A stretch of DNA of 64,000 nt from Opitutaceae bacterium (GCA_014879845.1 JACSRI010000122.1:1-64000), one strand, 5' to 3'. Positions 1 through 64,000 are shown, counted from the first letter of the stretch. Notes: generated from the sequence alone by a model not told the origin. Translations and numbers: made by a program.

Positions 1-31
1 GAGTCGCGCGCGCGACTCGCGGTCTTTTTGT
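1..31 (+). terminator. Rho-independent terminator-like hairpin
   Basis: Perfect 18-nt palindrome gagtcgcgcgcgcgactc followed closely by gcggtcttttt. Confidence 0.55.
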
Positions 32-61
32 GTACGACGAGGGCCGGCTGCGAGCGCCGCG

Positions 62-274
62 TCATATGTGATAGTTGAGGTCGCCACCCGCCTCGTCGAC
101 GGCACGGCGCGCGTTCTCCCACGCCGTGCGGTAGGTTTGTTGCAGGGCCTCCCACTGTTCCGGGGTCAGCCCCGCCGTGAACAAGGTGGGCACCTGCACG
201 AAACCCGGATCGACGGCTCCGTGGTTGGATTGTGGTGACAGTCCACCCCGCCGAAAGGAAAACGCGTCCTTCAT
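62..274 (-). CDS. small conserved-looking hypothetical protein (70 aa)
   Basis: ORF MKDAFSFRRGGLSPQ..., overlaps stop of upstream yezD-like gene (translational coupling). Confidence 0.6.
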   Translation of the reverse strand: MKDAFSFRRGGLSPQSNHGAVDPGFVQVPTLFTAGLTPEQWEALQQTYRTAWENARRAVDEAGGDLNYHI

Positions 275-582
275 GCGGCGGATCCCTCGCGACGGTGCGG
301 CACATCGGTCGGACGTGGGCGGGACGGCTGAGTGCCGGACGAGCCGGCTGGCGGAGCCGAACGACCGGGCGCGCGGCCTCCGGCGGCCGCCTGATTCTGG
401 AGGCGTATCTTCTCCGTCACTTCGATCTGGGCGACGCGACCGTTCTGGACGACGATCTGGATGGCGCCGTAATCGAGCGCCTCGGTTTCGCGGCGCACGG
501 CGCTCACCCATGCGGGCGAATTGGCGGGCGCGGCACTTCCGGTCGGTTCAGATGCGGATTCGGGTTCTTCAGACGCGGGCAT
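271..582 (-). CDS. YezD-family (DUF2292) small protein
   Basis: AWVSAVRRETEALDYGAIQIVVQNGRVAQIEVTEKIRL matches the YezD pattern; second copy at 27769. Confidence 0.75.
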   Translation of the reverse strand: MPASEEPESASEPTGSAAPANSPAWVSAVRRETEALDYGAIQIVVQNGRVAQIEVTEKIRLQNQAAAGGRAPGRSAPPAGSSGTQPSRPRPTDVPHRREGSAA

Positions 583-697
583 GGTGAACGATCTCCTGAT
601 GGATGCGGATTGAGTGATCACCCGTCACGCGAGCCCTGGATGGCAGATTCCGGCCGGCTCTCGTGGTTTGAACCTTATCGGGCCGGCTGGCACTACC

Positions 698-778
698 AAC
701 GACCTGCGTTTCGGGCGCATGGTGATGAATCACCCCTGCTGCTCCAGTGGACTGGTCGCCGCCAAGGCTTTGTCTTGG
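698..778 (-). promoter_or_regulatory. structured leader element A (CGACCAG-TCCA-CTGGAG) upstream of yezD-like operon
   Basis: On minus strand: hairpin CCAAG..CTTGG, then CGACCAGTCCACTGGAG (758..742); CGACC can pair with downstream GGTCG (around 700-704). Confidence 0.6.
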
Positions 779-937
779 TCGCGATACTCACGCCAAACCC
801 GATCATGTCAATAGGGTTTTTGGACGCGAATCGTGCGAAACCCGTAACTCACTCTCGAAGATTAATATGCACAATCACGTTAATCTATAGTATCTTAGGC
901 AGGTTACTTCGCAGTTAACTTGACGGAGATGCCGGGT

Positions 938-1026
938 TGCACGATGAGTGCAGCCGTAGCACACGACCGGACCACCGGAGGCGACTCGCTCGGCTGAGAT
1001 TATTCTGCCTCCGGATCAGGGGTCGT
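938..1026 (+). promoter_or_regulatory. structured leader element F (CGACCGG-ACCA-CCGGAG) upstream of DUF5069-tlpA-rhodanese operon
   Basis: ACGACC(963-968)/GGTCGT(1021-1026) and CCGGAGGC(975-982)/GCCTCCGG(1007-1014) compete with local CCGG/CCGG hairpin; upstream hairpin TGCAC..GTGCA. Confidence 0.65.
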
Positions 1027-1185
1027 TGGGGAGCCATCGCGGCGCAGCCGCACGGGCCTCCACACGCTCAGGGTCCCGCGAAGCCAGCTCAGGCGAAATG
1101 GGTCGGCTCACCCGGAAAGCCATCGCGCGGCGATACACGGCCGCACGGGCAAATCCATCGTTTTTCACCTGTATCCACACGATCC

Positions 1186-1641
1186 ATGAGCACCACACTC
1201 GTCGCACCCGACCTCACGCAACGTCCACCTCGCAGCCCGCGCGTACGCCTGGGCGGCTTTGTCATCCTGCCTCGCACGATCGACAAGGGCCGCGCCTCGC
1301 TCGCCGGAAGGATCGGCGAGTACCATTTCGACTGCCCTCTCGACAAACGTTTCCTCACGTTCGTCGGCATCGAGGGCAGCGAACTCCTCGAGCAGCTCCG
1401 CCAGGGCAAGTCCGACACGGAGATCCTCGCCTGGGTGCGCACCCACGGGCGCAACCAACGCACCGAGTCTGAGATCGCCGCCTGGTCGGCCCAGCAGGAG
1501 ATCCGCACGCCGGATACACCTGAATACAAGGAGCGTTTCGCCGGCCACGTGGCCCGCCTCGCGCCCCAGCGCACCGATATCCTCACCTCGTTCGACCTGC
1601 TCGACGTCGACGACCACGTCACTTTCGGCGGCGCGGCCTGA
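1186..1641 (+). CDS. DUF5069-like protein
   Basis: MSTTLVAPDLTQRPPRSPRVRLGGFVILPRTIDKGRASL...; characteristic LGGY..LPR..DK.RA pattern. Confidence 0.65.
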   Translation: MSTTLVAPDLTQRPPRSPRVRLGGFVILPRTIDKGRASLAGRIGEYHFDCPLDKRFLTFVGIEGSELLEQLRQGKSDTEILAWVRTHGRNQRTESEIAAWSAQQEIRTPDTPEYKERFAGHVARLAPQRTDILTSFDLLDVDDHVTFGGAA

Positions 1642-1660
1642 CCGCGTCGCCGTCTTCGCC

Positions 1661-1710
1661 CCCACTCCGGTTCTCGGGTTAACGTCGGCAGTGCCGAGGA
1701 CCGGGGTGGG
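1661..1710 (+). repeat. 17-bp imperfect inverted repeat / RNA hairpin between DUF5069 gene and tlpA-like gene
   Basis: CCCACTCCGGTTCTCGG (1661-1677) / CCGAGGACCGGGGTGGG (1694-1710); the two non-Watson-Crick pairs are U-G wobbles only in plus-strand RNA. Confidence 0.7.
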
Positions 1711-1775
1711 ACGCGCAAGAAGCAACTCACCACCCGCGACCAGACATCTGGAATGGGTCTCACCGATCCCTCCCA

Positions 1776-2705
1776 ATGTCCGATACGCTCACCACTGAAC
1801 CATCCCCGAACAAGTCGATCCTCGCCGCCATCATCATCGCCCTTGTGGCCCTGACGGCGGCTTTCGCGTACGTCTCACTCAAATCCTCGCAGACCACGCC
1901 GGCAGCAGAGGCCGCGACGCTGGAGGATATCACCGCACGCATCGCGCAGCGCTACGAGGCGGGCGGCCGCACCGTGGCGGATTTCGCTCCCGAAATAGCA
2001 GCGATCGACGCCCTGGTTGACACGCAGGCCCAGCGCGACGCGGAGGCCGCAGCGGCCGCGCTGCTGAACAAGGCGCAATTCTACGTCGACATCATCGAGG
2101 ACCGCGCCTCCGGCGCCGCCACGCTGCACGAAATTCGCGTGCGATTTCCACAAACGCAGACAGCCGCGCGGGTTCCCGGTCTGCTGCAGATCGTCGAGCG
2201 CGCCACCGACACGCAACTCTCCCCGGATCAACTCACGCCCGGTAGTGCGTTCCCGGTGTTCACCGCTACGGACACTCAGGGACGCGCTGTCGATCTCGCG
2301 CGACTGCGCGGCAAGGTGGTGCTCATTGACTTCTGGGCCTCGTGGTGCGGTCCGTGCATCGCCGAGCTTCCCGAGGTCATCGCCCTACATGAGCGTTTCG
2401 CAGCGCGCGGCTTCGAGGTGATCGGGATCAGTCTCGACCGGGAAGCGACCGCGCTGGCCCGGGCCGTCAACCGCCACCAGATCCCGTGGCCGCAGATCTT
2501 CGATGGCGGCGGATGGGAAAACACGCTCGCCGGCCGCTACGGGGTCACCCGGATTCCCACCACCTATCTCATCGATCGCAACGGACTCATCGTGGCCGCC
2601 GATGCGACTCCTGAAGAGCTGGCGCTGGTGCTCGATCGACTCCTCCCAGTCTCGCCCCAGGCAGATAACCGGCCGCGTCCGATCCACATACCTCGCGTAT
2701 CATGA
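1776..2705 (+). CDS. TlpA/ResA-type thioredoxin-like protein with N-terminal TM segment
   Basis: GKVVLIDFWASWCGPCIAELPEV; N-terminal ILAAIIIALVALTAAFAYV. Confidence 0.85.
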   Translation: MSDTLTTEPSPNKSILAAIIIALVALTAAFAYVSLKSSQTTPAAEAATLEDITARIAQRYEAGGRTVADFAPEIAAIDALVDTQAQRDAEAAAAALLNKAQFYVDIIEDRASGAATLHEIRVRFPQTQTAARVPGLLQIVERATDTQLSPDQLTPGSAFPVFTATDTQGRAVDLARLRGKVVLIDFWASWCGPCIAELPEVIALHERFAARGFEVIGISLDREATALARAVNRHQIPWPQIFDGGGWENTLAGRYGVTRIPTTYLIDRNGLIVAADATPEELALVLDRLLPVSPQADNRPRPIHIPRVS

Positions 2706-3824
2706 CTTCCCCTACCCACTTCATCTCGCCAGCCACGCTCGACGCCTGGCTCCGCGGCACGGACGAACTTGCGCTCATCGATCTGCGCAGTCGTGAGGTG
2801 TTTGCGTGGGGAGAACCGCTCTACGGAAGCAACATACAGCTTTCCGTGCTCGCGCAGCGCATCGGGCAGTTCGTTCCGCGCAGGAAGTCTCGCATCGTCC
2901 TCGTCGACGAGGGGACCGGAGAGGCAAAGGAAGGCGCGGCAATTCTCCGAAGCCTCGACTACCTCGACGTCTACGTCCTCGAGGCAGGACTTCCTGCATG
3001 GAGGGCCTCGGGCTTCACCTCGACGCTGGGCACGTCGGGCTCCTCATTCGCCCAGGACGTGCTCAAGCGATTCTCCACCCCGGCCGTCGAAGCGCCCACG
3101 CTCAAGCGCTACATCGACGCCGGTGGTGATGTGGTGATCCTCGACAGCCGCACCGTCGAAGAGTTCGCGGAGTTTCATGTGCCTGGCGCGGTGAGCGCGC
3201 CAGGGGCCGAACTGCTCTACCACTTCTCCGACCTCGTCCCATCGGCAAAGACGCGTGTCGTCGTTTCCTGCGCCGGGTTGCCGCGCGCCATAGTGGGCGC
3301 GCAGACGCTGATCCTGGCCGGCGTCCCCAATCCCGTCGCCTACCTGCACGAAGGCACCAAGGGCTGGGAGCAGGCCGGGTTGCAGCTCGAGCGCGGACTC
3401 ACCCGGCGCTACGGCGCGATCAGCACCGATGCCAAGGCCTTTGCCCGCGCGCGAGCCCTCCGCCTTGCCCAGGCGTCCAGCCTGAAAGAGGTCGATCGAT
3501 CTGACCACGCTCACCCACTGGTCCGCCAACATCGGCGCGCGCACGACCTTCGTCCTCGACGTGCGCACGCCCGAGGAGTTTGCCACCGGCCACCTGCCCG
3601 GCGCGCTCTCCGCGCCAGGCGGCCAGCTGGCGCTCGGGCCGTTCCGCCACATCGGCGTCCGCGGCGCGCGCCTCGTGCTCGTCGACAACAACGGCGCTCG
3701 CGCCACGACCACCGCCCACTGGCTGCAGTACCGCGGCTGGGATGTGTGGATACATGCCACGGAGAACCACGCGCGTGGGAAACCCGTCACAGCTCCGGCT
3801 TCGTATGCCGAGGCCTCGTCCTGA
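2702..3824 (+). pseudogene. multi-domain rhodanese protein, frameshifted in third domain
   Basis: Frame 2 encodes two rhodanese domains up to SLKEVD; then frame changes and rhodanese homology continues LTTLTHWSANIGARTTFVLDVRTPEEFATGHLPGA to 3824; GATCGATC tandem at 3494-3501. Confidence 0.75.
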
Positions 3825-3842
3825 ATCTCCCTGAAGGCACGT

Positions 3843-4973
3843 ATGCCACAGACCAGCAACCAACGCGACCCATCCTTCCCCATCGACGCCGTCTATACCT
3901 GGGTCGATGGCAGCGACCCCGCTTGGCAGGCTCGCAAACAGCAGAGGCTCGCCCGCCTCGGGCTGCCCCCCTCGTCGCCCAGCAACAAGGCCAGCCGCTT
4001 CGCTAACCACGACGAGTTGCGCTACTCGCTGCGTGCCCTCGAGCAGAACCTTCCCTGGGTTAGCCGCATCCACATCCTCACCGACAGGCAGCGGCCCGCC
4101 TGGCTCGCCGAGGACCATCCGCGTATTCGCATTGTCGATCATCGTGACTTCTTCCGCGACCCGGCGCACCTGCCTTGCTTCAATTCGCTGGCCATCGAGG
4201 CCAATCTCCGCCGCGTGCCGGGCGTCGCCGAACACTTCATCTACTTCAACGACGACATGCTCGTGAACCGACCGTTCACGGCGTCGGACTTCTTTGCGGA
4301 TGACGGGCGCCCACGGTCGTTTGTGTTTCGTCGCCTCGACTTCACCGTGACAAATATCCTCGCGCGGATCGCCGGTGGCGCCGTGCGCCGTTTCCAGCAG
4401 CGCTCAATCGAGTCCTGGCTGCGGCGCAAACGCGACCGGCGCACACCGTTTTCTGTGGCCCTGCGCCACACGCAGCTCGTCATGCTCCGCCGCCTCGACC
4501 GCGCCGTGCCGCGCTTCAAGACACACCACACACCGATCGCCCTCACCCGCTCGGTGCTCGACGCCATCGAGGGCTGTTACGCCGAGACATACACGACCTG
4601 CAGCAGCCACCCGTTCCGCGCTGCCGACGATCTGTATTTCCCGGACCTCTACGCCTCACACGGGATCGCGACCGGGCTGACCGTGCCGGCACACTTCACC
4701 CGCGCCGATCTCTTCTACTTCCATCTCGGTCGCGACAACATCCGCGACCTCGAGAAGCTGCGCCCGGGCTCGCATGCATTCGTCAACATCGACGATGCCG
4801 GCTCCGACTCGGAAGACGATCTGCAATCCCTGCAATCCACCCTGGCGCGCCTCTATCCGGATCGCGCACCCTACGAAGTCGAAACGATTCCGCGTCGCCA
4901 CACGCCCGCCCCGGCTCGTTCGCCGATTGAGCCAGAGTCGCTCCTGGCCACACCAGCAACCCGAGGCGCCTGA
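3843..4973 (+). CDS. Stealth-family protein (sugar-phosphate transferase type)
   Basis: DAVYTWVDGSDPAW, ...NHDELRYSLRALEQNLPWVSRIHILTDRQRPAWL..., HTPIALTRSVLDAIEG match Stealth CR1/CR2/CR3 style motifs. Confidence 0.75.
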   Translation: MPQTSNQRDPSFPIDAVYTWVDGSDPAWQARKQQRLARLGLPPSSPSNKASRFANHDELRYSLRALEQNLPWVSRIHILTDRQRPAWLAEDHPRIRIVDHRDFFRDPAHLPCFNSLAIEANLRRVPGVAEHFIYFNDDMLVNRPFTASDFFADDGRPRSFVFRRLDFTVTNILARIAGGAVRRFQQRSIESWLRRKRDRRTPFSVALRHTQLVMLRRLDRAVPRFKTHHTPIALTRSVLDAIEGCYAETYTTCSSHPFRAADDLYFPDLYASHGIATGLTVPAHFTRADLFYFHLGRDNIRDLEKLRPGSHAFVNIDDAGSDSEDDLQSLQSTLARLYPDRAPYEVETIPRRHTPAPARSPIEPESLLATPATRGA

Positions 4974-5022
4974 CACCCGATCACCCGGATCCCCCACACA
5001 CGCAATTCGCACGCAGCTCCCC

Positions 5023-6099
5023 ATGTCCGCGGCATCTCTCTTCTCACCGCTCACGCTCCGCAGCGTGTGTCTGCGCAACCGCATCGGACTGCCCCCGATG
5101 GCCCAATACTCAGCCATCGGTGGCCACGCCACGGACTGGCACGTGATCCATTACGGAAGTCGCGCGATCGGAGGCGCCGGCCTCGTGATCGTGGAGGACA
5201 CGGCCGTCGAGCCTGAGGGTCGCATCTCGCCCGTCCATCTCGGCATCTGGGACGACCGGCATATCGCGAGCCTCGAGCGCGTGAGCCGGGCCATCGCGGA
5301 AAACGGCGCTGTCCCCGGTATCCAGATCGACCACGCCGGCCGCAAAGCCAGCCGGCGTCCACCCGGTAGCGAGCACCAACTCGCTCTCGCGGACGGTGGC
5401 TGGCCCACAGTCGCACCCAGCGCCGTACCGCTCAAGGCCGACGAGCGCGCGCCACGCGAGATCACCCATGCTGAGATCGAGCGCATCACCGCCAGCTTCC
5501 GCGCTGCCGCCGGGCGAGCCCTTCGCGCCGGCTTCAAGGTGCTCGAGGTCCATTCCGCCCACGGATTTCTCAACCACCAGTTCCTCTCACCGCTCGCGAA
5601 CCGCCGCACCGACGAATTTGGCGGCTCGTTCGAAAATCGCACCCGCTTCCTCCGCGGCGTGGTTGGAGCGATCCGCAAGGTCTGGCCGGACGAGCTCCCG
5701 CTCTTCGTGCGCATTTCAGCGACGGACTGGATCGAGGGCGGGTGGAACGAAGGCGACTCGGTCGAGCTCACCCGTATCCTGGGCGGCCTCGGTGTTGACC
5801 TCATCGATGTTTCCACCGGCGGCATCGTTCCAGACGCCAAGATCCCCGTCGCCCCCGGATACCAGGTGCGCTTCGCCGACCTGATCCGACGCGAGGCCGG
5901 CATCAAGACCGCTGCCGTGGGCCTGATCACCGACCCACGCGCCGCCGACGAGATCGTCTCGTCCGGTCGTGCCGACCTCGTGCTCGTAGGTCGCGAACTG
6001 CTCCGCAACCCTTATTGGCCGCTGCATGCAGCGCGTACGCTGGGTCAGCCAGCGGACATCCCCACGCCGTACCACCGCGCCTTCCCGGCGGTGGCGTAA
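5023..6099 (+). CDS. NADH:flavin oxidoreductase, Old Yellow Enzyme (YqjM-like) family
   Basis: LFSPLTLRSVCLRNRIGLPPMAQYSA..., IQIDHAGRKAS, HSAHGFLNHQFLSPLANRRTDEFGGSFENR. Confidence 0.9.
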   Translation: MSAASLFSPLTLRSVCLRNRIGLPPMAQYSAIGGHATDWHVIHYGSRAIGGAGLVIVEDTAVEPEGRISPVHLGIWDDRHIASLERVSRAIAENGAVPGIQIDHAGRKASRRPPGSEHQLALADGGWPTVAPSAVPLKADERAPREITHAEIERITASFRAAAGRALRAGFKVLEVHSAHGFLNHQFLSPLANRRTDEFGGSFENRTRFLRGVVGAIRKVWPDELPLFVRISATDWIEGGWNEGDSVELTRILGGLGVDLIDVSTGGIVPDAKIPVAPGYQVRFADLIRREAGIKTAAVGLITDPRAADEIVSSGRADLVLVGRELLRNPYWPLHAARTLGQPADIPTPYHRAFPAVA

Positions 6100-6328
6100 A
6101 CAGCTCGGTTTGCCGGCTTGCCTTCACCTGCGGTGCGGCGGTGACAATCGCAGCGCCCGCTCGCGGCTGATTTGTTCACCCACTCCGCCCGCGAATTGAT
6201 GGAGATTCAGTGCGTCACCGATCAGCGGGTACACGCCTAATTCCCAGCGCATCGCTTCCTACTACCCTCGGCACAGCTCGGGAGCTTTGTTTCATTTCCC
6301 GCCCAAGATGGTATGGTATCGCTGTTCG

Positions 6329-6423
6329 GTGAGTGGGTCTTCCCGCTCACACGATCCTGCCGACCAGTCCGCTGGAGGATTTGCGCCAACGAAATCCTCC
6401 AGGGAGTCCTTGCCGGATCGGCA
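6329..6423 (+). promoter_or_regulatory. structured leader element B (CGACCAG-TCCG-CTGGAG) upstream of radical SAM operon
   Basis: 9-bp hairpin GTGAGTGGG-tctt-CCCGCTCAC; CTGGAGGATTT(6372-6382)/AAATCCTCCAG(6392-6402) 11-bp stem competing with CCAG/CTGG; TGCCGA/TCGGCA closing. Confidence 0.65.
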
Positions 6424-6553
6424 CGACAGCCAGGAGCACGGGCAACCTACCGGAGACGATACCGGACGCCCGGCCCGATGCGTCGCGCAGTTCATGCGGA
6501 CATCTCCGGAGCCCACCTCCGAAGTCCATCAGCTCACACGCCATTCGCACCGC

Positions 6554-7840
6554 ATGAAGAACCTCAGCATCGTCGACAAGAAGATCCGCATCCAAGGTCA
6601 CGGCATCCGCATCACCCCGGAGCTCAAGACCCGTATCGCCGAGGAAGGCTACTACCCAATCGCCCTCACTTGGCTCTCCGACGACGTCACCGGACCGTTC
6701 TCGTTCACCGGCTACGGCGAGACCTCTCCTTTCGAACTCCACCACGTCGACGGCGGCTACGCCGTTTTCGAAAACGGCGAGTTCTTCACCGAAGCGACGT
6801 TCTACAAGAAACCTCGTTTCTTCGACCGACAGCACACAGCCAAGGGCCTGCAGCGCGCGCCCGACAACACGGTATTCATCGACGAGGGCATGTCCGGCGT
6901 GATCACGCCCTGCGGCACCGCCCTCAACCGCGAGGACAGCGATCTCTTCAAGGTGACCAAGGGCAAGTTTCCGTACGTGACAGTCGCCTGCTACAACGGC
7001 CTGGTCATCTGGCCCGCCTGGGGATGCCTCTACACGAAGAACCACACGCAGTGCAAATTCTGCTGCATCCCGGGTGAATACAATGAGCACAAGCTGCTCC
7101 ACACCGACACCGACTACTGGCACAACCTCGGCGAGACGTTTGCCGCCGCGGTCGAGGAGATCGGGCCCGAGATCGGCCAGGTCTCGCTCACCGTCGACTC
7201 CGGCACGCTGCCGGGCCGCGACAAGGGCGCGCGCGTCTACGTGCAAGTGCTCGACACGATCAAGCAGCGCCTCGGTTACCTGCCCGACCTGCTCTACCGC
7301 CGAGCCGTGATCGAGCCGCCACTCGAGTTCGAGTGGCTGCAGCGCCTGGCCGACGCGGGCTTCACCGATATCCAAATGGATGCCGATGTCTACGACGCCG
7401 CCGAGCGCCGTCACGTCATGCCCAACGCCAAAGGCCACCGCTCGATCGACGACTACATCCGCGCTTTCAGGAAGGCGAAGGAGATCTTCCCGGGCGAAGT
7501 CGCCACACAGCTGATCGCGGGCATCCAGAGCGATGAGAACCTGCTCAAGGGCGTGGAACACTTCGCCAGCGAAGGCGTACCCACACTGGTGACACCGTTC
7601 CTGCCCTTCGGCCACGGACGCGCCTGGCGCGCCACCGGCGAGGTCGACGTGCCGACGCCCGAGCGCATGAAGCGCATCTACGGCCGCTGCGCCGAGATCC
7701 TCACCAAATACAACGTGCCGGCGCCCCAGTTTCGCGGCGGCGTGAGCTCGCTCGCCGAGACGATGGGCCGGCGCATGCGCCGTGTCCGCGCGCTCACGAA
7801 CGAACTCGACCTGCAGCGCGATCTGGTCGCTGCCGTCTAG
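6554..7840 (+). CDS. radical SAM protein with atypical cluster motif
   Basis: GCLYTKNHTQCKFC (CX8CX2C), followed by radical SAM-like barrel; conserved operon with BcrAD/HgdB-like genes. Confidence 0.75.
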   Translation: MKNLSIVDKKIRIQGHGIRITPELKTRIAEEGYYPIALTWLSDDVTGPFSFTGYGETSPFELHHVDGGYAVFENGEFFTEATFYKKPRFFDRQHTAKGLQRAPDNTVFIDEGMSGVITPCGTALNREDSDLFKVTKGKFPYVTVACYNGLVIWPAWGCLYTKNHTQCKFCCIPGEYNEHKLLHTDTDYWHNLGETFAAAVEEIGPEIGQVSLTVDSGTLPGRDKGARVYVQVLDTIKQRLGYLPDLLYRRAVIEPPLEFEWLQRLADAGFTDIQMDADVYDAAERRHVMPNAKGHRSIDDYIRAFRKAKEIFPGEVATQLIAGIQSDENLLKGVEHFASEGVPTLVTPFLPFGHGRAWRATGEVDVPTPERMKRIYGRCAEILTKYNVPAPQFRGGVSSLAETMGRRMRRVRALTNELDLQRDLVAAV

Positions 7841-7877
7841 CCAACGGAGCCACGCCCGGACCCAAGAACCGACCCAC

Positions 7878-9968
7878 ATGTCCACCATGACATGGTCTCT
7901 CTCCTCGATACGTGGCGCCGGAGCGCCCGCGCGCCGCTTTCCGGGCGTGTGGGTCGGACTCGACCTGGGCTCACGCGCCTCCAAGGGTGTCCTGCTTACC
8001 GGCGACACCATCCACACTGCGCTCATCCCCACCGGTCTATACATGCAGGAGACAGCCGACGACCTGCTCGGCCGCCTCCTGCAGGAGTCCTCGCTGCGCC
8101 GCGTGGACGTGAATGGCATTGTCGCAACCGGCTATGGGCGCATCGCGCTGAAGTTCTCCGATGTGCCGTTTCAGGTGGTGACCGAAATCACCTGCCATGC
8201 CATGGGTGCGCACGTGGTGCGGCCCGGAACACGCACGATCATCGACATCGGCGGTCAGGACTCCAAGGCCATCAAGGTCGATCCCGCCACCGGCAGGGTG
8301 CTCGACTTCGTGATGAACGACAAATGCGCCGCCGGTACGGGTCGCTTTCTCGAAAAGGCCGCCGCGCTGCTAGGCATGCAGCTTGACGAACTCGGCCACA
8401 CCGCCCTGCGCTCGAAACAGCCCGCGCAAATCAGCAGCCAGTGCGTGGTTTTCGCCGAATCCGAGATGGTCTCGCTGCGCGCCCGCGGCGAGCACGATGG
8501 CGATGCCGGCACCGCGCCAAACATCGCCGCCGGCGTTCACTACTCCGCCGCCCGCCGCGTGCGCAACCTCCTCGGTCGCGTCGGCGTCGACCCCGAGCTC
8601 GTCTTCACCGGCGGTGTATCCAACAACCCCGGCATGCGTTTCGCGCTGGAGGAATTGATCGGCACGCCCTTCAGCGTGGTGCGTTTCGACCTCATCTTCG
8701 CTGGCGCCCTCGGTGCCGCCGCCCACGCCGCTGCCGCGGCGCCCGCGACGATCCATGGCAGGCGGCAGGCGTCCACGCCGGCCGCCGCGGCCGTGGCCAT
8801 GGTTCAGGCGCGTATCGAAGCCACGGAGACTGCGTTCGCGGCGCGAGCCGACACTGACAAACGCGTCGGCTACCTCTGCGCCTACACGCCGATCGAACTG
8901 GTCGCCGCTTCCGGTGCGCGTCACACACGCCTCTTCAAGGCCGGTTCGCCCGACACTGTCGCGCGTGGCGAACTCTACACGCAGAGCGTGTTCTGCGACT
9001 TCTCGAAAAGCTGCCTTGGCTCCTTCGCCGCGGGCGAGCCCGTCAGCCGCGCGCTCGACCACGTCTACAACTTCCACACCTGCGCCTCGATGAAACGCGT
9101 GACCGAGGTCATCGGCGAGTTTGTGCCCACCACGATGCTCAACCTGCCGAAGCTGCGCGACCAGGCGACATCGCGGCAACTCTTCCGCGGTGAGATCGCC
9201 GGTCTGCGCACCGATCTCGAGCGCCTGACTGGCCAGCCGATCGTCGACGCCGAGATTCGACGCCAGATCGGCCTCTACAACGAAGCCAAATCGCTCCTGC
9301 GCCGCATCTCCGAGCTGCGCAAACGCCAGCACTCACCACTCTCCGGTCGCGACTTTCTCGAGCTCGCGCGCGCCTACTACCATCTCCCCGCCGAGGAGTT
9401 GATCGCGACCTACACGCGCACGTTGCGCGACCTCTCCATCGCCACCGCCGCGGACAATCACCCGGTCCCGCCGCGTCTCATGATCTCCGGTAGCATCATG
9501 GCCGAAGGTGACCGCCGCCTGATCGATCTCATCGAGGACGAACTGGGCGCGCGCGTGGTCGTCGAGGACCACTGTGCCGGACTGAAGCCGTTCTATCACT
9601 CGGTGGCCAACACCCACGACCCGATCCAGGCACTGGCCGATTCCTATCTCGACCAGGCGCCCTGCGCACGGATGAAGCCGATCGAGAGCAGCATCGAATT
9701 CTCCACGAAGCTCGCGCGCGAATACGCCGTCGATGGCGTGCTCTATGTCTATCTGAAGTTCTGCGCCTGCTACGGCGTGAGCAAGGGCGCCTTCCTCGGG
9801 ACCTTCGAGCGCGCCGGCCTCCCTGTGCTCGATATCTCGAGCGACTGCTCCCGGAGCGACCACGGTCAGCTCAAGACCCGCATCGAGGCGTTCCTCGAAC
9901 TTCTACGCAGCCGCACGGCCTGCCCCCCCAACCACTCCTGCCCGCATGCAGCTTCCGACAATACTTGA
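7878..9968 (+). CDS. BadF/BadG/BcrA/HgdC-type ATPase fused to HgdB/BcrC-like domain (2-hydroxyacyl-CoA dehydratase / double-cubane system component)
   Basis: VGLDLGSRASKGVLL, IIDIGGQDSKAI, MNDKCAAGTGRFLE, VFTGGVSNNPGM; C-terminal FCDFSKSCLGSF...NFHTCASMKR... ISGSIMAEGD. Confidence 0.85.
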   Translation: MSTMTWSLSSIRGAGAPARRFPGVWVGLDLGSRASKGVLLTGDTIHTALIPTGLYMQETADDLLGRLLQESSLRRVDVNGIVATGYGRIALKFSDVPFQVVTEITCHAMGAHVVRPGTRTIIDIGGQDSKAIKVDPATGRVLDFVMNDKCAAGTGRFLEKAAALLGMQLDELGHTALRSKQPAQISSQCVVFAESEMVSLRARGEHDGDAGTAPNIAAGVHYSAARRVRNLLGRVGVDPELVFTGGVSNNPGMRFALEELIGTPFSVVRFDLIFAGALGAAAHAAAAAPATIHGRRQASTPAAAAVAMVQARIEATETAFAARADTDKRVGYLCAYTPIELVAASGARHTRLFKAGSPDTVARGELYTQSVFCDFSKSCLGSFAAGEPVSRALDHVYNFHTCASMKRVTEVIGEFVPTTMLNLPKLRDQATSRQLFRGEIAGLRTDLERLTGQPIVDAEIRRQIGLYNEAKSLLRRISELRKRQHSPLSGRDFLELARAYYHLPAEELIATYTRTLRDLSIATAADNHPVPPRLMISGSIMAEGDRRLIDLIEDELGARVVVEDHCAGLKPFYHSVANTHDPIQALADSYLDQAPCARMKPIESSIEFSTKLAREYAVDGVLYVYLKFCACYGVSKGAFLGTFERAGLPVLDISSDCSRSDHGQLKTRIEAFLELLRSRTACPPNHSCPHAASDNT

Positions 9969-11172
9969 GTCTCCCGGTCGCGCACCGGCCCACGCGGGCG
10001 CCGCCTCGGTGCGATCACCTGCCCTCGAGCTTCTCGCCCAGCTCGCCGGCGAATACACGCTGCCGCACATCCTGCGTCGCGTCGCCGGAGGCCAGCGTGC
10101 CGTCTGGGGCGGCGGCTCCTGGGAAGCCCCACTGCTCTACGCCGCGGGTGTGCTGCCCGTCGGGATCAACGAACTCTGGCGCGAACAGAGCCGCGAAGCC
10201 GAGGCCGTGGGCGAAAACGAGTTTCAGATTCCCGCCGAGTATTGCTCGATGATCAAGGCGGTGCTCGGCCGCCTACGTCTGATCAAGGACCAACCGATCA
10301 AGCGCATCATCCATTTCGGTGGCGCCTGCGAACCGATCAGCATCGCCCTCGAGCTGACGCGCGGCGACGGCTACGAGTTGTTCTGTATCGAAGGCGTCAC
10401 CGCATTCAAGCAGGACGAGCGACAGCTCGCCGTGATGACACAGCTCCTCGTGGCCGAGCTCGAGCGTCTCGCGCTCTGGCTAACCGGTGCCGCGGTCGAT
10501 GAGGACCGCCTGCGGCACGAGATCGAGCGCAAGAATCGTATCTCAAAAAAGCTCCGGCGCGTGCTGGAGCTGCGTGTGGCCCACCCGCACCACCTCCCGA
10601 GCCTGGCCACGCTGCAACTGCTCGCCGGCGCCGCCCACTACTTCGGCCAACCAGACCGCTATGAGCAGGCCATCGACCGGATCGCGCTGGAGCTCGAGGC
10701 GCTCACTCCGTCCGCGACGCCATCGCGCGCGATTCCCATCGTCTTCGCCGGTGGCGGCGCTGCGGGTTTCGACGTGTTTCGCGCCATCGAATCTTCCGGC
10801 GGCGTGGTACTGGGTTTTGTGACCTTCAACTCGCTCGATCGCACCTATCGCGAGGATGTGCCGCCGCTCGAGTCAATCGCGCGCTACCTGCTCGACTCCC
10901 AGATCGCCGGCGAACTCGGCGAACTCGGCGGTGCGCCCGCCCTGCCCCGGCGCCACCGCATCGAGGAGGCGATCCGCCGCACGGGCGCGCGCGGCATCGT
11001 CGCCTCCGGTGTCACCGGGTGCCCCTACAACAGCATCGTGCAGCAGGTCGAGCGCGAGCATTTCAAGAAACTCGGCATCCCGATGATCGCCCTCGAGACC
11101 ACCGTCCACCGCGAGCCACCGACAGAGGAACAGCTGATCAAGCTCGAGACCTTCGTCGAGATGCTGAGCTGA
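9946..11172 (+). CDS. 2-hydroxyacyl-CoA dehydratase subunit D / HgdB-like protein (double-cubane-like)
   Basis: HgdB-like layout, Cys motifs EYCSM, GGACEP, LFCIEG, GCPYNS; directly overlaps ATPase gene. Confidence 0.75.
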   Translation: MQLPTILESPGRAPAHAGAASVRSPALELLAQLAGEYTLPHILRRVAGGQRAVWGGGSWEAPLLYAAGVLPVGINELWREQSREAEAVGENEFQIPAEYCSMIKAVLGRLRLIKDQPIKRIIHFGGACEPISIALELTRGDGYELFCIEGVTAFKQDERQLAVMTQLLVAELERLALWLTGAAVDEDRLRHEIERKNRISKKLRRVLELRVAHPHHLPSLATLQLLAGAAHYFGQPDRYEQAIDRIALELEALTPSATPSRAIPIVFAGGGAAGFDVFRAIESSGGVVLGFVTFNSLDRTYREDVPPLESIARYLLDSQIAGELGELGGAPALPRRHRIEEAIRRTGARGIVASGVTGCPYNSIVQQVEREHFKKLGIPMIALETTVHREPPTEEQLIKLETFVEMLS

Positions 11173-11185
11173 ACCATTTGTCCAC

Positions 11186-11671
11186 ATGAGCCACGAACTG
11201 ATCCAGACCCTCCGCACCTACATCGCCGCCACGCGCTGGGCCACCCTCGCCACCGTGCGCGAGGATGGCGCGCCCGCCGTCCGCACGATCGGGGGATTCG
11301 CGCCCGCGGGCGACGACACCACCGACGTCTATTTTTCCACCGCCCGCGCGACGTCGAAAAACCAACACATCGCAAGAAACCCCGTGGTGAACTTCTTTTT
11401 CCAGCATGAGGGCCAGGAACTCGCGGCCTTCAAGAACGTCGCCCTGCTCGGCCAGGCCGCGGAGGTCTTTCCTGGATCTCCAGCGTATCAACAGGCAGTA
11501 GACACACTCTCCGCCCGCAATCCGCGATTCAAAGCGAAGGCGGCGACTGGCGACCTGAACGACACGGCAATCTACAAGGTCCGCGCGAAGGAGATCCGCT
11601 ACACGGATCTCGCCCGCGGCATCGGACCGGCTGCGATCATCGAACTCGCGTTCAACCCGGCCCCCACCTGA
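11186..11671 (+). CDS. pyridoxamine 5'-phosphate oxidase-family (FMN-binding split barrel) protein
   Basis: WATLATVREDGAPAVRTIGGF...VYFSTARATSKNQHIARNPVVNFFFQ. Confidence 0.75.
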   Translation: MSHELIQTLRTYIAATRWATLATVREDGAPAVRTIGGFAPAGDDTTDVYFSTARATSKNQHIARNPVVNFFFQHEGQELAAFKNVALLGQAAEVFPGSPAYQQAVDTLSARNPRFKAKAATGDLNDTAIYKVRAKEIRYTDLARGIGPAAIIELAFNPAPT

Positions 11672-11716
11672 CCGGCAGTCGTCTCCTTACGATCTTCGCC
11701 CACGGCTTGGAGCGAC

Positions 11717-12514
11717 TCAGGCAACAGCGAAGATCTGAATGACGATCCGGTGCGGAATCGAGAAAGTGGGCGGCGCGATCCTTTCCAGCAGCGCCGCGAG
11801 GTCGCGATCGAACGCCTGCGTCTTCGCCGGTGGCAGCGCGGCGCCCGTCCAGCGACAGGCCCGCAGCCGGCCGCGCCAGGACTCGCGCGTAAATGTGATG
11901 TCGGCGGTGAAATCATGATAGGTTTGCAGGCGAAAAGCCGGCCGCGACCACTCAGGCACGATCTCGCCGCGCACGCCTCGCTCGCGCGTGCGGATTCCTG
12001 GATTGTAGGTCGCGATCAATTCGTTCGAGCGAGCCGCGATGCCGTGCGCGTCACCGTCAGGCTGCCAGAGAAGCGAACCGATCAGCAGCCGACCACCCGC
12101 GCGCAGCATACGCGGCACTTCGACCACCATCTTCGTCACGTCGAAATAGCCCCAGCACATGCTGGCGCTGATCACGTCGAAGGCGTGATCGGGCAGTCCG
12201 GTCACCTCGGCCGGCGCGACCTTGAAGTCGATAGCGACGCCCTGGCGCGCGGCCGCTTCGCGCGCCGCCTCGATCTGCCCGGCGGAGAGATCCACGCCGA
12301 CGACACGCGCGCCCTGACGGGCAAACGGGATGGTCAGCGCGCCGGTGCCGGCGCCGAGATCGAGGATGTCCTGGCCGGCCAGGCCGACACCAAGCCGCTG
12401 CAGAAGTTCGAAATACGAGTCCGGATAACCGGGCCGGTGTTCGAGGTAGTCGCGCGAGGCGACGTCCCAATGCAGGAGTCTTCCTTCTTCGAGTTGCGAG
12501 GTGGTGGATGGCAT
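11717..12514 (-). CDS. class I SAM-dependent methyltransferase
   Basis: ILDLGAGTGALTIPFARQGARVVGVDLSAGQIEAAR. Confidence 0.85.
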   Translation of the reverse strand: MPSTTSQLEEGRLLHWDVASRDYLEHRPGYPDSYFELLQRLGVGLAGQDILDLGAGTGALTIPFARQGARVVGVDLSAGQIEAAREAAARQGVAIDFKVAPAEVTGLPDHAFDVISASMCWGYFDVTKMVVEVPRMLRAGGRLLIGSLLWQPDGDAHGIAARSNELIATYNPGIRTRERGVRGEIVPEWSRPAFRLQTYHDFTADITFTRESWRGRLRACRWTGAALPPAKTQAFDRDLAALLERIAPPTFSIPHRIVIQIFAVA

Positions 12515-12540
12515 GAGGATGAGGTGACTGGAGTGGTGAA

Positions 12541-14148
12541 TCAGAACCCGACAGCGACGCCGTCGCGGCGCGGATCGCTCGCGGCCACGTAGGCGGCATC
12601 CGGTCCATCCGAGAGTTTCCAGATGAGTTGGGCGGAGCCGAAGGCCATGTCCGGGTCCATCGTTGTCTCCAATTGATGTCCGAGCGCGAGCAGCCCGTCG
12701 CGCACGCGCGCGGGAAAGGCGCTCTCGAAGCCGACCTGCAGACCGCGCTCGACCTTCCAACGCGGCGCATCACATGCCGCCTGCGGTTGCTGGCCGTGAA
12801 TGAGCAGGCGCGCGAGAGTCTGCACATGGCCCTGTGGCTGCATCGGCCCGCCCACGACGCCGAAGCTGAGCTGTGCTTTGCCGTCCTTCGTGACGAATCC
12901 CGGGATGATGGTGTGAAACGGCCGCTTGCCACCGGCGACCACGTTCGGATGCCGCGGATCAAGCGAGAAGCCGCTGCCGCGATTCTGCAGCGAGATACCC
13001 GTGCCGGGCACGACCACACCGCTGCCAAAGCCCGCGAAGTTGGACTGGATCAGACTGACCATCCGTCCTTTTGCGTCGGCCACGGAGAGGAAGATCGTGC
13101 CACCACGCGGCGGCGTGCCATGCTCGAACGCGGTGGCGCGATCGAGGCGAATCAGCCGCGCGCGATCAGCGATGTAGTTGTTGTCGAGCAGCTCGGCGGC
13201 CGTGACGTCGTTCATGGAACGACCGTCGGCGACCCAACGGTACACGTCGGCGAACGCCAGCTTCATCGCCTCGATCTGCACGTGGTGCGACTCGACCGAA
13301 TCGAGCCGCAGGCCCTTGAGGTCGATGCGATCGAGTATCCCGAGCGCGATCAGAGCCGCGATGCCCTGCCCATTTGGCGGGATCTCGTGGACGGTGTACC
13401 CAGCAAATGCCTTCGAGATCGGCTCGACCCATTCCGCGCTGAATCCTGCCAGGTCCCCGCGCGTCAACGCACCGCCGTGCTCGCGGGCATGGGCCACGAG
13501 CTTTTCCGCGAGTTCACCGCGGTAGAAGGCCTCGCCACGCGTCTCGGCGATGCGCCTCAGCGTCGTCGCCGCATCCTTGAAGACAAACGTCTCTCCTGGC
13601 CGCGGCGCGCGGCCACCCGGAAGAAACGTCTCGGCGAAGCCCGGTTGGCCGCGCAATGCCGCCACCTGCGCGCTCCACTTGTGCGAGATGTGCGGCGTGA
13701 TCAGATGCCCTCGGTCGGCGAGATCGATGGCAGTCTCGAACAGGTCGGCAAACGGCAGCGAACCGAACCTCTCGTGCAGGGCCACCCACCCCGCCACGGC
13801 GCCGGGCACCGTGACCGAATCCCAGCCGCGGCGCGGCAGCACGCCGTTGTACTTCTTCGCGAAGTATTCAGGATTCCACGCCGCGGGAGCGACGCCGGAG
13901 GAATTGAGCCCGTGCAGCTTCGCACCGTCCCAGACGAGCGCGAAGTTGTCGCTGCCGATGCCGTTGGCAACAGGTTCGACGATCGTGATCGCCGCCGCGG
14001 TCGCGATGGCGGCGTCGATGGCATTGCCGCCGCGCTGGAGGATGCGCAGGCCAGCCTGCGCGGCGAGCGGGTGGGACGTGGCGACGACGTTGCGCGCAAA
14101 GAGCGGGCTGCGCGTGGACGGGTACGGGTTACTCCAATCAAAGGACAT
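12541..14148 (-). CDS. gamma-glutamyltransferase family protein
   Basis: LQRGGNAIDAAIATAAAITIVEPVANGIGSD..., HGTPPRGGTIFLSVADAKGRMVSLIQSNF (catalytic Thr), PFHTIIPGF. Confidence 0.88.
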   Translation of the reverse strand: MSFDWSNPYPSTRSPLFARNVVATSHPLAAQAGLRILQRGGNAIDAAIATAAAITIVEPVANGIGSDNFALVWDGAKLHGLNSSGVAPAAWNPEYFAKKYNGVLPRRGWDSVTVPGAVAGWVALHERFGSLPFADLFETAIDLADRGHLITPHISHKWSAQVAALRGQPGFAETFLPGGRAPRPGETFVFKDAATTLRRIAETRGEAFYRGELAEKLVAHAREHGGALTRGDLAGFSAEWVEPISKAFAGYTVHEIPPNGQGIAALIALGILDRIDLKGLRLDSVESHHVQIEAMKLAFADVYRWVADGRSMNDVTAAELLDNNYIADRARLIRLDRATAFEHGTPPRGGTIFLSVADAKGRMVSLIQSNFAGFGSGVVVPGTGISLQNRGSGFSLDPRHPNVVAGGKRPFHTIIPGFVTKDGKAQLSFGVVGGPMQPQGHVQTLARLLIHGQQPQAACDAPRWKVERGLQVGFESAFPARVRDGLLALGHQLETTMDPDMAFGSAQLIWKLSDGPDAAYVAASDPRRDGVAVGF

Positions 14149-14347
14149 GGGCGATGGCGGTGCGGAAGCATGTCTTCCCGCGGACGTGTCAGACTCCGCG
14201 CGGAGCTCCGGCACGTGCCAGTCGCATCCCCAACGTCGGCGGACGCGCACACCAAAGTCAAACTGCGATTCGAACATACTTCCGTTCGTCAGTCGCCTTT
14301 CCCGAATTGATTCAGCTGCTTGCAACGGCAGCATTCTGACCACCACC

Positions 14348-15499
14348 ATGCCGTCCACCTCGCGCCGCACCGCGCAGTTCACCGAGTCCGTCATCCGCGA
14401 GATGTCGCGCGTCGCGCGGCAGCACGACGCGATCAATCTCGCACAGGGATTTCCCGACAGCGATCCGCCGCCCGCGCTCGTGCAGGCGGCGAAGGATGCG
14501 ATGGACGCCGGGCGTCACCAGTATGCCGTGACATGGGGATCGCCCGAGTTGCGCACTGCGCTGGCGGCAAAGATCGAGCGCTTCGCCGGCACGCCGGTCG
14601 ATCCGGAACGTGAACTTGTCGTCACCTGTGGCGCGACGGAGGCGATGCTCGCCGCGATGATGACCGTGTGCGACCCGGGCGACCGCGTCGGCCTGTTCTC
14701 GCCATTCTATGAAAACTACAACGCCGACGCCATCCTGTCCGGGGCCACACCGGTCCACGTGCCGCTGCATCCGCCGCACTATCAGTTCGATCCCGCGGAG
14801 CTGCGCACCGCGTTTGCCTCGGGCCTGAAGGCCTTCGTTCTGTGCAATCCCTCAAACCCGACCGGCCGCGTCTTCACGCGCGACGAACTCGCACAGATCG
14901 CGGCGCTGGCGATCGAGTTCGATACCTTTGTCATCACCGACGAGGTCTACGAGCACATCGTCTTCGCTCCCCACCAGCACACCTACCTGCACACGCTGCC
15001 CGGCATGGCTGAGCGCACGCTGTGCTGCTCGTCGCTCTCGAAGACCTTCGCGATCACTGGCTGGCGTCTCGGGTACCTCCACGCTGCCGCCCCACTCATC
15101 GCCCAGGCGCGCAAGGTCCACGATTTCCTAACCGTCGGCGCTGCCGCGCCGCTGCAGCACGCGGTCGTCACGGCGCTCGGTTTCGGTCCCGACTACTACA
15201 CGCAACTCACGGCCGAGTACGCCGCGCAGCGTGCCATCCTCTGCAGTTACCTCGACCAGACCGGCCTGCCCTACACACGACCTGAGGGCGCGTACTTCGT
15301 CATGGTCGACGTTTCCCGCTTCGGCTACGCCAGCGACGTGGAATTCGCACACTGGATGACGCGCGAGATCGGTGTGGCGCCCGTCCCGGGCTCGAGCTTC
15401 TTCCCGTATCCGGAGCATCGCTTCATCCGGCTGAACTTCTCCAAGCGGCCGCAGACGCTTCACACCGCCGGTGAGCGCCTGCAGCGCCTTCGCCTCTAG
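14348..15499 (+). CDS. PLP-dependent aminotransferase class I (YbdL / cysteine-S-conjugate beta-lyase / kynurenine aminotransferase-like)
   Basis: INLAQGFPDSDPP, CNPSNPTGRVF, SSLSKTFAITGWRLGYL. Confidence 0.88.
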   Translation: MPSTSRRTAQFTESVIREMSRVARQHDAINLAQGFPDSDPPPALVQAAKDAMDAGRHQYAVTWGSPELRTALAAKIERFAGTPVDPERELVVTCGATEAMLAAMMTVCDPGDRVGLFSPFYENYNADAILSGATPVHVPLHPPHYQFDPAELRTAFASGLKAFVLCNPSNPTGRVFTRDELAQIAALAIEFDTFVITDEVYEHIVFAPHQHTYLHTLPGMAERTLCCSSLSKTFAITGWRLGYLHAAAPLIAQARKVHDFLTVGAAAPLQHAVVTALGFGPDYYTQLTAEYAAQRAILCSYLDQTGLPYTRPEGAYFVMVDVSRFGYASDVEFAHWMTREIGVAPVPGSSFFPYPEHRFIRLNFSKRPQTLHTAGERLQRLRL

Positions 15500-15525
15500 C
15501 CGAACTGTCAACGCGACCGCACGCA

Positions 15526-16386
15526 TCAAAGCTCACCACCGTACGAAGCCGCCTGACGGTAGCGCCGAAGCACCTCGCTAAGCACGGCAACCACGGTCGG
15601 GACATACTGGGACGGACGCCAGATCGACGGGATCTCAATCGACAGCCCGAAGCTCCCGCTCGCCAGCGCGGCGAGTTCCTTCTCGGAATTCGCCCGGTCC
15701 TCTTCAGCCTTGACCGGTCTCCAATCGACCGGGACTCCAGACATATCGACCGGAAGGTAGTCGGGATGGACCGGCAGGCGGCGGGTCTTCACCAGCAAAC
15801 GCGTCACCGCCTCCGACACACTCAGCGTAAACCAACCGTGTGCCGCGTGACGCGGAAAGTCCGCGGCGATCGACCGCAGCTCCGGCGGCGCCACACCCGC
15901 CACCCAGGATGCCCGCTCCAGCTCGTGCCCCAGTCGCGTTCGCACCGTGCCATCAAGAAAGCCCGTCACATTGACCAGCGGGTAGAACAACAGGTTGTAC
16001 CCTTCGGCGAGTTCGGGATGTCGCATCAGGTGGTGGACAAACGCGAGCAATGCGTGTGAGCCCCGCAACTCGACGCCACTCCACCCGGTGAAGAATGCAA
16101 GGCGCACCGCCCCCGGAGCACCGCGGGCTCCGAAGTAGAGCAGGCGCGGCAGCGAAAACAAACCACCTTCGGAAAAGAACCCCTCTCCCGCCGTCGCGTA
16201 GAGCCGCTCCGAACCCGAGGTCGCTTCGCGCAGGTTGGCAAGCAGCCGGCGAACGGCAGCAGTGACATCTCCCGTATCATCCAACCGCGGCGGCAGAGCG
16301 TCGAGCGCGCGATCGAGCGGATCCGTCCGTGCGGTAGTTGGCGCCGGGTCTCGGCGATTGGTTTGCGTGGATTCGTGGGCAGACAC
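15526..16386 (-). CDS. M14 carboxypeptidase-like protein lacking zinc motif (pseudoenzyme candidate)
   Basis: Aligns with intact paralog at 22419: LAFFTGWSGVELRG replaces LAIFSLVHGDEPAG; probable GTG start (VSAHES). Confidence 0.6.
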   Translation of the reverse strand: MSAHESTQTNRRDPAPTTARTDPLDRALDALPPRLDDTGDVTAAVRRLLANLREATSGSERLYATAGEGFFSEGGLFSLPRLLYFGARGAPGAVRLAFFTGWSGVELRGSHALLAFVHHLMRHPELAEGYNLLFYPLVNVTGFLDGTVRTRLGHELERASWVAGVAPPELRSIAADFPRHAAHGWFTLSVSEAVTRLLVKTRRLPVHPDYLPVDMSGVPVDWRPVKAEEDRANSEKELAALASGSFGLSIEIPSIWRPSQYVPTVVAVLSEVLRRYRQAASYGGEL

Positions 16387-16493
16387 GGTTTTCTTGGGAG
16401 ATTGTCGCAGACAAGCGGTCCGGCGGAGTGTCTCGCGGAGTGAACGCCAGACGAGACGTCGGACCGGCTTGCCTGCGAAATGTTGCTGGAGAC

Positions 16494-17273
16494 TTACAGA
16501 TGCAGCGCGTAGGCGCGCGCGGCACGGTAGCGGGTGAGGAAGGCGCGGATGGTGGTCGAAACCGCACCGGCAAAGAGCCCGTCCGGCCAGTGTGCCGGAA
16601 TCTCGAGTTCGAGGCCGAAAGCGCGGTGCTGCAACTGCGCACCCAGGTCGAGAGGCCCAGGACGCGATTCGGATGCAGCGCGCCAGATGATATGATAGCG
16701 ACCCTGCTCGACCGGAAAGTAGGCGGGATCCACCGGCAGTCCCACGGCTGTCGCGACGATGAAATCGGCGCCGGCATGACGCCGAATGTTGATCCACCCG
16801 TCGAGCTGCCAGGCGGAAAAGTCCGAGGCGAGGCGCTCGACTTCCGTGCCGGCGGCCGCATTCCAGCGCAGCGCACTGAGATCGACTGACGGAGAGTCCG
16901 CGTCGATCCCTGAGGCATGGACTAGCGGATACAGTGACAAAACATACCCAAGCCCCTCCTCCGGCCGGCGCAGGAGATGCCTGGCCGTCTCGAGCAGCGC
17001 AAAACTCGGGCCGACATCGCTGGCCTGCCAACCTGCGTAAATGGCCAATTTCAGCGCCGAGGAGCCGGCTTGCGTGCCGAGAAACACGTAGCGCGGGAGT
17101 TCGACGACCTGCTCGCCCACGCGCACGGCATCGGTCGGTGAGCGCACGAGATGATCGGTGGACTGGCCGAGATCCTCGAACTCGTCGATGACCTCTCGCA
17201 GAAAACGCGCTTTGTCGGCGCGGGTGAAAAGAACAGGCGGAATCGATTTCGAAACAGTAGCGGTAAAGCTCAT
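16494..17273 (-). CDS. M14 carboxypeptidase-like protein lacking zinc motif (pseudoenzyme candidate)
   Basis: LAIYAGWQASDVGPS in place of HGDEPAG; YPLVHASGIDADS aligns with YPVCNPTGYEDG. Confidence 0.65.
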   Translation of the reverse strand: MSFTATVSKSIPPVLFTRADKARFLREVIDEFEDLGQSTDHLVRSPTDAVRVGEQVVELPRYVFLGTQAGSSALKLAIYAGWQASDVGPSFALLETARHLLRRPEEGLGYVLSLYPLVHASGIDADSPSVDLSALRWNAAAGTEVERLASDFSAWQLDGWINIRRHAGADFIVATAVGLPVDPAYFPVEQGRYHIIWRAASESRPGPLDLGAQLQHRAFGLELEIPAHWPDGLFAGAVSTTIRAFLTRYRAARAYALHL

Positions 17274-17467
17274 GTGAGTGTGACGATTGACAGACAATGT
17301 GGAGAGGAACGGCACACCTGCAGCGCACAGCTGCAGGCGAAGGCAGGGACGTCAGCGACATCCCGACGCGACACCAAGGCGTCGACATCGACATCGAAAG
17401 CACGCGTGCGAACGCCCGCGTCCACCGGTCCATCGACCGGGGTGGCGCTCCGCACGTACAAAAAGAT

Positions 17468-17544
17468 GCGACCAAATCATGGAGTGAGCGAGTGGCGCCC
17501 GTGCTCCAGTGGTCTGGTCGCTGAGCAGGACCCTGAGCGGGTCC
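17468..17544 (-). promoter_or_regulatory. structured leader element C (CGACCAG-ACCA-CTGGAG) upstream of M14-like gene pair
   Basis: Hairpin GGACCC-gctca-GGGTCC; GCGACCA(17521-17515)/TGGTCGC(17474-17468) plus TGGAG/CTCCA competing with CCAG/CTGG. Confidence 0.65.
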
Positions 17545-17646
17545 GGTGTACTGTATTCGACCGTCTGTTATGTAACGGAAGACCTTAGCCCCATTCGAGG
17601 CGCCCGGTCGTTCGCGACCCGACGCCCCGGTGAGACTCGAAATGGC

Positions 17647-18636
17647 TCAGGCCGTGGCGGCCTGCGCCGGAAGGATGTCCGAGAGAGGATCAGTCTCCGC
17701 GGTGACGTCGGCAAAGAGCCACGTGGAGAGGTAGCGCTCCGAACTCGACGGGATGATGGCGACGATCTGCTTGCCGGCATTCTCCGGCCGCTTGGCCAGC
17801 TGGAGTGCCGCCCAGACCGCCGCCCCCGAGGAGATGCCGATCGGGATGCCATCAAGCGTGTTGACCTGCTTGGATACGGGACCCGAGTCGGCTTCCTTCA
17901 CGCGGATGATCTCGTCGTAGATCTTCGTGTTGAGCACAGCGGGCACGAAGCCGGCGCCAATGCCTTGGAGCTTGTGCGGACCAGGAGTGCCGCCCGAAAG
18001 CACAGGTGAGGCGTCGGGCTCGACCGCGACAATCTTCACGCCGGGCTTGCGCGCCTTGAGCACTTCACCCACGCCGGTGATCGTACCGCCCGTTCCGATA
18101 CCAGACACGACGAAGTCAACCTTGCCGTCCGTGTCGCGCCAGATCTCCTCGGCCGTCGTCTTGCGATGGATCTCAGGATTCGACGGATTGGCAAACTGCT
18201 GCAGGATCACGCTGTTCGGGATCTGCTTGTTCAGCTCCTCGGCCTTGGCGATGGCGCCCTTCATGCCCTTCGGTCCCTCGGTCAGGACGACGCGAGCGCC
18301 GAGGATCTTCAGGAGCTTGCGGCGCTCGATACTCATCGTCTCGGGCATGGTGAGGATCAACTTGAGGCCGCGTGCGGCAGCGACGAAGGCCAGTGCGATA
18401 CCCGTGTTTCCACTCGTGGGCTCGATCAGGATCGTGCTCGCGTTGATCTTCCCTGAAGCGAGGGCGTCGTTGATCATCGCGGAGCCGATGCGGTCCTTCA
18501 CGCTCGAGAGCGGATTGAAGAACTCAAGTTTGAGCAGCACATCGGCGAGAGCGCCGTGCGCCTTGGCAGTGCGGTTGAGGCGGACCAGCGGCGTGTTGCC
18601 GATGGTGTCGATGATGCTGTCGTATATCTTAGCCAT
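17647..18636 (-). CDS. cysK: cysteine synthase A
   Basis: [65 protein letters not shown]. Confidence 0.95.
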
Positions 18637-18692
18637 GGTGGTGTTCTTTCTAGGATTGAAGTGGAGGATGGGATGGTCGGCTGAACGCGCCC

Positions 18693-19433
18693 TCAGTCAC
18701 ATGAGGGCGTCGGCGCTGCGGGAGCCGCATCGATCTCGGCTTCGCGACGACGTATAATGTCGATGATGGCATCGGCGGACGGCGCCGAGAGAAGGGCGTC
18801 CAGCGTAGCTCCCCGTACGACGCGGGTCAGGCGTGCGAGGGCGTAGAGATGTGCCCGGTCGTCGATCGCCGCGATGAGGAAGAACAGGCGGGTGGGCTTG
18901 CCATCCTCGGCTCCGAACGGGATCGGCTGCTCTGTGCGCAGAACAGAGAGAAGCGTACGACGCAGCAGGTGCGGCGCGGGGCGGCGAGGATGACAGATGG
19001 CAAAGCCACCCGGCAGAGCCGTGCTGGCCAGTGCCTCGCGCTCGACCAACGACGCGTGCAAATGGGTGCTATCGAGGACCAGCCCGGTTCTTTCCGCCAG
19101 GCCGACCAGTTCCTTGAGCACGTCGATGCGTCCAGCGGCGCGAACATCCAGTCCGACGAACTCGGGCTTGAGCCGGTCGGCAATGTGGATGTTGCGTGAG
19201 GCGGCCTGAAGCTCGCCCTCCAGCTTTTGCTCCAGGTCGGCGACCTGCTTCGTATCGAGGGTCTGGATCTTGCGATCCAGCCAGTCAACGAGGTCTTCAC
19301 GGCGGAACTGCCACTGGCCGTTGACTTCAACGCCAGGCAATTGGCCTACGGCAGCCAGTCGTTCGACAAAGCGGGTTGTCCAGCCAAGCGTGGCAGCTAC
19401 GTCGCCCAAAGTGAGGAATTCAGGGGTGCTCAT
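18693..19433 (-). CDS. HTH (MerR/excisionase-like) - PTS EIIA (PtsN-like) fusion protein
   Basis: N-term [46 protein letters not shown]-term EIIA-like [37 protein letters not shown] ... [25 protein letters not shown]. Confidence 0.75.
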
Positions 19434-19454
19434 GATGAAGAAATGGTTGCGGCT

Positions 19455-20549
19455 CTAGATGCCACCGGAAATGTCGGCCTCCGTGGCGGTCTCGTCCTTG
19501 ACGTCTGTCTCGTAGAACTGGCCCTTCGGAAAGAGCCGCACATGACGAAAAACCACAAAGACCTCGTCGCCTTGCTGGAGGTTCAAGCTGCGCAGTTGAT
19601 CGCGTGGCACTTCGGCCTCGAGTGGTTCACCGGTGGTCAGGCGCTGGAGTGTCACGCGACCGTAGTTGCCGGCCGAGAAAACATGTAGCACGCGAGCGCG
19701 CAACGAATGCTCGGGGGCGTGGTCCCGGCGGATCTCCACGTCGTGCGGACGCACATAGAGGACGTCCTTGTTCGAGATGTTGAGCTTGCCAAGCCCCGCG
19801 ACGAGACGGTTGACGTTGCCGAGGAACTCGATGACGAACGGAGACGCGGGGCGGTCGTAGACGACCTGCGGATCCCCGATCTGCTCGATCTTGGCCTGGT
19901 TCATGACCACGACTTCGTCGGCCAGCTCGAGGGCCTCCTCCTGATCGTGGGTCACAAACACGGTCGTGACATGCAGCTTTTCGTGCAGCCCGCGCAGCCA
20001 GCGACGAAGGTCCTTGCGGACCTGAGCATCGAGGGCGCCGAAGGGCTCGTCGAGCAACAGCACCTTCGGCTGCACTGCGAGCGCGCGCGCCAGCGCGACG
20101 CGCTGGCGCTGACCGCCGGAAAGCTGGTGCGGCAGGCGGCCGCCGAATTTCTCGAGCTGCACGAGTTCGAGCAGCTCCTTCACGCGATCGGCGATCGCCT
20201 TCTTCGACGGCCGAGCGGAGCCCGGACGCACCGTCAGGCCGAAGGCGATGTTTTCAAACACGGTCATGTGCTTGAACAACGCGTAGTGCTGAAACACGAA
20301 GCCGACGCCGCGTTTGCCCGCGGGTATATTCGAGACATCCTCGCCATGAAATAGGACGCGACCCCAATCCGGATCATCGCTGGCGTCGGCGAACTCCAGG
20401 CCCGCGATGATGCGCAGCAGCGTAGTCTTCCCGGAACCCGAGGGTCCAAGCAGCGCCGTGAGTTTTCCGGTCTCGACCTTGAGACTCACGCCGGCGAGGG
20501 CAGTGAAATCGCCAAAGTGTTTCCAAACGTTGCGAACTTCGATGCTCAT
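19455..20549 (-). CDS. cysA: sulfate/thiosulfate ABC transporter ATPase
   Basis: [56 protein letters not shown], adjacent cysTW. Confidence 0.93.
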
Positions 20550-20589
20550 CGGGAGTCGACTCCTGGATGGAGGGATGGGGGGAAGTGGT

Positions 20590-21498
20590 TCATTTCGTGG
20601 CGAACTGGCGGGTGGTCGAAGCGGAGGCGGCCGCGACCGACTTGGCGTGCTTCCATTCGATCAGGCTCTTGAGAACCAGGGTCACCAGTGCGAGCACGGT
20701 GAGCAGGGAGGCGACGGCAAAAGCCGCCTGCGTCTGGTATTCGTTGTAGAGGATCTCGACGTGCAGCGGCACGGTATTGGTCTCGCCGCGGATGTGACCC
20801 GACACCACGGATACAGCGCCGAACTCGCCCATGGCGCGCGCGTTGCAGAGGATCACACCGTAGAAGAGTGCCCACTTCACGTTCGGCAGGGTCACGCGCC
20901 GGAAGGTCTGCCAGCCGCTCGCGCCGAGCGTGAGCGCGGCGAGTTCCTCGTCCTTGCCCTGCGCCTGCATGAGTGGGATCAATTCCCGGGCCACGAACGG
21001 GAACGTCACGAACACCGTGGCCAGCACGATGCCAGGCACCGCGAAGATGATGCGGATGTCGTGGTCCATCAACCACGGCCCCCACCAACCCTGGGCACCG
21101 AACAGGAGCACGTAAACCAGCCCGGAAATCACCGGTGACACGGCGAAGGGAAGGTCAATGAGCGTGGTCAGGATCGACTTTCCCGGGAACTCGAACTTGG
21201 CGATCGCCCACGACGCAGCGAGCCCGAAGACCAGGTTCGCAGGCACGGCGATCGCGGCAGCGAGCAAAGTCAGCTTCACGGCCGACTTGGTGTCGGGATC
21301 CACGAAGGCCGAGAAGTAGGCGCCGACTCCCTTGCGCAGGGCCTCGACGAAGACCGAGAGAAGCGGCACGACGAGAAACAGGGAGACGAAGCCGACGGCG
21401 ATGGCGATAAGCAGAACCTTCAGCCAGAGCGGGTCCTCGATGGACCGCCGGCGGTGGTGCTGGGCGACGTAGGTGAGCGTGGAAGCGTGACCGGCCAT
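20590..21498 (-). CDS. cysW: sulfate ABC transporter permease CysW
   Basis: Permease signature, [31 protein letters not shown]. Confidence 0.93.
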
Positions 21499-21511
21499 GG
21501 TGAGAGTCGCC

Positions 21512-22405
21512 TCAGGCGCGGGAGCGGAACAGATACCGCTGCACGAGTTGGATGACGAGAAGGAGGGCGAAGGAGACCAGCAGCATCACGACCGCGAGCG
21601 CGGTTGCGCCGGCGTAGTCATACTGCTCGAGCTTTGTGATGATGAGCAGCGGCGTGATCTCCGTCTTCATGGGCATGTTGCCGGAGATGAAGACGACCGA
21701 GCCGTATTCCCCGACCGCACGGGCAAAGGCCAGGGCGAAACCCGTGATGATCGCAGGGAGCAGCGCCGGAATCACGACGCGCCGGATGGTCTGCAGGCGG
21801 GTCGCACCCAGGGTGGCCGCAGCCTCCTCGAGCTCCGGCTCGAGTTCCTCCAGGATCGGTTGCACGGTGCGTACGACAAACGGCAGCCCGATGAACGTGA
21901 GGGCGACCCAAACGCCCACCTGCGTATACGCCACTTTGATACCCATGGGTTCGAGCCACTGGCCGAACCACCCGGTCTTGGCGTAGATCGAAGTGAGTGC
22001 GATGCCGGCGACGGCCGTGGGCAGGGCAAAGGGCAGGTCGACGAGCGCATCCATAAAGCGCCGCCCCGGGAACTGGTAGCGGACCAGCACCCAGGCGAGT
22101 ATCACGCCCATGGGGACATTGAAGAGCGCGGCATAGAACGATGTCCCGAATGTCAGTTTGTATGAGGCGACGACACGAGGCGAGGTCACCGTGCTCCAGA
22201 ATTGCTCCCACGAGAGGCCGGCCGTCTTCACAAACGTGGCTGCGAGCGGCAGGAGGATGATCAACCCGAGATACATCAGGGCGAAGCCGAGCGTGAGCCC
22301 GAACCCGGGGAGAACTCGGCGCTGCACCGCACGCCACGGGTGCGGCGGCTCGAGCGGCGTGGGCGAAGGACCGCCGTGAAGGGGAATTTCTGGGGAGGTG
22401 CTCAT
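21512..22405 (-). CDS. cysT: sulfate ABC transporter permease CysT
   Basis: [37 protein letters not shown]. Confidence 0.93.
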
Positions 22406-22418
22406 GAAAAGGAAGGAG

Positions 22419-23210
22419 TCAAATGTCCGCGCCGCCCATGTAAAGACGTGGCATCTCTGCGATGATGCCGCGCAGCCCCTGAAACGCAGCCTGCGCCTGC
22501 GCGAGGAGAGACGCGCAACCCGGCGTCTCCAGAATGATCTCGAAGGGCGCCGGCGATTGCTCCGGTGGGGGACTCAACACCCCGCAATAGCAATCGCGGA
22601 TGACGCCGTGCCGTGCGGAGAATCCGTCGATGGTCGGTTCCGTATTGCGCGGCAGCACGCGTTCTGCAGCCGCCAGGGCGGGAGCCAGCAGCTCCTCGGA
22701 GATCACCGGTCCACGTGCGAAGGCATAGAGTCCCGGACTGTCGCAGTCGGCGTGCAGCGCCACGAGCCCGTCGAAACGCTGCGTTCGCAGCTCCGTCTCG
22801 AGCGTCTGCACTTCTGGATGTGACGAACCCCGCCAAAACTCGCGGTTGAGGTCCACGCCAGCCCGATTGAAACGTGTGCCGTCCTCGTAGCCGGTCGGAT
22901 TGCAGACCGGATAACAGTAGAGGTCCAGCCCACGCACGATGGCAGGATCCCGCACCGCACTGACGAGCAACTGAACCAGGGCCAGCGCTCCCGCGGGCTC
23001 GTCGCCGTGTACGAGCGAAAAGATCGCGAGACGCAACGGCTCCATCCCGGACGAGGGTCCGCGAAAGATGAACCTTGGGATCGGCATCCACCCCTCCCGT
23101 GCCCTCACCTGACCGATCACGGCTGTCTCCAGCCGCGGCTCCACCAGTACGGACTGGTGGAGCGGGCCGAGCAAGGCACGCGAGCGCAGGTCGGGACCAG
23201 GCAGTGTCAT
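22419..23210 (-). CDS. M14-family zinc carboxypeptidase (intact motif)
   Basis: FSLVHGDEPAG, YCYPVCNPTGYEDGTRFNRAGVDLNREFW, LVALHADCDSPGLYAF. Confidence 0.8.
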   Translation of the reverse strand: MTLPGPDLRSRALLGPLHQSVLVEPRLETAVIGQVRAREGWMPIPRFIFRGPSSGMEPLRLAIFSLVHGDEPAGALALVQLLVSAVRDPAIVRGLDLYCYPVCNPTGYEDGTRFNRAGVDLNREFWRGSSHPEVQTLETELRTQRFDGLVALHADCDSPGLYAFARGPVISEELLAPALAAAERVLPRNTEPTIDGFSARHGVIRDCYCGVLSPPPEQSPAPFEIILETPGCASLLAQAQAAFQGLRGIIAEMPRLYMGGADI

Positions 23211-23247
23211 GGATCTTCGGTGACAAGGGCGTGGGCGCTTCCGCAGA

Positions 23248-24264
23248 TTACTTCACGTAGATGCGATCAAACACGCCGCCATCGGCGAAGTGCGTCTTCT
23301 GCGCCTCCGCCCAGCTGCCGGCGACGTCCTCGACGGTGAAGAGCTGGAGCGACTTGAACTGGTTCGCATGTCTCGCCAGCACAGCCGGGTCACGCGGCCG
23401 GAAGTAGTGCCTGGCCGCGAGTTCCTGTGCCTCCGGCGAGTAGAGGTACTCGAGATAGGCGCGGGCCACCGTCGCCGAACCCTTCTTGGACACGACCTTG
23501 TCGACCCAGACCACGGGATTCTCGGCCGTGATGCTGGCCGTCGGAACGACCGCCTCGAGGTTTTCCGACGCGAACTCGCGGATGGTCAGCGCCACCTCGT
23601 TCTCAAAGGTCAGGAGCACGTCACCGATGCCGTTCTTGGCAAACGTCGTCGTGGCACCGCGCCCGCCCGTGTCGAGCACGGGCACGTTGGCAAAGAGCTG
23701 GCGCACGAAGGCCTCGGCCTTGGTCGCATCACCACCCGGCTGGCGCAGTGCATAGCCCCAGGCTGCGAGGTAGCTGTATCGACCGTTTCCCGACGTCTTC
23801 GGGTTCGGAATCACGACCTTGACGTCGGCGCGAACGAGGTCGCTCCAGTCCTTGATCTTCTTCGGATTTCCCTGACGCACCACGAAGAGGATGGTCGACG
23901 TGTAGGGTGCGCTGTTGTGCGGCATACGCGTTGCCCAGTCGGCCGGGATCAGGCCCGGTTTGACCAGCTGATCGACGTCGAGCGCCTGGTTCATCGTCAC
24001 GACATCGGCCTCGAGACCATCGATGACGGCGCGCACCTGCTTGGAGGAGCCGCCGTGGGACTGGTTGATGGTGACTTTGTCGCCAGTCGTCTGTTCCCAG
24101 TGGGTGGCGAAGGCGGCGTTGTAGTCCTTGTAGAACTCACGGGTGACGTCGTAGGACGCGTTGAGAAGGGTGACCTCCCCCGCCGGAGCGGTAAGGACCG
24201 ATGCGGCCAAGGCAGCCGCCGAAACGAAGTGTCGCACTGCAGAAGGCAAGGTTCGCGAAATCAT
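23248..24264 (-). CDS. sbp: sulfate ABC transporter substrate-binding protein
   Basis: TLLNASYDVTREFYKDYNAAFATHWEQTTGDKVTINQSHGGSSKQVRAVIDGLEADVVTMN. Confidence 0.93.
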   Translation of the reverse strand: MISRTLPSAVRHFVSAAALAASVLTAPAGEVTLLNASYDVTREFYKDYNAAFATHWEQTTGDKVTINQSHGGSSKQVRAVIDGLEADVVTMNQALDVDQLVKPGLIPADWATRMPHNSAPYTSTILFVVRQGNPKKIKDWSDLVRADVKVVIPNPKTSGNGRYSYLAAWGYALRQPGGDATKAEAFVRQLFANVPVLDTGGRGATTTFAKNGIGDVLLTFENEVALTIREFASENLEAVVPTASITAENPVVWVDKVVSKKGSATVARAYLEYLYSPEAQELAARHYFRPRDPAVLARHANQFKSLQLFTVEDVAGSWAEAQKTHFADGGVFDRIYVK

Positions 24265-24270
24265 GGGAAT

Positions 24271-25089
24271 TCAAAGATGGATGCCGTAGGCGTAGGTCGC
24301 CCGGTAGTGGATGATGAAGGACTTTAGGACTTGGAGGACCGCTTCACTGTAGAGCTGGTCGTTCCACACATCAGGGACCTCCACTCTCAACTCGAAAGGA
24401 GCGAGGGGGAGGTCGTCAGCGAGAGTGAGCGGACCGCTGCTCGCGTGATCGCCGCCCTTCTCAACGAACCAACGCACCCGGAATCCGGCAGCATCGCCGG
24501 GTCCGGCCAACACCGAGTCGTTGCCCGAGCCGGCACGGCTGCCGTTTCGAATCGTTGCGACGATCTCGGTCACTGCGGCCGACTCGACGCGCACAAAACC
24601 ATGATAAGCGCGCAGGCGCGCATCCTGGGAGAGTAGCGCGATCTCCGGCGAGTCGCTTAGATTCCAGTGGGCACGGGTCAGGTCCTGACCGCCAGCGGCC
24701 TCGAGAGTCGATCGCGCCAAGCCCGACGGGTTGACCAACGGAAAGAACGTGAGATTCAACCCCTGGCCCAAGTCCGGCTTGAGTGCCAGCCGCTCCACAA
24801 GGTGCAGAAGCGCTCGCGAGGGCCGTGCATCGCGCCCGTCAAACCCGGCGTGGAAGACCAGGCGCACGGACTCGTCCGAAAACTGCGGACCGAAATAGAC
24901 AAATCGCGGCACGGTATGGCTCTCGCCCCCGACGCTCAACGGACCGAGCGGCGATCCGAAGATGTGCGTGCTGTGCTGCGCGATCTGATACAGGTCGGAG
25001 AACGCACGATCGAGGTCCCCGGCGGGACCCGATACCGCGCCGGACGGGCGTGGCTGGACATGGCGGACCGTGGCAAGACTTCGTGGCAT
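24271..25089 (-). CDS. M14 carboxypeptidase-like protein lacking zinc motif (pseudoenzyme candidate)
   Basis: VRLVFHAGFDGRDARPS replaces SLVHGDEPAG; FFPLVNPSGLARSTL. Confidence 0.65.
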   Translation of the reverse strand: MPRSLATVRHVQPRPSGAVSGPAGDLDRAFSDLYQIAQHSTHIFGSPLGPLSVGGESHTVPRFVYFGPQFSDESVRLVFHAGFDGRDARPSRALLHLVERLALKPDLGQGLNLTFFPLVNPSGLARSTLEAAGGQDLTRAHWNLSDSPEIALLSQDARLRAYHGFVRVESAAVTEIVATIRNGSRAGSGNDSVLAGPGDAAGFRVRWFVEKGGDHASSGPLTLADDLPLAPFELRVEVPDVWNDQLYSEAVLQVLKSFIIHYRATYAYGIHL

Positions 25090-25166
25090 GGCGGCGATTT
25101 GCTCGTAGGGGCTTCGGACGGAGTGTGCCGGCGTCGATTGACGTCGGCACACACGACTCGTGTCGG

Positions 25167-26168
25167 CTATTTCACGTAAATCTGATCGAACAGGGCACCA
25201 TCGGCGAAGTGCTCCTTCGTGGCCTTCGTCCAGCCGCCGAAGACATCATCGATGGTGAACAAGTTGATGTCCGGGTACTGGTGCTTGTACTTCTCCTTCA
25301 CCTCGGGCAGAAACGCCCGGTAGTAGTGCTTGGCAAAGATGGCCTGGCCCTCCGGTGAGTAGAGATACTCCAGATAAGCCTTCGCCACGTCCTGCGTGCC
25401 CTTCTTTTTGACGACCTTGTCTACCCACGCGACGGTCGGCTCAGCCAGGATGCTGATCGAAGGCACGATGATTTCGAAGTCGTCGGGGCGAAGCTTCTTG
25501 GTGAGGAGCAACTCGTTTTCCCAGTTGATCAACACGTCGCCGATGCCGCGCTCGACGAACGTGGTCGAGGCACCGCGGGCGCCGGAGTCGAGCACGGGCA
25601 CGTTCTTATAGATCGCCGCGACAAACTCCTGCGCCTTCTTCTGGTCGCCATTGTTCGCCTTGAGCGCAAAACCCCAGGCCGCGAGGTAGTTCCAGCGCGC
25701 CACACCCGAGGTCTTCGGGTTTGGCGTGATCACAGATATGCCGGAGCGGATCAGATCGGGCCAGTCCTTGATACCCTTCGGGTTGCCCTTGCGCACAAGA
25801 AACGCGAGCGTCGAGGTGTAAGGCGCGGAGTTACGCTCGAGGCGTTTTTGCCAATCGGCAGGAAGCAGATTTCCATTCTGGTGCAGCGCGTCGACGTCGG
25901 CGGCCAGCGCGAGCGTGACGACATCGGCCTGCAGGCCATCGATCACCGCACGCGCCTGGCGGGAGGAGCCGCCGTGCGACTGCTTGACGGTGACATTGTC
26001 GCCGGTCTTGCCTTTCCAATACGCGGCGAACGCGGCGTTGAACTCGACGTAGACCTCCCGAGTCGGGTCGTAGGAGACGTTGAGAAGTTCGATATCCTTG
26101 GCTGAAGCGGATGCGCTGCCCAGAACGGCAGTCGCGAGAAGGGCGCGGAGGAGATTTGGGATTTTCAT
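25167..26168 (-). CDS. sbp: sulfate ABC transporter substrate-binding protein (second copy)
   Basis: [61 protein letters not shown]. Confidence 0.93.
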
Positions 26169-26227
26169 GAGTGTTCGATTCTTTGTGTTGCGTGTTCTAT
26201 TCGTGCGTGGCGCGTTCGAGAACTTGC

Positions 26228-27649
26228 TCAGAAGCTCAGGTGCGCACGGGTGAGGAAGGCCAGCTCATCATCGCGAGCGCCAACCTGTGCGGTCGGCGTC
26301 TTGGCGCCCTCGTAGCTTGTGCTTTCGACGTTAAATAGGAATCGGACGTTTCGGTTGAGATACCAGTTCAGGCCCAGTCCGACGGCGAACGCCGACTCGA
26401 CGTTGTTGTTGCGATTGATGCCGGCCCCGCCGTTCGCCACTGTTGCGAAGAAGTCCTCATCAAGGGAGAGGCCACTGAGGCGGCCGACCAGTTCGAATGC
26501 TCCCCAGGTGCCGGCGGCGTAGTTGAAGTTCGACTTCGGCGTGACACCCGACTTCCCCGACTCCTCGCCCGTGAGCACCCAGGCCGCACTCACACGCCAG
26601 GCCTCGTTGTCGAAGTTCTGCGTCAATCCAGCGGCGTTCACGGAGATGTCCTGCGACTCCCAGGCATACTCGCCGACCACGCTGAACGGTGTGCCGGTGT
26701 ACCATTCAAACGTCGGGCTCAGGCGCTGATGGGTGCCGTTGGCGCGCAGGACCGCGCCGTAGTTGAAGATCTGCTGTTGCGCGTTGCTGCTGATATTCGC
26801 GAGGCCGTTGGAGATATTCGTGCCGGCCGTGCCGATTTCATTGCCGTAGCTGCCACCAATGCCGAGAGACAGCTTCGATAGAGCGCCTTCCCTGGACTTG
26901 AACGGATCGATGGTGAATCGGGCCGACAGGGTGCGGTCACCGTCGAGCAGATCAGCCGCGGCGCCACCAAACCCGGTCGTGTTGTTCGCAACTCCGAGGA
27001 ACCCCCCGATGCGGTAGCCAAATGCTCCGAATGCGCCAAAAGCTTCGACGCCCAAGTCGCGGTTGGACAGCAGTTGGTTCGGGAACGGAGACTCGTTGAA
27101 GTGGCGGTTGTTGCCCGGCTCAAGCGTCACTCCGGGAGCGAACTTGCCGAATTTCAGGCCGAACTTCGGAGAAAAGCGCGCCGCAAAGAATGCGTCCCAC
27201 AACGCGACGCTCGTCGTGTTGTTCGTGCCAGTCCCGTATTCGGGCGTGATATTGAAGTCGTAGATCGAAGCGACCGTGCCGGAGAAACTCGTGCGGATGC
27301 GGCGAAGCAGCATGCCATCCCGGTTGGGCGCACCATCATCGAAAAAGAAGCGGCCGTCGTATTGGACGAGGCCTCTCAGCTTCAAGTCATACGACTTGTC
27401 ACCGGCGGTGATACCGAAACCACCGGCACCGGCCGTGACGACCGGGGCTTTCTTGGCCGCGGCGGCGACCTCCTCGTCCTGCAGTTCTTCTTTGCGCTCG
27501 AGCACGCGGAGCTTTTGGTCGAGCGCGGCGATCTGCTCGCGCAGCGCCTTGATATCATCGTCGGCGGTTTGCGCCGAGGCATAGGAGAAACCTGAGAGCA
27601 GCGCGGTCGTGGTGATCGCTGCCCGAATGGCAAAGTTGATTCGATTCAT
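26228..27649 (-). CDS. OprO/P-type porin
   Basis: Signal peptide, coiled-coil [18 protein letters not shown], then [20 protein letters not shown]...[26 protein letters not shown]. Confidence 0.8.
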
Positions 27650-27678
27650 GAACTAAGATGGTTGGTAGGTGCTCGTGC

Positions 27679-27749
27679 CTCCAGGAGCCTGGTCGGCATC
27701 GTGTTGTTCTAGGTGTGCCTGGCTGAAGCCTCCGGTAAGCGCCGGTCGG
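27679..27749 (-). promoter_or_regulatory. structured leader element D (two tandem motif copies) upstream of porin
   Basis: Minus strand CGACCGG-CGCTTA-CCGGAG (27748..27730) and CGACCAG-GCTC-CTGGAG (27695..27679), the second flanked by TGCC/GGCA. Confidence 0.5.
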
Positions 27750-27768
27750 CAGGTAATTCTGAGCAGAC

Positions 27769-27966
27769 TCAAGAGCCCGGACGACGTGCAGTCGCCTCGG
27801 CTTCGGATGAGTCGAGACGGGTCTTTTCCGTCCGCTCGATCTGGGTGACCTTGCGGTCATGGACAACAATCTGGACCACTCCGAATCGGAGGCTCTCCAC
27901 CTTCTCTCGAACGATGGCGAGCCACTCGGGAGAGTCGGCCGGAATGGAAGACTTGGTGGCGCTCAT
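27769..27966 (-). CDS. YezD-family (DUF2292) small protein
   Basis: PEWLAIVREKVESLRFGVVQIVVHDRKVTQIERTEKTRL. Confidence 0.8.
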   Translation of the reverse strand: MSATKSSIPADSPEWLAIVREKVESLRFGVVQIVVHDRKVTQIERTEKTRLDSSEAEATARRPGS

Positions 27967-28583
27967 ATCGTGTAATCCTCAAACAGCTGCTTGATGAGAC
28001 CTTCCACGGGTTGGAGGCGCGGAGGGAACGTAGTGGTCGCCGGCTCGGAGGGGCGATGGCCGGACACCGGTTCGGCGTGGCGCTTGCCCGTGCTGCGCAG
28101 GCGGGGAGGCTTGGGTGGCTCGGAATACGGCAGAGGCAGGCCGCTGCGGCGCATCTTGCGCAGTGTCACCTCGACCACGTCGGCCAGCGTATAACGATCG
28201 AGGATACCTGCGATGGCGTTGCGGACATCCATCATGAGCATGCGCAGGCCGCAGTGATCCTCGTCCGGGCAACTACAAGGCTCGTAGGCCGTCTGGCTGA
28301 CGCAGCCGATCGGGGCGAGAGGTCCCTCGATCGTCCGCACGATCTGGCCGATGAAGATAGTCTTGGCCGGCACCGCGAGCCGGTAGCCGCCGAACTTGCC
28401 GCGCCGGCTCTCGACCCAGTTCGCAGCGCGCAGGTCGAGCATGATCTGCTCGAGAAACTTCACGGGAATCTGCCTGCCGTCAGCGAGCTCCGTGACCTGG
28501 ACCAGATCACGGCCAACCTCCTGCGCGATCCCCAGTTCGATCAGCGCACGGATGGCATACTCACCTTTCTTCGACAGTTTCAT
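27963..28583 (-). CDS. Rrf2-family transcriptional regulator with Cys-rich motif and C-terminal extension
   Basis: MKLSKKGEYAIRALIELG, IPVKFLEQIMLDLRAANWVESRRGKFGGYRLA, GPLAPIGCVSQTAYEPCSCPDEDHCGLR. Confidence 0.9.
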   Translation of the reverse strand: MKLSKKGEYAIRALIELGIAQEVGRDLVQVTELADGRQIPVKFLEQIMLDLRAANWVESRRGKFGGYRLAVPAKTIFIGQIVRTIEGPLAPIGCVSQTAYEPCSCPDEDHCGLRMLMMDVRNAIAGILDRYTLADVVEVTLRKMRRSGLPLPYSEPPKPPRLRSTGKRHAEPVSGHRPSEPATTTFPPRLQPVEGLIKQLFEDYTI

Positions 28584-28709
28584 ATATGTAAGATTTCGAT
28601 AGTTGATTGATTCGGTAGGTATTCGGCAAGAGCAAAGTTTACTAAATCACTCGTCTTTCAGCATTTTGTCGGTCGGCTTCGCGCAATAGCATCGAGACAA
28701 GCAACGGGA

Positions 28710-28747
28710 TTTAGGATCGTTATTACCTGATCCTAAACTTTTTAGGA
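28710..28747. promoter_or_regulatory. clustered inverted half-sites (operator candidate)
   Basis: TTTAGGATC-10nt-GATCCTAAA followed by a further TTTAGGA, in AT-rich region upstream of the Rrf2 gene. Confidence 0.45.
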
Positions 28748-28979
28748 ACGCCGCTAGATCAGAACATCCCTCATCTCGAGCCGGTCTTCGCGAATCTTAG
28801 GTCCGCCGCTCAAGTCAGCGCTCAGCGACGACAGCCGAACCCCGCGAAGAGACAGCGAAAGTCGACGACAACGATGCCTGACACGCGCCTCCGCCGACCT
28901 TCAGGGCATGTCCCTTCACTCGAGGATCGATGCGCGGATCGTGCCGGCCCGACGCTCGCGCGCTACCCACCCTCGCGGC

Positions 28980-29873
28980 TCAGGAACTCGAGTCGTGGGA
29001 GCCCCGATACTGCTTCTCGCCCGCGGAGACCGCCGTCGCAAGGCCGTTGCCCTGCGGTGGAAGCGGGCACGTCGCAAACGGCGTGAACGCGCAGGGCGGA
29101 TTGATCGCGAGATTGAAATCGAGCACGACGCGACCGTCCTTCGCCGCTTCGGCATAAAGGAAGCGCATTCCGTAGGTCCCCTCCCCACTGGTCGTATCCG
29201 AAAAGATGAGGAAGAGCGAACCGTCGTCGGCATCGACGAGGGGGATGAGTTCGTGTGTGCGGCCCTCGCGCTCGAAAACCAGTTTTCCGGTAACGCGTTC
29301 GTGAGACACAACGCCGAGTACATTCGGGACGGCGATCTCGCGTGGCGACTCAAACGGCACCCATCTCGCGTCCACACGCCAGGTCGGATCGATCGGGAAA
29401 TAGTCTATGCCTGCGAAATGCGTCCGACGCGGGGACGCGCTGTCACGCACGCGCAGCGCTTTGCGGACGCCGCGCTCAATGACAAAGAAGCTCACCGTGC
29501 CGGCGCGCACGACCGCCGGGCGTCCCTTCGCGCGATCGATCCGCACCGGCTCGCCCGACATGATGTGCGAGTCATCGACTGACACTGCCTCGCCGCTCAT
29601 GCTGACGAACGAAACCGCACCGTCTGCCGCCAGCGTGACCGTGCCCCAATGCTCGGGTCCGTCGGCGAGGACGATCGCATTGTCGCGCGCACGTCCCACG
29701 GTGCTTGAGCCCTCCTTGAGAAAATGTAGGCCGACCAGTGTCAGCCATCCATCTTCGCGCTTGAGTCGCTCGACACGTTCCGCACGCGCAGCTTCGATGC
29801 TCGATACATAGTCGAGGTCTTGGGCGAGCGCGCTTGCACACGCGACCGTTGCGGCCAGTCCGGCAATCACCAT
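28980..29873 (-). CDS. DUF1684 domain protein, secreted
   Basis: LKREDGWLTLVGLHFLKEGSSTVGRARDNAIVL...GTYGMRFLYAEAAKDGRVVLDFNLAINPPCAFTPFATCPLPP. Confidence 0.8.
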   Translation of the reverse strand: MVIAGLAATVACASALAQDLDYVSSIEAARAERVERLKREDGWLTLVGLHFLKEGSSTVGRARDNAIVLADGPEHWGTVTLAADGAVSFVSMSGEAVSVDDSHIMSGEPVRIDRAKGRPAVVRAGTVSFFVIERGVRKALRVRDSASPRRTHFAGIDYFPIDPTWRVDARWVPFESPREIAVPNVLGVVSHERVTGKLVFEREGRTHELIPLVDADDGSLFLIFSDTTSGEGTYGMRFLYAEAAKDGRVVLDFNLAINPPCAFTPFATCPLPPQGNGLATAVSAGEKQYRGSHDSSS

Positions 29874-30013
29874 GCGTCTCACGCCCGCAGGCAATTCTGC
29901 CGCACGACGAAGCGCAAGCCTTGCACGCGCATGAGCCTCCGGCCGCACCCACTCAACGTACTCGCACGGCAACCAAGACTTGCACCCCCCACCACATCTC
30001 GAAACTTCACCCT

Positions 30014-30991
30014 ATGCGTCACCGGCTCGTCGCTTTCACTCTTCTTGCCACCGCCCTCACACTCCCGGCGCACACCTCAGCCGCCGAGCCTCGAGTCCGG
30101 GACCTGAAGATCACAGTGCTCTCGACCATGCTCGCCGGCAATCCGATGTTTCGCGGCATCGGCGAGTGGGGATTCGCCGCGCTGGTCGAGGCGGACGGAA
30201 AGCGGATCCTCTTCGACACGGGGCTGCGCCCGCAGACCGTGCTGCGCAACGCTCATGAACTCGGTGTGGACCTCACCGGAATCGAGACGGTCGTGCTCAC
30301 GCACAACCATAACGACCACATCGGCGGCCTGATGACCCTGCGCCGCGAGTTCATGGGGACGGATGCCCGCGCGTATTCACGCGTCCACGTCGGTCGCGGC
30401 ATCTTCTGGAGCCGCGGTGCCGACAGCAAAGGCATCGAGGACAACGCCGCGATCGCGCTGAAGGCGGAGTTCGAGGCCACGGGCGGCACATTCCTCGAGC
30501 ACGCCGGGCCGGTCGAACTCGCGCCTGGTGTGTGGTTCACCGGGCCGATACCCCGTCCCAATCCAGAGAAGAACTACGGTGGCACCGACCGCGTGCTGGC
30601 CCCCGACGGCTGGACCGCCGACATCGTGCAGGAGGACTCGGCCCTCGTCTTCGACACACGCAGGGGCCTCGTGGTGCTCTCCGGGTGCGGCCATGCCGGC
30701 ATGATCAATACCCTCGCGTATGCATGCACGGTGACACGTGAGACCCGCGTCCACGCCGCGATCGGCGGCTTTCACCTCCTGAGCAACACCGACGAGGGGC
30801 TCGCCTGGACGGCCGCACGCTTGCGCGAGTTCGGTGTGGTCCACCTCCTCAATGCCCATTGCACAGGCATCGAGGCGAGCTTTCGTCTGCGCGACCTCGC
30901 CGGACTCGATCGCGCCACCTCCGTCGTCGCTGCCGTCGGCGCGACGTTCGATCTCGAGCGCGGGATCGATCCATTGATGCTGGCGCGCTGA
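30014..30991 (+). CDS. metallo-beta-lactamase-fold hydrolase, secreted
   Basis: Signal peptide; VVLTHNHNDHIGGL; GLVVLSGCGHAGMINTL. Confidence 0.85.
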   Translation: MRHRLVAFTLLATALTLPAHTSAAEPRVRDLKITVLSTMLAGNPMFRGIGEWGFAALVEADGKRILFDTGLRPQTVLRNAHELGVDLTGIETVVLTHNHNDHIGGLMTLRREFMGTDARAYSRVHVGRGIFWSRGADSKGIEDNAAIALKAEFEATGGTFLEHAGPVELAPGVWFTGPIPRPNPEKNYGGTDRVLAPDGWTADIVQEDSALVFDTRRGLVVLSGCGHAGMINTLAYACTVTRETRVHAAIGGFHLLSNTDEGLAWTAARLREFGVVHLLNAHCTGIEASFRLRDLAGLDRATSVVAAVGATFDLERGIDPLMLAR

Positions 30992-31055
30992 ACACAGCGA
31001 GGCATCCAGCGCAGTGCTCAACTAGACACGCCAGTCGGGCTCCCTTGCACGACTT

Positions 31056-31565
31056 TCATGGCAGCTTGAACAACCGCTTCAGGTCGTACCAGTTCCAGGG
31101 CATGGTGCGGGATGCGTAGAACATCCGCTCGTTCCTCACGTCGTATGGGTCGATAGCTGGCGCGCCGCCCGCCCATGTGGCGCGAACATGACTGAGGACC
31201 GACGCGATCTCCGCATCATTGAGTTTCGCGCCCTGACCAGGCATTACGCCATTGAATCGCTTGCCCTTGATGTCGATCGGCCCCTGAAGGCCGTGCAGCA
31301 CGATCCGGATCAGCGGCCGCGTATCCGCCACACGGAGCACGGGCGAATCAGCCAGCGGCGGGACGACGCCGACCTGCCCCTGTCCCTCGGGCATGTGGCA
31401 TTCCTGGCAGACGCGCACGTAGACCTTGCGCCCAAGCTCCAAGTCGACGCCGGCGGGTGGCGGTGCTGCGTCCTCACGCGAGGAACACGCCGTCAGCCAG
31501 AGGAACGCGGACACGCACGCGACGATGGCGTTGACGCGCATGTAATCGTGCGGACGGCGCAACAT
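31056..31565 (-). CDS. c-type cytochrome lipoprotein-like
   Basis: WLTACSS lipobox, VCQECHMPEG heme motif; start may be the internal Met (MRVN) at 31541. Confidence 0.8.
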   Translation of the reverse strand: MLRRPHDYMRVNAIVACVSAFLWLTACSSREDAAPPPAGVDLELGRKVYVRVCQECHMPEGQGQVGVVPPLADSPVLRVADTRPLIRIVLHGLQGPIDIKGKRFNGVMPGQGAKLNDAEIASVLSHVRATWAGGAPAIDPYDVRNERMFYASRTMPWNWYDLKRLFKLP

Positions 31566-31585
31566 GTACAAAGACGGGACTCCCA

Positions 31586-31999
31586 CTACGGTCGCGAGAC
31601 GACCGCGACGTCCTCCAGCCACCAGCCCGTGTCCTTGCGCACAAGCAGCCCGGTGATCGCCTGACCGGCCTTGACGGCGGTCAACGTGGGTGCGTCGACC
31701 TTGAGCGACATCGTCATCGCCTTCATCACGCCGGGAATCTCCTCGTGGCGGACGATCAGCGCGCCCTTCTCCACGAGGACCTCGACGACCACGCCCTTGA
31801 GCGGGTGGCGCTTCGGCGCCTCTGCCGGCGTCGCACCGGCAGCCGGTGCGGCATGATCGTGTGACACCGTGGACGTGGACGCCGCAGAAACCGACTTGGT
31901 GGACCCGCAGGTGCAGCCGCCGTGCTTTTCCGCCGCAGCGGACGCGGCTGGCAATACGGCAACGGTGAAGGAGACGAACAGAAGTGAGAGAGCTTTCAT
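31586..31999 (-). CDS. CusF-like copper-binding domain protein, secreted
   Basis: HPLKGVVVEVLVEKGALIVRHEEIPGVMKAMTMSLKV; N-terminal GGCTCGS and HDHAAP. Confidence 0.75.
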   Translation of the reverse strand: MKALSLLFVSFTVAVLPAASAAAEKHGGCTCGSTKSVSAASTSTVSHDHAAPAAGATPAEAPKRHPLKGVVVEVLVEKGALIVRHEEIPGVMKAMTMSLKVDAPTLTAVKAGQAITGLLVRKDTGWWLEDVAVVSRP

Positions 32000-32159
32000 G
32001 AAGATATGAGTTGATGTGGATCGATGGTGAGCCGGCCTGGACGAGGCGCACACCCAAGCCGAAGAGGCCAGCGTGCGGAAAGACGTGTGCGGACTGTCGC
32101 CCTCATCCGCGGTGGACCGCTCGAGCGCGACGATGCAAATGGTTTTGGGACCGCACGCG

Positions 32160-32202
32160 CCACGCGGAGTCCGAGGGCTGACTCTGCCTCGGCTCCGCGT
32201 GG
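32160..32202. repeat. 16-bp inverted repeat with one bulge in intergenic region
   Basis: CCACGCGGAG-t-CCGAGG-gctgactctg-CCTCGG-CTCCGCGTGG. Confidence 0.75.
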
Positions 32203-32471
32203 GAGGACTCTCCTGGATTTCAGGTCGATCGGTCGCGTGCGACCGGGCCGAGGCGCCGGACCTTCGGGTAGCCCCGTCGTGTCCCGCCCCTGCGCGTCCC
32301 AACATCCCAAAGCAGAATGCCCGCGTAGGTCGAGCCTGGAGATGCCTCCTCGGCTCAACCGCACGAGCTCCCGCCCGGGAAAGGGCACTGTTTCCAGCCT
32401 CTGCCAAAGCCATCCTCGACTCGGTACATTCGGCCATCTATCGGAAACAGGCCCCCAAGTGTATCCACAGT

Positions 32472-33908
32472 TCATGCGGTGCGTCCTCGTGTGCGGTCGA
32501 CAATGCGCCCCATCAGCCAGTCGGTCGTCGCCACGCACGCGAGCGACGCGGCCAGCAACGGGAGCAACACAGCCAGTCCGATCGCCCCGATCCACACCGG
32601 GTGCGGTACCCGTGAGCTGGATGCAGGAGCGCCGAGGCGGCCGGCCGGCCGACGCCGCCACCACAGGACCAGACCGCTAACCGCGAGCAACACCACTCCG
32701 AGCGCGGCCACCGTGCCGAGGATCTGGTTGGCCAGCCCGAAGAGCTGACCCTCGTGCGCGATGATGCCCCAGAGCGCAAACTGCGCGAGCAGCCCGAAGT
32801 CCCGGAAACGCACGTCGGCGAGCACGCGACCTGAATACTGGTCGAGGTGCAGGTAGGTGCGGTTGAACGCCTGGTTGCGGTCGGAGATCACGCTGAAAAC
32901 GCCGCGTGGCCCGACCGGCAGCGCGATGGCGTACGGCGTCGGAACGCGAGCCTGGCTCGCAAGCACGACGACCCGGTCGAGGGCAATCGAACCCGCAGCG
33001 CGCTCGCCATGACTCGCCTCGGTCGCAGTCGCCGCGTCCGCATGGTCTGCATGCCCGCCATGGTCTGCGGGCGGAGTGGAAACCAGGGAATCGATCTTCT
33101 CCGCGAGGCCGGACTGGAGCGGAGGCGACCACCCGGTCAGCTCCGAGCGATGCGCCCCGGCGTTTGACTCCACCGGGGTGCCTTGACCGAACGCGGCCGA
33201 GATGGTGCGGTACCACTTGCCGCTAGCCTGCGACCAGAGCAGCCCCGTCGCGAGCAGGAACACCGTCACGCCCGAAAGCCACACGGCCGGCACGGCGTGG
33301 ATGTCGCGCCAGAACACGCGCCCCGTCGCGCGGAGTCGCGGCAGCACAAAACCCCACACCACGAAACGCGGCCTCGGCCAGGCCAGATAGAGCCCGGTGA
33401 GGAAGAGCACCAGCGCCCAGCTCGCCGCCAGTTCGACGACATATTCGCCCGGCTTGCCCACGAGCAGCGAGCCGTGCAGGTCGCGCACGGTGGTCATGAA
33501 ACGGTCACGATCGTCGATCTGGCCCAGCACCCGGGCGGTGAGTGGATCGACATAGATCGTGAGGCCGGGACCGAATGGACGCCGATCCTGCCCGGGCCGC
33601 AACGTGACCTGCGCCGGTTCATCGGCTGCGAACGATGGCTGGAACGAAACGACGCGCCAGTCCTCGGGCGCGGCCGCACGTGCAGCCGCCAGCTGGACCT
33701 CCGCGGACGAGCGCTCCCCTGCCCCGCTCACGTGCAGGATGTCGCGATAGCGCCACGCCTCGAACTGCGGTTTCCACAGGTAGATCGCACCGGTGATGCC
33801 CAGCAGAATCACCAGTGGCGCCACGAGGATGCCGGCATAGAAATGCCAGCGCCACACCGCGCGGTAAAGCGAACCTCCCCTGTGTGATGTTGTTTCGTGG
33901 GTGCTCAT
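32472..33908 (-). CDS. PepSY-associated TM helix domain protein
   Basis: YRAVWRWHFYAGILVAPLVILLGITGAIYLWKPQFE; DRFMTTVRDLHGSLLVG. Confidence 0.85.
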   Translation of the reverse strand: MSTHETTSHRGGSLYRAVWRWHFYAGILVAPLVILLGITGAIYLWKPQFEAWRYRDILHVSGAGERSSAEVQLAAARAAAPEDWRVVSFQPSFAADEPAQVTLRPGQDRRPFGPGLTIYVDPLTARVLGQIDDRDRFMTTVRDLHGSLLVGKPGEYVVELAASWALVLFLTGLYLAWPRPRFVVWGFVLPRLRATGRVFWRDIHAVPAVWLSGVTVFLLATGLLWSQASGKWYRTISAAFGQGTPVESNAGAHRSELTGWSPPLQSGLAEKIDSLVSTPPADHGGHADHADAATATEASHGERAAGSIALDRVVVLASQARVPTPYAIALPVGPRGVFSVISDRNQAFNRTYLHLDQYSGRVLADVRFRDFGLLAQFALWGIIAHEGQLFGLANQILGTVAALGVVLLAVSGLVLWWRRRPAGRLGAPASSSRVPHPVWIGAIGLAVLLPLLAASLACVATTDWLMGRIVDRTRGRTA

Positions 33909-33932
33909 ACGTGTTGGTCGGGCCTCCTCAGA

Positions 33933-34940
33933 TCACGGTGCCGCGGCAGCGGCCTTCACCCCGTCGATGCGCCACTCCCCATCCTGTTGGTAAAGCTGCG
34001 CCTCGATGGCCGTGCCCTTCTTCGCGGATGCGACCGTCTCCTCGTCGGTGCCCAGGCTCATCGTCATGGCCGGCATGATTCCCGGAATCTCCTCGTGCCT
34101 GACCAGGAGGGCGCTGCGGGCCGGGAGCACATCGACGATCACGCCGCGCAGCGGCCATCTGCGCGACGGATCGTTCGTGGCCGTGTGGGCGTTGAGCGCC
34201 GAGAACGGATCCTTGGTGGAGTCGTCATTCCAGACGTATTCAGCGCTGTCCGCGATCGACTGCGCCGTCTTGCGATCGAACAATCTCGCCACCAACCCGA
34301 GCGACATGTCGATGCCGGCGGAGACGCCGGACGAGGTCGCGTACCTGCCGTCCTCGACCCAGCGCGCCTCGTGTATCCAGTTCACCGTGCGGTCCTGGGC
34401 CACGACCCACTGGAAGGCGCGTTTGTTGGTCGTGGCCTTGTGTCCGGAGAGCAGTCCGGTGCGCGCGAGCAGCGCGGAACCCGTGCAGACCGTCGAGACG
34501 AGCGGCGCGCTCTCGGAGAGCCGCCTGATCGCGGCGATGAAGGCCGTGTTGTCCACCTCTCGGCGGGTACCCATGCCACCCGGTATCAGCAGCACGTCGA
34601 GTGGACCCACCGTCTCGAACGTGTGATCGGGCACCACGGCCGGACCAAACCGTGCATGCACCGGCTGAATCGTCTCGGCGATCGTCACCAGTTTCGCGCG
34701 ACGACCCAGGCCACCGAAGATCTGCACAGGGCCGAAGACATCGAGCGTCTCATATCCTTCAAAGACGATCACACCCACCACCAGCGGCCGCTCCTCGGTG
34801 TAGATCGACGTCGCACCGGCCTCGTTGGCCGCGGCGGCTGGCGATGAACCATGCGCACCGGCGTGATCGTGCGCGGCAAGCAGCACCGGAAGGAGAAGAC
34901 TCATCGCGAGAAGAAGGGTAGGTCTTGATTGGCGATTCAT
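33933..34940 (-). CDS. DJ-1/PfpI domain protein fused to C-terminal CusF-like domain, secreted
   Basis: VVGVIVFEGYETLDVFGPVQIFG..., STVCTGSALLARTGLLSGHKATTNK, then RRWPLRGVIVDVLPARSALLVRHEEIPGIMPAMTMSL. Confidence 0.8.
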   Translation of the reverse strand: MNRQSRPTLLLAMSLLLPVLLAAHDHAGAHGSSPAAAANEAGATSIYTEERPLVVGVIVFEGYETLDVFGPVQIFGGLGRRAKLVTIAETIQPVHARFGPAVVPDHTFETVGPLDVLLIPGGMGTRREVDNTAFIAAIRRLSESAPLVSTVCTGSALLARTGLLSGHKATTNKRAFQWVVAQDRTVNWIHEARWVEDGRYATSSGVSAGIDMSLGLVARLFDRKTAQSIADSAEYVWNDDSTKDPFSALNAHTATNDPSRRWPLRGVIVDVLPARSALLVRHEEIPGIMPAMTMSLGTDEETVASAKKGTAIEAQLYQQDGEWRIDGVKAAAAAP

Positions 34941-34972
34941 GATGGCAGGTGTGGTCATGGGACGCATATCGC

Positions 34973-37042
34973 TTACCAGCGATACTCCACGCCGCCGAAG
35001 AAGCCGCGGCCGTCGCCGGGCAGGAACTGCGTCTGGTCGCGACCCGCCGCATCTTCGATCACGCCGGTGGTGGCGGCGTATTTCTTGTCGGCCAGGTTCC
35101 GACCCTCGAGAAACCATGACAGCCCCTGCGCCTGACGCCGGCCCACGCGCAGCCCCCAGATCGTGTGCGCAGGAGCGGCAAAGGTGTTGCGGTGGTCGAT
35201 GAAGATGCGATCACCCCACTCCAGCGTCGGGCCGGCGTACCAACCACCCCGATACTCCCAGGTCAGCTCGACACGCACGAGGTGCTCGGGCAGGCCGGCC
35301 AGGCGGCTGTTGCCGTAGACGGCGTCGTCGTCGAAGGCGAAGTCGCCCCAGGTCCAGGCTGCGCGCAGGACGACATGGTGTTCGCCACCGCGAGCGCCGA
35401 GCAGATCGATCTCGCCGCCGACCTCGGCCCCGCGATGCACGGTGCTGTCGGCGTTGACCGTCGCGGAAGGCGTGGCGGGGTTGTTGTCGTGGTCGATCGC
35501 GAGCAGCTCGTCGTCGATCGTCGCGTGGTAGAGCGTCACGTCCCACTTCACCGGGCCATAGGCGCCGCGGCTGCCGATCTCGACTGTCGTGGCCGTCTGG
35601 GCCTTGCGCGGCGTGTTGAGCGTGAGCGCCTCGGAGAAGGACGGCGGCTCGTAGCTGCCGGAGACGTTGGCAAACAGCTGGGTGGTTCCGCGATCCCAGC
35701 GCAGGCCGAGCTTCGGCAGGAACTGGTCATAGTCGACCGTGTAGCTCGGCGAGCCGGCGACGATCCGCTCGTTCTCGCGCTCGTTGATCGCATAGACGGC
35801 GCCGGCCACGAGCGTGAAACCACCGGCAAGGCGAATTTGCTCCTCCGCGAAGAACTCAAGGTTGCTCGCCGTCTGATCGGCGCTGGAAACCAATGCGCCT
35901 CGAGTGCCGCCGCTGTTCAAGAAGTTGGCCGCGTTGGTCCGTCCGTAGGTCCAGACCACGCCGCCACGCAACCGATGGTTCGCACCGAGGAACTCTCCGA
36001 CGTGTGTGCCGATCGCGGACAAGGCAAAATCGTTCGAGAGTTGGTCGACGACCTGAAAGATCGGGTGGTCGAGATCCTTGTAGGTCCACGCCGCGGTGAA
36101 ATCCCAGACCGTGGAACCGGTGCGCACGCTCGTCTTGTTGGCGAGGCGCAGCAGCTCGAAGTCGCGGTGCTGATCGAGCGCGATGTTCCCTGGATTGGCC
36201 ACGCTCGGGTCGCTTTCCACCTGCGCGAGCGAGAGGCTTCCGGGGAGTTCGGAGACCGTCTTCACGCCGGTGAGGAAGAAGCGCGTCTCCGCGTTCGTGC
36301 CGAGCCGCAGGCCGGCGTTGCCGAGGAAACGCTCATTGCGCTGGTCGGCATGGTCACGGAAACCATCCTGCTCCTGGTGGGTGAATGACGCGTATCCATC
36401 GAGCTGATCGCGCGAAGCACCAGCTGCGACATTCGCCCGCAGGTAACCCCACGAGCCGGCCTCGACGCGCGTGGCAGCGCCTGCGCCGTCGCGACCGGTG
36501 CGAGACACATACTCGATCGCCCCACCCAGAGTGGAACCGCCGTAGGCGAGCGCGTTGCCGCCGCGCCAGACGTTGATGTAGGCGGCCGAGAGCGGCTCAA
36601 GTGACTGCATGTCGAAGCCGCCGTCCGCAAGGTTGAGCGGCACGCCGTCCTGGAGCACGCGCAGGCCGCGGCCATGGAAGGTGCGCTGGATGCCCGAACC
36701 GCGGATGGAGAGGCGCGCTTCATCCGAGCCGAAACGCGACTGCGCGATCACGCCGGGCGAGAGAGCGAAGGTGTCTTCGACCGTACTCGCCCTGCCGCGG
36801 AGAAAGCGCGAGGCGTCGATCAACTCCACGCCACCGGGCGTGAGTCGGATCTCAACCCCTGCCGCTTGAGCGGAAGGGACAGTGAGACTATCACCGCGAT
36901 CGGCGACCACGACCAGCGGGTCGAGGTCGACGGTGTGTTCGGTGCTGTTGGCGTCTCCCGACGAAGCAGGAGCCTGGGCAAAAGCCGGCGCAGCGAGAGC
37001 GGCGGCGAGGAGGAAACTGAGGAGGATGTGTCTTGTGTTCAT
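34973..37042 (-). CDS. TonB-dependent receptor
   Basis: Signal peptide, plug (RLSIRGSGIQRTFHGRGLRVLQDGVPLN), terminal GRGFFGGVEYRW. Confidence 0.88.
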   Translation of the reverse strand: MNTRHILLSFLLAAALAAPAFAQAPASSGDANSTEHTVDLDPLVVVADRGDSLTVPSAQAAGVEIRLTPGGVELIDASRFLRGRASTVEDTFALSPGVIAQSRFGSDEARLSIRGSGIQRTFHGRGLRVLQDGVPLNLADGGFDMQSLEPLSAAYINVWRGGNALAYGGSTLGGAIEYVSRTGRDGAGAATRVEAGSWGYLRANVAAGASRDQLDGYASFTHQEQDGFRDHADQRNERFLGNAGLRLGTNAETRFFLTGVKTVSELPGSLSLAQVESDPSVANPGNIALDQHRDFELLRLANKTSVRTGSTVWDFTAAWTYKDLDHPIFQVVDQLSNDFALSAIGTHVGEFLGANHRLRGGVVWTYGRTNAANFLNSGGTRGALVSSADQTASNLEFFAEEQIRLAGGFTLVAGAVYAINERENERIVAGSPSYTVDYDQFLPKLGLRWDRGTTQLFANVSGSYEPPSFSEALTLNTPRKAQTATTVEIGSRGAYGPVKWDVTLYHATIDDELLAIDHDNNPATPSATVNADSTVHRGAEVGGEIDLLGARGGEHHVVLRAAWTWGDFAFDDDAVYGNSRLAGLPEHLVRVELTWEYRGGWYAGPTLEWGDRIFIDHRNTFAAPAHTIWGLRVGRRQAQGLSWFLEGRNLADKKYAATTGVIEDAAGRDQTQFLPGDGRGFFGGVEYRW

Positions 37043-37192
37043 GGTTGTTACTCAAGTTGGACCGACTGTGTGACGTGGGGGCGTCGTGGTATGTGTGTGT
37101 TGAGAGGGAGGGACAATTGGAGGGGATGACGCCCGGCAATCCGGCTGGGCGCAGCTTCCCCGCCAGATCCGTGGGCTTGCGCGCGCAGTCCG

Positions 37193-39289
37193 CTACCAGG
37201 TGAGTTCGGCTCGTATCCAAAGATTGCGGCCGGGCTCGTTGATGCGCGTGGTGGTGACGTAGCCCTCGACCATGCCTCCTGCGCGGCTTATGTGCTCGGC
37301 GTAGGTGGTGTCGAAGATGTTGTCGATGCCGGCGGAAAGCCGGGCGTGTTCGTTCACGCGCCAGCTGGCGTTGAGCGAGAAGACCTCGAAGCCGTCCGTC
37401 GGTCCGATGTCCTGGCCGATGATCGTGCCCTGTCCCGGAGCGACGCGGTCCTGCTCGGAGACAACACGCACGAGCGCGCCGACCGACCAGGCACTCGCCC
37501 GGTAGACCGTGCCAAGGCGAACCTCGAGCGGCGGCTGCTGCGCGAGCGGGAGATCATCGGTGTCATTGTCGCCCGTCACGTAGGCGAGACTGGCGTCAAA
37601 AGAGAGCGCTCGTGTCGCGGCCCAGTTGAGGGATGCCTCGGCCCCGGCCGTGGTCGCGTCGACATTACGTGTGACCGTGACCGTGCTCATGCCGCGCGGC
37701 CAACCACTCTGCACGAGGATGAAGTCGGAGATGTCGCCAACAAATCCCGACACCGAGGCCGTGAGCGGACCGGAGCGATGCACCACGCCGAAGTCGAGTT
37801 GGGTGGTCTTTTCCGAGTCGGTCAGGAAAGAACTGCGTGTCGCCTCGCTCTGGTTGGTGACCAGCTCCCAGTAGTCGGGCGCGCGCTCGGTGAGTCCCAC
37901 GCCAGCGTAGGCCGTGGTCGCTCCACCGGCGAAGGCATGCTCGTAGCGGAGGAAACCGCTGCCGAGCGTCGCATCGCGCTCGAGGTCGGCGGTGGGATTC
38001 GGCATGGCCATGCCCATCATGCTCGGGATCGTCGCCCGGAAGTCGTGCGCTTGCCAGGAGTCGATCCGCGCACCGGCGATGAACCGGCCGCTCTCGCCGA
38101 TGGTGCGCGCGAACTCGGCGAAGAGGCCCACGTTGCCGATCTCCGCATCCTTCACCCGGGGGAGCGACAGATACGGAACGGCAGGTTGATTGCCCGTGCT
38201 GCGCGAGCGATGAACGCCCCGCCGTGCGTCGATGCCGACCGCCAACGTGCCCTGCTCGCCGAAGGCGAGATCGGTCTCGAACCGTCCGCCGGTGAGCCGG
38301 TGATCGGGATTCGAGGCGGAGGGGTTCGGCCCCATCATCGAGGGCACAAAGGTCCGCAGGCTGTAGTCGTCCATGACATGGTCGACGTTGTTCTGATAGA
38401 GCTGCGCCTCGATCTTGGTGAGAAGGGGCGAAAGGTTTGTGCGGCGGAATCGCAGACCGAGATTCTCGCGATCGAGCACGGACGCATCCATCATACCGTG
38501 CCCGTAGGCGGCCTCGCCTTCGCTCACGCCGCCCGAGACCTCGAACAGGGTGTCTCGGTCCGGCGTCCAGCCGGCGGCGGCTTGAAAAATGGAGCGCTCA
38601 TAGTGGGAATGCACCACGGTGCCGTCGCCATCTTCGTAGTCGTCCGAGGCGGTGCGCACCCCGTTGGCGCGCACGTAACCGCGCCCGAGGCCGGCGACGA
38701 CTTCGGCGGACTGGTCGTTGCGGCCAAAGCTTCCGAAAGTGAGCGCGCCGCTGGCCCGCACCTGGCCGGAAGCGGTATCCGGAGCCTCACTCTCGAAGAG
38801 CACGACTCCGGCGGAGTAGCCCGGACCGTGGATCACGGTCTGGGGACCCTTGATCACCGTGACAGTCTCGAAGGACTCGGGAAACACGTAGGCAGTCGGC
38901 GGGTCCATGCGATGCGGGCAGCCGCCCAGCGCGGTGGTGCCATCGAGCTGGATGTCGAGGCGCGAGCCGGCCTGGCCGCGCAGGACGACTTCACCGCCTG
39001 CACCGCCTTTGCGGCTCACAGAGAAACCGGGAACAGTCTTGAGAATGTCAGCGCCGTCCTGCGCCGGGATCGGCTGGGCCGGGGCGCGGGCATCGAGGAC
39101 GATCTCGAGCGGACGAGATTCATACTGGCCGGTGACGACAACAGGTGAGAGCTCCACTTCGTCCTCCGTCGTCGAGGCCGGAGTCGGAACCGGGGACTGA
39201 GCGGACGCAGTGGCGAGTCCGCTGGCGAGAAAGAGGCATGCAGCCGCGATGGCCGCAGTGCGATAGCGCATTGGATAGGAAGAGTACAT
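37193..39289 (-). CDS. TonB-dependent copper receptor (OprC/NosA-like)
   Basis: TTALGGCPHRMDPPTAYVFPESFETVTVIKGPQTVIHGPG; terminal ELTW. Confidence 0.85.
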   Translation of the reverse strand: MYSSYPMRYRTAAIAAACLFLASGLATASAQSPVPTPASTTEDEVELSPVVVTGQYESRPLEIVLDARAPAQPIPAQDGADILKTVPGFSVSRKGGAGGEVVLRGQAGSRLDIQLDGTTALGGCPHRMDPPTAYVFPESFETVTVIKGPQTVIHGPGYSAGVVLFESEAPDTASGQVRASGALTFGSFGRNDQSAEVVAGLGRGYVRANGVRTASDDYEDGDGTVVHSHYERSIFQAAAGWTPDRDTLFEVSGGVSEGEAAYGHGMMDASVLDRENLGLRFRRTNLSPLLTKIEAQLYQNNVDHVMDDYSLRTFVPSMMGPNPSASNPDHRLTGGRFETDLAFGEQGTLAVGIDARRGVHRSRSTGNQPAVPYLSLPRVKDAEIGNVGLFAEFARTIGESGRFIAGARIDSWQAHDFRATIPSMMGMAMPNPTADLERDATLGSGFLRYEHAFAGGATTAYAGVGLTERAPDYWELVTNQSEATRSSFLTDSEKTTQLDFGVVHRSGPLTASVSGFVGDISDFILVQSGWPRGMSTVTVTRNVDATTAGAEASLNWAATRALSFDASLAYVTGDNDTDDLPLAQQPPLEVRLGTVYRASAWSVGALVRVVSEQDRVAPGQGTIIGQDIGPTDGFEVFSLNASWRVNEHARLSAGIDNIFDTTYAEHISRAGGMVEGYVTTTRINEPGRNLWIRAELTW

Positions 39290-39520
39290 GGTCGAGGATG
39301 GTGCGTTGTGGTTGCGAAACGCGGCTCCCGGCCCCGACTGTGCGAGGCGGAAGTCCGCTGACTGGCGGCGCGTGTCGAGACGCGACGAACCCGTCGGATG
39401 GAACGTGACGAAGGCGGAGAGACGAGGCGGCAAGGCCGCGATCGCGGCCAGCCGCCCTTCAATCGAAGCGTATCGATGCCACGCCTACCCTACCAGGATC
39501 GCGCAGCGTCGACCGCAAAC

Positions 39521-39913
39521 CTAGGCCACTTTCGGAGGCGGCACCGGTGGGGCGGCACGCCCCGTTCCGGCTACACCATGCTCAACGAGGTGCCACGGCA
39601 TCGCCGTCGGCGCCTCCACGACGATCCCGCCAGACGCCGGCAGGATCAACGGGTCCTTGACCAGGACTTTCCCAGCCACCGCAGCACCGCCATCGCCATC
39701 ACGCTTGGCATCCTGCACGGCGTGGCAGGCGCCGCACATACCCTCCGGCGAGAACGTGCGCACGACCGCCGCATCCAGCGACATCTGGCGCGCATTCACG
39801 ACCAGCATTTTCCCCCATGCCACGGCCTGAATCAGATCCCAATGCGCCCCCGTCGCCACCAGCCAGAGGCTGAGCGTGAAGATCAGACTGATCTTGTGAC
39901 GGAAGAGTGCCAT
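39521..39913 (-). CDS. small secreted/membrane protein with CGAC motif
   Basis: MALFRHKISLIFTLSLWLVATGAHWDLIQAVAWGKM...MCGACHAVQD; next to copper receptor. Confidence 0.6.
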   Translation of the reverse strand: MALFRHKISLIFTLSLWLVATGAHWDLIQAVAWGKMLVVNARQMSLDAAVVRTFSPEGMCGACHAVQDAKRDGDGGAAVAGKVLVKDPLILPASGGIVVEAPTAMPWHLVEHGVAGTGRAAPPVPPPKVA

Positions 39914-39917
39914 GAGT

Positions 39918-40715
39918 TCAGCGGACGATGCGCGGATACACGCGCGAACCGATCCATACGACAAGTAGAGTCGTGAGTATGATCACGGCAAAGTCGAGCG
40001 GCAGCCCAAGATGGCTGGTCCCGTGCGCGAGCATGAGTGCGCGCAGGGCATCGACGATGTAGGTGAGAGGGTTGAGATGAGCCAACACCTGCAGCCACGG
40101 CGGCATGAGTGAGATCGGATAAATCGCGTTGCTGGCGAAGAACAACGGCATGGTCAGAATCTGGCCGATACCCATGAATCGCTCCCGCGTCTTCACAAGA
40201 CACGCGATGATGAACGAGAACGAGGAGAACAACGCGGCACCGAAGATGACCACCGTGATCACCCCGAGCAGCGCCGTGGGATGCCAGTCCACATGGACGC
40301 CGAGGATGACCGAGAGCGTGTAGATGAACACCGTCTGGATGAGCGCGCGCAGCGAAGCCGAGAGCGCCTTGCCGAGCACGAGCGCCGTGCGCGGGGCTGG
40401 GCTGGCCAGATACTTCTGTGCTACGCCGAGATCGCGCTCCCAGATGATGCCGATGCCGTAGAAAATCGCGGTGAAGAGCACGCCCTGCGCGAGGATGCCC
40501 GGAGCCATGAAGTCCCGGTAGGGAATGTCACCGGCGGGAACGAGGCGAAGCTGCGCGAAAACGCTGCCGAAAAGCAGCAGCCAGAGCGCGGGCTGGATCG
40601 CACGCGTGATCACGTCCGTGAAATCGTGCCGCAGCTTTCGCAGCTCGAGCTCGGTAATCGTGAGCGTCTTGCCGGCGAAACCGATGAGCGGATGGACGTG
40701 TGTGGCGGTCGACAT
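39918..40715 (-). CDS. ABC-2 type transporter permease
   Basis: FTDVITRAIQPALWLLLFGSVFAQLRL..., LPLFFASNAIYPISLMPPWLQVLAHLNPLTYIVDALR. Confidence 0.9.
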   Translation of the reverse strand: MSTATHVHPLIGFAGKTLTITELELRKLRHDFTDVITRAIQPALWLLLFGSVFAQLRLVPAGDIPYRDFMAPGILAQGVLFTAIFYGIGIIWERDLGVAQKYLASPAPRTALVLGKALSASLRALIQTVFIYTLSVILGVHVDWHPTALLGVITVVIFGAALFSSFSFIIACLVKTRERFMGIGQILTMPLFFASNAIYPISLMPPWLQVLAHLNPLTYIVDALRALMLAHGTSHLGLPLDFAVIILTTLLVVWIGSRVYPRIVR

Positions 40716-40733
40716 GAAGGGAGCCGGTTGGGT

Positions 40734-41540
40734 TCAGGCGAGCCGGCGGGCGGTGGCGCGCCGTGCGGACGTTTCGCGATATCCCGAGGTAAAGGTCTCG
40801 ATCACGCCCCCGGCGTGGTGGACAAAGACATCGTCGAGGGTGGAATCACCCGAACCCACGGAGGCCTTGAGCTCCTCCGGTGTGCCCACGATCGAGATAC
40901 GGCCGCGGTGCATGATCGCGATGCGATCGCAAAACTCCTCGGCCTCCTCCATGTAGTGCGTGGTGAAGAAGACTGTCGTGCCGAACTCGTCGCGCAGACG
41001 GGTGACATGCTGCCAGATCGAGGCGCGCGCGATCGGATCGAGGCCGATCGTCGGTTCGTCGAGGAAAACAACCGGCGGCCGGTGCAGCGTGGACTGCGCG
41101 ATCTCGAGGCGGCGGATCATGCCGCCCGAATAGGTGCGCACGAGGCGGCCTGCCGCGTCCTCCAGGTCCACCAGCTTGAGCGCGGCGGCCACGCGCTCGG
41201 CGCGTTCGCGACGCGGCACGTCGTAGAGCTTGGCCGAGACGACGAGGTTCTCATAGCCGGTGAGCGAACCATCGACGGAAATGGCCTGCGGCACATAACC
41301 CATGCTGCGCCGCACCTGTGTCGCCTGTGACACGACATCGTATCCGGCCACACTCGCCTCGCCCGAGGACGGCGGCAGCATGGTGGTGAGGATCTTGATC
41401 GTCGTCGTTTTCCCTGCGCCATTCGAGCCGAGGAGCGCGAAGATCTCGCCCCGTTTGACCGACAGCGAGATGCCGTCGACAGCGGTGACCGGGCCGAAAC
41501 GTCGGGTGAGGCTGCGCAGGTTAAGGATCGAGTCGGGCAT
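40734..41540 (-). CDS. ABC transporter ATPase (ABC-2 partner)
   Basis: GSNGAGKTTTIKILTTML, YSGGMIRRLEIAQ, VFLDEPTIGLDP. Confidence 0.92.
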   Translation of the reverse strand: MPDSILNLRSLTRRFGPVTAVDGISLSVKRGEIFALLGSNGAGKTTTIKILTTMLPPSSGEASVAGYDVVSQATQVRRSMGYVPQAISVDGSLTGYENLVVSAKLYDVPRRERAERVAAALKLVDLEDAAGRLVRTYSGGMIRRLEIAQSTLHRPPVVFLDEPTIGLDPIARASIWQHVTRLRDEFGTTVFFTTHYMEEAEEFCDRIAIMHRGRISIVGTPEELKASVGSGDSTLDDVFVHHAGGVIETFTSGYRETSARRATARRLA

Positions 41541-41563
41541 GGCGAGGGTCGGAGACCGGTGAT

Positions 41564-41965
41564 TCAAGGTGCGGGCGGCGTGCCATCGAGCCGCGTCCCG
41601 GGAGCGAGACTGAGTTTCCGGCCGTGCTTGACGAGCACCGCAGTCAATCGCGCTCCGGGCACGGCACTCGCGATGACCGCAGGATCGGCCTTGAAGTCGG
41701 TCACACCGACCTCGAGGGCGGGGGGAACAGCCTCGTGCCTGACGAGGATCGTCCCACGCTCGGCATTGATCGAGACGACCGCACCCACGAAAGGATACTC
41801 GCCATCGGGCGCATTCGCCGCGCCGGCCTCGACATGGGTAGCCGCAGTGGAGTCCGGTTGTCGGACCGAACCCTCCTCACTCGCCTTCGGTCCACAGGCG
41901 GTCAACGCGACCGAGACAATGCCAGCAACGGCGACTCCCAATGTGCGCGAAGAGAAGTGCTTCAT
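41564..41965 (-). CDS. lipoprotein with degenerate CusF-like domain
   Basis: ALTACGPK lipobox; YPFVGAVVSINAERGTILVRHEAVPP. Confidence 0.6.
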   Translation of the reverse strand: MKHFSSRTLGVAVAGIVSVALTACGPKASEEGSVRQPDSTAATHVEAGAANAPDGEYPFVGAVVSINAERGTILVRHEAVPPALEVGVTDFKADPAVIASAVPGARLTAVLVKHGRKLSLAPGTRLDGTPPAP

Positions 41966-42022
41966 GAAGGGGAACGGTGGTCTGGACGAATGCAGCCTCA
42001 ATCTGTGGTGAGCGCAGTCGAC

Positions 42023-42844
42023 TCAGTGCGTGGTGATGAATCCGAGTTTGCCGAGCGCCTCGAGGATCGGCGTGCGGCCGTTCGACGCCTCGGTCACCTT
42101 CACGCGACCGACCGCCTGCTTCTTCCACTCCTGGATCGGGAGCTTCTGCGAGGCCTGGAACTCCTGGATGATCTTCTCGTATTCAGCCAGGGCCTCCGTC
42201 TCGGCAGCGGCCGAGTACTGCTCCTGATGCAGCACAACCTTCTGCGGGAGACGCGGCTTGACCGAGGCTGGACGCGCGGGGTCCGGCTTGCCGACGACGA
42301 GTCCATAGAGAGGAAAGGCTCCCGGCGGCAGATTGAGCTCAGCCGCGACCTTGTCGGGATGCGAGCGCAGCGCACCGATGTAAACCACGCCGTAACCCAG
42401 CGACTCGGCGGCGGCCACTGCGGACTGGGCGGCGATAGTCGTGTCCGTCACTCCCACGAGAAACGAGTCGAGGCGCTCGAGACCCTCGGCCGGATCGCCG
42501 ATCTGGTTGGCAATGCGCCGCAGGCGGGACAGGTCGGCGACCCAGACAAGGAAGAGCGGGGCTTCGAGGATCTGCTTCTGATTCGCAGCGAGCGCAGCCA
42601 GGCGCGCCTTGCGCTCGGGATCCCGGACGGCGACCACACTCCAGGCCTGGATATTCGACGAGGTTGAGGCCGACTGGGCCGCCGCAATGATCAGGCCGAG
42701 CGTCTCGTCGTCGATCGGATCGGGAAGGTAGGCGCGCACAGAGCGGTGCTGGAGCAGCGTCGTGATGGCCTGATTGGCGCCGTTCTTGAATTTCGGGGCG
42801 GCCGCACCATAGCGGGCGTGGAGGAGTTCTGTGAGTTGTGACAT
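42023..42844 (-). CDS. nitroreductase / NADPH-flavin oxidoreductase family protein
   Basis: LLQHRSVRAYLPDPIDDETLGLIIAAAQSASTSSNIQAWSVVAVRD. Confidence 0.88.
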   Translation of the reverse strand: MSQLTELLHARYGAAAPKFKNGANQAITTLLQHRSVRAYLPDPIDDETLGLIIAAAQSASTSSNIQAWSVVAVRDPERKARLAALAANQKQILEAPLFLVWVADLSRLRRIANQIGDPAEGLERLDSFLVGVTDTTIAAQSAVAAAESLGYGVVYIGALRSHPDKVAAELNLPPGAFPLYGLVVGKPDPARPASVKPRLPQKVVLHQEQYSAAAETEALAEYEKIIQEFQASQKLPIQEWKKQAVGRVKVTEASNGRTPILEALGKLGFITTH

Positions 42845-42873
42845 GGAGGAATGCTGCGTGTTGGAAGGGTGTT

Positions 42874-43842
42874 TCAGTTCAGTTTCTGGAGCTGCTCGAG
42901 GAACTCGGCCGGCGTCCATTTCTCGGTGTCGTTTCGGTAGACGAGCTTTCCGTCGGGCCCGATGACGATGGTGTTGAGCGAGTGCTTGATGACACCCTCC
43001 TCGAAGAAGCTGGTGATGCTGAGCTGGCGCAGGAGATTCTGCACCGCCGCCTCGGGACCGGTGAGGAAGGAAAAGTTCGACGTATCGATCCCGCGGGCAT
43101 TGGCATACTCGCGCAGCACGCCCGGGGTGTCGTAGTTGGGATCGAGGGAGATCGAGATGAGTTCGACATCGCTCAGGCCCTTCTCGCGCGCAGCCTGCTG
43201 GAGTTGGGTCATCTTCAGCGTCGCCGCCGGGCACATCGTCGCTACCGGGCAGCGCGTGTAGATGAAGTTGAGCACGATCTTCTTTCCCCGAAAGCGATTC
43301 ATATCCACGACGCGGGCATCCTGGTCGTAGAGGGTGAAGGTCGGCGCCTGCTCACCGAGGTCGCGAAAGGTGTAGATCCGCTTGTTCAGGGCGGCTGTTT
43401 CCTTGGCGAGCGCCTCGGCGCCTGCGGCGATCGCGGCTGCCGTGGCTGCGTCGTCGGGCCAGATCTGTTCGAGAAAGTACTCATCACCCCGCTGCACGAG
43501 CCGGGCACGGATGCGCTGGCCCTCCTTCGCGATGGCGAGGTCGCCGTCGCTGACGACAAACTCCATCGTCATCGGCGGCATGAAGTCCTTGATCTCGTCG
43601 TGCGTGACCAGGAGCGAGCGTCGCTCGAGGTTGATCCCGATGATTTCACCGGTCAGCGGCCAGGATGGTTCGCCTTCCACCGCAGGAGCCTCGGTCGCGA
43701 CGTTCGTGGCGTTCACTGCCTGAGCTTCGCCTGAACGGCCGCAGCCCGCGCAGAAGGCGATCGCCGCCAGCCCGGCAAGCGCCGCCGCACTTCTCAGTGC
43801 GGCGGCTACCCACCGGCATGACTGATAACCCCGAACAGTCAT
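42874..43842 (-). CDS. SCO1/SenC-family protein with N-terminal CusF-like domain
   Basis: PLTGEIIGINLERRSLLVTHDEIKDFMPPMTMEFVV; KKIVLNFIYTRCPVATMCPAAT. Confidence 0.85.
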   Translation of the reverse strand: MTVRGYQSCRWVAAALRSAAALAGLAAIAFCAGCGRSGEAQAVNATNVATEAPAVEGEPSWPLTGEIIGINLERRSLLVTHDEIKDFMPPMTMEFVVSDGDLAIAKEGQRIRARLVQRGDEYFLEQIWPDDAATAAAIAAGAEALAKETAALNKRIYTFRDLGEQAPTFTLYDQDARVVDMNRFRGKKIVLNFIYTRCPVATMCPAATLKMTQLQQAAREKGLSDVELISISLDPNYDTPGVLREYANARGIDTSNFSFLTGPEAAVQNLLRQLSITSFFEEGVIKHSLNTIVIGPDGKLVYRNDTEKWTPAEFLEQLQKLN

Positions 43843-43844
43843 GG

Positions 43845-44714
43845 TCAGATATTGCGGGCGAGCGACGGGTCGGCTGGCGCCCCCGGGTTCGCGATGGCGA
43901 GCTCCTCGATCAGCTCGCGCTTGATGTCGGCGAACGCATGGCTCACGCGATCCCGCGGACGCGAAAGATTGACCTTGAGGATCTTCTTGATGCGGCCCGG
44001 TCGGCGATCGAGGATGACGATGCGGTCGGAGAGATAGATCGCCTCCTCGACGTCGTGCGTGACGAGGATGTTCGAGATGCCTTCGGTCTTCCAGATGCGC
44101 AGGATCTCCTCCTGGAGATTGATGCGCGTGATGGCATCGAGCGCACCCAGCGGCTCGTCGAGCAGCAGGATCTCCGGACGGTTGACCAGCCCGCGGGCGA
44201 TCGCCACGCGCTGGGCCATGCCTCCAGAGAGCTGATACGGGTAGACCTTTTCGAACCCGTTCAAGCCGACGAGATCGAGATGCTCCTGCACGACCCGCTT
44301 CCGGTCCACCTTGCTCAACGGCGAATTCTGCAGGCCGAGGCCCACGTTGTCCTCCACCGTCAACCAGGGCAGAAGACGATGATCCTGGAAGACCACGCCC
44401 CGATCGAGACTCGTCCCGCGAACCGGCTCGTCGCCGAGCAAGATCTCGCCCCGATAGTCGTCGTCCAGCCCGACGATTAACCGCAACAGCGTGGATTTTC
44501 CGCAACCGCTGGCGCCCAGGATGCTGACGAATTCGCCCGGGTGGACGGTGAACGAGACGTCGTCGAGAACGTGCAGCGGCTCCTCGTCGACCTCGAAATA
44601 CTTCGTCACATTGCGGATGTGGAGCGCACGGCGACGCTTCACAAGGGGCGCTGCGCCGCTGTCGTGAATTGAGGCTCCGGCTGGCGCTTGTGGAGAGTCT
44701 GCAAGTACGCTCAT
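43845..44714 (-). CDS. ssuB: nitrate/sulfonate/taurine-type ABC transporter ATPase
   Basis: GASGCGKSTLLRLIVGLDDDYRG, LSGGMAQRVAIARGLVNRPEILLLDEPLGALDA. Confidence 0.88.
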   Translation of the reverse strand: MSVLADSPQAPAGASIHDSGAAPLVKRRRALHIRNVTKYFEVDEEPLHVLDDVSFTVHPGEFVSILGASGCGKSTLLRLIVGLDDDYRGEILLGDEPVRGTSLDRGVVFQDHRLLPWLTVEDNVGLGLQNSPLSKVDRKRVVQEHLDLVGLNGFEKVYPYQLSGGMAQRVAIARGLVNRPEILLLDEPLGALDAITRINLQEEILRIWKTEGISNILVTHDVEEAIYLSDRIVILDRRPGRIKKILKVNLSRPRDRVSHAFADIKRELIEELAIANPGAPADPSLARNI

Positions 44715-44718
44715 CAGC

Positions 44719-45792
44719 TCAAAGTCCCTTGAGAGCTTCCGCGAGGAAGCTGTGATCCGCCCACTGGTTCACATCGAAGTCGTTCTTGATGTAGCCGTGG
44801 GAGAGGAGGAAGTTCTTCTCGATCGTCAGGCCGGCGAGATTCTGGGCCGAGAGATTCGGGACGAGATCGTAGTTGGGCAACGCGGCCCGGATTTGGCACG
44901 TCGCCGGATAGACGGTCACGCGACGGAAGATGTCGGCCGCGGCGGCGGGATGCGCATTGATCCACCGGCCGGCACGGATGGCAGCGCGCAAGAAGGCGAC
45001 CACGATCTCAGGATGCTCATCGGCCAGCTCGGCGCTCACGGATATCGTGCGCGGCGAGTTGGCGATCTTGAGCGTCCAGTCGGGATGACGGTCGAGATCC
45101 TCGATGACCTTGAACTCGCCCGTCTTCTCCAGCCGGTGCGCGACGCCGACCGAATAGTCGAAGATCGCATCCACCTTCCCATCACGAAGAGCCTGCGCCT
45201 CGAGGGACCAGCCGTCGACCGGACGCTGCGCCCACAGCTCGGCGGGCTTTTGCGCGGGGTTGCCGGTGTGGTCGTCGTCGTCGTCGATGTCGACGATCTG
45301 CACGTCCTTGCGGCTCAGGCCGTGGACGGCTAGCGTCTTCTCGATGCCATGCTCGGTCGTCGCGCGGCGATGGTCGATCTTGTCGGTGTTCAGACTGTGG
45401 TAGAGGGCGAAGCGCCGGCCCACCAGGTCTTCCACGCGATAGATTCCCGAGTCGACGCGCACGATGATCTTGCCCGCGGGCTGAGCCTGCGTGAGACCGA
45501 CCAGGCGTGTCTTGCGGATGTCAGCCTGCGCCCAGACGGCCGGGCTGTTGCCGCCATCGCGGATCAGGTTGTCCGAGCGATGGTCGAAGTGCCACTGCCA
45601 CGTGCCGCTGCTGAGGAGCGAGCGCAGGTAGGTGGCTTTGGCGCCGACGCGGCGGTACTCTTCGTCGAGCCAGCCGAGCTCGACCGCGACGTTGGAGGCG
45701 ACGAGCACTGGGCAGATCGTGTAGAGGGATTCGGTCACGCCGGAGGCGCCAGCGGCGGTGGCGGAGGAGGATTTCTGAAGGGTGGAACTCAT
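44719..45792 (-). CDS. DszB-like sulfinate desulfinase family protein, paralog 1
   Basis: YTICPVLVASNVAVELGWL, HFDHRSDNLIRDGGN; no signal peptide. Confidence 0.7.
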   Translation of the reverse strand: MSSTLQKSSSATAAGASGVTESLYTICPVLVASNVAVELGWLDEEYRRVGAKATYLRSLLSSGTWQWHFDHRSDNLIRDGGNSPAVWAQADIRKTRLVGLTQAQPAGKIIVRVDSGIYRVEDLVGRRFALYHSLNTDKIDHRRATTEHGIEKTLAVHGLSRKDVQIVDIDDDDDHTGNPAQKPAELWAQRPVDGWSLEAQALRDGKVDAIFDYSVGVAHRLEKTGEFKVIEDLDRHPDWTLKIANSPRTISVSAELADEHPEIVVAFLRAAIRAGRWINAHPAAAADIFRRVTVYPATCQIRAALPNYDLVPNLSAQNLAGLTIEKNFLLSHGYIKNDFDVNQWADHSFLAEALKGL

Positions 45793-45829
45793 GGTGATGT
45801 GGTTCTCCAGGGTTGCGGTCTTGATACGC

Positions 45830-46927
45830 TCAGAGCGTGCCGAGCGAACGGTGAGCCTCCTCGAGGAACTGCGGCGCGGCCCACTGGTTCACGTCAAAGT
45901 CTCGCTTCACGTAACCATGTGACCGCAGGAAGTCCTTCTCGATGGCGGTGGCCGCGAGGTTCTTGGCCGAAAGATTCGGGACAAAGTCCGCGTCTGCGAT
46001 GGCGCGAGCGATCACGGCGGGTTGGTCGTAGAACGTCACGCGACGGAAGATGTCGACGGCAGCGGCGCGATTGGCGTTGATCCATCGGCCGGCGCGGATC
46101 GAGGCGCGGAGGAACGCGATCACAACCTCGGGATTCTGTTTGGCGAGCTGCGTGCTCACGGCGTTGGTGTAGGGCCCGTTGGCCACCTGAAGCGTCCAGT
46201 CCGGATGCAGACCGAGATCTTCGATGACCGTGAATTCGCCGGACTGCACCAGAGTCTCGGAGCGGCCGTGATTGGAGTAGAACGCATCGATGCGACCCTC
46301 GCGCACGGCGAGAACATCCTTGCCCGCGCCGTTGAAGCCGCGGCGCTCGTCGCGCAGCTGCGACCAGATCTCGGCGGGCTTCGAGGCCTGCTTGAGGATC
46401 GCTGGCGAGTCGGCGTCCTCAAGGTCGACAATCTGCACGTCGCCGCGCTTGAGGCCGTTGATTTGAAGGGCGAGTTCGATACCGCGCTCGGCCGTGGCGC
46501 GATGGAAGTCGATCTTGCCCTTGTTGAGACTCTTGAAAAGGCCGATACGGCGGCCCTTCAGGTCGGCCACGCGGCGAATGCCGGAGTCGGCGCGCACGAG
46601 GATCTGCCCGCCGGACTGCGCCCAAGTGAGACCGATGAGCGTGGTGTCCTCGAGATCCGCCTTCACCTGGATGGTCGGTATCGAGCCGCCGTCACGGAAG
46701 AGTGGATGCAGCGCGTGCGTGTAGTGCGGGAGCCAGCCGGCGTTTTCCGGGAGCGAGCGCAGGTAAGTAGCCTTGGCGCCGACGCGTCTGAACTCCTCGT
46801 CGAGCCAGCCGAGCTCCACCGCGACATTGGACGCGGAGAGAACCGGGCAGATCGTGTAGAAGGCCTCGGTGAGGCTGCGGGGCGCGGCGGTGGCGGATTG
46901 CGGTTTGCTTTCGAGAATGGCGCTCAT
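45830..46927 (-). CDS. DszB-like sulfinate desulfinase family protein, paralog 2
   Basis: YTICPVLSASNVAVELGWL, HYTHALHPLFRDGGS; no signal peptide. Confidence 0.7.
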   Translation of the reverse strand: MSAILESKPQSATAAPRSLTEAFYTICPVLSASNVAVELGWLDEEFRRVGAKATYLRSLPENAGWLPHYTHALHPLFRDGGSIPTIQVKADLEDTTLIGLTWAQSGGQILVRADSGIRRVADLKGRRIGLFKSLNKGKIDFHRATAERGIELALQINGLKRGDVQIVDLEDADSPAILKQASKPAEIWSQLRDERRGFNGAGKDVLAVREGRIDAFYSNHGRSETLVQSGEFTVIEDLGLHPDWTLQVANGPYTNAVSTQLAKQNPEVVIAFLRASIRAGRWINANRAAAVDIFRRVTFYDQPAVIARAIADADFVPNLSAKNLAATAIEKDFLRSHGYVKRDFDVNQWAAPQFLEEAHRSLGTL

Positions 46928-46971
46928 GGGCGTAGGAATGTGTTGTTTGTCTGTATGGTGCGGCGGCCGGC

Positions 46972-48045
46972 TCAGAGAGAGCGGATGGCCTCGTCGAGGA
47001 AGCGCGGGGCGGCCCAGGCCTTCACATCGAAGTCATTCTTGATATAGCCGTGCTTGAGGAGGAACTGCTTGGTGATCTCGATGCCGGCGAGGTTGCGCGG
47101 AGCGAGGTCGGGCAGGAAGTCGGTGTGCGCGATCGCCTTCGCCGTCTCCTCGACCGACGGATAGAAGGTCGTGCGGTGCAGGATCGTGGCGGCGGCCTCG
47201 CGGTTGGCGTTGATCCAGCGCGCGGCGCGCACGGCGGCGCGAGCGTAGGCGATGACGATCTCCGGCTGCTTCTGTGCGAGCTCGGTGTTGACCGTCAGCG
47301 CATACGGGCTGTTGTTGACCTGAAGCGTCCAGTCCGGATGGCGACCGAGGTCCTCGATGATCTTGTATTGACCGGTCTGCACAAGGGAGAGCGCGCGACC
47401 ATGGCTGGTGTAGAGCGCGTCGACCGTACCAGCGCGCACGGCGACGGCCTCGGGTCCAAGACGGCGGTCTTCGCTGCGGCTCGCCCAGACATCGGCCGGA
47501 CGGGCTCCCCCACCCCAGGCTGTATCCGCCGCGTCAGACACATCGACGAGTTGGACGTCACTGTCCTTCAGGCCAGCGATATCGAGCGCGAGCAGGATGC
47601 CGCGGTGCGCGGTGGCGCGCCACCAGTCGACCTTGTTCGCGTTATTGCTCTTGTAGATGCCGAAGCGGCGGCCCTTGAGGTCGGCCACACGGTGGATGTT
47701 CGAGTCCGAACGCACGACGACATGCCCGCCCTGGCGCGACCAGGTCAACCCGACGAGCGTGGTGTCCGCGCGATCGGCCTTGGCCCAGATCGAGGGAATG
47801 TTACCGCCGTCGCGGAAGAGATTGGGATGCTCGTGGCTGAAATGCGGCAGGAAGTGCGCCTCGTCGCTCACGCTGAACAGGTAGTTGAGGCTGGCGCCGA
47901 CCTTCTTCAGCTCCTCCTCGATCCACCCGAGTTCGAGCGCGACGTTCGACGCAGCGAAGACCGGGCAGATGGTGTAGTGGACCGCGGTGAGCGCGGGCTG
48001 GGCGGACTTGGAGGAGGCAGGCTTGGCTTCGAGTGTGGTGGACAT
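46972..48045 (-). CDS. DszB-like sulfinate desulfinase family protein, paralog 3
   Basis: YTICPVFAASNVALELGWI, HFSHEHPNLFRDGGN; no signal peptide. Confidence 0.7.
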   Translation of the reverse strand: MSTTLEAKPASSKSAQPALTAVHYTICPVFAASNVALELGWIEEELKKVGASLNYLFSVSDEAHFLPHFSHEHPNLFRDGGNIPSIWAKADRADTTLVGLTWSRQGGHVVVRSDSNIHRVADLKGRRFGIYKSNNANKVDWWRATAHRGILLALDIAGLKDSDVQLVDVSDAADTAWGGGARPADVWASRSEDRRLGPEAVAVRAGTVDALYTSHGRALSLVQTGQYKIIEDLGRHPDWTLQVNNSPYALTVNTELAQKQPEIVIAYARAAVRAARWINANREAAATILHRTTFYPSVEETAKAIAHTDFLPDLAPRNLAGIEITKQFLLKHGYIKNDFDVKAWAAPRFLDEAIRSL

Positions 48046-48080
48046 GGTGGTATGAGTATCTGCGGGTGGTTGACGGATGT

Positions 48081-49163
48081 TCAGAGCGACCGGAGGGCCT
48101 CGTCGAGGAAGCGGGGCGCGGCCCACTGCCCGATGTCGAAGTCGCGATCGATGTAGCCGTGCTCGAGAAGGAATCGTTTCTGGATCCCGAGACCGGCGAT
48201 GTTTTGTATCGAGAGATTAGGCACAACATCGCCGAGCCTCGTGATGGCGGCGGCGATGGAGGGGGCATCCGGGTAGATGAACGCCACGCGGCTGAGGATC
48301 TCGGCCGCGGCGTCCGGGTGGGCATTGGCCCAGCGACCGGCGCGGATCGCCGCGCGGAGGTAGGCGACAACCACCTCCGGATGTTCGTTGGCGAACTGCG
48401 TGTTGACCGTCAGCGTCAACGGGCTGTTGGCCACGCGCACGGTCCAATCCGGATGAAGATCGAGATCTTCGATCACCGTATAGTCTCCGGTCGCCTCGAG
48501 CAGCCGCGAGCGGGAAGGATAGGTGAAGATGGCATCGACGCGGCGCTCGGCCAGCGCCTGGACATCCGTCGCGGCGAAACGATCCACGCCCGACTTGAAC
48601 GTCTCTGCCGGGTTGCTCCCCTTCGGAAAACGGGTCGATGCATCCTCGGTATCATCGAGGTCGACGAACTCGACGTCGTGGCGCGAGAGACCGTGCAACG
48701 CCAGAGCCACGAGGTAGCCGCGCTCGGCAGTCGCGCGCCAGAAATCGACCTTGCCGCGATTGAGGCTTCGGTAGAGTCCAAGACGGCGTCCGCGCAGATC
48801 GGCCACGCGACGGATCTTGGAGTCCACGCGCACGACGATCTGGCCGGCCGGATTGGCCGCGGTCAGTCCGAGCAGCGTTGTATCCGTGATTCCGGACTTC
48901 GCCCAGATGGCGGGTATGTTGCCGCCGTCGCGGAAGAAGTTGTCCAGCTTGTGGCTAAAGTGCGGCAGCCAGCCGACACTGTCACCGAGCGCGCGCAGGT
49001 AGGTGAGGCTCGCGCCGGACTTCTTGATCTCCTCCTCGAGCCAGCCGAGCTCCACGGCGAGGTTGGAGGCGACGAGCACCGGGCAGATCGTGTAGCGCGC
49101 CTCGGTCACAGCATGGATGCGGATCGGCGCGGAGGCGAGTGGGCTTGCAGCGGATGAACTCAT
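48081..49163 (-). CDS. DszB-like sulfinate desulfinase family protein, paralog 4
   Basis: YTICPVLVASNLAVELGWL, HFSHKLDNFFRDGGN; no signal peptide. Confidence 0.7.
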   Translation of the reverse strand: MSSSAASPLASAPIRIHAVTEARYTICPVLVASNLAVELGWLEEEIKKSGASLTYLRALGDSVGWLPHFSHKLDNFFRDGGNIPAIWAKSGITDTTLLGLTAANPAGQIVVRVDSKIRRVADLRGRRLGLYRSLNRGKVDFWRATAERGYLVALALHGLSRHDVEFVDLDDTEDASTRFPKGSNPAETFKSGVDRFAATDVQALAERRVDAIFTYPSRSRLLEATGDYTVIEDLDLHPDWTVRVANSPLTLTVNTQFANEHPEVVVAYLRAAIRAGRWANAHPDAAAEILSRVAFIYPDAPSIAAAITRLGDVVPNLSIQNIAGLGIQKRFLLEHGYIDRDFDIGQWAAPRFLDEALRSL

Positions 49164-49181
49164 GGTGATGGCCTCAGGGAA

Positions 49182-50261
49182 TCAGAGCGTACGAACCGCC
49201 TCCTCGAGGAAGCGGCGGTCGATCCACTGGTTCAGGTCGAAGTCGTTCTTGATGTAGCCGTGCGAGAGGAGGAACTGCTTCTCCAGCTCGATGGCGGCGA
49301 GATTCCGCGGCTCGAAGTTGTGCAGGAAATCGACCTCGGCGATGGCCCGGGCTGTATCCGCCGTGCTGGGAAGGTAGGTTGTGCGGTGGAACAACTCCGC
49401 CGCCGCCTCGCGGTTCTTGTTGATCCAGCGCGCGGCGCGCACCGCTGCTCGCAGGTAGGCCACGACGATCTCCGGATGCTCGTCGGCCAGAGTCTCGCTG
49501 ACGGTGAGCACATACGGGCTGTTGGCGCTTTGCAGCGTCCAGTCGGGCAGGCGGGAGAAATCCGTGATGACGGTGTAGCGCCCCGTGCGCTCCAAACCCG
49601 TCGCGAGCCCGAAGTTGGAGAAGATCGCATCGGCCAGGCCGGCCTCGAGGAACGGAATCTCCGGCGCCCAGGACGGCGCGTTCTGAACGCGATGTTGGCG
49701 CAAGCTCTCACCGGGATTGGCGGCCGTGCCGAAACGCCGCGGATCGTCCTCGGCCACGGCGTCGACGATCTCAACATCGGCGCGAGTCAGGCCACCGAGT
49801 GAAAGCACCGCCTCGAGGGCGCGCTCGGAGTTCGCGCGCCACCAGTCCACCTTGCCCTCGATGCGACTGGCGGGCAGCGCGAAACGCCGGCCCTTGAGTT
49901 GCGCGAGGGTATGAATTCCGGAATCGGCGCGGACGACGATCTGCCCACCAGAGTGAAACGACGTGGTGCCGATCAGTCGCGTCTTCGCCACATCGGCGCG
50001 CGCCCAGATCGGCGGTACGAGGCCGCCGTCGCGCACGAGATTGTCGAGCCGATGGCTGAAATGTGCGAGGTGGACCTGGGGATCCTCGATCGAGCGCAGG
50101 TAGCGCAGGCTCGCACCGACCTTGCGCAGCTCCTCCTCGATCCAGCCGAGCTGCAGGGCGACGTGCGAGGACACGTAGACCGAACAGATCGTGTAGGCGA
50201 CCTCGGTCAAGCGTGCCGGCTTGCCCTCAACAAGCTGCGGGGACGTGGCGATCGAACTCAC
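49182..50261 (-). CDS. DszB-like sulfinate desulfinase family protein, paralog 5 (most divergent)
   Basis: YTICSVYVSSHVALQLGWI, HFSHRLDNLVRDGGL; no signal peptide. Confidence 0.68.
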   Translation of the reverse strand: MSSIATSPQLVEGKPARLTEVAYTICSVYVSSHVALQLGWIEEELRKVGASLRYLRSIEDPQVHLAHFSHRLDNLVRDGGLVPPIWARADVAKTRLIGTTSFHSGGQIVVRADSGIHTLAQLKGRRFALPASRIEGKVDWWRANSERALEAVLSLGGLTRADVEIVDAVAEDDPRRFGTAANPGESLRQHRVQNAPSWAPEIPFLEAGLADAIFSNFGLATGLERTGRYTVITDFSRLPDWTLQSANSPYVLTVSETLADEHPEIVVAYLRAAVRAARWINKNREAAAELFHRTTYLPSTADTARAIAEVDFLHNFEPRNLAAIELEKQFLLSHGYIKNDFDLNQWIDRRFLEEAVRTL

Positions 50262-50337
50262 GCTGGATGTGCGTTTGTGGTGTCGTGAGGGCCGGGCGGC
50301 GACATGAGCCGCGCCCGGCCGTAGCGGTGCCTTGAAT

Positions 50338-51414
50338 TCAGCTCAGCGAACGTGCCGCTTGCTCAAGGAGCTCGGGGGCGGCCCACGCCTTCACATCGAA
50401 GTCGCGCTTGATGTAGCCGTGCGAGAGGAGGAACTGCTTCTCCACCTCGATCCCGGCGAGATTGCGCGGCGAGAGATTGTGAATGAAGTCGATCTTCTCG
50501 ATCGCGCGGGCCACGTCGGCCACTGTCGGGTAGTAGGTCACCCGGTGGAGGATCTCGGCGGCGGCGGCGCGGTTGGCATTGACCCACTTGCCCGCACGCA
50601 GCGAGGCGCGGAGGAAAGCGACGACGAGCTCGGGATGCTGGTCGGCGAAGTCCGAGTTCACCGTCAGCGCCCAGGGACTGTTGGCGACCTGAAGCGTCCA
50701 GTCAGGATGGCGCTCGAGATCCTCGATCGACTTGAAGAGTCCCGTCCGTTCGAGCGCGATGGCGCGACCGAAGCTGCTGTAGACTGCATCGACCTTACCA
50801 TCCTTGAGTGCCTGGACCTCGGGCGTGAAGGAGAGATCCTCACGCCGGCGCGTCGTCCAGAGGTCGGCGGGCTTGGTGGCGTTGCCAAGACCGACATTGT
50901 CAGGATGGGCGACATCCTGGATCTGGACATCGGCGCGCGAGAGACCGGAGAGGCCGAGGGCGACCTCGATTGAGCGCTCGCTCGTGCCGCGCCACCAGTC
51001 GACCTTCTCCGCGTTCTGACTCTTCGAGAGACCGATCTTGCGGCCCTTGAGGTCGGCCACGCGGTGCAGACCGGAGTCGGCGCGCACAAGGATGCGGCCG
51101 CCTGCCGGCGACCAGGTGAGCCCGATCAGGCGGGTATCCGCTTGATCAGCCTTCGCCCAGATCGACGGGATGTTGCCGCCATCACGGAAGAGATTGTCGA
51201 GCTTGTGACTGAAGTGCGGCAACCAGCCGATCTCGGGTGAGAGCGAGCGCAGGTATTTGAGGCTGCCGCCGGACTTCTTCAGTTCCTCGTCGAGCCAACC
51301 GAGTTCGACGGCGACATGGGAGGCGACGAAGACCGGGCAGATGGTGTAGACGACTTCAGTGAGTGCCTTGGCGGAAGATTGTTGGGAAACGGGATTTTCG
51401 AGTGTGGTGCTCAT
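50338..51414 (-). CDS. DszB-like sulfinate desulfinase family protein, paralog 6
   Basis: YTICPVFVASHVAVELGWL, HFSHKLDNLFRDGGN, terminal KQFLLSHGYIKRDFDVKAWAAPELLEQA; no signal peptide. Confidence 0.72.
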   Translation of the reverse strand: MSTTLENPVSQQSSAKALTEVVYTICPVFVASHVAVELGWLDEELKKSGGSLKYLRSLSPEIGWLPHFSHKLDNLFRDGGNIPSIWAKADQADTRLIGLTWSPAGGRILVRADSGLHRVADLKGRKIGLSKSQNAEKVDWWRGTSERSIEVALGLSGLSRADVQIQDVAHPDNVGLGNATKPADLWTTRRREDLSFTPEVQALKDGKVDAVYSSFGRAIALERTGLFKSIEDLERHPDWTLQVANSPWALTVNSDFADQHPELVVAFLRASLRAGKWVNANRAAAAEILHRVTYYPTVADVARAIEKIDFIHNLSPRNLAGIEVEKQFLLSHGYIKRDFDVKAWAAPELLEQAARSLS

Positions 51415-51509
51415 GGTACTACGGGTTGACGATGGATGGGAAAGCCGGGCGTGCCGGCAGGGAGAGAGAGTCGAGGCGCGGTTGTTCGCCCGTGCCTCGA
51501 AGAGACGGC

Positions 51510-52355
51510 TCAGCCGGTGTAACCCTGCTTCCAGCGCAGGAGGTGGCGTTCGAGCCGGCGAAGACCGCGATCCAGAAGCAGGCCGAACGCGGCGATGATG
51601 AAGATCGCGACAAACATCTGGTCGGTGAAGAGGAGGTCCTGCGAACGCTGGATCAGGTAGCCCAGGCCGGCGTGGCCGGAAATGAGTTCCGCCGCGACGA
51701 CGAGCGCCCACGACAGGCCGAGACCGTAGCGCACACCCACGAGGACCGAGGGCAACGCGCCCGGCAGGATGATCTTCCGCACGAACTGCCAGCGGGTGAG
51801 CTTCAGCACCTTGCCGACCTCGACGTGCTCCTTCTGCACACCGCGGATGCCCTGCACCGTGTTGAGGAAGATAGGGAAGAAAACCGCCTTGGAGATGACG
51901 ATGATCTTGGCCAGATCGCCCACGCCGGCCCAAAGGATCACAAACGGGATCAGGGCGAGCGGCGGCACGGCGCGAATGGCGTCGAGCGTCGGCGCGACGA
52001 AGTTTTCGAAACGCCGCGCAAGTCCCGCATACGAGCCCAGGGCAAGTCCAAAGACCGATCCCCAGACAAAGCCTTGCAGAACGATGCGCAGGCTCGTCCA
52101 GAAGTCATTCAGGAGAAGCCCCTCGGCGAACATGTCCACGCCAGTGTCCCAAACCCTGAACGGCGACGGCAGCAGGATCGGGGGAACCCACTCCTGCAGC
52201 GTCGCCACATACCAGAGGCCGAAGATAGCGACGGGAAGGATAACTGCGGCGAATTTGCTGAAATCGAAACGGAAGCGCCGCGCGCGACGCCGGGCTGGCA
52301 CGGGACGGTCAGCCGGGAGAGTGCTGTCGAGTGTCGTGGACGAAGTATTGCTCAT
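51510..52355 (-). CDS. ssuC: aliphatic sulfonate-type ABC transporter permease
   Basis: RAVPPLALIPFVILWAGVGDLAKIIVI, permease EAA-type loop, SsuC/TauC layout. Confidence 0.9.
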   Translation of the reverse strand: MSNTSSTTLDSTLPADRPVPARRRARRFRFDFSKFAAVILPVAIFGLWYVATLQEWVPPILLPSPFRVWDTGVDMFAEGLLLNDFWTSLRIVLQGFVWGSVFGLALGSYAGLARRFENFVAPTLDAIRAVPPLALIPFVILWAGVGDLAKIIVISKAVFFPIFLNTVQGIRGVQKEHVEVGKVLKLTRWQFVRKIILPGALPSVLVGVRYGLGLSWALVVAAELISGHAGLGYLIQRSQDLLFTDQMFVAIFIIAAFGLLLDRGLRRLERHLLRWKQGYTG

Positions 52356-52385
52356 GGTAAGGCGTGCGCGCGGCGCGTGTCGGAA

Positions 52386-53450
52386 TCAGTTATAGCTGGA
52401 GAACTCGCCGCCCCTGAAAAAGCGGCGGTCAATGAACTGCTCGATCTGGGCGTCGGACAGCGACTGCCTGGCGAGAATGTCGTCGTCGTTTTCCTTATAC
52501 CAGGACTGGAACAACTTCAGGTTCGCGACCGCCGTCTCGTAACTGGGCTCACCGCCCATGAAGTCGAAGGTCGACGCGTCCGTGATCTGGAACTTCGCGA
52601 CATACTTCGGCACGCGGTTCTCGCGACTGATGATCGAGGCGGCCTCGTCGGGGTTGGCCTTGATCCACTCCGACGTCTTGATTTTGACGTCGAGGAACGA
52701 CTTCACCAATTCGGGATAGTCGTTGACGAACGAGGTGAGCGCGAAGATCGCCGGCCGACCCGCGGCGTTGACATAGACGCCGTCGTCGACGCTGCGGCCG
52801 ATGACCTTGACCACACCCTGCGTAACGAGGTTGGCCCAGCCATTCAGCGCAATGTGCGTGGCGGTGAAGTCAATCTGGCCGCCGAGCAGGGCCGAGGTGG
52901 TGGCCGTGCTGCTGCCTTGGTTGAGGAAACGGACCTCACCCTTCTTCGTGGCTGTGTCGAGCGGGAGGCCCGCCTTCTTCAGCGCTTCGTAGGGGGAACT
53001 CCACCCGCAACCGACGCGGCTGCCGCCGTAGGTCTTGCCCTTGAGGTCGGCGATGGACTGGATCGGCGACTCACGCAGCGTGATCAACGGCGTGCGATAG
53101 ATATCCGACGCCTCCGATTGCCAGATGATCGAGGCCTGCAGGCCGTTGGTCTTGTGGATCAGGGCCGGGTAGGACATGCGGAACGCGAAATGCACCTCGC
53201 CGCGCGTGAGCAGCGCAGCCTCCTGGCCGGCCACCGCCGTGGTGCCCTGGTCGAGGATCTGCACCTTCACGCCGTATTGCTCATATTCCTGCTGCAGCCA
53301 CCCTTTGCTCGCGGCGATGACCGTCCACGAGTTCAGCGGGATGTTGATCGTCTTGAGCTTCTTGGGTGCGGCCGAGGCCGTCGTGGCCAGAACTGTGGCC
53401 GCGAGGATGGCGGCGACGCCGAGGATCTTGCCGTGCTTCAGTGTATTCAT
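52386..53450 (-). CDS. ssuA: sulfonate-type ABC transporter substrate-binding protein with signal peptide
   Basis: MNTLKHGKILGVAAILAATVLATTASAAPKKLKTINIPLNSWTVIAASKGWLQQEYEQYGVKVQIL. Confidence 0.85.
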   Translation of the reverse strand: MNTLKHGKILGVAAILAATVLATTASAAPKKLKTINIPLNSWTVIAASKGWLQQEYEQYGVKVQILDQGTTAVAGQEAALLTRGEVHFAFRMSYPALIHKTNGLQASIIWQSEASDIYRTPLITLRESPIQSIADLKGKTYGGSRVGCGWSSPYEALKKAGLPLDTATKKGEVRFLNQGSSTATTSALLGGQIDFTATHIALNGWANLVTQGVVKVIGRSVDDGVYVNAAGRPAIFALTSFVNDYPELVKSFLDVKIKTSEWIKANPDEAASIISRENRVPKYVAKFQITDASTFDFMGGEPSYETAVANLKLFQSWYKENDDDILARQSLSDAQIEQFIDRRFFRGGEFSSYN

Positions 53451-53499
53451 AGTCTGGTTTCTTCGATGGATTGCTGACATGTTTTCCCTGGGGGATTCT

Positions 53500-54909
53500 T
53501 CAGAAGGCGAGGACCACCTGGGTCACAAGTTGGTTGGGATTGGGCGCCGTGGCGGCCAGGGTCTCATCCTCGATAAACCGATAGTTCGCCTGGACCTTGA
53601 TCACGCGCTCGGTCTTCACCGTGTCATAGGTGCGGCGGACGATCGGATCCTTCTGCCAGAAGTAGTAGTTGAACCCGACCGTCGTGATGTCCCGTCTGCC
53701 GTTTTCGGCCAGGTTCTTGTTGGTGTTGAACCGCTCGAATCGGACCAGCGGCTCGAAGTCCGGCAGCTTGCCCGGGCGCCAGAAGACGGTGGCGAGGAAC
53801 TCGTCCTTGTCGACGGTCGCTCCGGTGCCGACCGGGTCGTCCTTGCCCCACACATACTCGGCGGTGATCAGCAGCGGCAGCTTGAGCCACTCAAACTGGA
53901 CCCCGTTGAGCTCACGGTCGATCGCCGCGGCTCCCGTGCCGCTTGTCCACTGCAGGCGCGAGGCCCCGACCTTCAGGCCCTGGAAGAACGAGTTGTACTT
54001 ATTGAACGGTGTATAGACCAGCTTGCCGAGGTAGGCCTTGCCGTCGTTGTCATCCTGCACGTTGGTCGCGCCGACGCCGTTGCCATTGAAGGCAGCAAAG
54101 GTGTAGGCAATCGTCGGGACGAACGACTGGTCGCTGGTTGCCGCTGAGTCATACTTCCAGTTGATACCCCCCGAAGCCACCAATCCGATGTCGCGGGTGT
54201 TGAATGCCGAGAGGTAGGCCGCTCCCGTGATCGTCGGCCGTAGTTCCTCGCCACCGACATTGTCGTTGCCGAAGAAGACAGCCTGCTGGCCGAGTTGGAA
54301 CCCGAGCGTGTAGGCCGGCTCCAGTTCCTTCTTCTGAAGACTCTTGACGCCCACGTTAACGAAGGCGTCCTGCAATCGCGTGGTGTTCGTCGCGCCGGCG
54401 TAGTTCAGCGAAAGCCCGTAGCGAACGTCACCTTCCTCAGCCGGATCTGAACGGAGCGCGCCCGTGAAACCGAATGTCGCCGACGGGATCGTGAATCCGC
54501 GCGAGCCGGTGGCGCTGTCGGTGTAGCGCACGATCGAGCTGCCCGTGAGGACGACGCCGACGCCGTTGCGAACCCGCAGGCGCCGATCGAGTTGATCGTT
54601 CTGCTGTTCGCGCACCGACTCGAGGTCGGAAGCAGTGACGGGCTCGTTTCCGGCCGTCTTGAACGTGTCGCGAACCTGGATCGCCTGCTGAGCTTGGGTT
54701 TCGGCAAGTTTCGTCTCCTGCTCGACGATCTTCGAGCCCTGGATCGCGGAGAGGTTGCTGACGGCCCGGAGCTCCTGCTTGAGTTCGGCGACGACCTTTT
54801 TGAGTTCGTCGACCTCACTCTGCAGCGAGGCTTCATCAGCCGGCAAAGGAGTGGTTCCTAAGAACGCCGCGATCGAAGCGACCACGGCGAAAGTGCGTTT
54901 GGATGGCAT
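53500..54909 (-). CDS. porin (OprO/P-like)
   Basis: Signal peptide, coiled-coil region, RNGVGVVLTGSSIVRYTDSATGSRGFTIPSATFGFTGAL..., terminal Phe. Confidence 0.78.
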   Translation of the reverse strand: MPSKRTFAVVASIAAFLGTTPLPADEASLQSEVDELKKVVAELKQELRAVSNLSAIQGSKIVEQETKLAETQAQQAIQVRDTFKTAGNEPVTASDLESVREQQNDQLDRRLRVRNGVGVVLTGSSIVRYTDSATGSRGFTIPSATFGFTGALRSDPAEEGDVRYGLSLNYAGATNTTRLQDAFVNVGVKSLQKKELEPAYTLGFQLGQQAVFFGNDNVGGEELRPTITGAAYLSAFNTRDIGLVASGGINWKYDSAATSDQSFVPTIAYTFAAFNGNGVGATNVQDDNDGKAYLGKLVYTPFNKYNSFFQGLKVGASRLQWTSGTGAAAIDRELNGVQFEWLKLPLLITAEYVWGKDDPVGTGATVDKDEFLATVFWRPGKLPDFEPLVRFERFNTNKNLAENGRRDITTVGFNYYFWQKDPIVRRTYDTVKTERVIKVQANYRFIEDETLAATAPNPNQLVTQVVLAF

Positions 54910-55093
54910 GTGTATTCTGAGTCGAGGATGAGGCGGCTGAAGCCGCCGGGTTGTGAGGAGTGGCTAGAACGGTCCGGCTCGATCTAATGCCGATCCCCGC
55001 AGCCCACAGAGTCCGACCCGACAGCCCGCCCAACCGCGCGATTGGTGCGCACTGGACGCGAGAGCGTGGTGTCGGAAGGGAAACCAAACCCGC

Positions 55094-55168
55094 TCAACGT
55101 GCGGGAATCGGTATCGCGACCGCAGAGGCGGGCGCCCTCGACTCAGTGACCTTGATGGAGACAGACAT
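55094..55168 (-). CDS. candidate 24-aa upstream ORF in porin leader
   Basis: MSVSIKVTESRAPASAVAIPIPAR; GGAGG of leader element E lies 8 nt before the ATG. Confidence 0.35.
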   Translation of the reverse strand: MSVSIKVTESRAPASAVAIPIPAR

Positions 55169-55217
55169 CACGAACTCCTCCAGGAGACTGGTCGGATGCA
55201 CGGTAGAATCGCCGTGC
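55148..55217 (-). promoter_or_regulatory. structured leader element E (CGACCAG-TCTC-CTGGAG) upstream of porin-ssu-dszB-like operon
   Basis: Hairpin GCACGG..CCGTGC (55217-55198); TGGAG/CTCCA and GACC/GGTC long-range pairing competing with CCAG/CTGG. Confidence 0.6.
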
Positions 55218-55454
55218 TCGAACTTACTTCGGCATCTTACCTTACTTACTTAGTATAGAAAGAAAAATAGCGACGATTTCCGACTCATGCGCGCGTCTTA
55301 TTGCGCCAAGTAGGCTGGCTACTTTGCGTGAGCACTTTTGATGTCTGTTATATGTTCTCTCACAACGGCTTCCGCGGTCACTAAATCCTAGTGTTCCTGT
55401 GGGGTATGCTTTTGCGGTTTCTTTCGTCGTACGGAGGTCTTTATAGGTGAGTTG

Positions 55455-55943
55455 ATGAAGATACTAAGGATGACGGCACTCTTGGCCTGCATGGCGCTCG
55501 CAGGAAGCACTCCTTCACCCGCCTCGGAGGACACCGGGATCGAACTCGCCGGTTCTCTACTCGAGAAGATCGACGCGCGCGGGGCTATGCGTGCGGAGTT
55601 TGACCAAACGATCGGTGACCTGCTGCAGCGCCTCTCGGAATCCGGCTTTCCCGATGCCGCCACCATCGAGGTGAAACGCGCCTTGTCCGAATGGTATGAG
55701 CAGGAAATCGTCTGGTCGGAAATCCAGCCGCGTCTCGCCGCCGCTTATGCCCGCGATTTCTCCCCCGAGGAACTGCGCGAACTCATCGCCTTCTTCGACA
55801 CCCCGCTCGGCCGCAAGGCCGCCAGCCGGCTCCCCTCCCTCACCATCGAGAGCGCGACGATCCGCCAGGAGTACGCGTCCACCAAGCAGGAGTCGCTCAA
55901 CACCCGCATCGCCCAGGTCGTCGGGCGCTACCAGGTCAAATGA
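55455..55943 (+). CDS. DUF2059 domain protein, secreted
   Basis: Signal peptide; YARDFSPEELRELIAFFDTPLGRKAASRLP. Confidence 0.82.
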   Translation: MKILRMTALLACMALAGSTPSPASEDTGIELAGSLLEKIDARGAMRAEFDQTIGDLLQRLSESGFPDAATIEVKRALSEWYEQEIVWSEIQPRLAAAYARDFSPEELRELIAFFDTPLGRKAASRLPSLTIESATIRQEYASTKQESLNTRIAQVVGRYQVK

Positions 55944-56452
55944 GGAAGTCGACCAAGCGCGCACTCCGGCGCTACCTCATCGGCGCCGCTGTCGTGCTCA
56001 TTGCGATACAGTTCGCGCGACTTCCCAAGAACGTGTCCGCCACGCCCTGGGACGGTCGCCTCCCCGAGCGCTTCGAGGCGCCACCGGAGGTCCAGAGCCT
56101 GCTCGCCGCCAGCTGCTACGACTGCCACTCGGACAACACGCGCTATCCGTGGTACGCCGAGGTCCAGCCGGTCGGCTGGTGGCTGAACATGCACGTGCGC
56201 GCCGGGCGCAAGCACCTTGATTTCTCGAAGTTCGACGAAATCACCGTGGGACGCGCCGCACGTCGCCTCGAGGGCATCGCTGAATCCGTCTACGTCGGCC
56301 GCATGCCGCTGCCGGCCTATGCCCGACTCCATGGCGAGGCACGCCTGACTGAGGAGCAGCGCCGCCAGATTGCCGATTGGGCCAATACCATCTCGGAAAA
56401 GTTCATGGCCGAGGCCGAACGAACCGGCGCAACGCCACCGCCCGGCCACTGA
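55940..56452 (+). CDS. heme-binding domain protein
   Basis: SCYDCHSDNTRYPWYAEVQPVGWWLNMHVRAGRKHLDFSKF. Confidence 0.85.
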   Translation: MRKSTKRALRRYLIGAAVVLIAIQFARLPKNVSATPWDGRLPERFEAPPEVQSLLAASCYDCHSDNTRYPWYAEVQPVGWWLNMHVRAGRKHLDFSKFDEITVGRAARRLEGIAESVYVGRMPLPAYARLHGEARLTEEQRRQIADWANTISEKFMAEAERTGATPPPGH

Positions 56453-56486
56453 CCTTCCGGCCACGCCACAAACCACACCACAAGCC

Positions 56487-56975
56487 ATGCTCCGTGTATC
56501 CACCTTTCTCTCACGTTTCGCCCTCGCTATCGCCGTCACCTCGGCCGTGCTCATCACGAGCGGCTGCGGCGGAAACAAGAACCGCACACCCCTCAGCGAA
56601 CTCACGCCTCCCAACGGCGGCACGCTCGTCGAGCTCGGCGAAGGGCGGAACTACCTGGAGATCCTGGTCGACCGCGAGGCCGGCATCCTCGAGATCCGCA
56701 CGCTCGACAAGGATGCAACGACACCGGTGCGCACATCGAATGAAGGGCTGGAGCTGAAGGTCGCCGTGGGCGCCGGGGAGGAGCGATTCCTCATCCTCAC
56801 ACCCATCGCCAACGCCGCGACCGGCGAATTCGCCGGAAACACGCCGCTCTACCGTGGCGACGCGCCGTGGCTGAAGACGACCGAGGCTCTCCAGGTCCGC
56901 GTCGAACGCGTGATCGTGAAAGGCAAGCGCTTCGACGCCGTCCAGACCACGGTCCCTGCAAGGCCGCCGGCCTGA
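56487..56975 (+). CDS. lipoprotein of unknown function
   Basis: LITSGCGGNKN lipobox. Confidence 0.65.
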   Translation: MLRVSTFLSRFALAIAVTSAVLITSGCGGNKNRTPLSELTPPNGGTLVELGEGRNYLEILVDREAGILEIRTLDKDATTPVRTSNEGLELKVAVGAGEERFLILTPIANAATGEFAGNTPLYRGDAPWLKTTEALQVRVERVIVKGKRFDAVQTTVPARPPA

Positions 56976-57159
56976 GTCGCCTCCTCCGCCGGCGCGAGCC
57001 GGACCTGCCGGGCGCGTTCACGCCATCCCGAGAACGGGACGCCGCGCACCCTGCGCCCAGATCCGTATCCAGTCTTTCAGCCGACCATGCGAGTGGAGGC
57101 GCTCACGGCCGAGCCGCCTGCACACGCCCGCGCGAGCCCAGCCGGAGTCCACACCAACC

Positions 57160-58563
57160 ATGAACTCCATCCCACCTCCCATGAGCTCGCACAAGCGCCA
57201 GATCAAACTCGGCCTGTTCATCTACCCCAATGGCCACCACGTCGCCTCGTGGCGCCATCCCGACGCCACCCACGACGGTCATCTCAACTTCGCGCACTAT
57301 CAGCGCATTGCGCGCCTCGGCGAAGAGGCCCGCTTTGACGCGCTCTTTCTCGCCGACAGCGCCGCGGTGCAGGCGCGCGAGATCGACATCCTCAGCCAGA
57401 CCGCACACGGCTTCGCGCAATACGAACCCCTGACGATACTCTCGGCGCTCGCCACCGTGACGTCCCGTATCGGACTCGTGGCGACGGCGTCGACCAGCTT
57501 CACCGAGCCCTACACGATCGCGCGCGCCTTCGCCTCGCTCGACCACATCAGCGGCGGCCGCGCCGGCTGGAATGTCGTCACGTCCTCCAACCTCATCGAG
57601 GCCCTGAACTTCAACCGAGACGAACACGCGCCGCACGCAGACCGCTACGACCGCGCCGAGGAGTTTGTCGACGTCGTCACAGGCCTGTGGGACAGCTGGG
57701 AGGACGACGCGTTCATCCGCGACAAGGCTTCTGGCAGGTTCTTCGACCCGGCCAAGCTCCACGTCCTGAACCACCGCGGAAAACACTTCTCCGTGCGCGG
57801 TCCGCTCAACGTCGCCCGCCCGCCCCAAGGACATCCGGTCATCGTGCAGGCCGGCTCGTCCGAGCCCGGCCAGGAACTCGCCGCGCGCACCGCAGAACTG
57901 GTCTTCACCGCGCACACGAGCCTCGCCAACGCCCGCGCCTTCTACGCCAGCCTCAAGGGCCGTCTCGCCAAGTACGGGCGCACCGCCGACGACCTGAAGA
58001 TCATGCCCGGCGTGCAGGCCTACGTCGGCCGAACCGAACAGGAGGCGCGCGATCGCTACGCCGAAATCACCGCGCTCATTCCACCTGCAGTCGGACTGTC
58101 GCTACTCTCCTCGCTGCTTGGCGGATTCGACCTCTCCCGCTACCCGGTGGATGGGCCGCTGCCGTTTGCCGACATCCCCGCAACCAACGGCAGCCCCAGT
58201 CGCCAGCAGGTGATGATCGACCTTGCCCGCCGCGAGAATCTCTCGATCCGCCAGCTCTATGAGTCGATCGCCGGCGCGCGGGGCCATTGGACGATCGTCG
58301 GCACGGCCGCGCAGATCGCAGACCAACTCGAAGAGTGGTTCGTGAAGCAAGGGGCCGACGGATTCAATGTCATGGCACCCTATCTGCCCGGCGCGCTCGA
58401 GGACTTCGCACGTCTCGTCATCCCGGAGCTGCAGCGGCGCGGGTTGTTCCGGACTGAATACGAGGGCCGCACGCTGCGGGAAAACCTCGGTTTGCGCCGG
58501 CCGGCTAACCGCCACGCGCCCACCGCATCGTCACCCACGGCGGGAGCCACGATCCTGTCATGA
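57160..58563 (+). CDS. NtaA/SnaA/DszA-family FMN-dependent monooxygenase
   Basis: GGRAGWNVVTSSNLIEALNF, PPQGHPVIVQAGSSEPGQELAARTAELVFTA, RRGLFRTEYEGRTLRENLGLRRP (DszA-like C-terminus). Confidence 0.88.
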   Translation: MNSIPPPMSSHKRQIKLGLFIYPNGHHVASWRHPDATHDGHLNFAHYQRIARLGEEARFDALFLADSAAVQAREIDILSQTAHGFAQYEPLTILSALATVTSRIGLVATASTSFTEPYTIARAFASLDHISGGRAGWNVVTSSNLIEALNFNRDEHAPHADRYDRAEEFVDVVTGLWDSWEDDAFIRDKASGRFFDPAKLHVLNHRGKHFSVRGPLNVARPPQGHPVIVQAGSSEPGQELAARTAELVFTAHTSLANARAFYASLKGRLAKYGRTADDLKIMPGVQAYVGRTEQEARDRYAEITALIPPAVGLSLLSSLLGGFDLSRYPVDGPLPFADIPATNGSPSRQQVMIDLARRENLSIRQLYESIAGARGHWTIVGTAAQIADQLEEWFVKQGADGFNVMAPYLPGALEDFARLVIPELQRRGLFRTEYEGRTLRENLGLRRPANRHAPTASSPTAGATILS

Positions 58564-59402
58564 GCCAGGACGCCACCGCCCGCATCCTACGCGCCCTGGA
58601 TCGCCGTTTCGGCGTGTCCGGGAAGGAACTGCCACCCCTGCCTGACGCGGCGGCCCTCGCCCGCCTGCTGGAGCACAACACCCACCGACGCTATACAGCG
58701 ACTCCGGTCCGCGATGATCTGCTCGACCTTCTCTACGCCGCGGCGCTGTCTGCGCCGTCGAAGAGTGATCTGCAGCAGGCGGACATCATTCGCGTGCGCT
58801 CAGTCAGCAAACGCCAGGCGATAGGCCGCCTGCTCCCGGACATGCCGTGGGTCGTCGAGGCACCGGTGTTTCTGGTCTTCTGCGGCAACAGTCGCCGTAT
58901 CCGCCGCGTCGCTTCAATGCGTGGCAAGCAGTTCGCCAACGACCACCTCGACGCCTTCTTCAATGCCACCGTCGATGCCGGGATTGTCCTGGCAACGTTC
59001 ATCCACGCCGCCGCGGCAGCCGGGCTGGGCGCCTGCGCGATCAGCGCGATCCGCAACCACGCCCACGACATCAGCGACCTTCTCGAGCTGCCCCCGTGGG
59101 TTTTCCCCGTGGCGGGGCTCTGCGTGGGCTATCCGGATCTGAAGGGTCGCATCGTCCCACGCCTGCCGCTCAGCCTTACCACGCACACCGACAGGTATGA
59201 CGAGGGCGATTTTGCCGCCCAGATCGAAGCCTACGATCGCCGTCGCGACACCGCCCTGCCCTACGCCAACCAGCAGCTGGTCGAGCTCTATGGTCGGGCT
59301 GGATTCTACGGCTGGTCCGAGGACAAGGCCCGCCAGTACTCGGAACCGATGCGCGCCGACTTCGGCGCATACGTCCGCAACCAAGGTTTCGATCTCACCT
59401 GA
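58560..59402 (+). CDS. nitroreductase family protein
   Basis: LLEHNTHRRYTATPVRDDLLDLLYAAALSAPSKSDLQQADIIRV; overlaps DszA-like gene stop. Confidence 0.87.
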   Translation: MSQDATARILRALDRRFGVSGKELPPLPDAAALARLLEHNTHRRYTATPVRDDLLDLLYAAALSAPSKSDLQQADIIRVRSVSKRQAIGRLLPDMPWVVEAPVFLVFCGNSRRIRRVASMRGKQFANDHLDAFFNATVDAGIVLATFIHAAAAAGLGACAISAIRNHAHDISDLLELPPWVFPVAGLCVGYPDLKGRIVPRLPLSLTTHTDRYDEGDFAAQIEAYDRRRDTALPYANQQLVELYGRAGFYGWSEDKARQYSEPMRADFGAYVRNQGFDLT

Positions 59403-59492
59403 CCGGGCTCCCCACCCTCCGCGCCATGAGCACCACCACTCCTCCCATCGTACCGGCCAAAGGCGTGACCCCAAGCACGAGCACCACCCGCC

Positions 59493-60143
59493 ATGTCTGA
59501 GTTTCCCCAACTTCCCGCGTGCATGCCCCCACGGCTCACCGTCGGAGCGGTGCTCTTTGACGGATTCGAACTGCTCGATGCATTCGGACCCCTCGGGATC
59601 CTTGGCATCCTGCGCGACCGCCTCCGAATCCTGACGCTCGCCGAACACGTGAGTCCGGTCGCCTCGTCCGCCGGTCCGAGGATCGCCATAGACCGCGCCT
59701 TCGAAACATCCGGGCCTATCGACATTCTCCTCGTGCCTGGAGGTCCCGGAACACGCCGCGAAATCCACAACACTCTCCTGATCGCCTGGCTCCAGCGCGC
59801 CGCCGCCTTCACGCCGCACGTAGCAACCGTCTGCACCGGCAGCGCATTGCTTGCCCGAACTGGCCTGCTCGACGGCCGGCGCGCGACGACAAACAAACGC
59901 GCCTTCCATTGGGTTGCCTCACAAGGCCCGCACGTGGTCTGGCAGCCAGAAGCTCGCTGGGTCGAGGACGGCAAGTTTTTCACCGCATCCGGCGTCGCCG
60001 CCGGCATCGACATGTCCCTCGGCCTGGTTGCGACGCTTTTTGGTCGGGAGACGGCCATCTCGGTCGCAACGCGCGCCGAGCATGACTGGCACGAGGACAA
60101 ATCCTGGGATCCATTCGCCCGCATCAACGGGCTCGTCGCTTGA
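59493..60143 (+). CDS. DJ-1/PfpI (ThiJ/isonitrile hydratase-like) family protein
   Basis: VGAVLFDGFELLDAFGPLGILG, VATVCTGSALLARTGLLDGRRATTNKRAFHWV. Confidence 0.87.
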   Translation: MSEFPQLPACMPPRLTVGAVLFDGFELLDAFGPLGILGILRDRLRILTLAEHVSPVASSAGPRIAIDRAFETSGPIDILLVPGGPGTRREIHNTLLIAWLQRAAAFTPHVATVCTGSALLARTGLLDGRRATTNKRAFHWVASQGPHVVWQPEARWVEDGKFFTASGVAAGIDMSLGLVATLFGRETAISVATRAEHDWHEDKSWDPFARINGLVA

Positions 60144-61765
60144 ATTCCGCCTCGACCGACGCGTCCGCCCCCATGCAACCGCTTCACTCCATCGAACCCG
60201 CCGCCGTACGCGCACGCATTCGCGACGGTCGCGAGGTGGCCTTCCTAGACCTGCGCGAGGCCGGCCCGCACGGCCGCGCCAAACCGCTCTTCGCAGTCAA
60301 CATTCCCCTCGGACACCTGGAGGAGCGTATCCACGCCTTGGTTCCACGGCAATCGACGCCGATCATCCTCTTCGACGCCGAGACGGGCCTGTCCCAACGC
60401 GGCGCCGAGGTCCTTGCGGCGCTGGGATACACCGAGGTCGTGCGCGTACGCGGCACGCTGGCCGACTGGCGGCGGGCCGGCGCCGAGCTCTTTCGCGACA
60501 CAAACGTGCCGAGCAAAGCCTTCGGCGAGTGGGTCGAGCAGGAGGCGCACACCCCGGAGATCTCCGCGGAGGAGCTGAAGGCGCTGCGGGACCGCGGCGA
60601 GGACGTGGTAGTGATCGACGATCGTCCCTTCACCGAGTACCGGGTCGCCACGGTCCCCGGCTCGATCAACGTGCCCGGGGCCGAATTGATCCTGCGGGCC
60701 CAGGAACTGCAGCGCTCCCCGGACACGCTGGTCGTCGTCCACTGCGCGGGCCGCACGCGCAGTCTCATCGGCACGCAAACCCTCGTGAATTCGGGCCTGT
60801 TTCGCCGTGTCGTCGGTCTGCGAGACGGAAACATCGGCTGGCATCTCGCGGGCTTTTCGCTCGAACACGGCGCGGACCGCCGCGCGCCCGTGCATCTGGC
60901 TCCTGCCAACCATGCGCGTGCTCGTGCAGCCGCCACCCACCTGGCCGAACGAACCGGCGTGCGCTTTCTCACCGCGGCGGAACTCGCTAGGTGGGAACGC
61001 GAGGCTGACAGGCACTCACTGTTCAAGTTCGACGTGCGCAGCCCTGAGGAGTTCGCGGCACGGCGCGCCCCAGGCTTCGCCAGCGCGCCCGGCGGACAGT
61101 TGATTCAGGCCACCGATGAATACATCGGTGTGCTCAACGCCCGCGTGGTGCTGGGTGACGACGACGGCGTGCGCGCCGCCACCACAGCCTCATGGCTACG
61201 CCAACTCGGTTTCGAGCAGGTTGCCGTGCTGCGCGACGGCCTGCGCGATCAACTTGCGAGCCTGCCGACGCCCGAGCGTGCCTGGGTCCGCCCACCCGAT
61301 GTTCCTCAGATTGAACCCAACTCGCTCCAGTCGCTGATCGGCACCCCGGGTGTGGTGGTCGTGGACTTGCGCTTAAGTTCCGAATACGCGGCCGGGCACA
61401 TCCCCGGCTCGTGGTACGCGCCGCGCGCCCGACTGGCCGAGGCGCTGCCCGCGTTTCCTCGTGCGGAACGCATCATCCTCGTTTCCTCCGACGGCTACCG
61501 TGCAGCCTTCGCCCAGCCGGAGCTGCAGGCGTTGACGACCGCCGCAGTGACCATCCTTGCCGGTGGATTCTCCGCCTGGCCTCTGCGCGGTCGCCCGGTG
61601 CAGACCGGCCTGATCCGCGCCGCCGTCCCGCCCGACGACATCTATCGCCGCCCACTCGAGAACGATCCCGATGCGATGAAACGACACTACATCGCCTGGG
61701 AACTCGGACTGCCTGCGCAAGTCCGCAACGACGGCACGGCGCGCTTCGTCGTTCACACGCCATGA
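60140..61765 (+). CDS. four-domain rhodanese homology protein
   Basis: Repeated rhodanese folds; VVVHCAGRTRSLIGTQTLVNSG active-site loop in domain 2; TTG start overlapping previous stop or ATG at 60173. Confidence 0.85.
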   Translation: MNSASTDASAPMQPLHSIEPAAVRARIRDGREVAFLDLREAGPHGRAKPLFAVNIPLGHLEERIHALVPRQSTPIILFDAETGLSQRGAEVLAALGYTEVVRVRGTLADWRRAGAELFRDTNVPSKAFGEWVEQEAHTPEISAEELKALRDRGEDVVVIDDRPFTEYRVATVPGSINVPGAELILRAQELQRSPDTLVVVHCAGRTRSLIGTQTLVNSGLFRRVVGLRDGNIGWHLAGFSLEHGADRRAPVHLAPANHARARAAATHLAERTGVRFLTAAELARWEREADRHSLFKFDVRSPEEFAARRAPGFASAPGGQLIQATDEYIGVLNARVVLGDDDGVRAATTASWLRQLGFEQVAVLRDGLRDQLASLPTPERAWVRPPDVPQIEPNSLQSLIGTPGVVVVDLRLSSEYAAGHIPGSWYAPRARLAEALPAFPRAERIILVSSDGYRAAFAQPELQALTTAAVTILAGGFSAWPLRGRPVQTGLIRAAVPPDDIYRRPLENDPDAMKRHYIAWELGLPAQVRNDGTARFVVHTP

Positions 61766-63291
61766 GCACGCCACCCGAGACGTCCATTGTCGAGTCCGGT
61801 AGCATCGCTCCGGCGTTTCCACCGACGGCTGGCAATACCCGCGGCAAGGATGCAGGAGTCTCACACATAAAGCGCGTGCTCCCGTGGCTCGTCGCCACTT
61901 CGTTCTTCATGGAGTCGCTCGACATGACGATCCTGAATACGGCCGTGCCGACCGTGGCCGCCGCGCTCGGGGTGGCGCCGCTGAGCCTCAAAACGGCACT
62001 AACCAGCTACACGCTGAGCCTTGCGCTCTTCATTCCTCTGAGCGGCTGGATGGCGGATCGATTCGGCACGCGTCGGGTGTTTTTCGCGGCCATCCTCGTC
62101 TTCACGATCGGATCGCTGCTCTGCGGGCTCGCCGTGAACATCCCCATGCTCATTGCCTCGCGCATCGTGCAGGGCGTCGGCGGTGCAATGATGATGCCGG
62201 TCGGGCGAATCGCCATCGTGCGGACATTTCCGAAGGCGGAGATCCTGCAGGCGATGAGCTTCGTCGTCATTCCAGGTCTGATCGGCCCGTTGATGGGTCC
62301 GCTCGCTGGCGGCGCGATCGTCAACTGGCTGCATTGGCGGGCGATCTTCTTCATCAACATCCCGATCGGCCTTGCCGGTCTCTGGGCGGTGCATCTCTAC
62401 ATGCCCGACTATCGCAGCCGTCACCCGCGGCCGTTTGATCTACGCGGATTTCTGCTCTTTGGCGGTGGTGTCGCCCTGCTATCGCACGCGCTCGAGGTAT
62501 TCGGGGAACACGATACGCCGTCGGTAGGCATCGCGGCGATGCTGGCCCTCGCCAGCGCACTCATCGCCCTCTACCTGCGCCATGCCTTTCGCCATGCGCA
62601 TCCCATGCTGCCGCTCGCCCTCTTTCGCCACCGCACTTTCGCCGCAGCCGTGGGCGGCGGATTCATCTCGCGCATCGGCTTGGGCGGCATGCCGTTCCTG
62701 CTGCCACTCTATTACCAGGTCGGTCTCGGCTATTCGCCGCTACATGCCGCCTTGCTGATCGTGCCTCAACCGCTGGCGGCGATGACCTGCAAGCTCGTCA
62801 TCACAAGGATCCTTATGCGTGTGAGCTACAGGCAGGCTCTCGCTGGAAACGCCGTGTTGATTGGCCTGGTCATGGCAAGCTTTGCCACCGTCACTGCGGC
62901 GACATCCACATGGGTGATACTGGCGATGGCCTTCATCTTCGGATTTCTGATGTCCGCCCAATACACGAGCCTGAACACCCTGGCCTTTGCAGACCTCAGC
63001 GCCGCAGAAACGAGCACGGGAAGCAGTCTCGCCAGCGTCGGGCAGCAACTCTCGATGAGCTTCGGCGTGGCGATCGCCTCCCTGCTCACCGCACTGTTCC
63101 TCGCCACATGGCAGGGCTCTGCGCCGGGCTCAGCTCCAGCCATGTCCGCGGCCATTCGCTGCGCGTTCGTCGCGCTGGGAGGACTGAGCGTATTTTCGAG
63201 TGTCAGCTTTCTCGCGCTCCGCCACGGCGACGGCGCAGAAGTCCTGGAGCACGCGAGCCTCCAAACGAAGTCTGCGGCACGCGCGCACTAG
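61762..63291 (+). CDS. MFS transporter, DHA2 (EmrB-like) family
   Basis: SFFMESLDMTILNTAVPTVAAALG, GWMADRFGTRRVFFAAI, many TM segments. Confidence 0.9.
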   Translation: MSTPPETSIVESGSIAPAFPPTAGNTRGKDAGVSHIKRVLPWLVATSFFMESLDMTILNTAVPTVAAALGVAPLSLKTALTSYTLSLALFIPLSGWMADRFGTRRVFFAAILVFTIGSLLCGLAVNIPMLIASRIVQGVGGAMMMPVGRIAIVRTFPKAEILQAMSFVVIPGLIGPLMGPLAGGAIVNWLHWRAIFFINIPIGLAGLWAVHLYMPDYRSRHPRPFDLRGFLLFGGGVALLSHALEVFGEHDTPSVGIAAMLALASALIALYLRHAFRHAHPMLPLALFRHRTFAAAVGGGFISRIGLGGMPFLLPLYYQVGLGYSPLHAALLIVPQPLAAMTCKLVITRILMRVSYRQALAGNAVLIGLVMASFATVTAATSTWVILAMAFIFGFLMSAQYTSLNTLAFADLSAAETSTGSSLASVGQQLSMSFGVAIASLLTALFLATWQGSAPGSAPAMSAAIRCAFVALGGLSVFSSVSFLALRHGDGAEVLEHASLQTKSAARAH

Positions 63292-63418
63292 CCCACTCCT
63301 GAACACAGATCGTGTGCGGGCCGACCCCGCCGCAGTAGATGTGTGCGGCGCGCAGAAGTCACAACCGACCGCCCGGCAACACTACACGGGAACGCATCCG
63401 CGACGTCGAGACTGCCGG

Positions 63419-64000
63419 TCATTCCACCGCCGAGGTTCCTGGCGGACCCTCGACACCAGACAAACGATCGGCGCACTCGATTCCTGCCGTTTCCACATCG
63501 AGAATCGCCGTCGCCGCCTCGGTGTCAGCACAGGGCAAATACGCCTGCAAGGTGGAGAGATGCCGGTGCCCCATCGCAAGTTGGACGACGTGCAGCCGAC
63601 CGCCCGCCGATTCGAGACATAAAGCACAGAAAGTCTTCCTGAGGGCGTGCGACGATCTTCCGGCTGTGCAGATTCCAGCCGCCGCCATGGTTTCGGTCAG
63701 AATTCGATTCCAGCGCCATAACCGCACCGCCCCACCCTTCTTCGAGCGAAACAACGGCGCGCGGCCGTGGAGAGGTCCCGATCCCGCTCGCTCCTGGATG
63801 TAGGCGAGGAGCGCCGCACGCGCGGCCGGGTGGATGGGAATATACCGCCCCGTCACCGACCGCTTGCGCACACCGTTTCCGTTCTTTAGCCGGTGGCGCG
63901 CCACATACAGCACCGGTCGCACGCCGGTGCCGTCCCACACGTCCTCCACCCGCAGTCCCAACAAGGTGCCGGCGCGCAGACCGGTATGGAGCGCGGTCCT
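63419..64000 (-). CDS. tyrosine recombinase/phage integrase, N-terminus beyond window
   Basis: RTALHTGLRAGTLLGLRVEDV..., HALRKTFCALCLESAGGRLHVVQLAMGHRHLSTLQAYL. Confidence 0.85.
   Translation of the reverse strand, partial: RTALHTGLRAGTLLGLRVEDVWDGTGVRPVLYVARHRLKNGNGVRKRSVTGRYIPIHPAARAALLAYIQERAGSGPLHGRAPLFRSKKGGAVRLWRWNRILTETMAAAGICTAGRSSHALRKTFCALCLESAGGRLHVVQLAMGHRHLSTLQAYLPCADTEAATAILDVETAGIECADRLSGVEGPPGTSAVE

Follow-up and report, generated by a model that had tools for sequence, protein, structure and literature searches.

Six tandem genes in a transporter operon of an Opitutaceae bacterium (GCA_014879845.1) encode full-length homologues of DszB, the 2'-hydroxybiphenyl-2-sulfinate desulfinase of Rhodococcus IGTS8 (PDB 2DE2/2DE3). 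The six proteins, D1 to D6, are old, distinct and maintained paralogues, and they probably serve as cytosolic organosulfinate desulfinases of the DszB superfamily in sulfur scavenging. DszB clips sulfur off oil compounds; it catalyses a slow step in fuel biodesulfurization, and few of its relatives have been studied. The proposed function rests on homology, conserved active-site residues, fold, the lack of a leader, the operon and the maintained orthologues, from which we infer the reaction, the substrates and the division of labour among the copies.

Organization of the array

The window, i.e., the whole stretch of 64,000 nucleotides that was analysed (JACSRI010000122.1:1-64000), carries six complete minus-strand open reading frames at 44719-51414. 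As the sequence-only reading had described, they lie in tandem between SsuC-like and SsuB-like genes. The genes of the operon are listed below, with orthologues in a second genome of the same family (G005) where these exist.

43845-44714, minus strand: SsuB/TauB-type ATPase (Pfam and NCBIfam searches)
44719-45792, minus strand: D1, DszB-like protein, 357 aa; complete open reading frame; orthologue E2, 71% identity
45830-46927, minus strand: D2, DszB-like protein, 365 aa; complete open reading frame; orthologue E7, 72% identity
46972-48045, minus strand: D3, DszB-like protein, 357 aa; ATG within a longer open reading frame; orthologue E6, 70% identity
48081-49163, minus strand: D4, DszB-like protein, 360 aa; complete open reading frame; orthologue E5, 66% identity
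49182-50261, minus strand: D5, DszB-like protein, 359 aa; GTG start; CSV replaces CPV; the most divergent of the six
50338-51414, minus strand: D6, DszB-like protein, 358 aa; Cys26/His67/Arg77-x-Gly-Gly; transcribed first in the array; orthologue E3, 81% identity
51510-52355, minus strand: SsuC/TauC-type permease (Pfam and NCBIfam searches)
52386-53480, minus strand: SsuA-like periplasmic binding protein; leader present, Cys/His/Arg set absent
53500-54909, minus strand: outer-membrane porin-like protein (Porin_O_P match), also present in the second genome

Intergenic gaps along the chain porin-SsuA-SsuC-D6-D5-D4-D3-D2-D1-SsuB are 4-95 bases, so a single operon is likely, and the porin-like gene is probably its first. 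The locus had been called an ssu operon. It does contain an SsuABC-type transporter, but the transporter genes score under the NCBIfam SsuB and SsuC cut-offs and ssuD is absent; the term is therefore to be read as an operon of an SsuABC-type transporter. Searches of the window found no Rfam elements and no promoter match, and terminator matches appeared only at chance level. The six proteins (357-365 aa) are 49-62% identical in pairs. Their N-termini are short, hydrophilic and rich in Ser, Thr and Ala, whereas SsuA begins with a typical leader. Judged by simple hydropathy and reading of the N-termini, D1-D6 lack a signal peptide, as had been claimed, and are predicted to be cytosolic.

Homology to DszB

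In single-sequence searches of the PDB, DszB was the top match of D6 (E 2.9e-15) and also came first for D5 and D1. A 65-row family profile matched DszB over its full length with E 5.8e-44 and binding proteins only locally, at 1e-8 or weaker. The control, the neighbouring SsuA-like protein, gave no DszB match at E 1. Fold comparison was carried out for D6. Its AlphaFold model (pLDDT 94.9, pTM 0.91) returned DszB in places 1-3 of a Foldseek search of the PDB (E 1.2e-19 to 4.5e-18, TM 0.73-0.77), followed by SsuA (E 1.5e-14, TM 0.65); Thi5 and the CmpC regulatory domain ranked below these. Although the identity to DszB is about 25%, sequence search, phylogeny, predicted fold and conserved active-site residues all agree on the DszB-like homology proposed in the sequence-only reading.

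Pfam places D1-D6 mainly in NMT1, above the cut-off, and NCBIfam SsuA_fam scores them at 67-75 bits, less than half of its 163.5-bit cut-off; these matches name only the fold. Mislabelling by standard pipelines had been foreseen, and annotated plasmid relatives are indeed called "ABC transporter substrate-binding protein". It is very improbable that the six are ordinary sulfonate-binding proteins of the SsuA family, as such annotation has it. With the SsuA/TauA/NMT1-type periplasmic proteins they share the general fold, the Pfam family name and an operon with SsuBC, besides the SsuA_fam scores. Those proteins, however, possess a leader and fall into a separate clade (a 100/99 split from 16 binding proteins), a true SsuA is already encoded in the operon, and the NCBIfam scores of the six are far under the cut-off. 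The DszB active-site set is present in D1-D6 and absent from binding proteins. A plain SsuA-type identity was rejected on the missing leader, the separate clade and the DszB residues.

Active-site residues

The motifs TIC(P/S)V, H(F/Y)xxH and (F/I/V)RDGG noted in the sequence-only reading were all found in six of six copies, with His and Arg spaced by exactly 10 in each copy and in DszB. The motif Cys is present in all six proteins, five of which have no second Cys. Seven of about 356 columns are invariant across 65 diverse relatives, and the seven include the three catalytic residues of DszB. The random expectation of this is about 5e-6, so the motif match is not due to chance. Conservation of at least 97% among 64 rows including DszB was found for nine columns: C27, H60, R70, G72, G73, L117, G119, W282 and W351. 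In the alignment, the Cys/His/Arg-GG set is absent from the true binding proteins of the same operons.

In DszB, the C27S variant is inactive, and H60 and R70 hold the sulfinate (PMC6100217; see also PMC12168087). S25 forms a dyad with H60 and supports it, and RxGG is conserved among DszB homologues (PMC6100217). The array proteins keep C27/H60/R70-x-G72-G73 at the same spacing and resemble DszB also in having no leader. The position of S25 is occupied by Thr (YTIC) in all six, and by Ser or Thr in every relative printed in which the stretch is present, except L044, whose start is unclear. Unlike DszB, the array proteins have His at the position of Y63, and this His is invariant in all relatives examined other than DszB. 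By homology to DszB, Cys, His and Arg would be expected to meet in the cleft of the array proteins.

Thi5 (HMP-phosphate synthase) is also a cytosolic enzyme of this fold. Its Cys-rich motif (CCCFC, pattern CC.FC) is absent from the array proteins, most of which have a single Cys, and the fold match is weaker; on these grounds the Thi5 identity was rejected.

Phylogeny and the second array

The tree was built from 80 proteins. The 64 DszB-like proteins, DszB among them, split from the 16 binding proteins with 100/99 support, and there was no nesting inside the periplasmic binding proteins. DszB itself forms a long branch, the exact placement of which is unsure. Three groups were distinguished: A (the window and others, YTICPV), B (YTNCPL, IRFGG) and C (WYTRC/WFTRC), with group A paraphyletic relative to group B. 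D1-D6 are spread over different subclades common to Proteobacteria and Verrucomicrobiota, and the array therefore does not stem from recent duplication. The nearest relative of D5 is found in Aminobacter (L001 9297-10358). In a locus search with close-relative patterns, which was not exhaustive, copy number outside the two arrays was one or two in group A and reached a maximum of three tandem copies in group C. In the two-copy loci L001, L002, L003 and L006, the copies belong to different subtypes.

Among 150 genomes sampled in the same family, relatives were found in one other, G005, which belongs to a different genus. It has seven copies (C1:6287431-6295476) in the order porin-SsuA-SsuC-E1...E7-SsuB-(SCO-like)-nitroreductase. 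One-to-one orthologues with 99-100 bootstrap are D1=E2, D2=E7, D3=E6, D4=E5 and D6=E3, with identities of 66-81%; D5 has no clear one-to-one orthologue among the G005 copies. The gene order D6, D4, D3, D2 is kept. The dN/dS of the five pairs is 0.17-0.29, next to 0.22 for SsuA. One-to-one orthology with these identities and dN/dS values indicates paralogues that are old and distinct and have been maintained. Sampling at order and phylum level added a single further genome with relatives, in one copy. An assembly artefact or very recent duplication was ruled out: the copies differ by the pairwise identities given above, belong to different subclades and recur in the other genus on a 7.3 Mb contig.

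We infer that the array expanded for different substrates, as first suggested, and the old, maintained and orthologous paralogues support this. The cell would probably strip sulfur from several different organosulfur molecules. A wider proposal is held more tentatively, at slightly under even chances: the six-to-seven-copy array may be a set of non-redundant, substrate-specialised (or mixed-oligomer) desulfinases inserted between the permease gene and the ATPase gene of one importer, a panel removing sulfur from many organosulfur anions. It would then represent the greatest expansion seen in a large three-clade desulfinase superfamily spanning many bacterial phyla and methanogens and hidden by annotation as binding proteins.

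Distribution of the family and relation to the transporter

The wider family is present in many phyla and is mostly annotated as substrate-binding proteins. Sulfur genes surround loci of all three clades. Group B (L018-L073, L080, L081; YTNCPL...IRFGG) is closely similar over a wide range of phyla, among them methanogens, Desulfobacterota, Chloroflexota and Bacteroidota. Its loci often lie close to a CoA-disulfide reductase-rhodanese fusion, rhodanese, and SulP and BASS transporters. In methanogens and other probable anaerobes, clade B occurs without NtaA/DszA-like monooxygenases. In Pseudomonas (L007-L015), a single group A copy lies away from SsuBC; in L007 it lies downstream of genes for a cystathionine beta-lyase and a further enzyme, close to TonB receptor and aldolase-like genes.

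These loci bear on the possibility that D1-D6 are non-enzymatic, cytosolic substrate-binding regulators of the transporter, one per ligand, like the C-terminal domains of CmpC/NrtC. The D genes are indeed flanked by the permease gene and the ATPase gene, the Aminobacter locus L001 has the identical order SBP-permease-D-D-ATPase, and the CmpC regulatory domain is likewise a cytosolic binding-protein relative tied to an ABC importer, sharing the general fold (9uak, E 1.8e-9). That domain, however, is part of the ATPase chain, ranks much lower than DszB in the fold search and does not appear at E 1 in the profile search that finds DszB at 5.8e-44. Ligand sensing alone does not explain the invariant Cys, His and Arg, and relatives occur without adjoining SsuBC, by cystathionine beta-lyase in Pseudomonas and by CoA-disulfide-reductase/rhodanese in clade B. 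A regulatory role is thus quite improbable.

Proposed reaction and partner genes

The desulfinase reading involves the following genes near the array.

42023-42860, minus strand: NfsA-like nitroreductase (start approximate), a possible flavin reductase; also present in G005
57160-58563, plus strand: NtaA/DmoA-family FMN monooxygenase, a relative of YtnJ/CmoJ and DszA
58560-59402, plus strand: second NfsA-like nitroreductase, with a 4-base overlap with the monooxygenase gene

Organosulfur anions would pass the porin and then the SsuABC-type importer. The nearby NtaA/DszA-like FMN monooxygenase, using reduced flavin, may oxidise a sulfone or thioether to the sulfinate; alternatively, sulfinate may be imported as such. 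Each D protein has a binding-protein-like fold, in whose cleft Arg and His would bind the R-SO2- group. C-S cleavage would be driven by the invariant Cys, with the aid of His and of the Ser/Thr at the second position before Cys. The expected products are R-H and SO2/bisulfite, the latter passing through sulfite reductase to sulfide and through cysteine synthase to cysteine. The paralogues would most likely be tuned to different R groups. Calculations on DszB favour electrophilic aromatic substitution (PMC6100217). If this applies to D1-D6, aryl sulfinates are favoured, and alkyl substrates would need a nucleophilic route. No aromatic pathway was identified here, which counts against the desulfinase reading.

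The monooxygenase is the sole luciferase-family gene found in the window genome; two of the three in G005 are at the same locus. Among solved structures, YtnJ/CmoJ (E 5.7e-115) come nearest to the window monooxygenase, and DszA follows at E 5.7e-104. The sole Acyl-CoA_dh_2 gene of G005 is also at this locus and matches MsuC (5e-96) and DszC (3e-85), whereas no DszC-like gene was found in the window genome. With respect to the dsz 4S set of DszA-like and DszC-like monooxygenases and a flavin reductase, the G005 locus holds two NtaA/DszA-like genes, one DszC/MsuC-like gene and nitroreductases, and the window locus one NtaA/DszA-like gene and nitroreductases. Nitroreductases flank both loci alike. 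Sulfite reductase-family genes are present in the genome. An SsuD or TauD route for sulfonates was rejected, since the single luciferase-family gene is of NtaA type and no TauD was found in the genome.

Several further observations count against the desulfinase reading: the low identity to DszB, the replacement of Y63 by His, the missing DszC-like gene, a monooxygenase that resembles YtnJ/CmoJ slightly more than DszA, and clade B in probable anaerobes, where monooxygenase-made sulfinates are unlikely. Apart from the missing DszC-like gene, the same points favour C-S or other lyases on a DszB scaffold with a non-sulfinate substrate, such as a sulfonate, thiosulfonate, S-conjugate or carboxylate, and this fold also carries a decarboxylase besides Thi5. 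Yet the conserved residues are those holding the sulfinate in DszB (H60, R70, G73, S/T25; PMC6100217), and all three clades lie among sulfur genes. Such lyases are therefore considered unlikely, and desulfination remains the preferred reading.

A desulfinase beside sulfonate-type ABC genes is already known. In Gordonia terrae C-6, the bdsA desulfinase gene adjoins genes of a sulfonate-type ABC transporter and of flavin monooxygenase and is upregulated on benzothiophene (PMC3868597). The window locus is similar in this arrangement; the Gordonia locus, compared here by its published description, is actinobacterial and has one desulfinase. The dszABC system also has one, in contrast to the six or seven tandem copies within a transporter operon. 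In the open-licence literature searched, neither a tandem array of desulfinases nor the wide family was found described. If the proteins are desulfinases, a deep pool of natural variants exists under the name of substrate-binding proteins, and each array offers a ready set for studying how one scaffold changes substrate. The proteins would then also reveal by what means bacteria other than actinobacteria recover sulfur from organic matter. Checking for the invariant Cys/His/Arg is a simple means of correcting the annotation.

Other genes at the loci

The window also contains a sulfur gene island, with a sulfate ABC transporter (19455-26168) including two sulfate-binding proteins (23248-24264, 25167-26168), an Rrf2 regulator at 27963 and a CysK-like gene starting at 17647. 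Gamma-glutamyltransferase genes of the window (12541-14436) and of L109 (2732-4336) are 80% identical and lie in both sulfur islands; in G005 this gene adjoins the DszC/MsuC-like gene. This hints that glutathione conjugates may serve as a source. A 541-aa protein with three rhodanese domains (60140-61765) is kept in G005 beside the monooxygenases. The product of 42874-43857 is SCO1/SenC-like by eye (CPVATMC motif), with no NCBIfam match at the threshold used, and is kept in G005 after SsuB.

Genes for 2-hydroxyacyl-CoA dehydratase/double-cubane-type reductases and BadF-type activases stand beside or near the DszB-like gene in L080 (6436-11864), L045 (4184-6627) and L006 (15212-17260). The dehydratase/double-cubane-type subunits are 78-86% identical between Rhizobium and a Desulfobacteraceae bin, which suggests a mobile cassette. 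In Omnitrophota (L017 11110-13053), a 647-aa protein adjoining the DszB-like gene combines a C-terminal SsuC/SaoP-type permease with an extra membrane-like N-terminal part.
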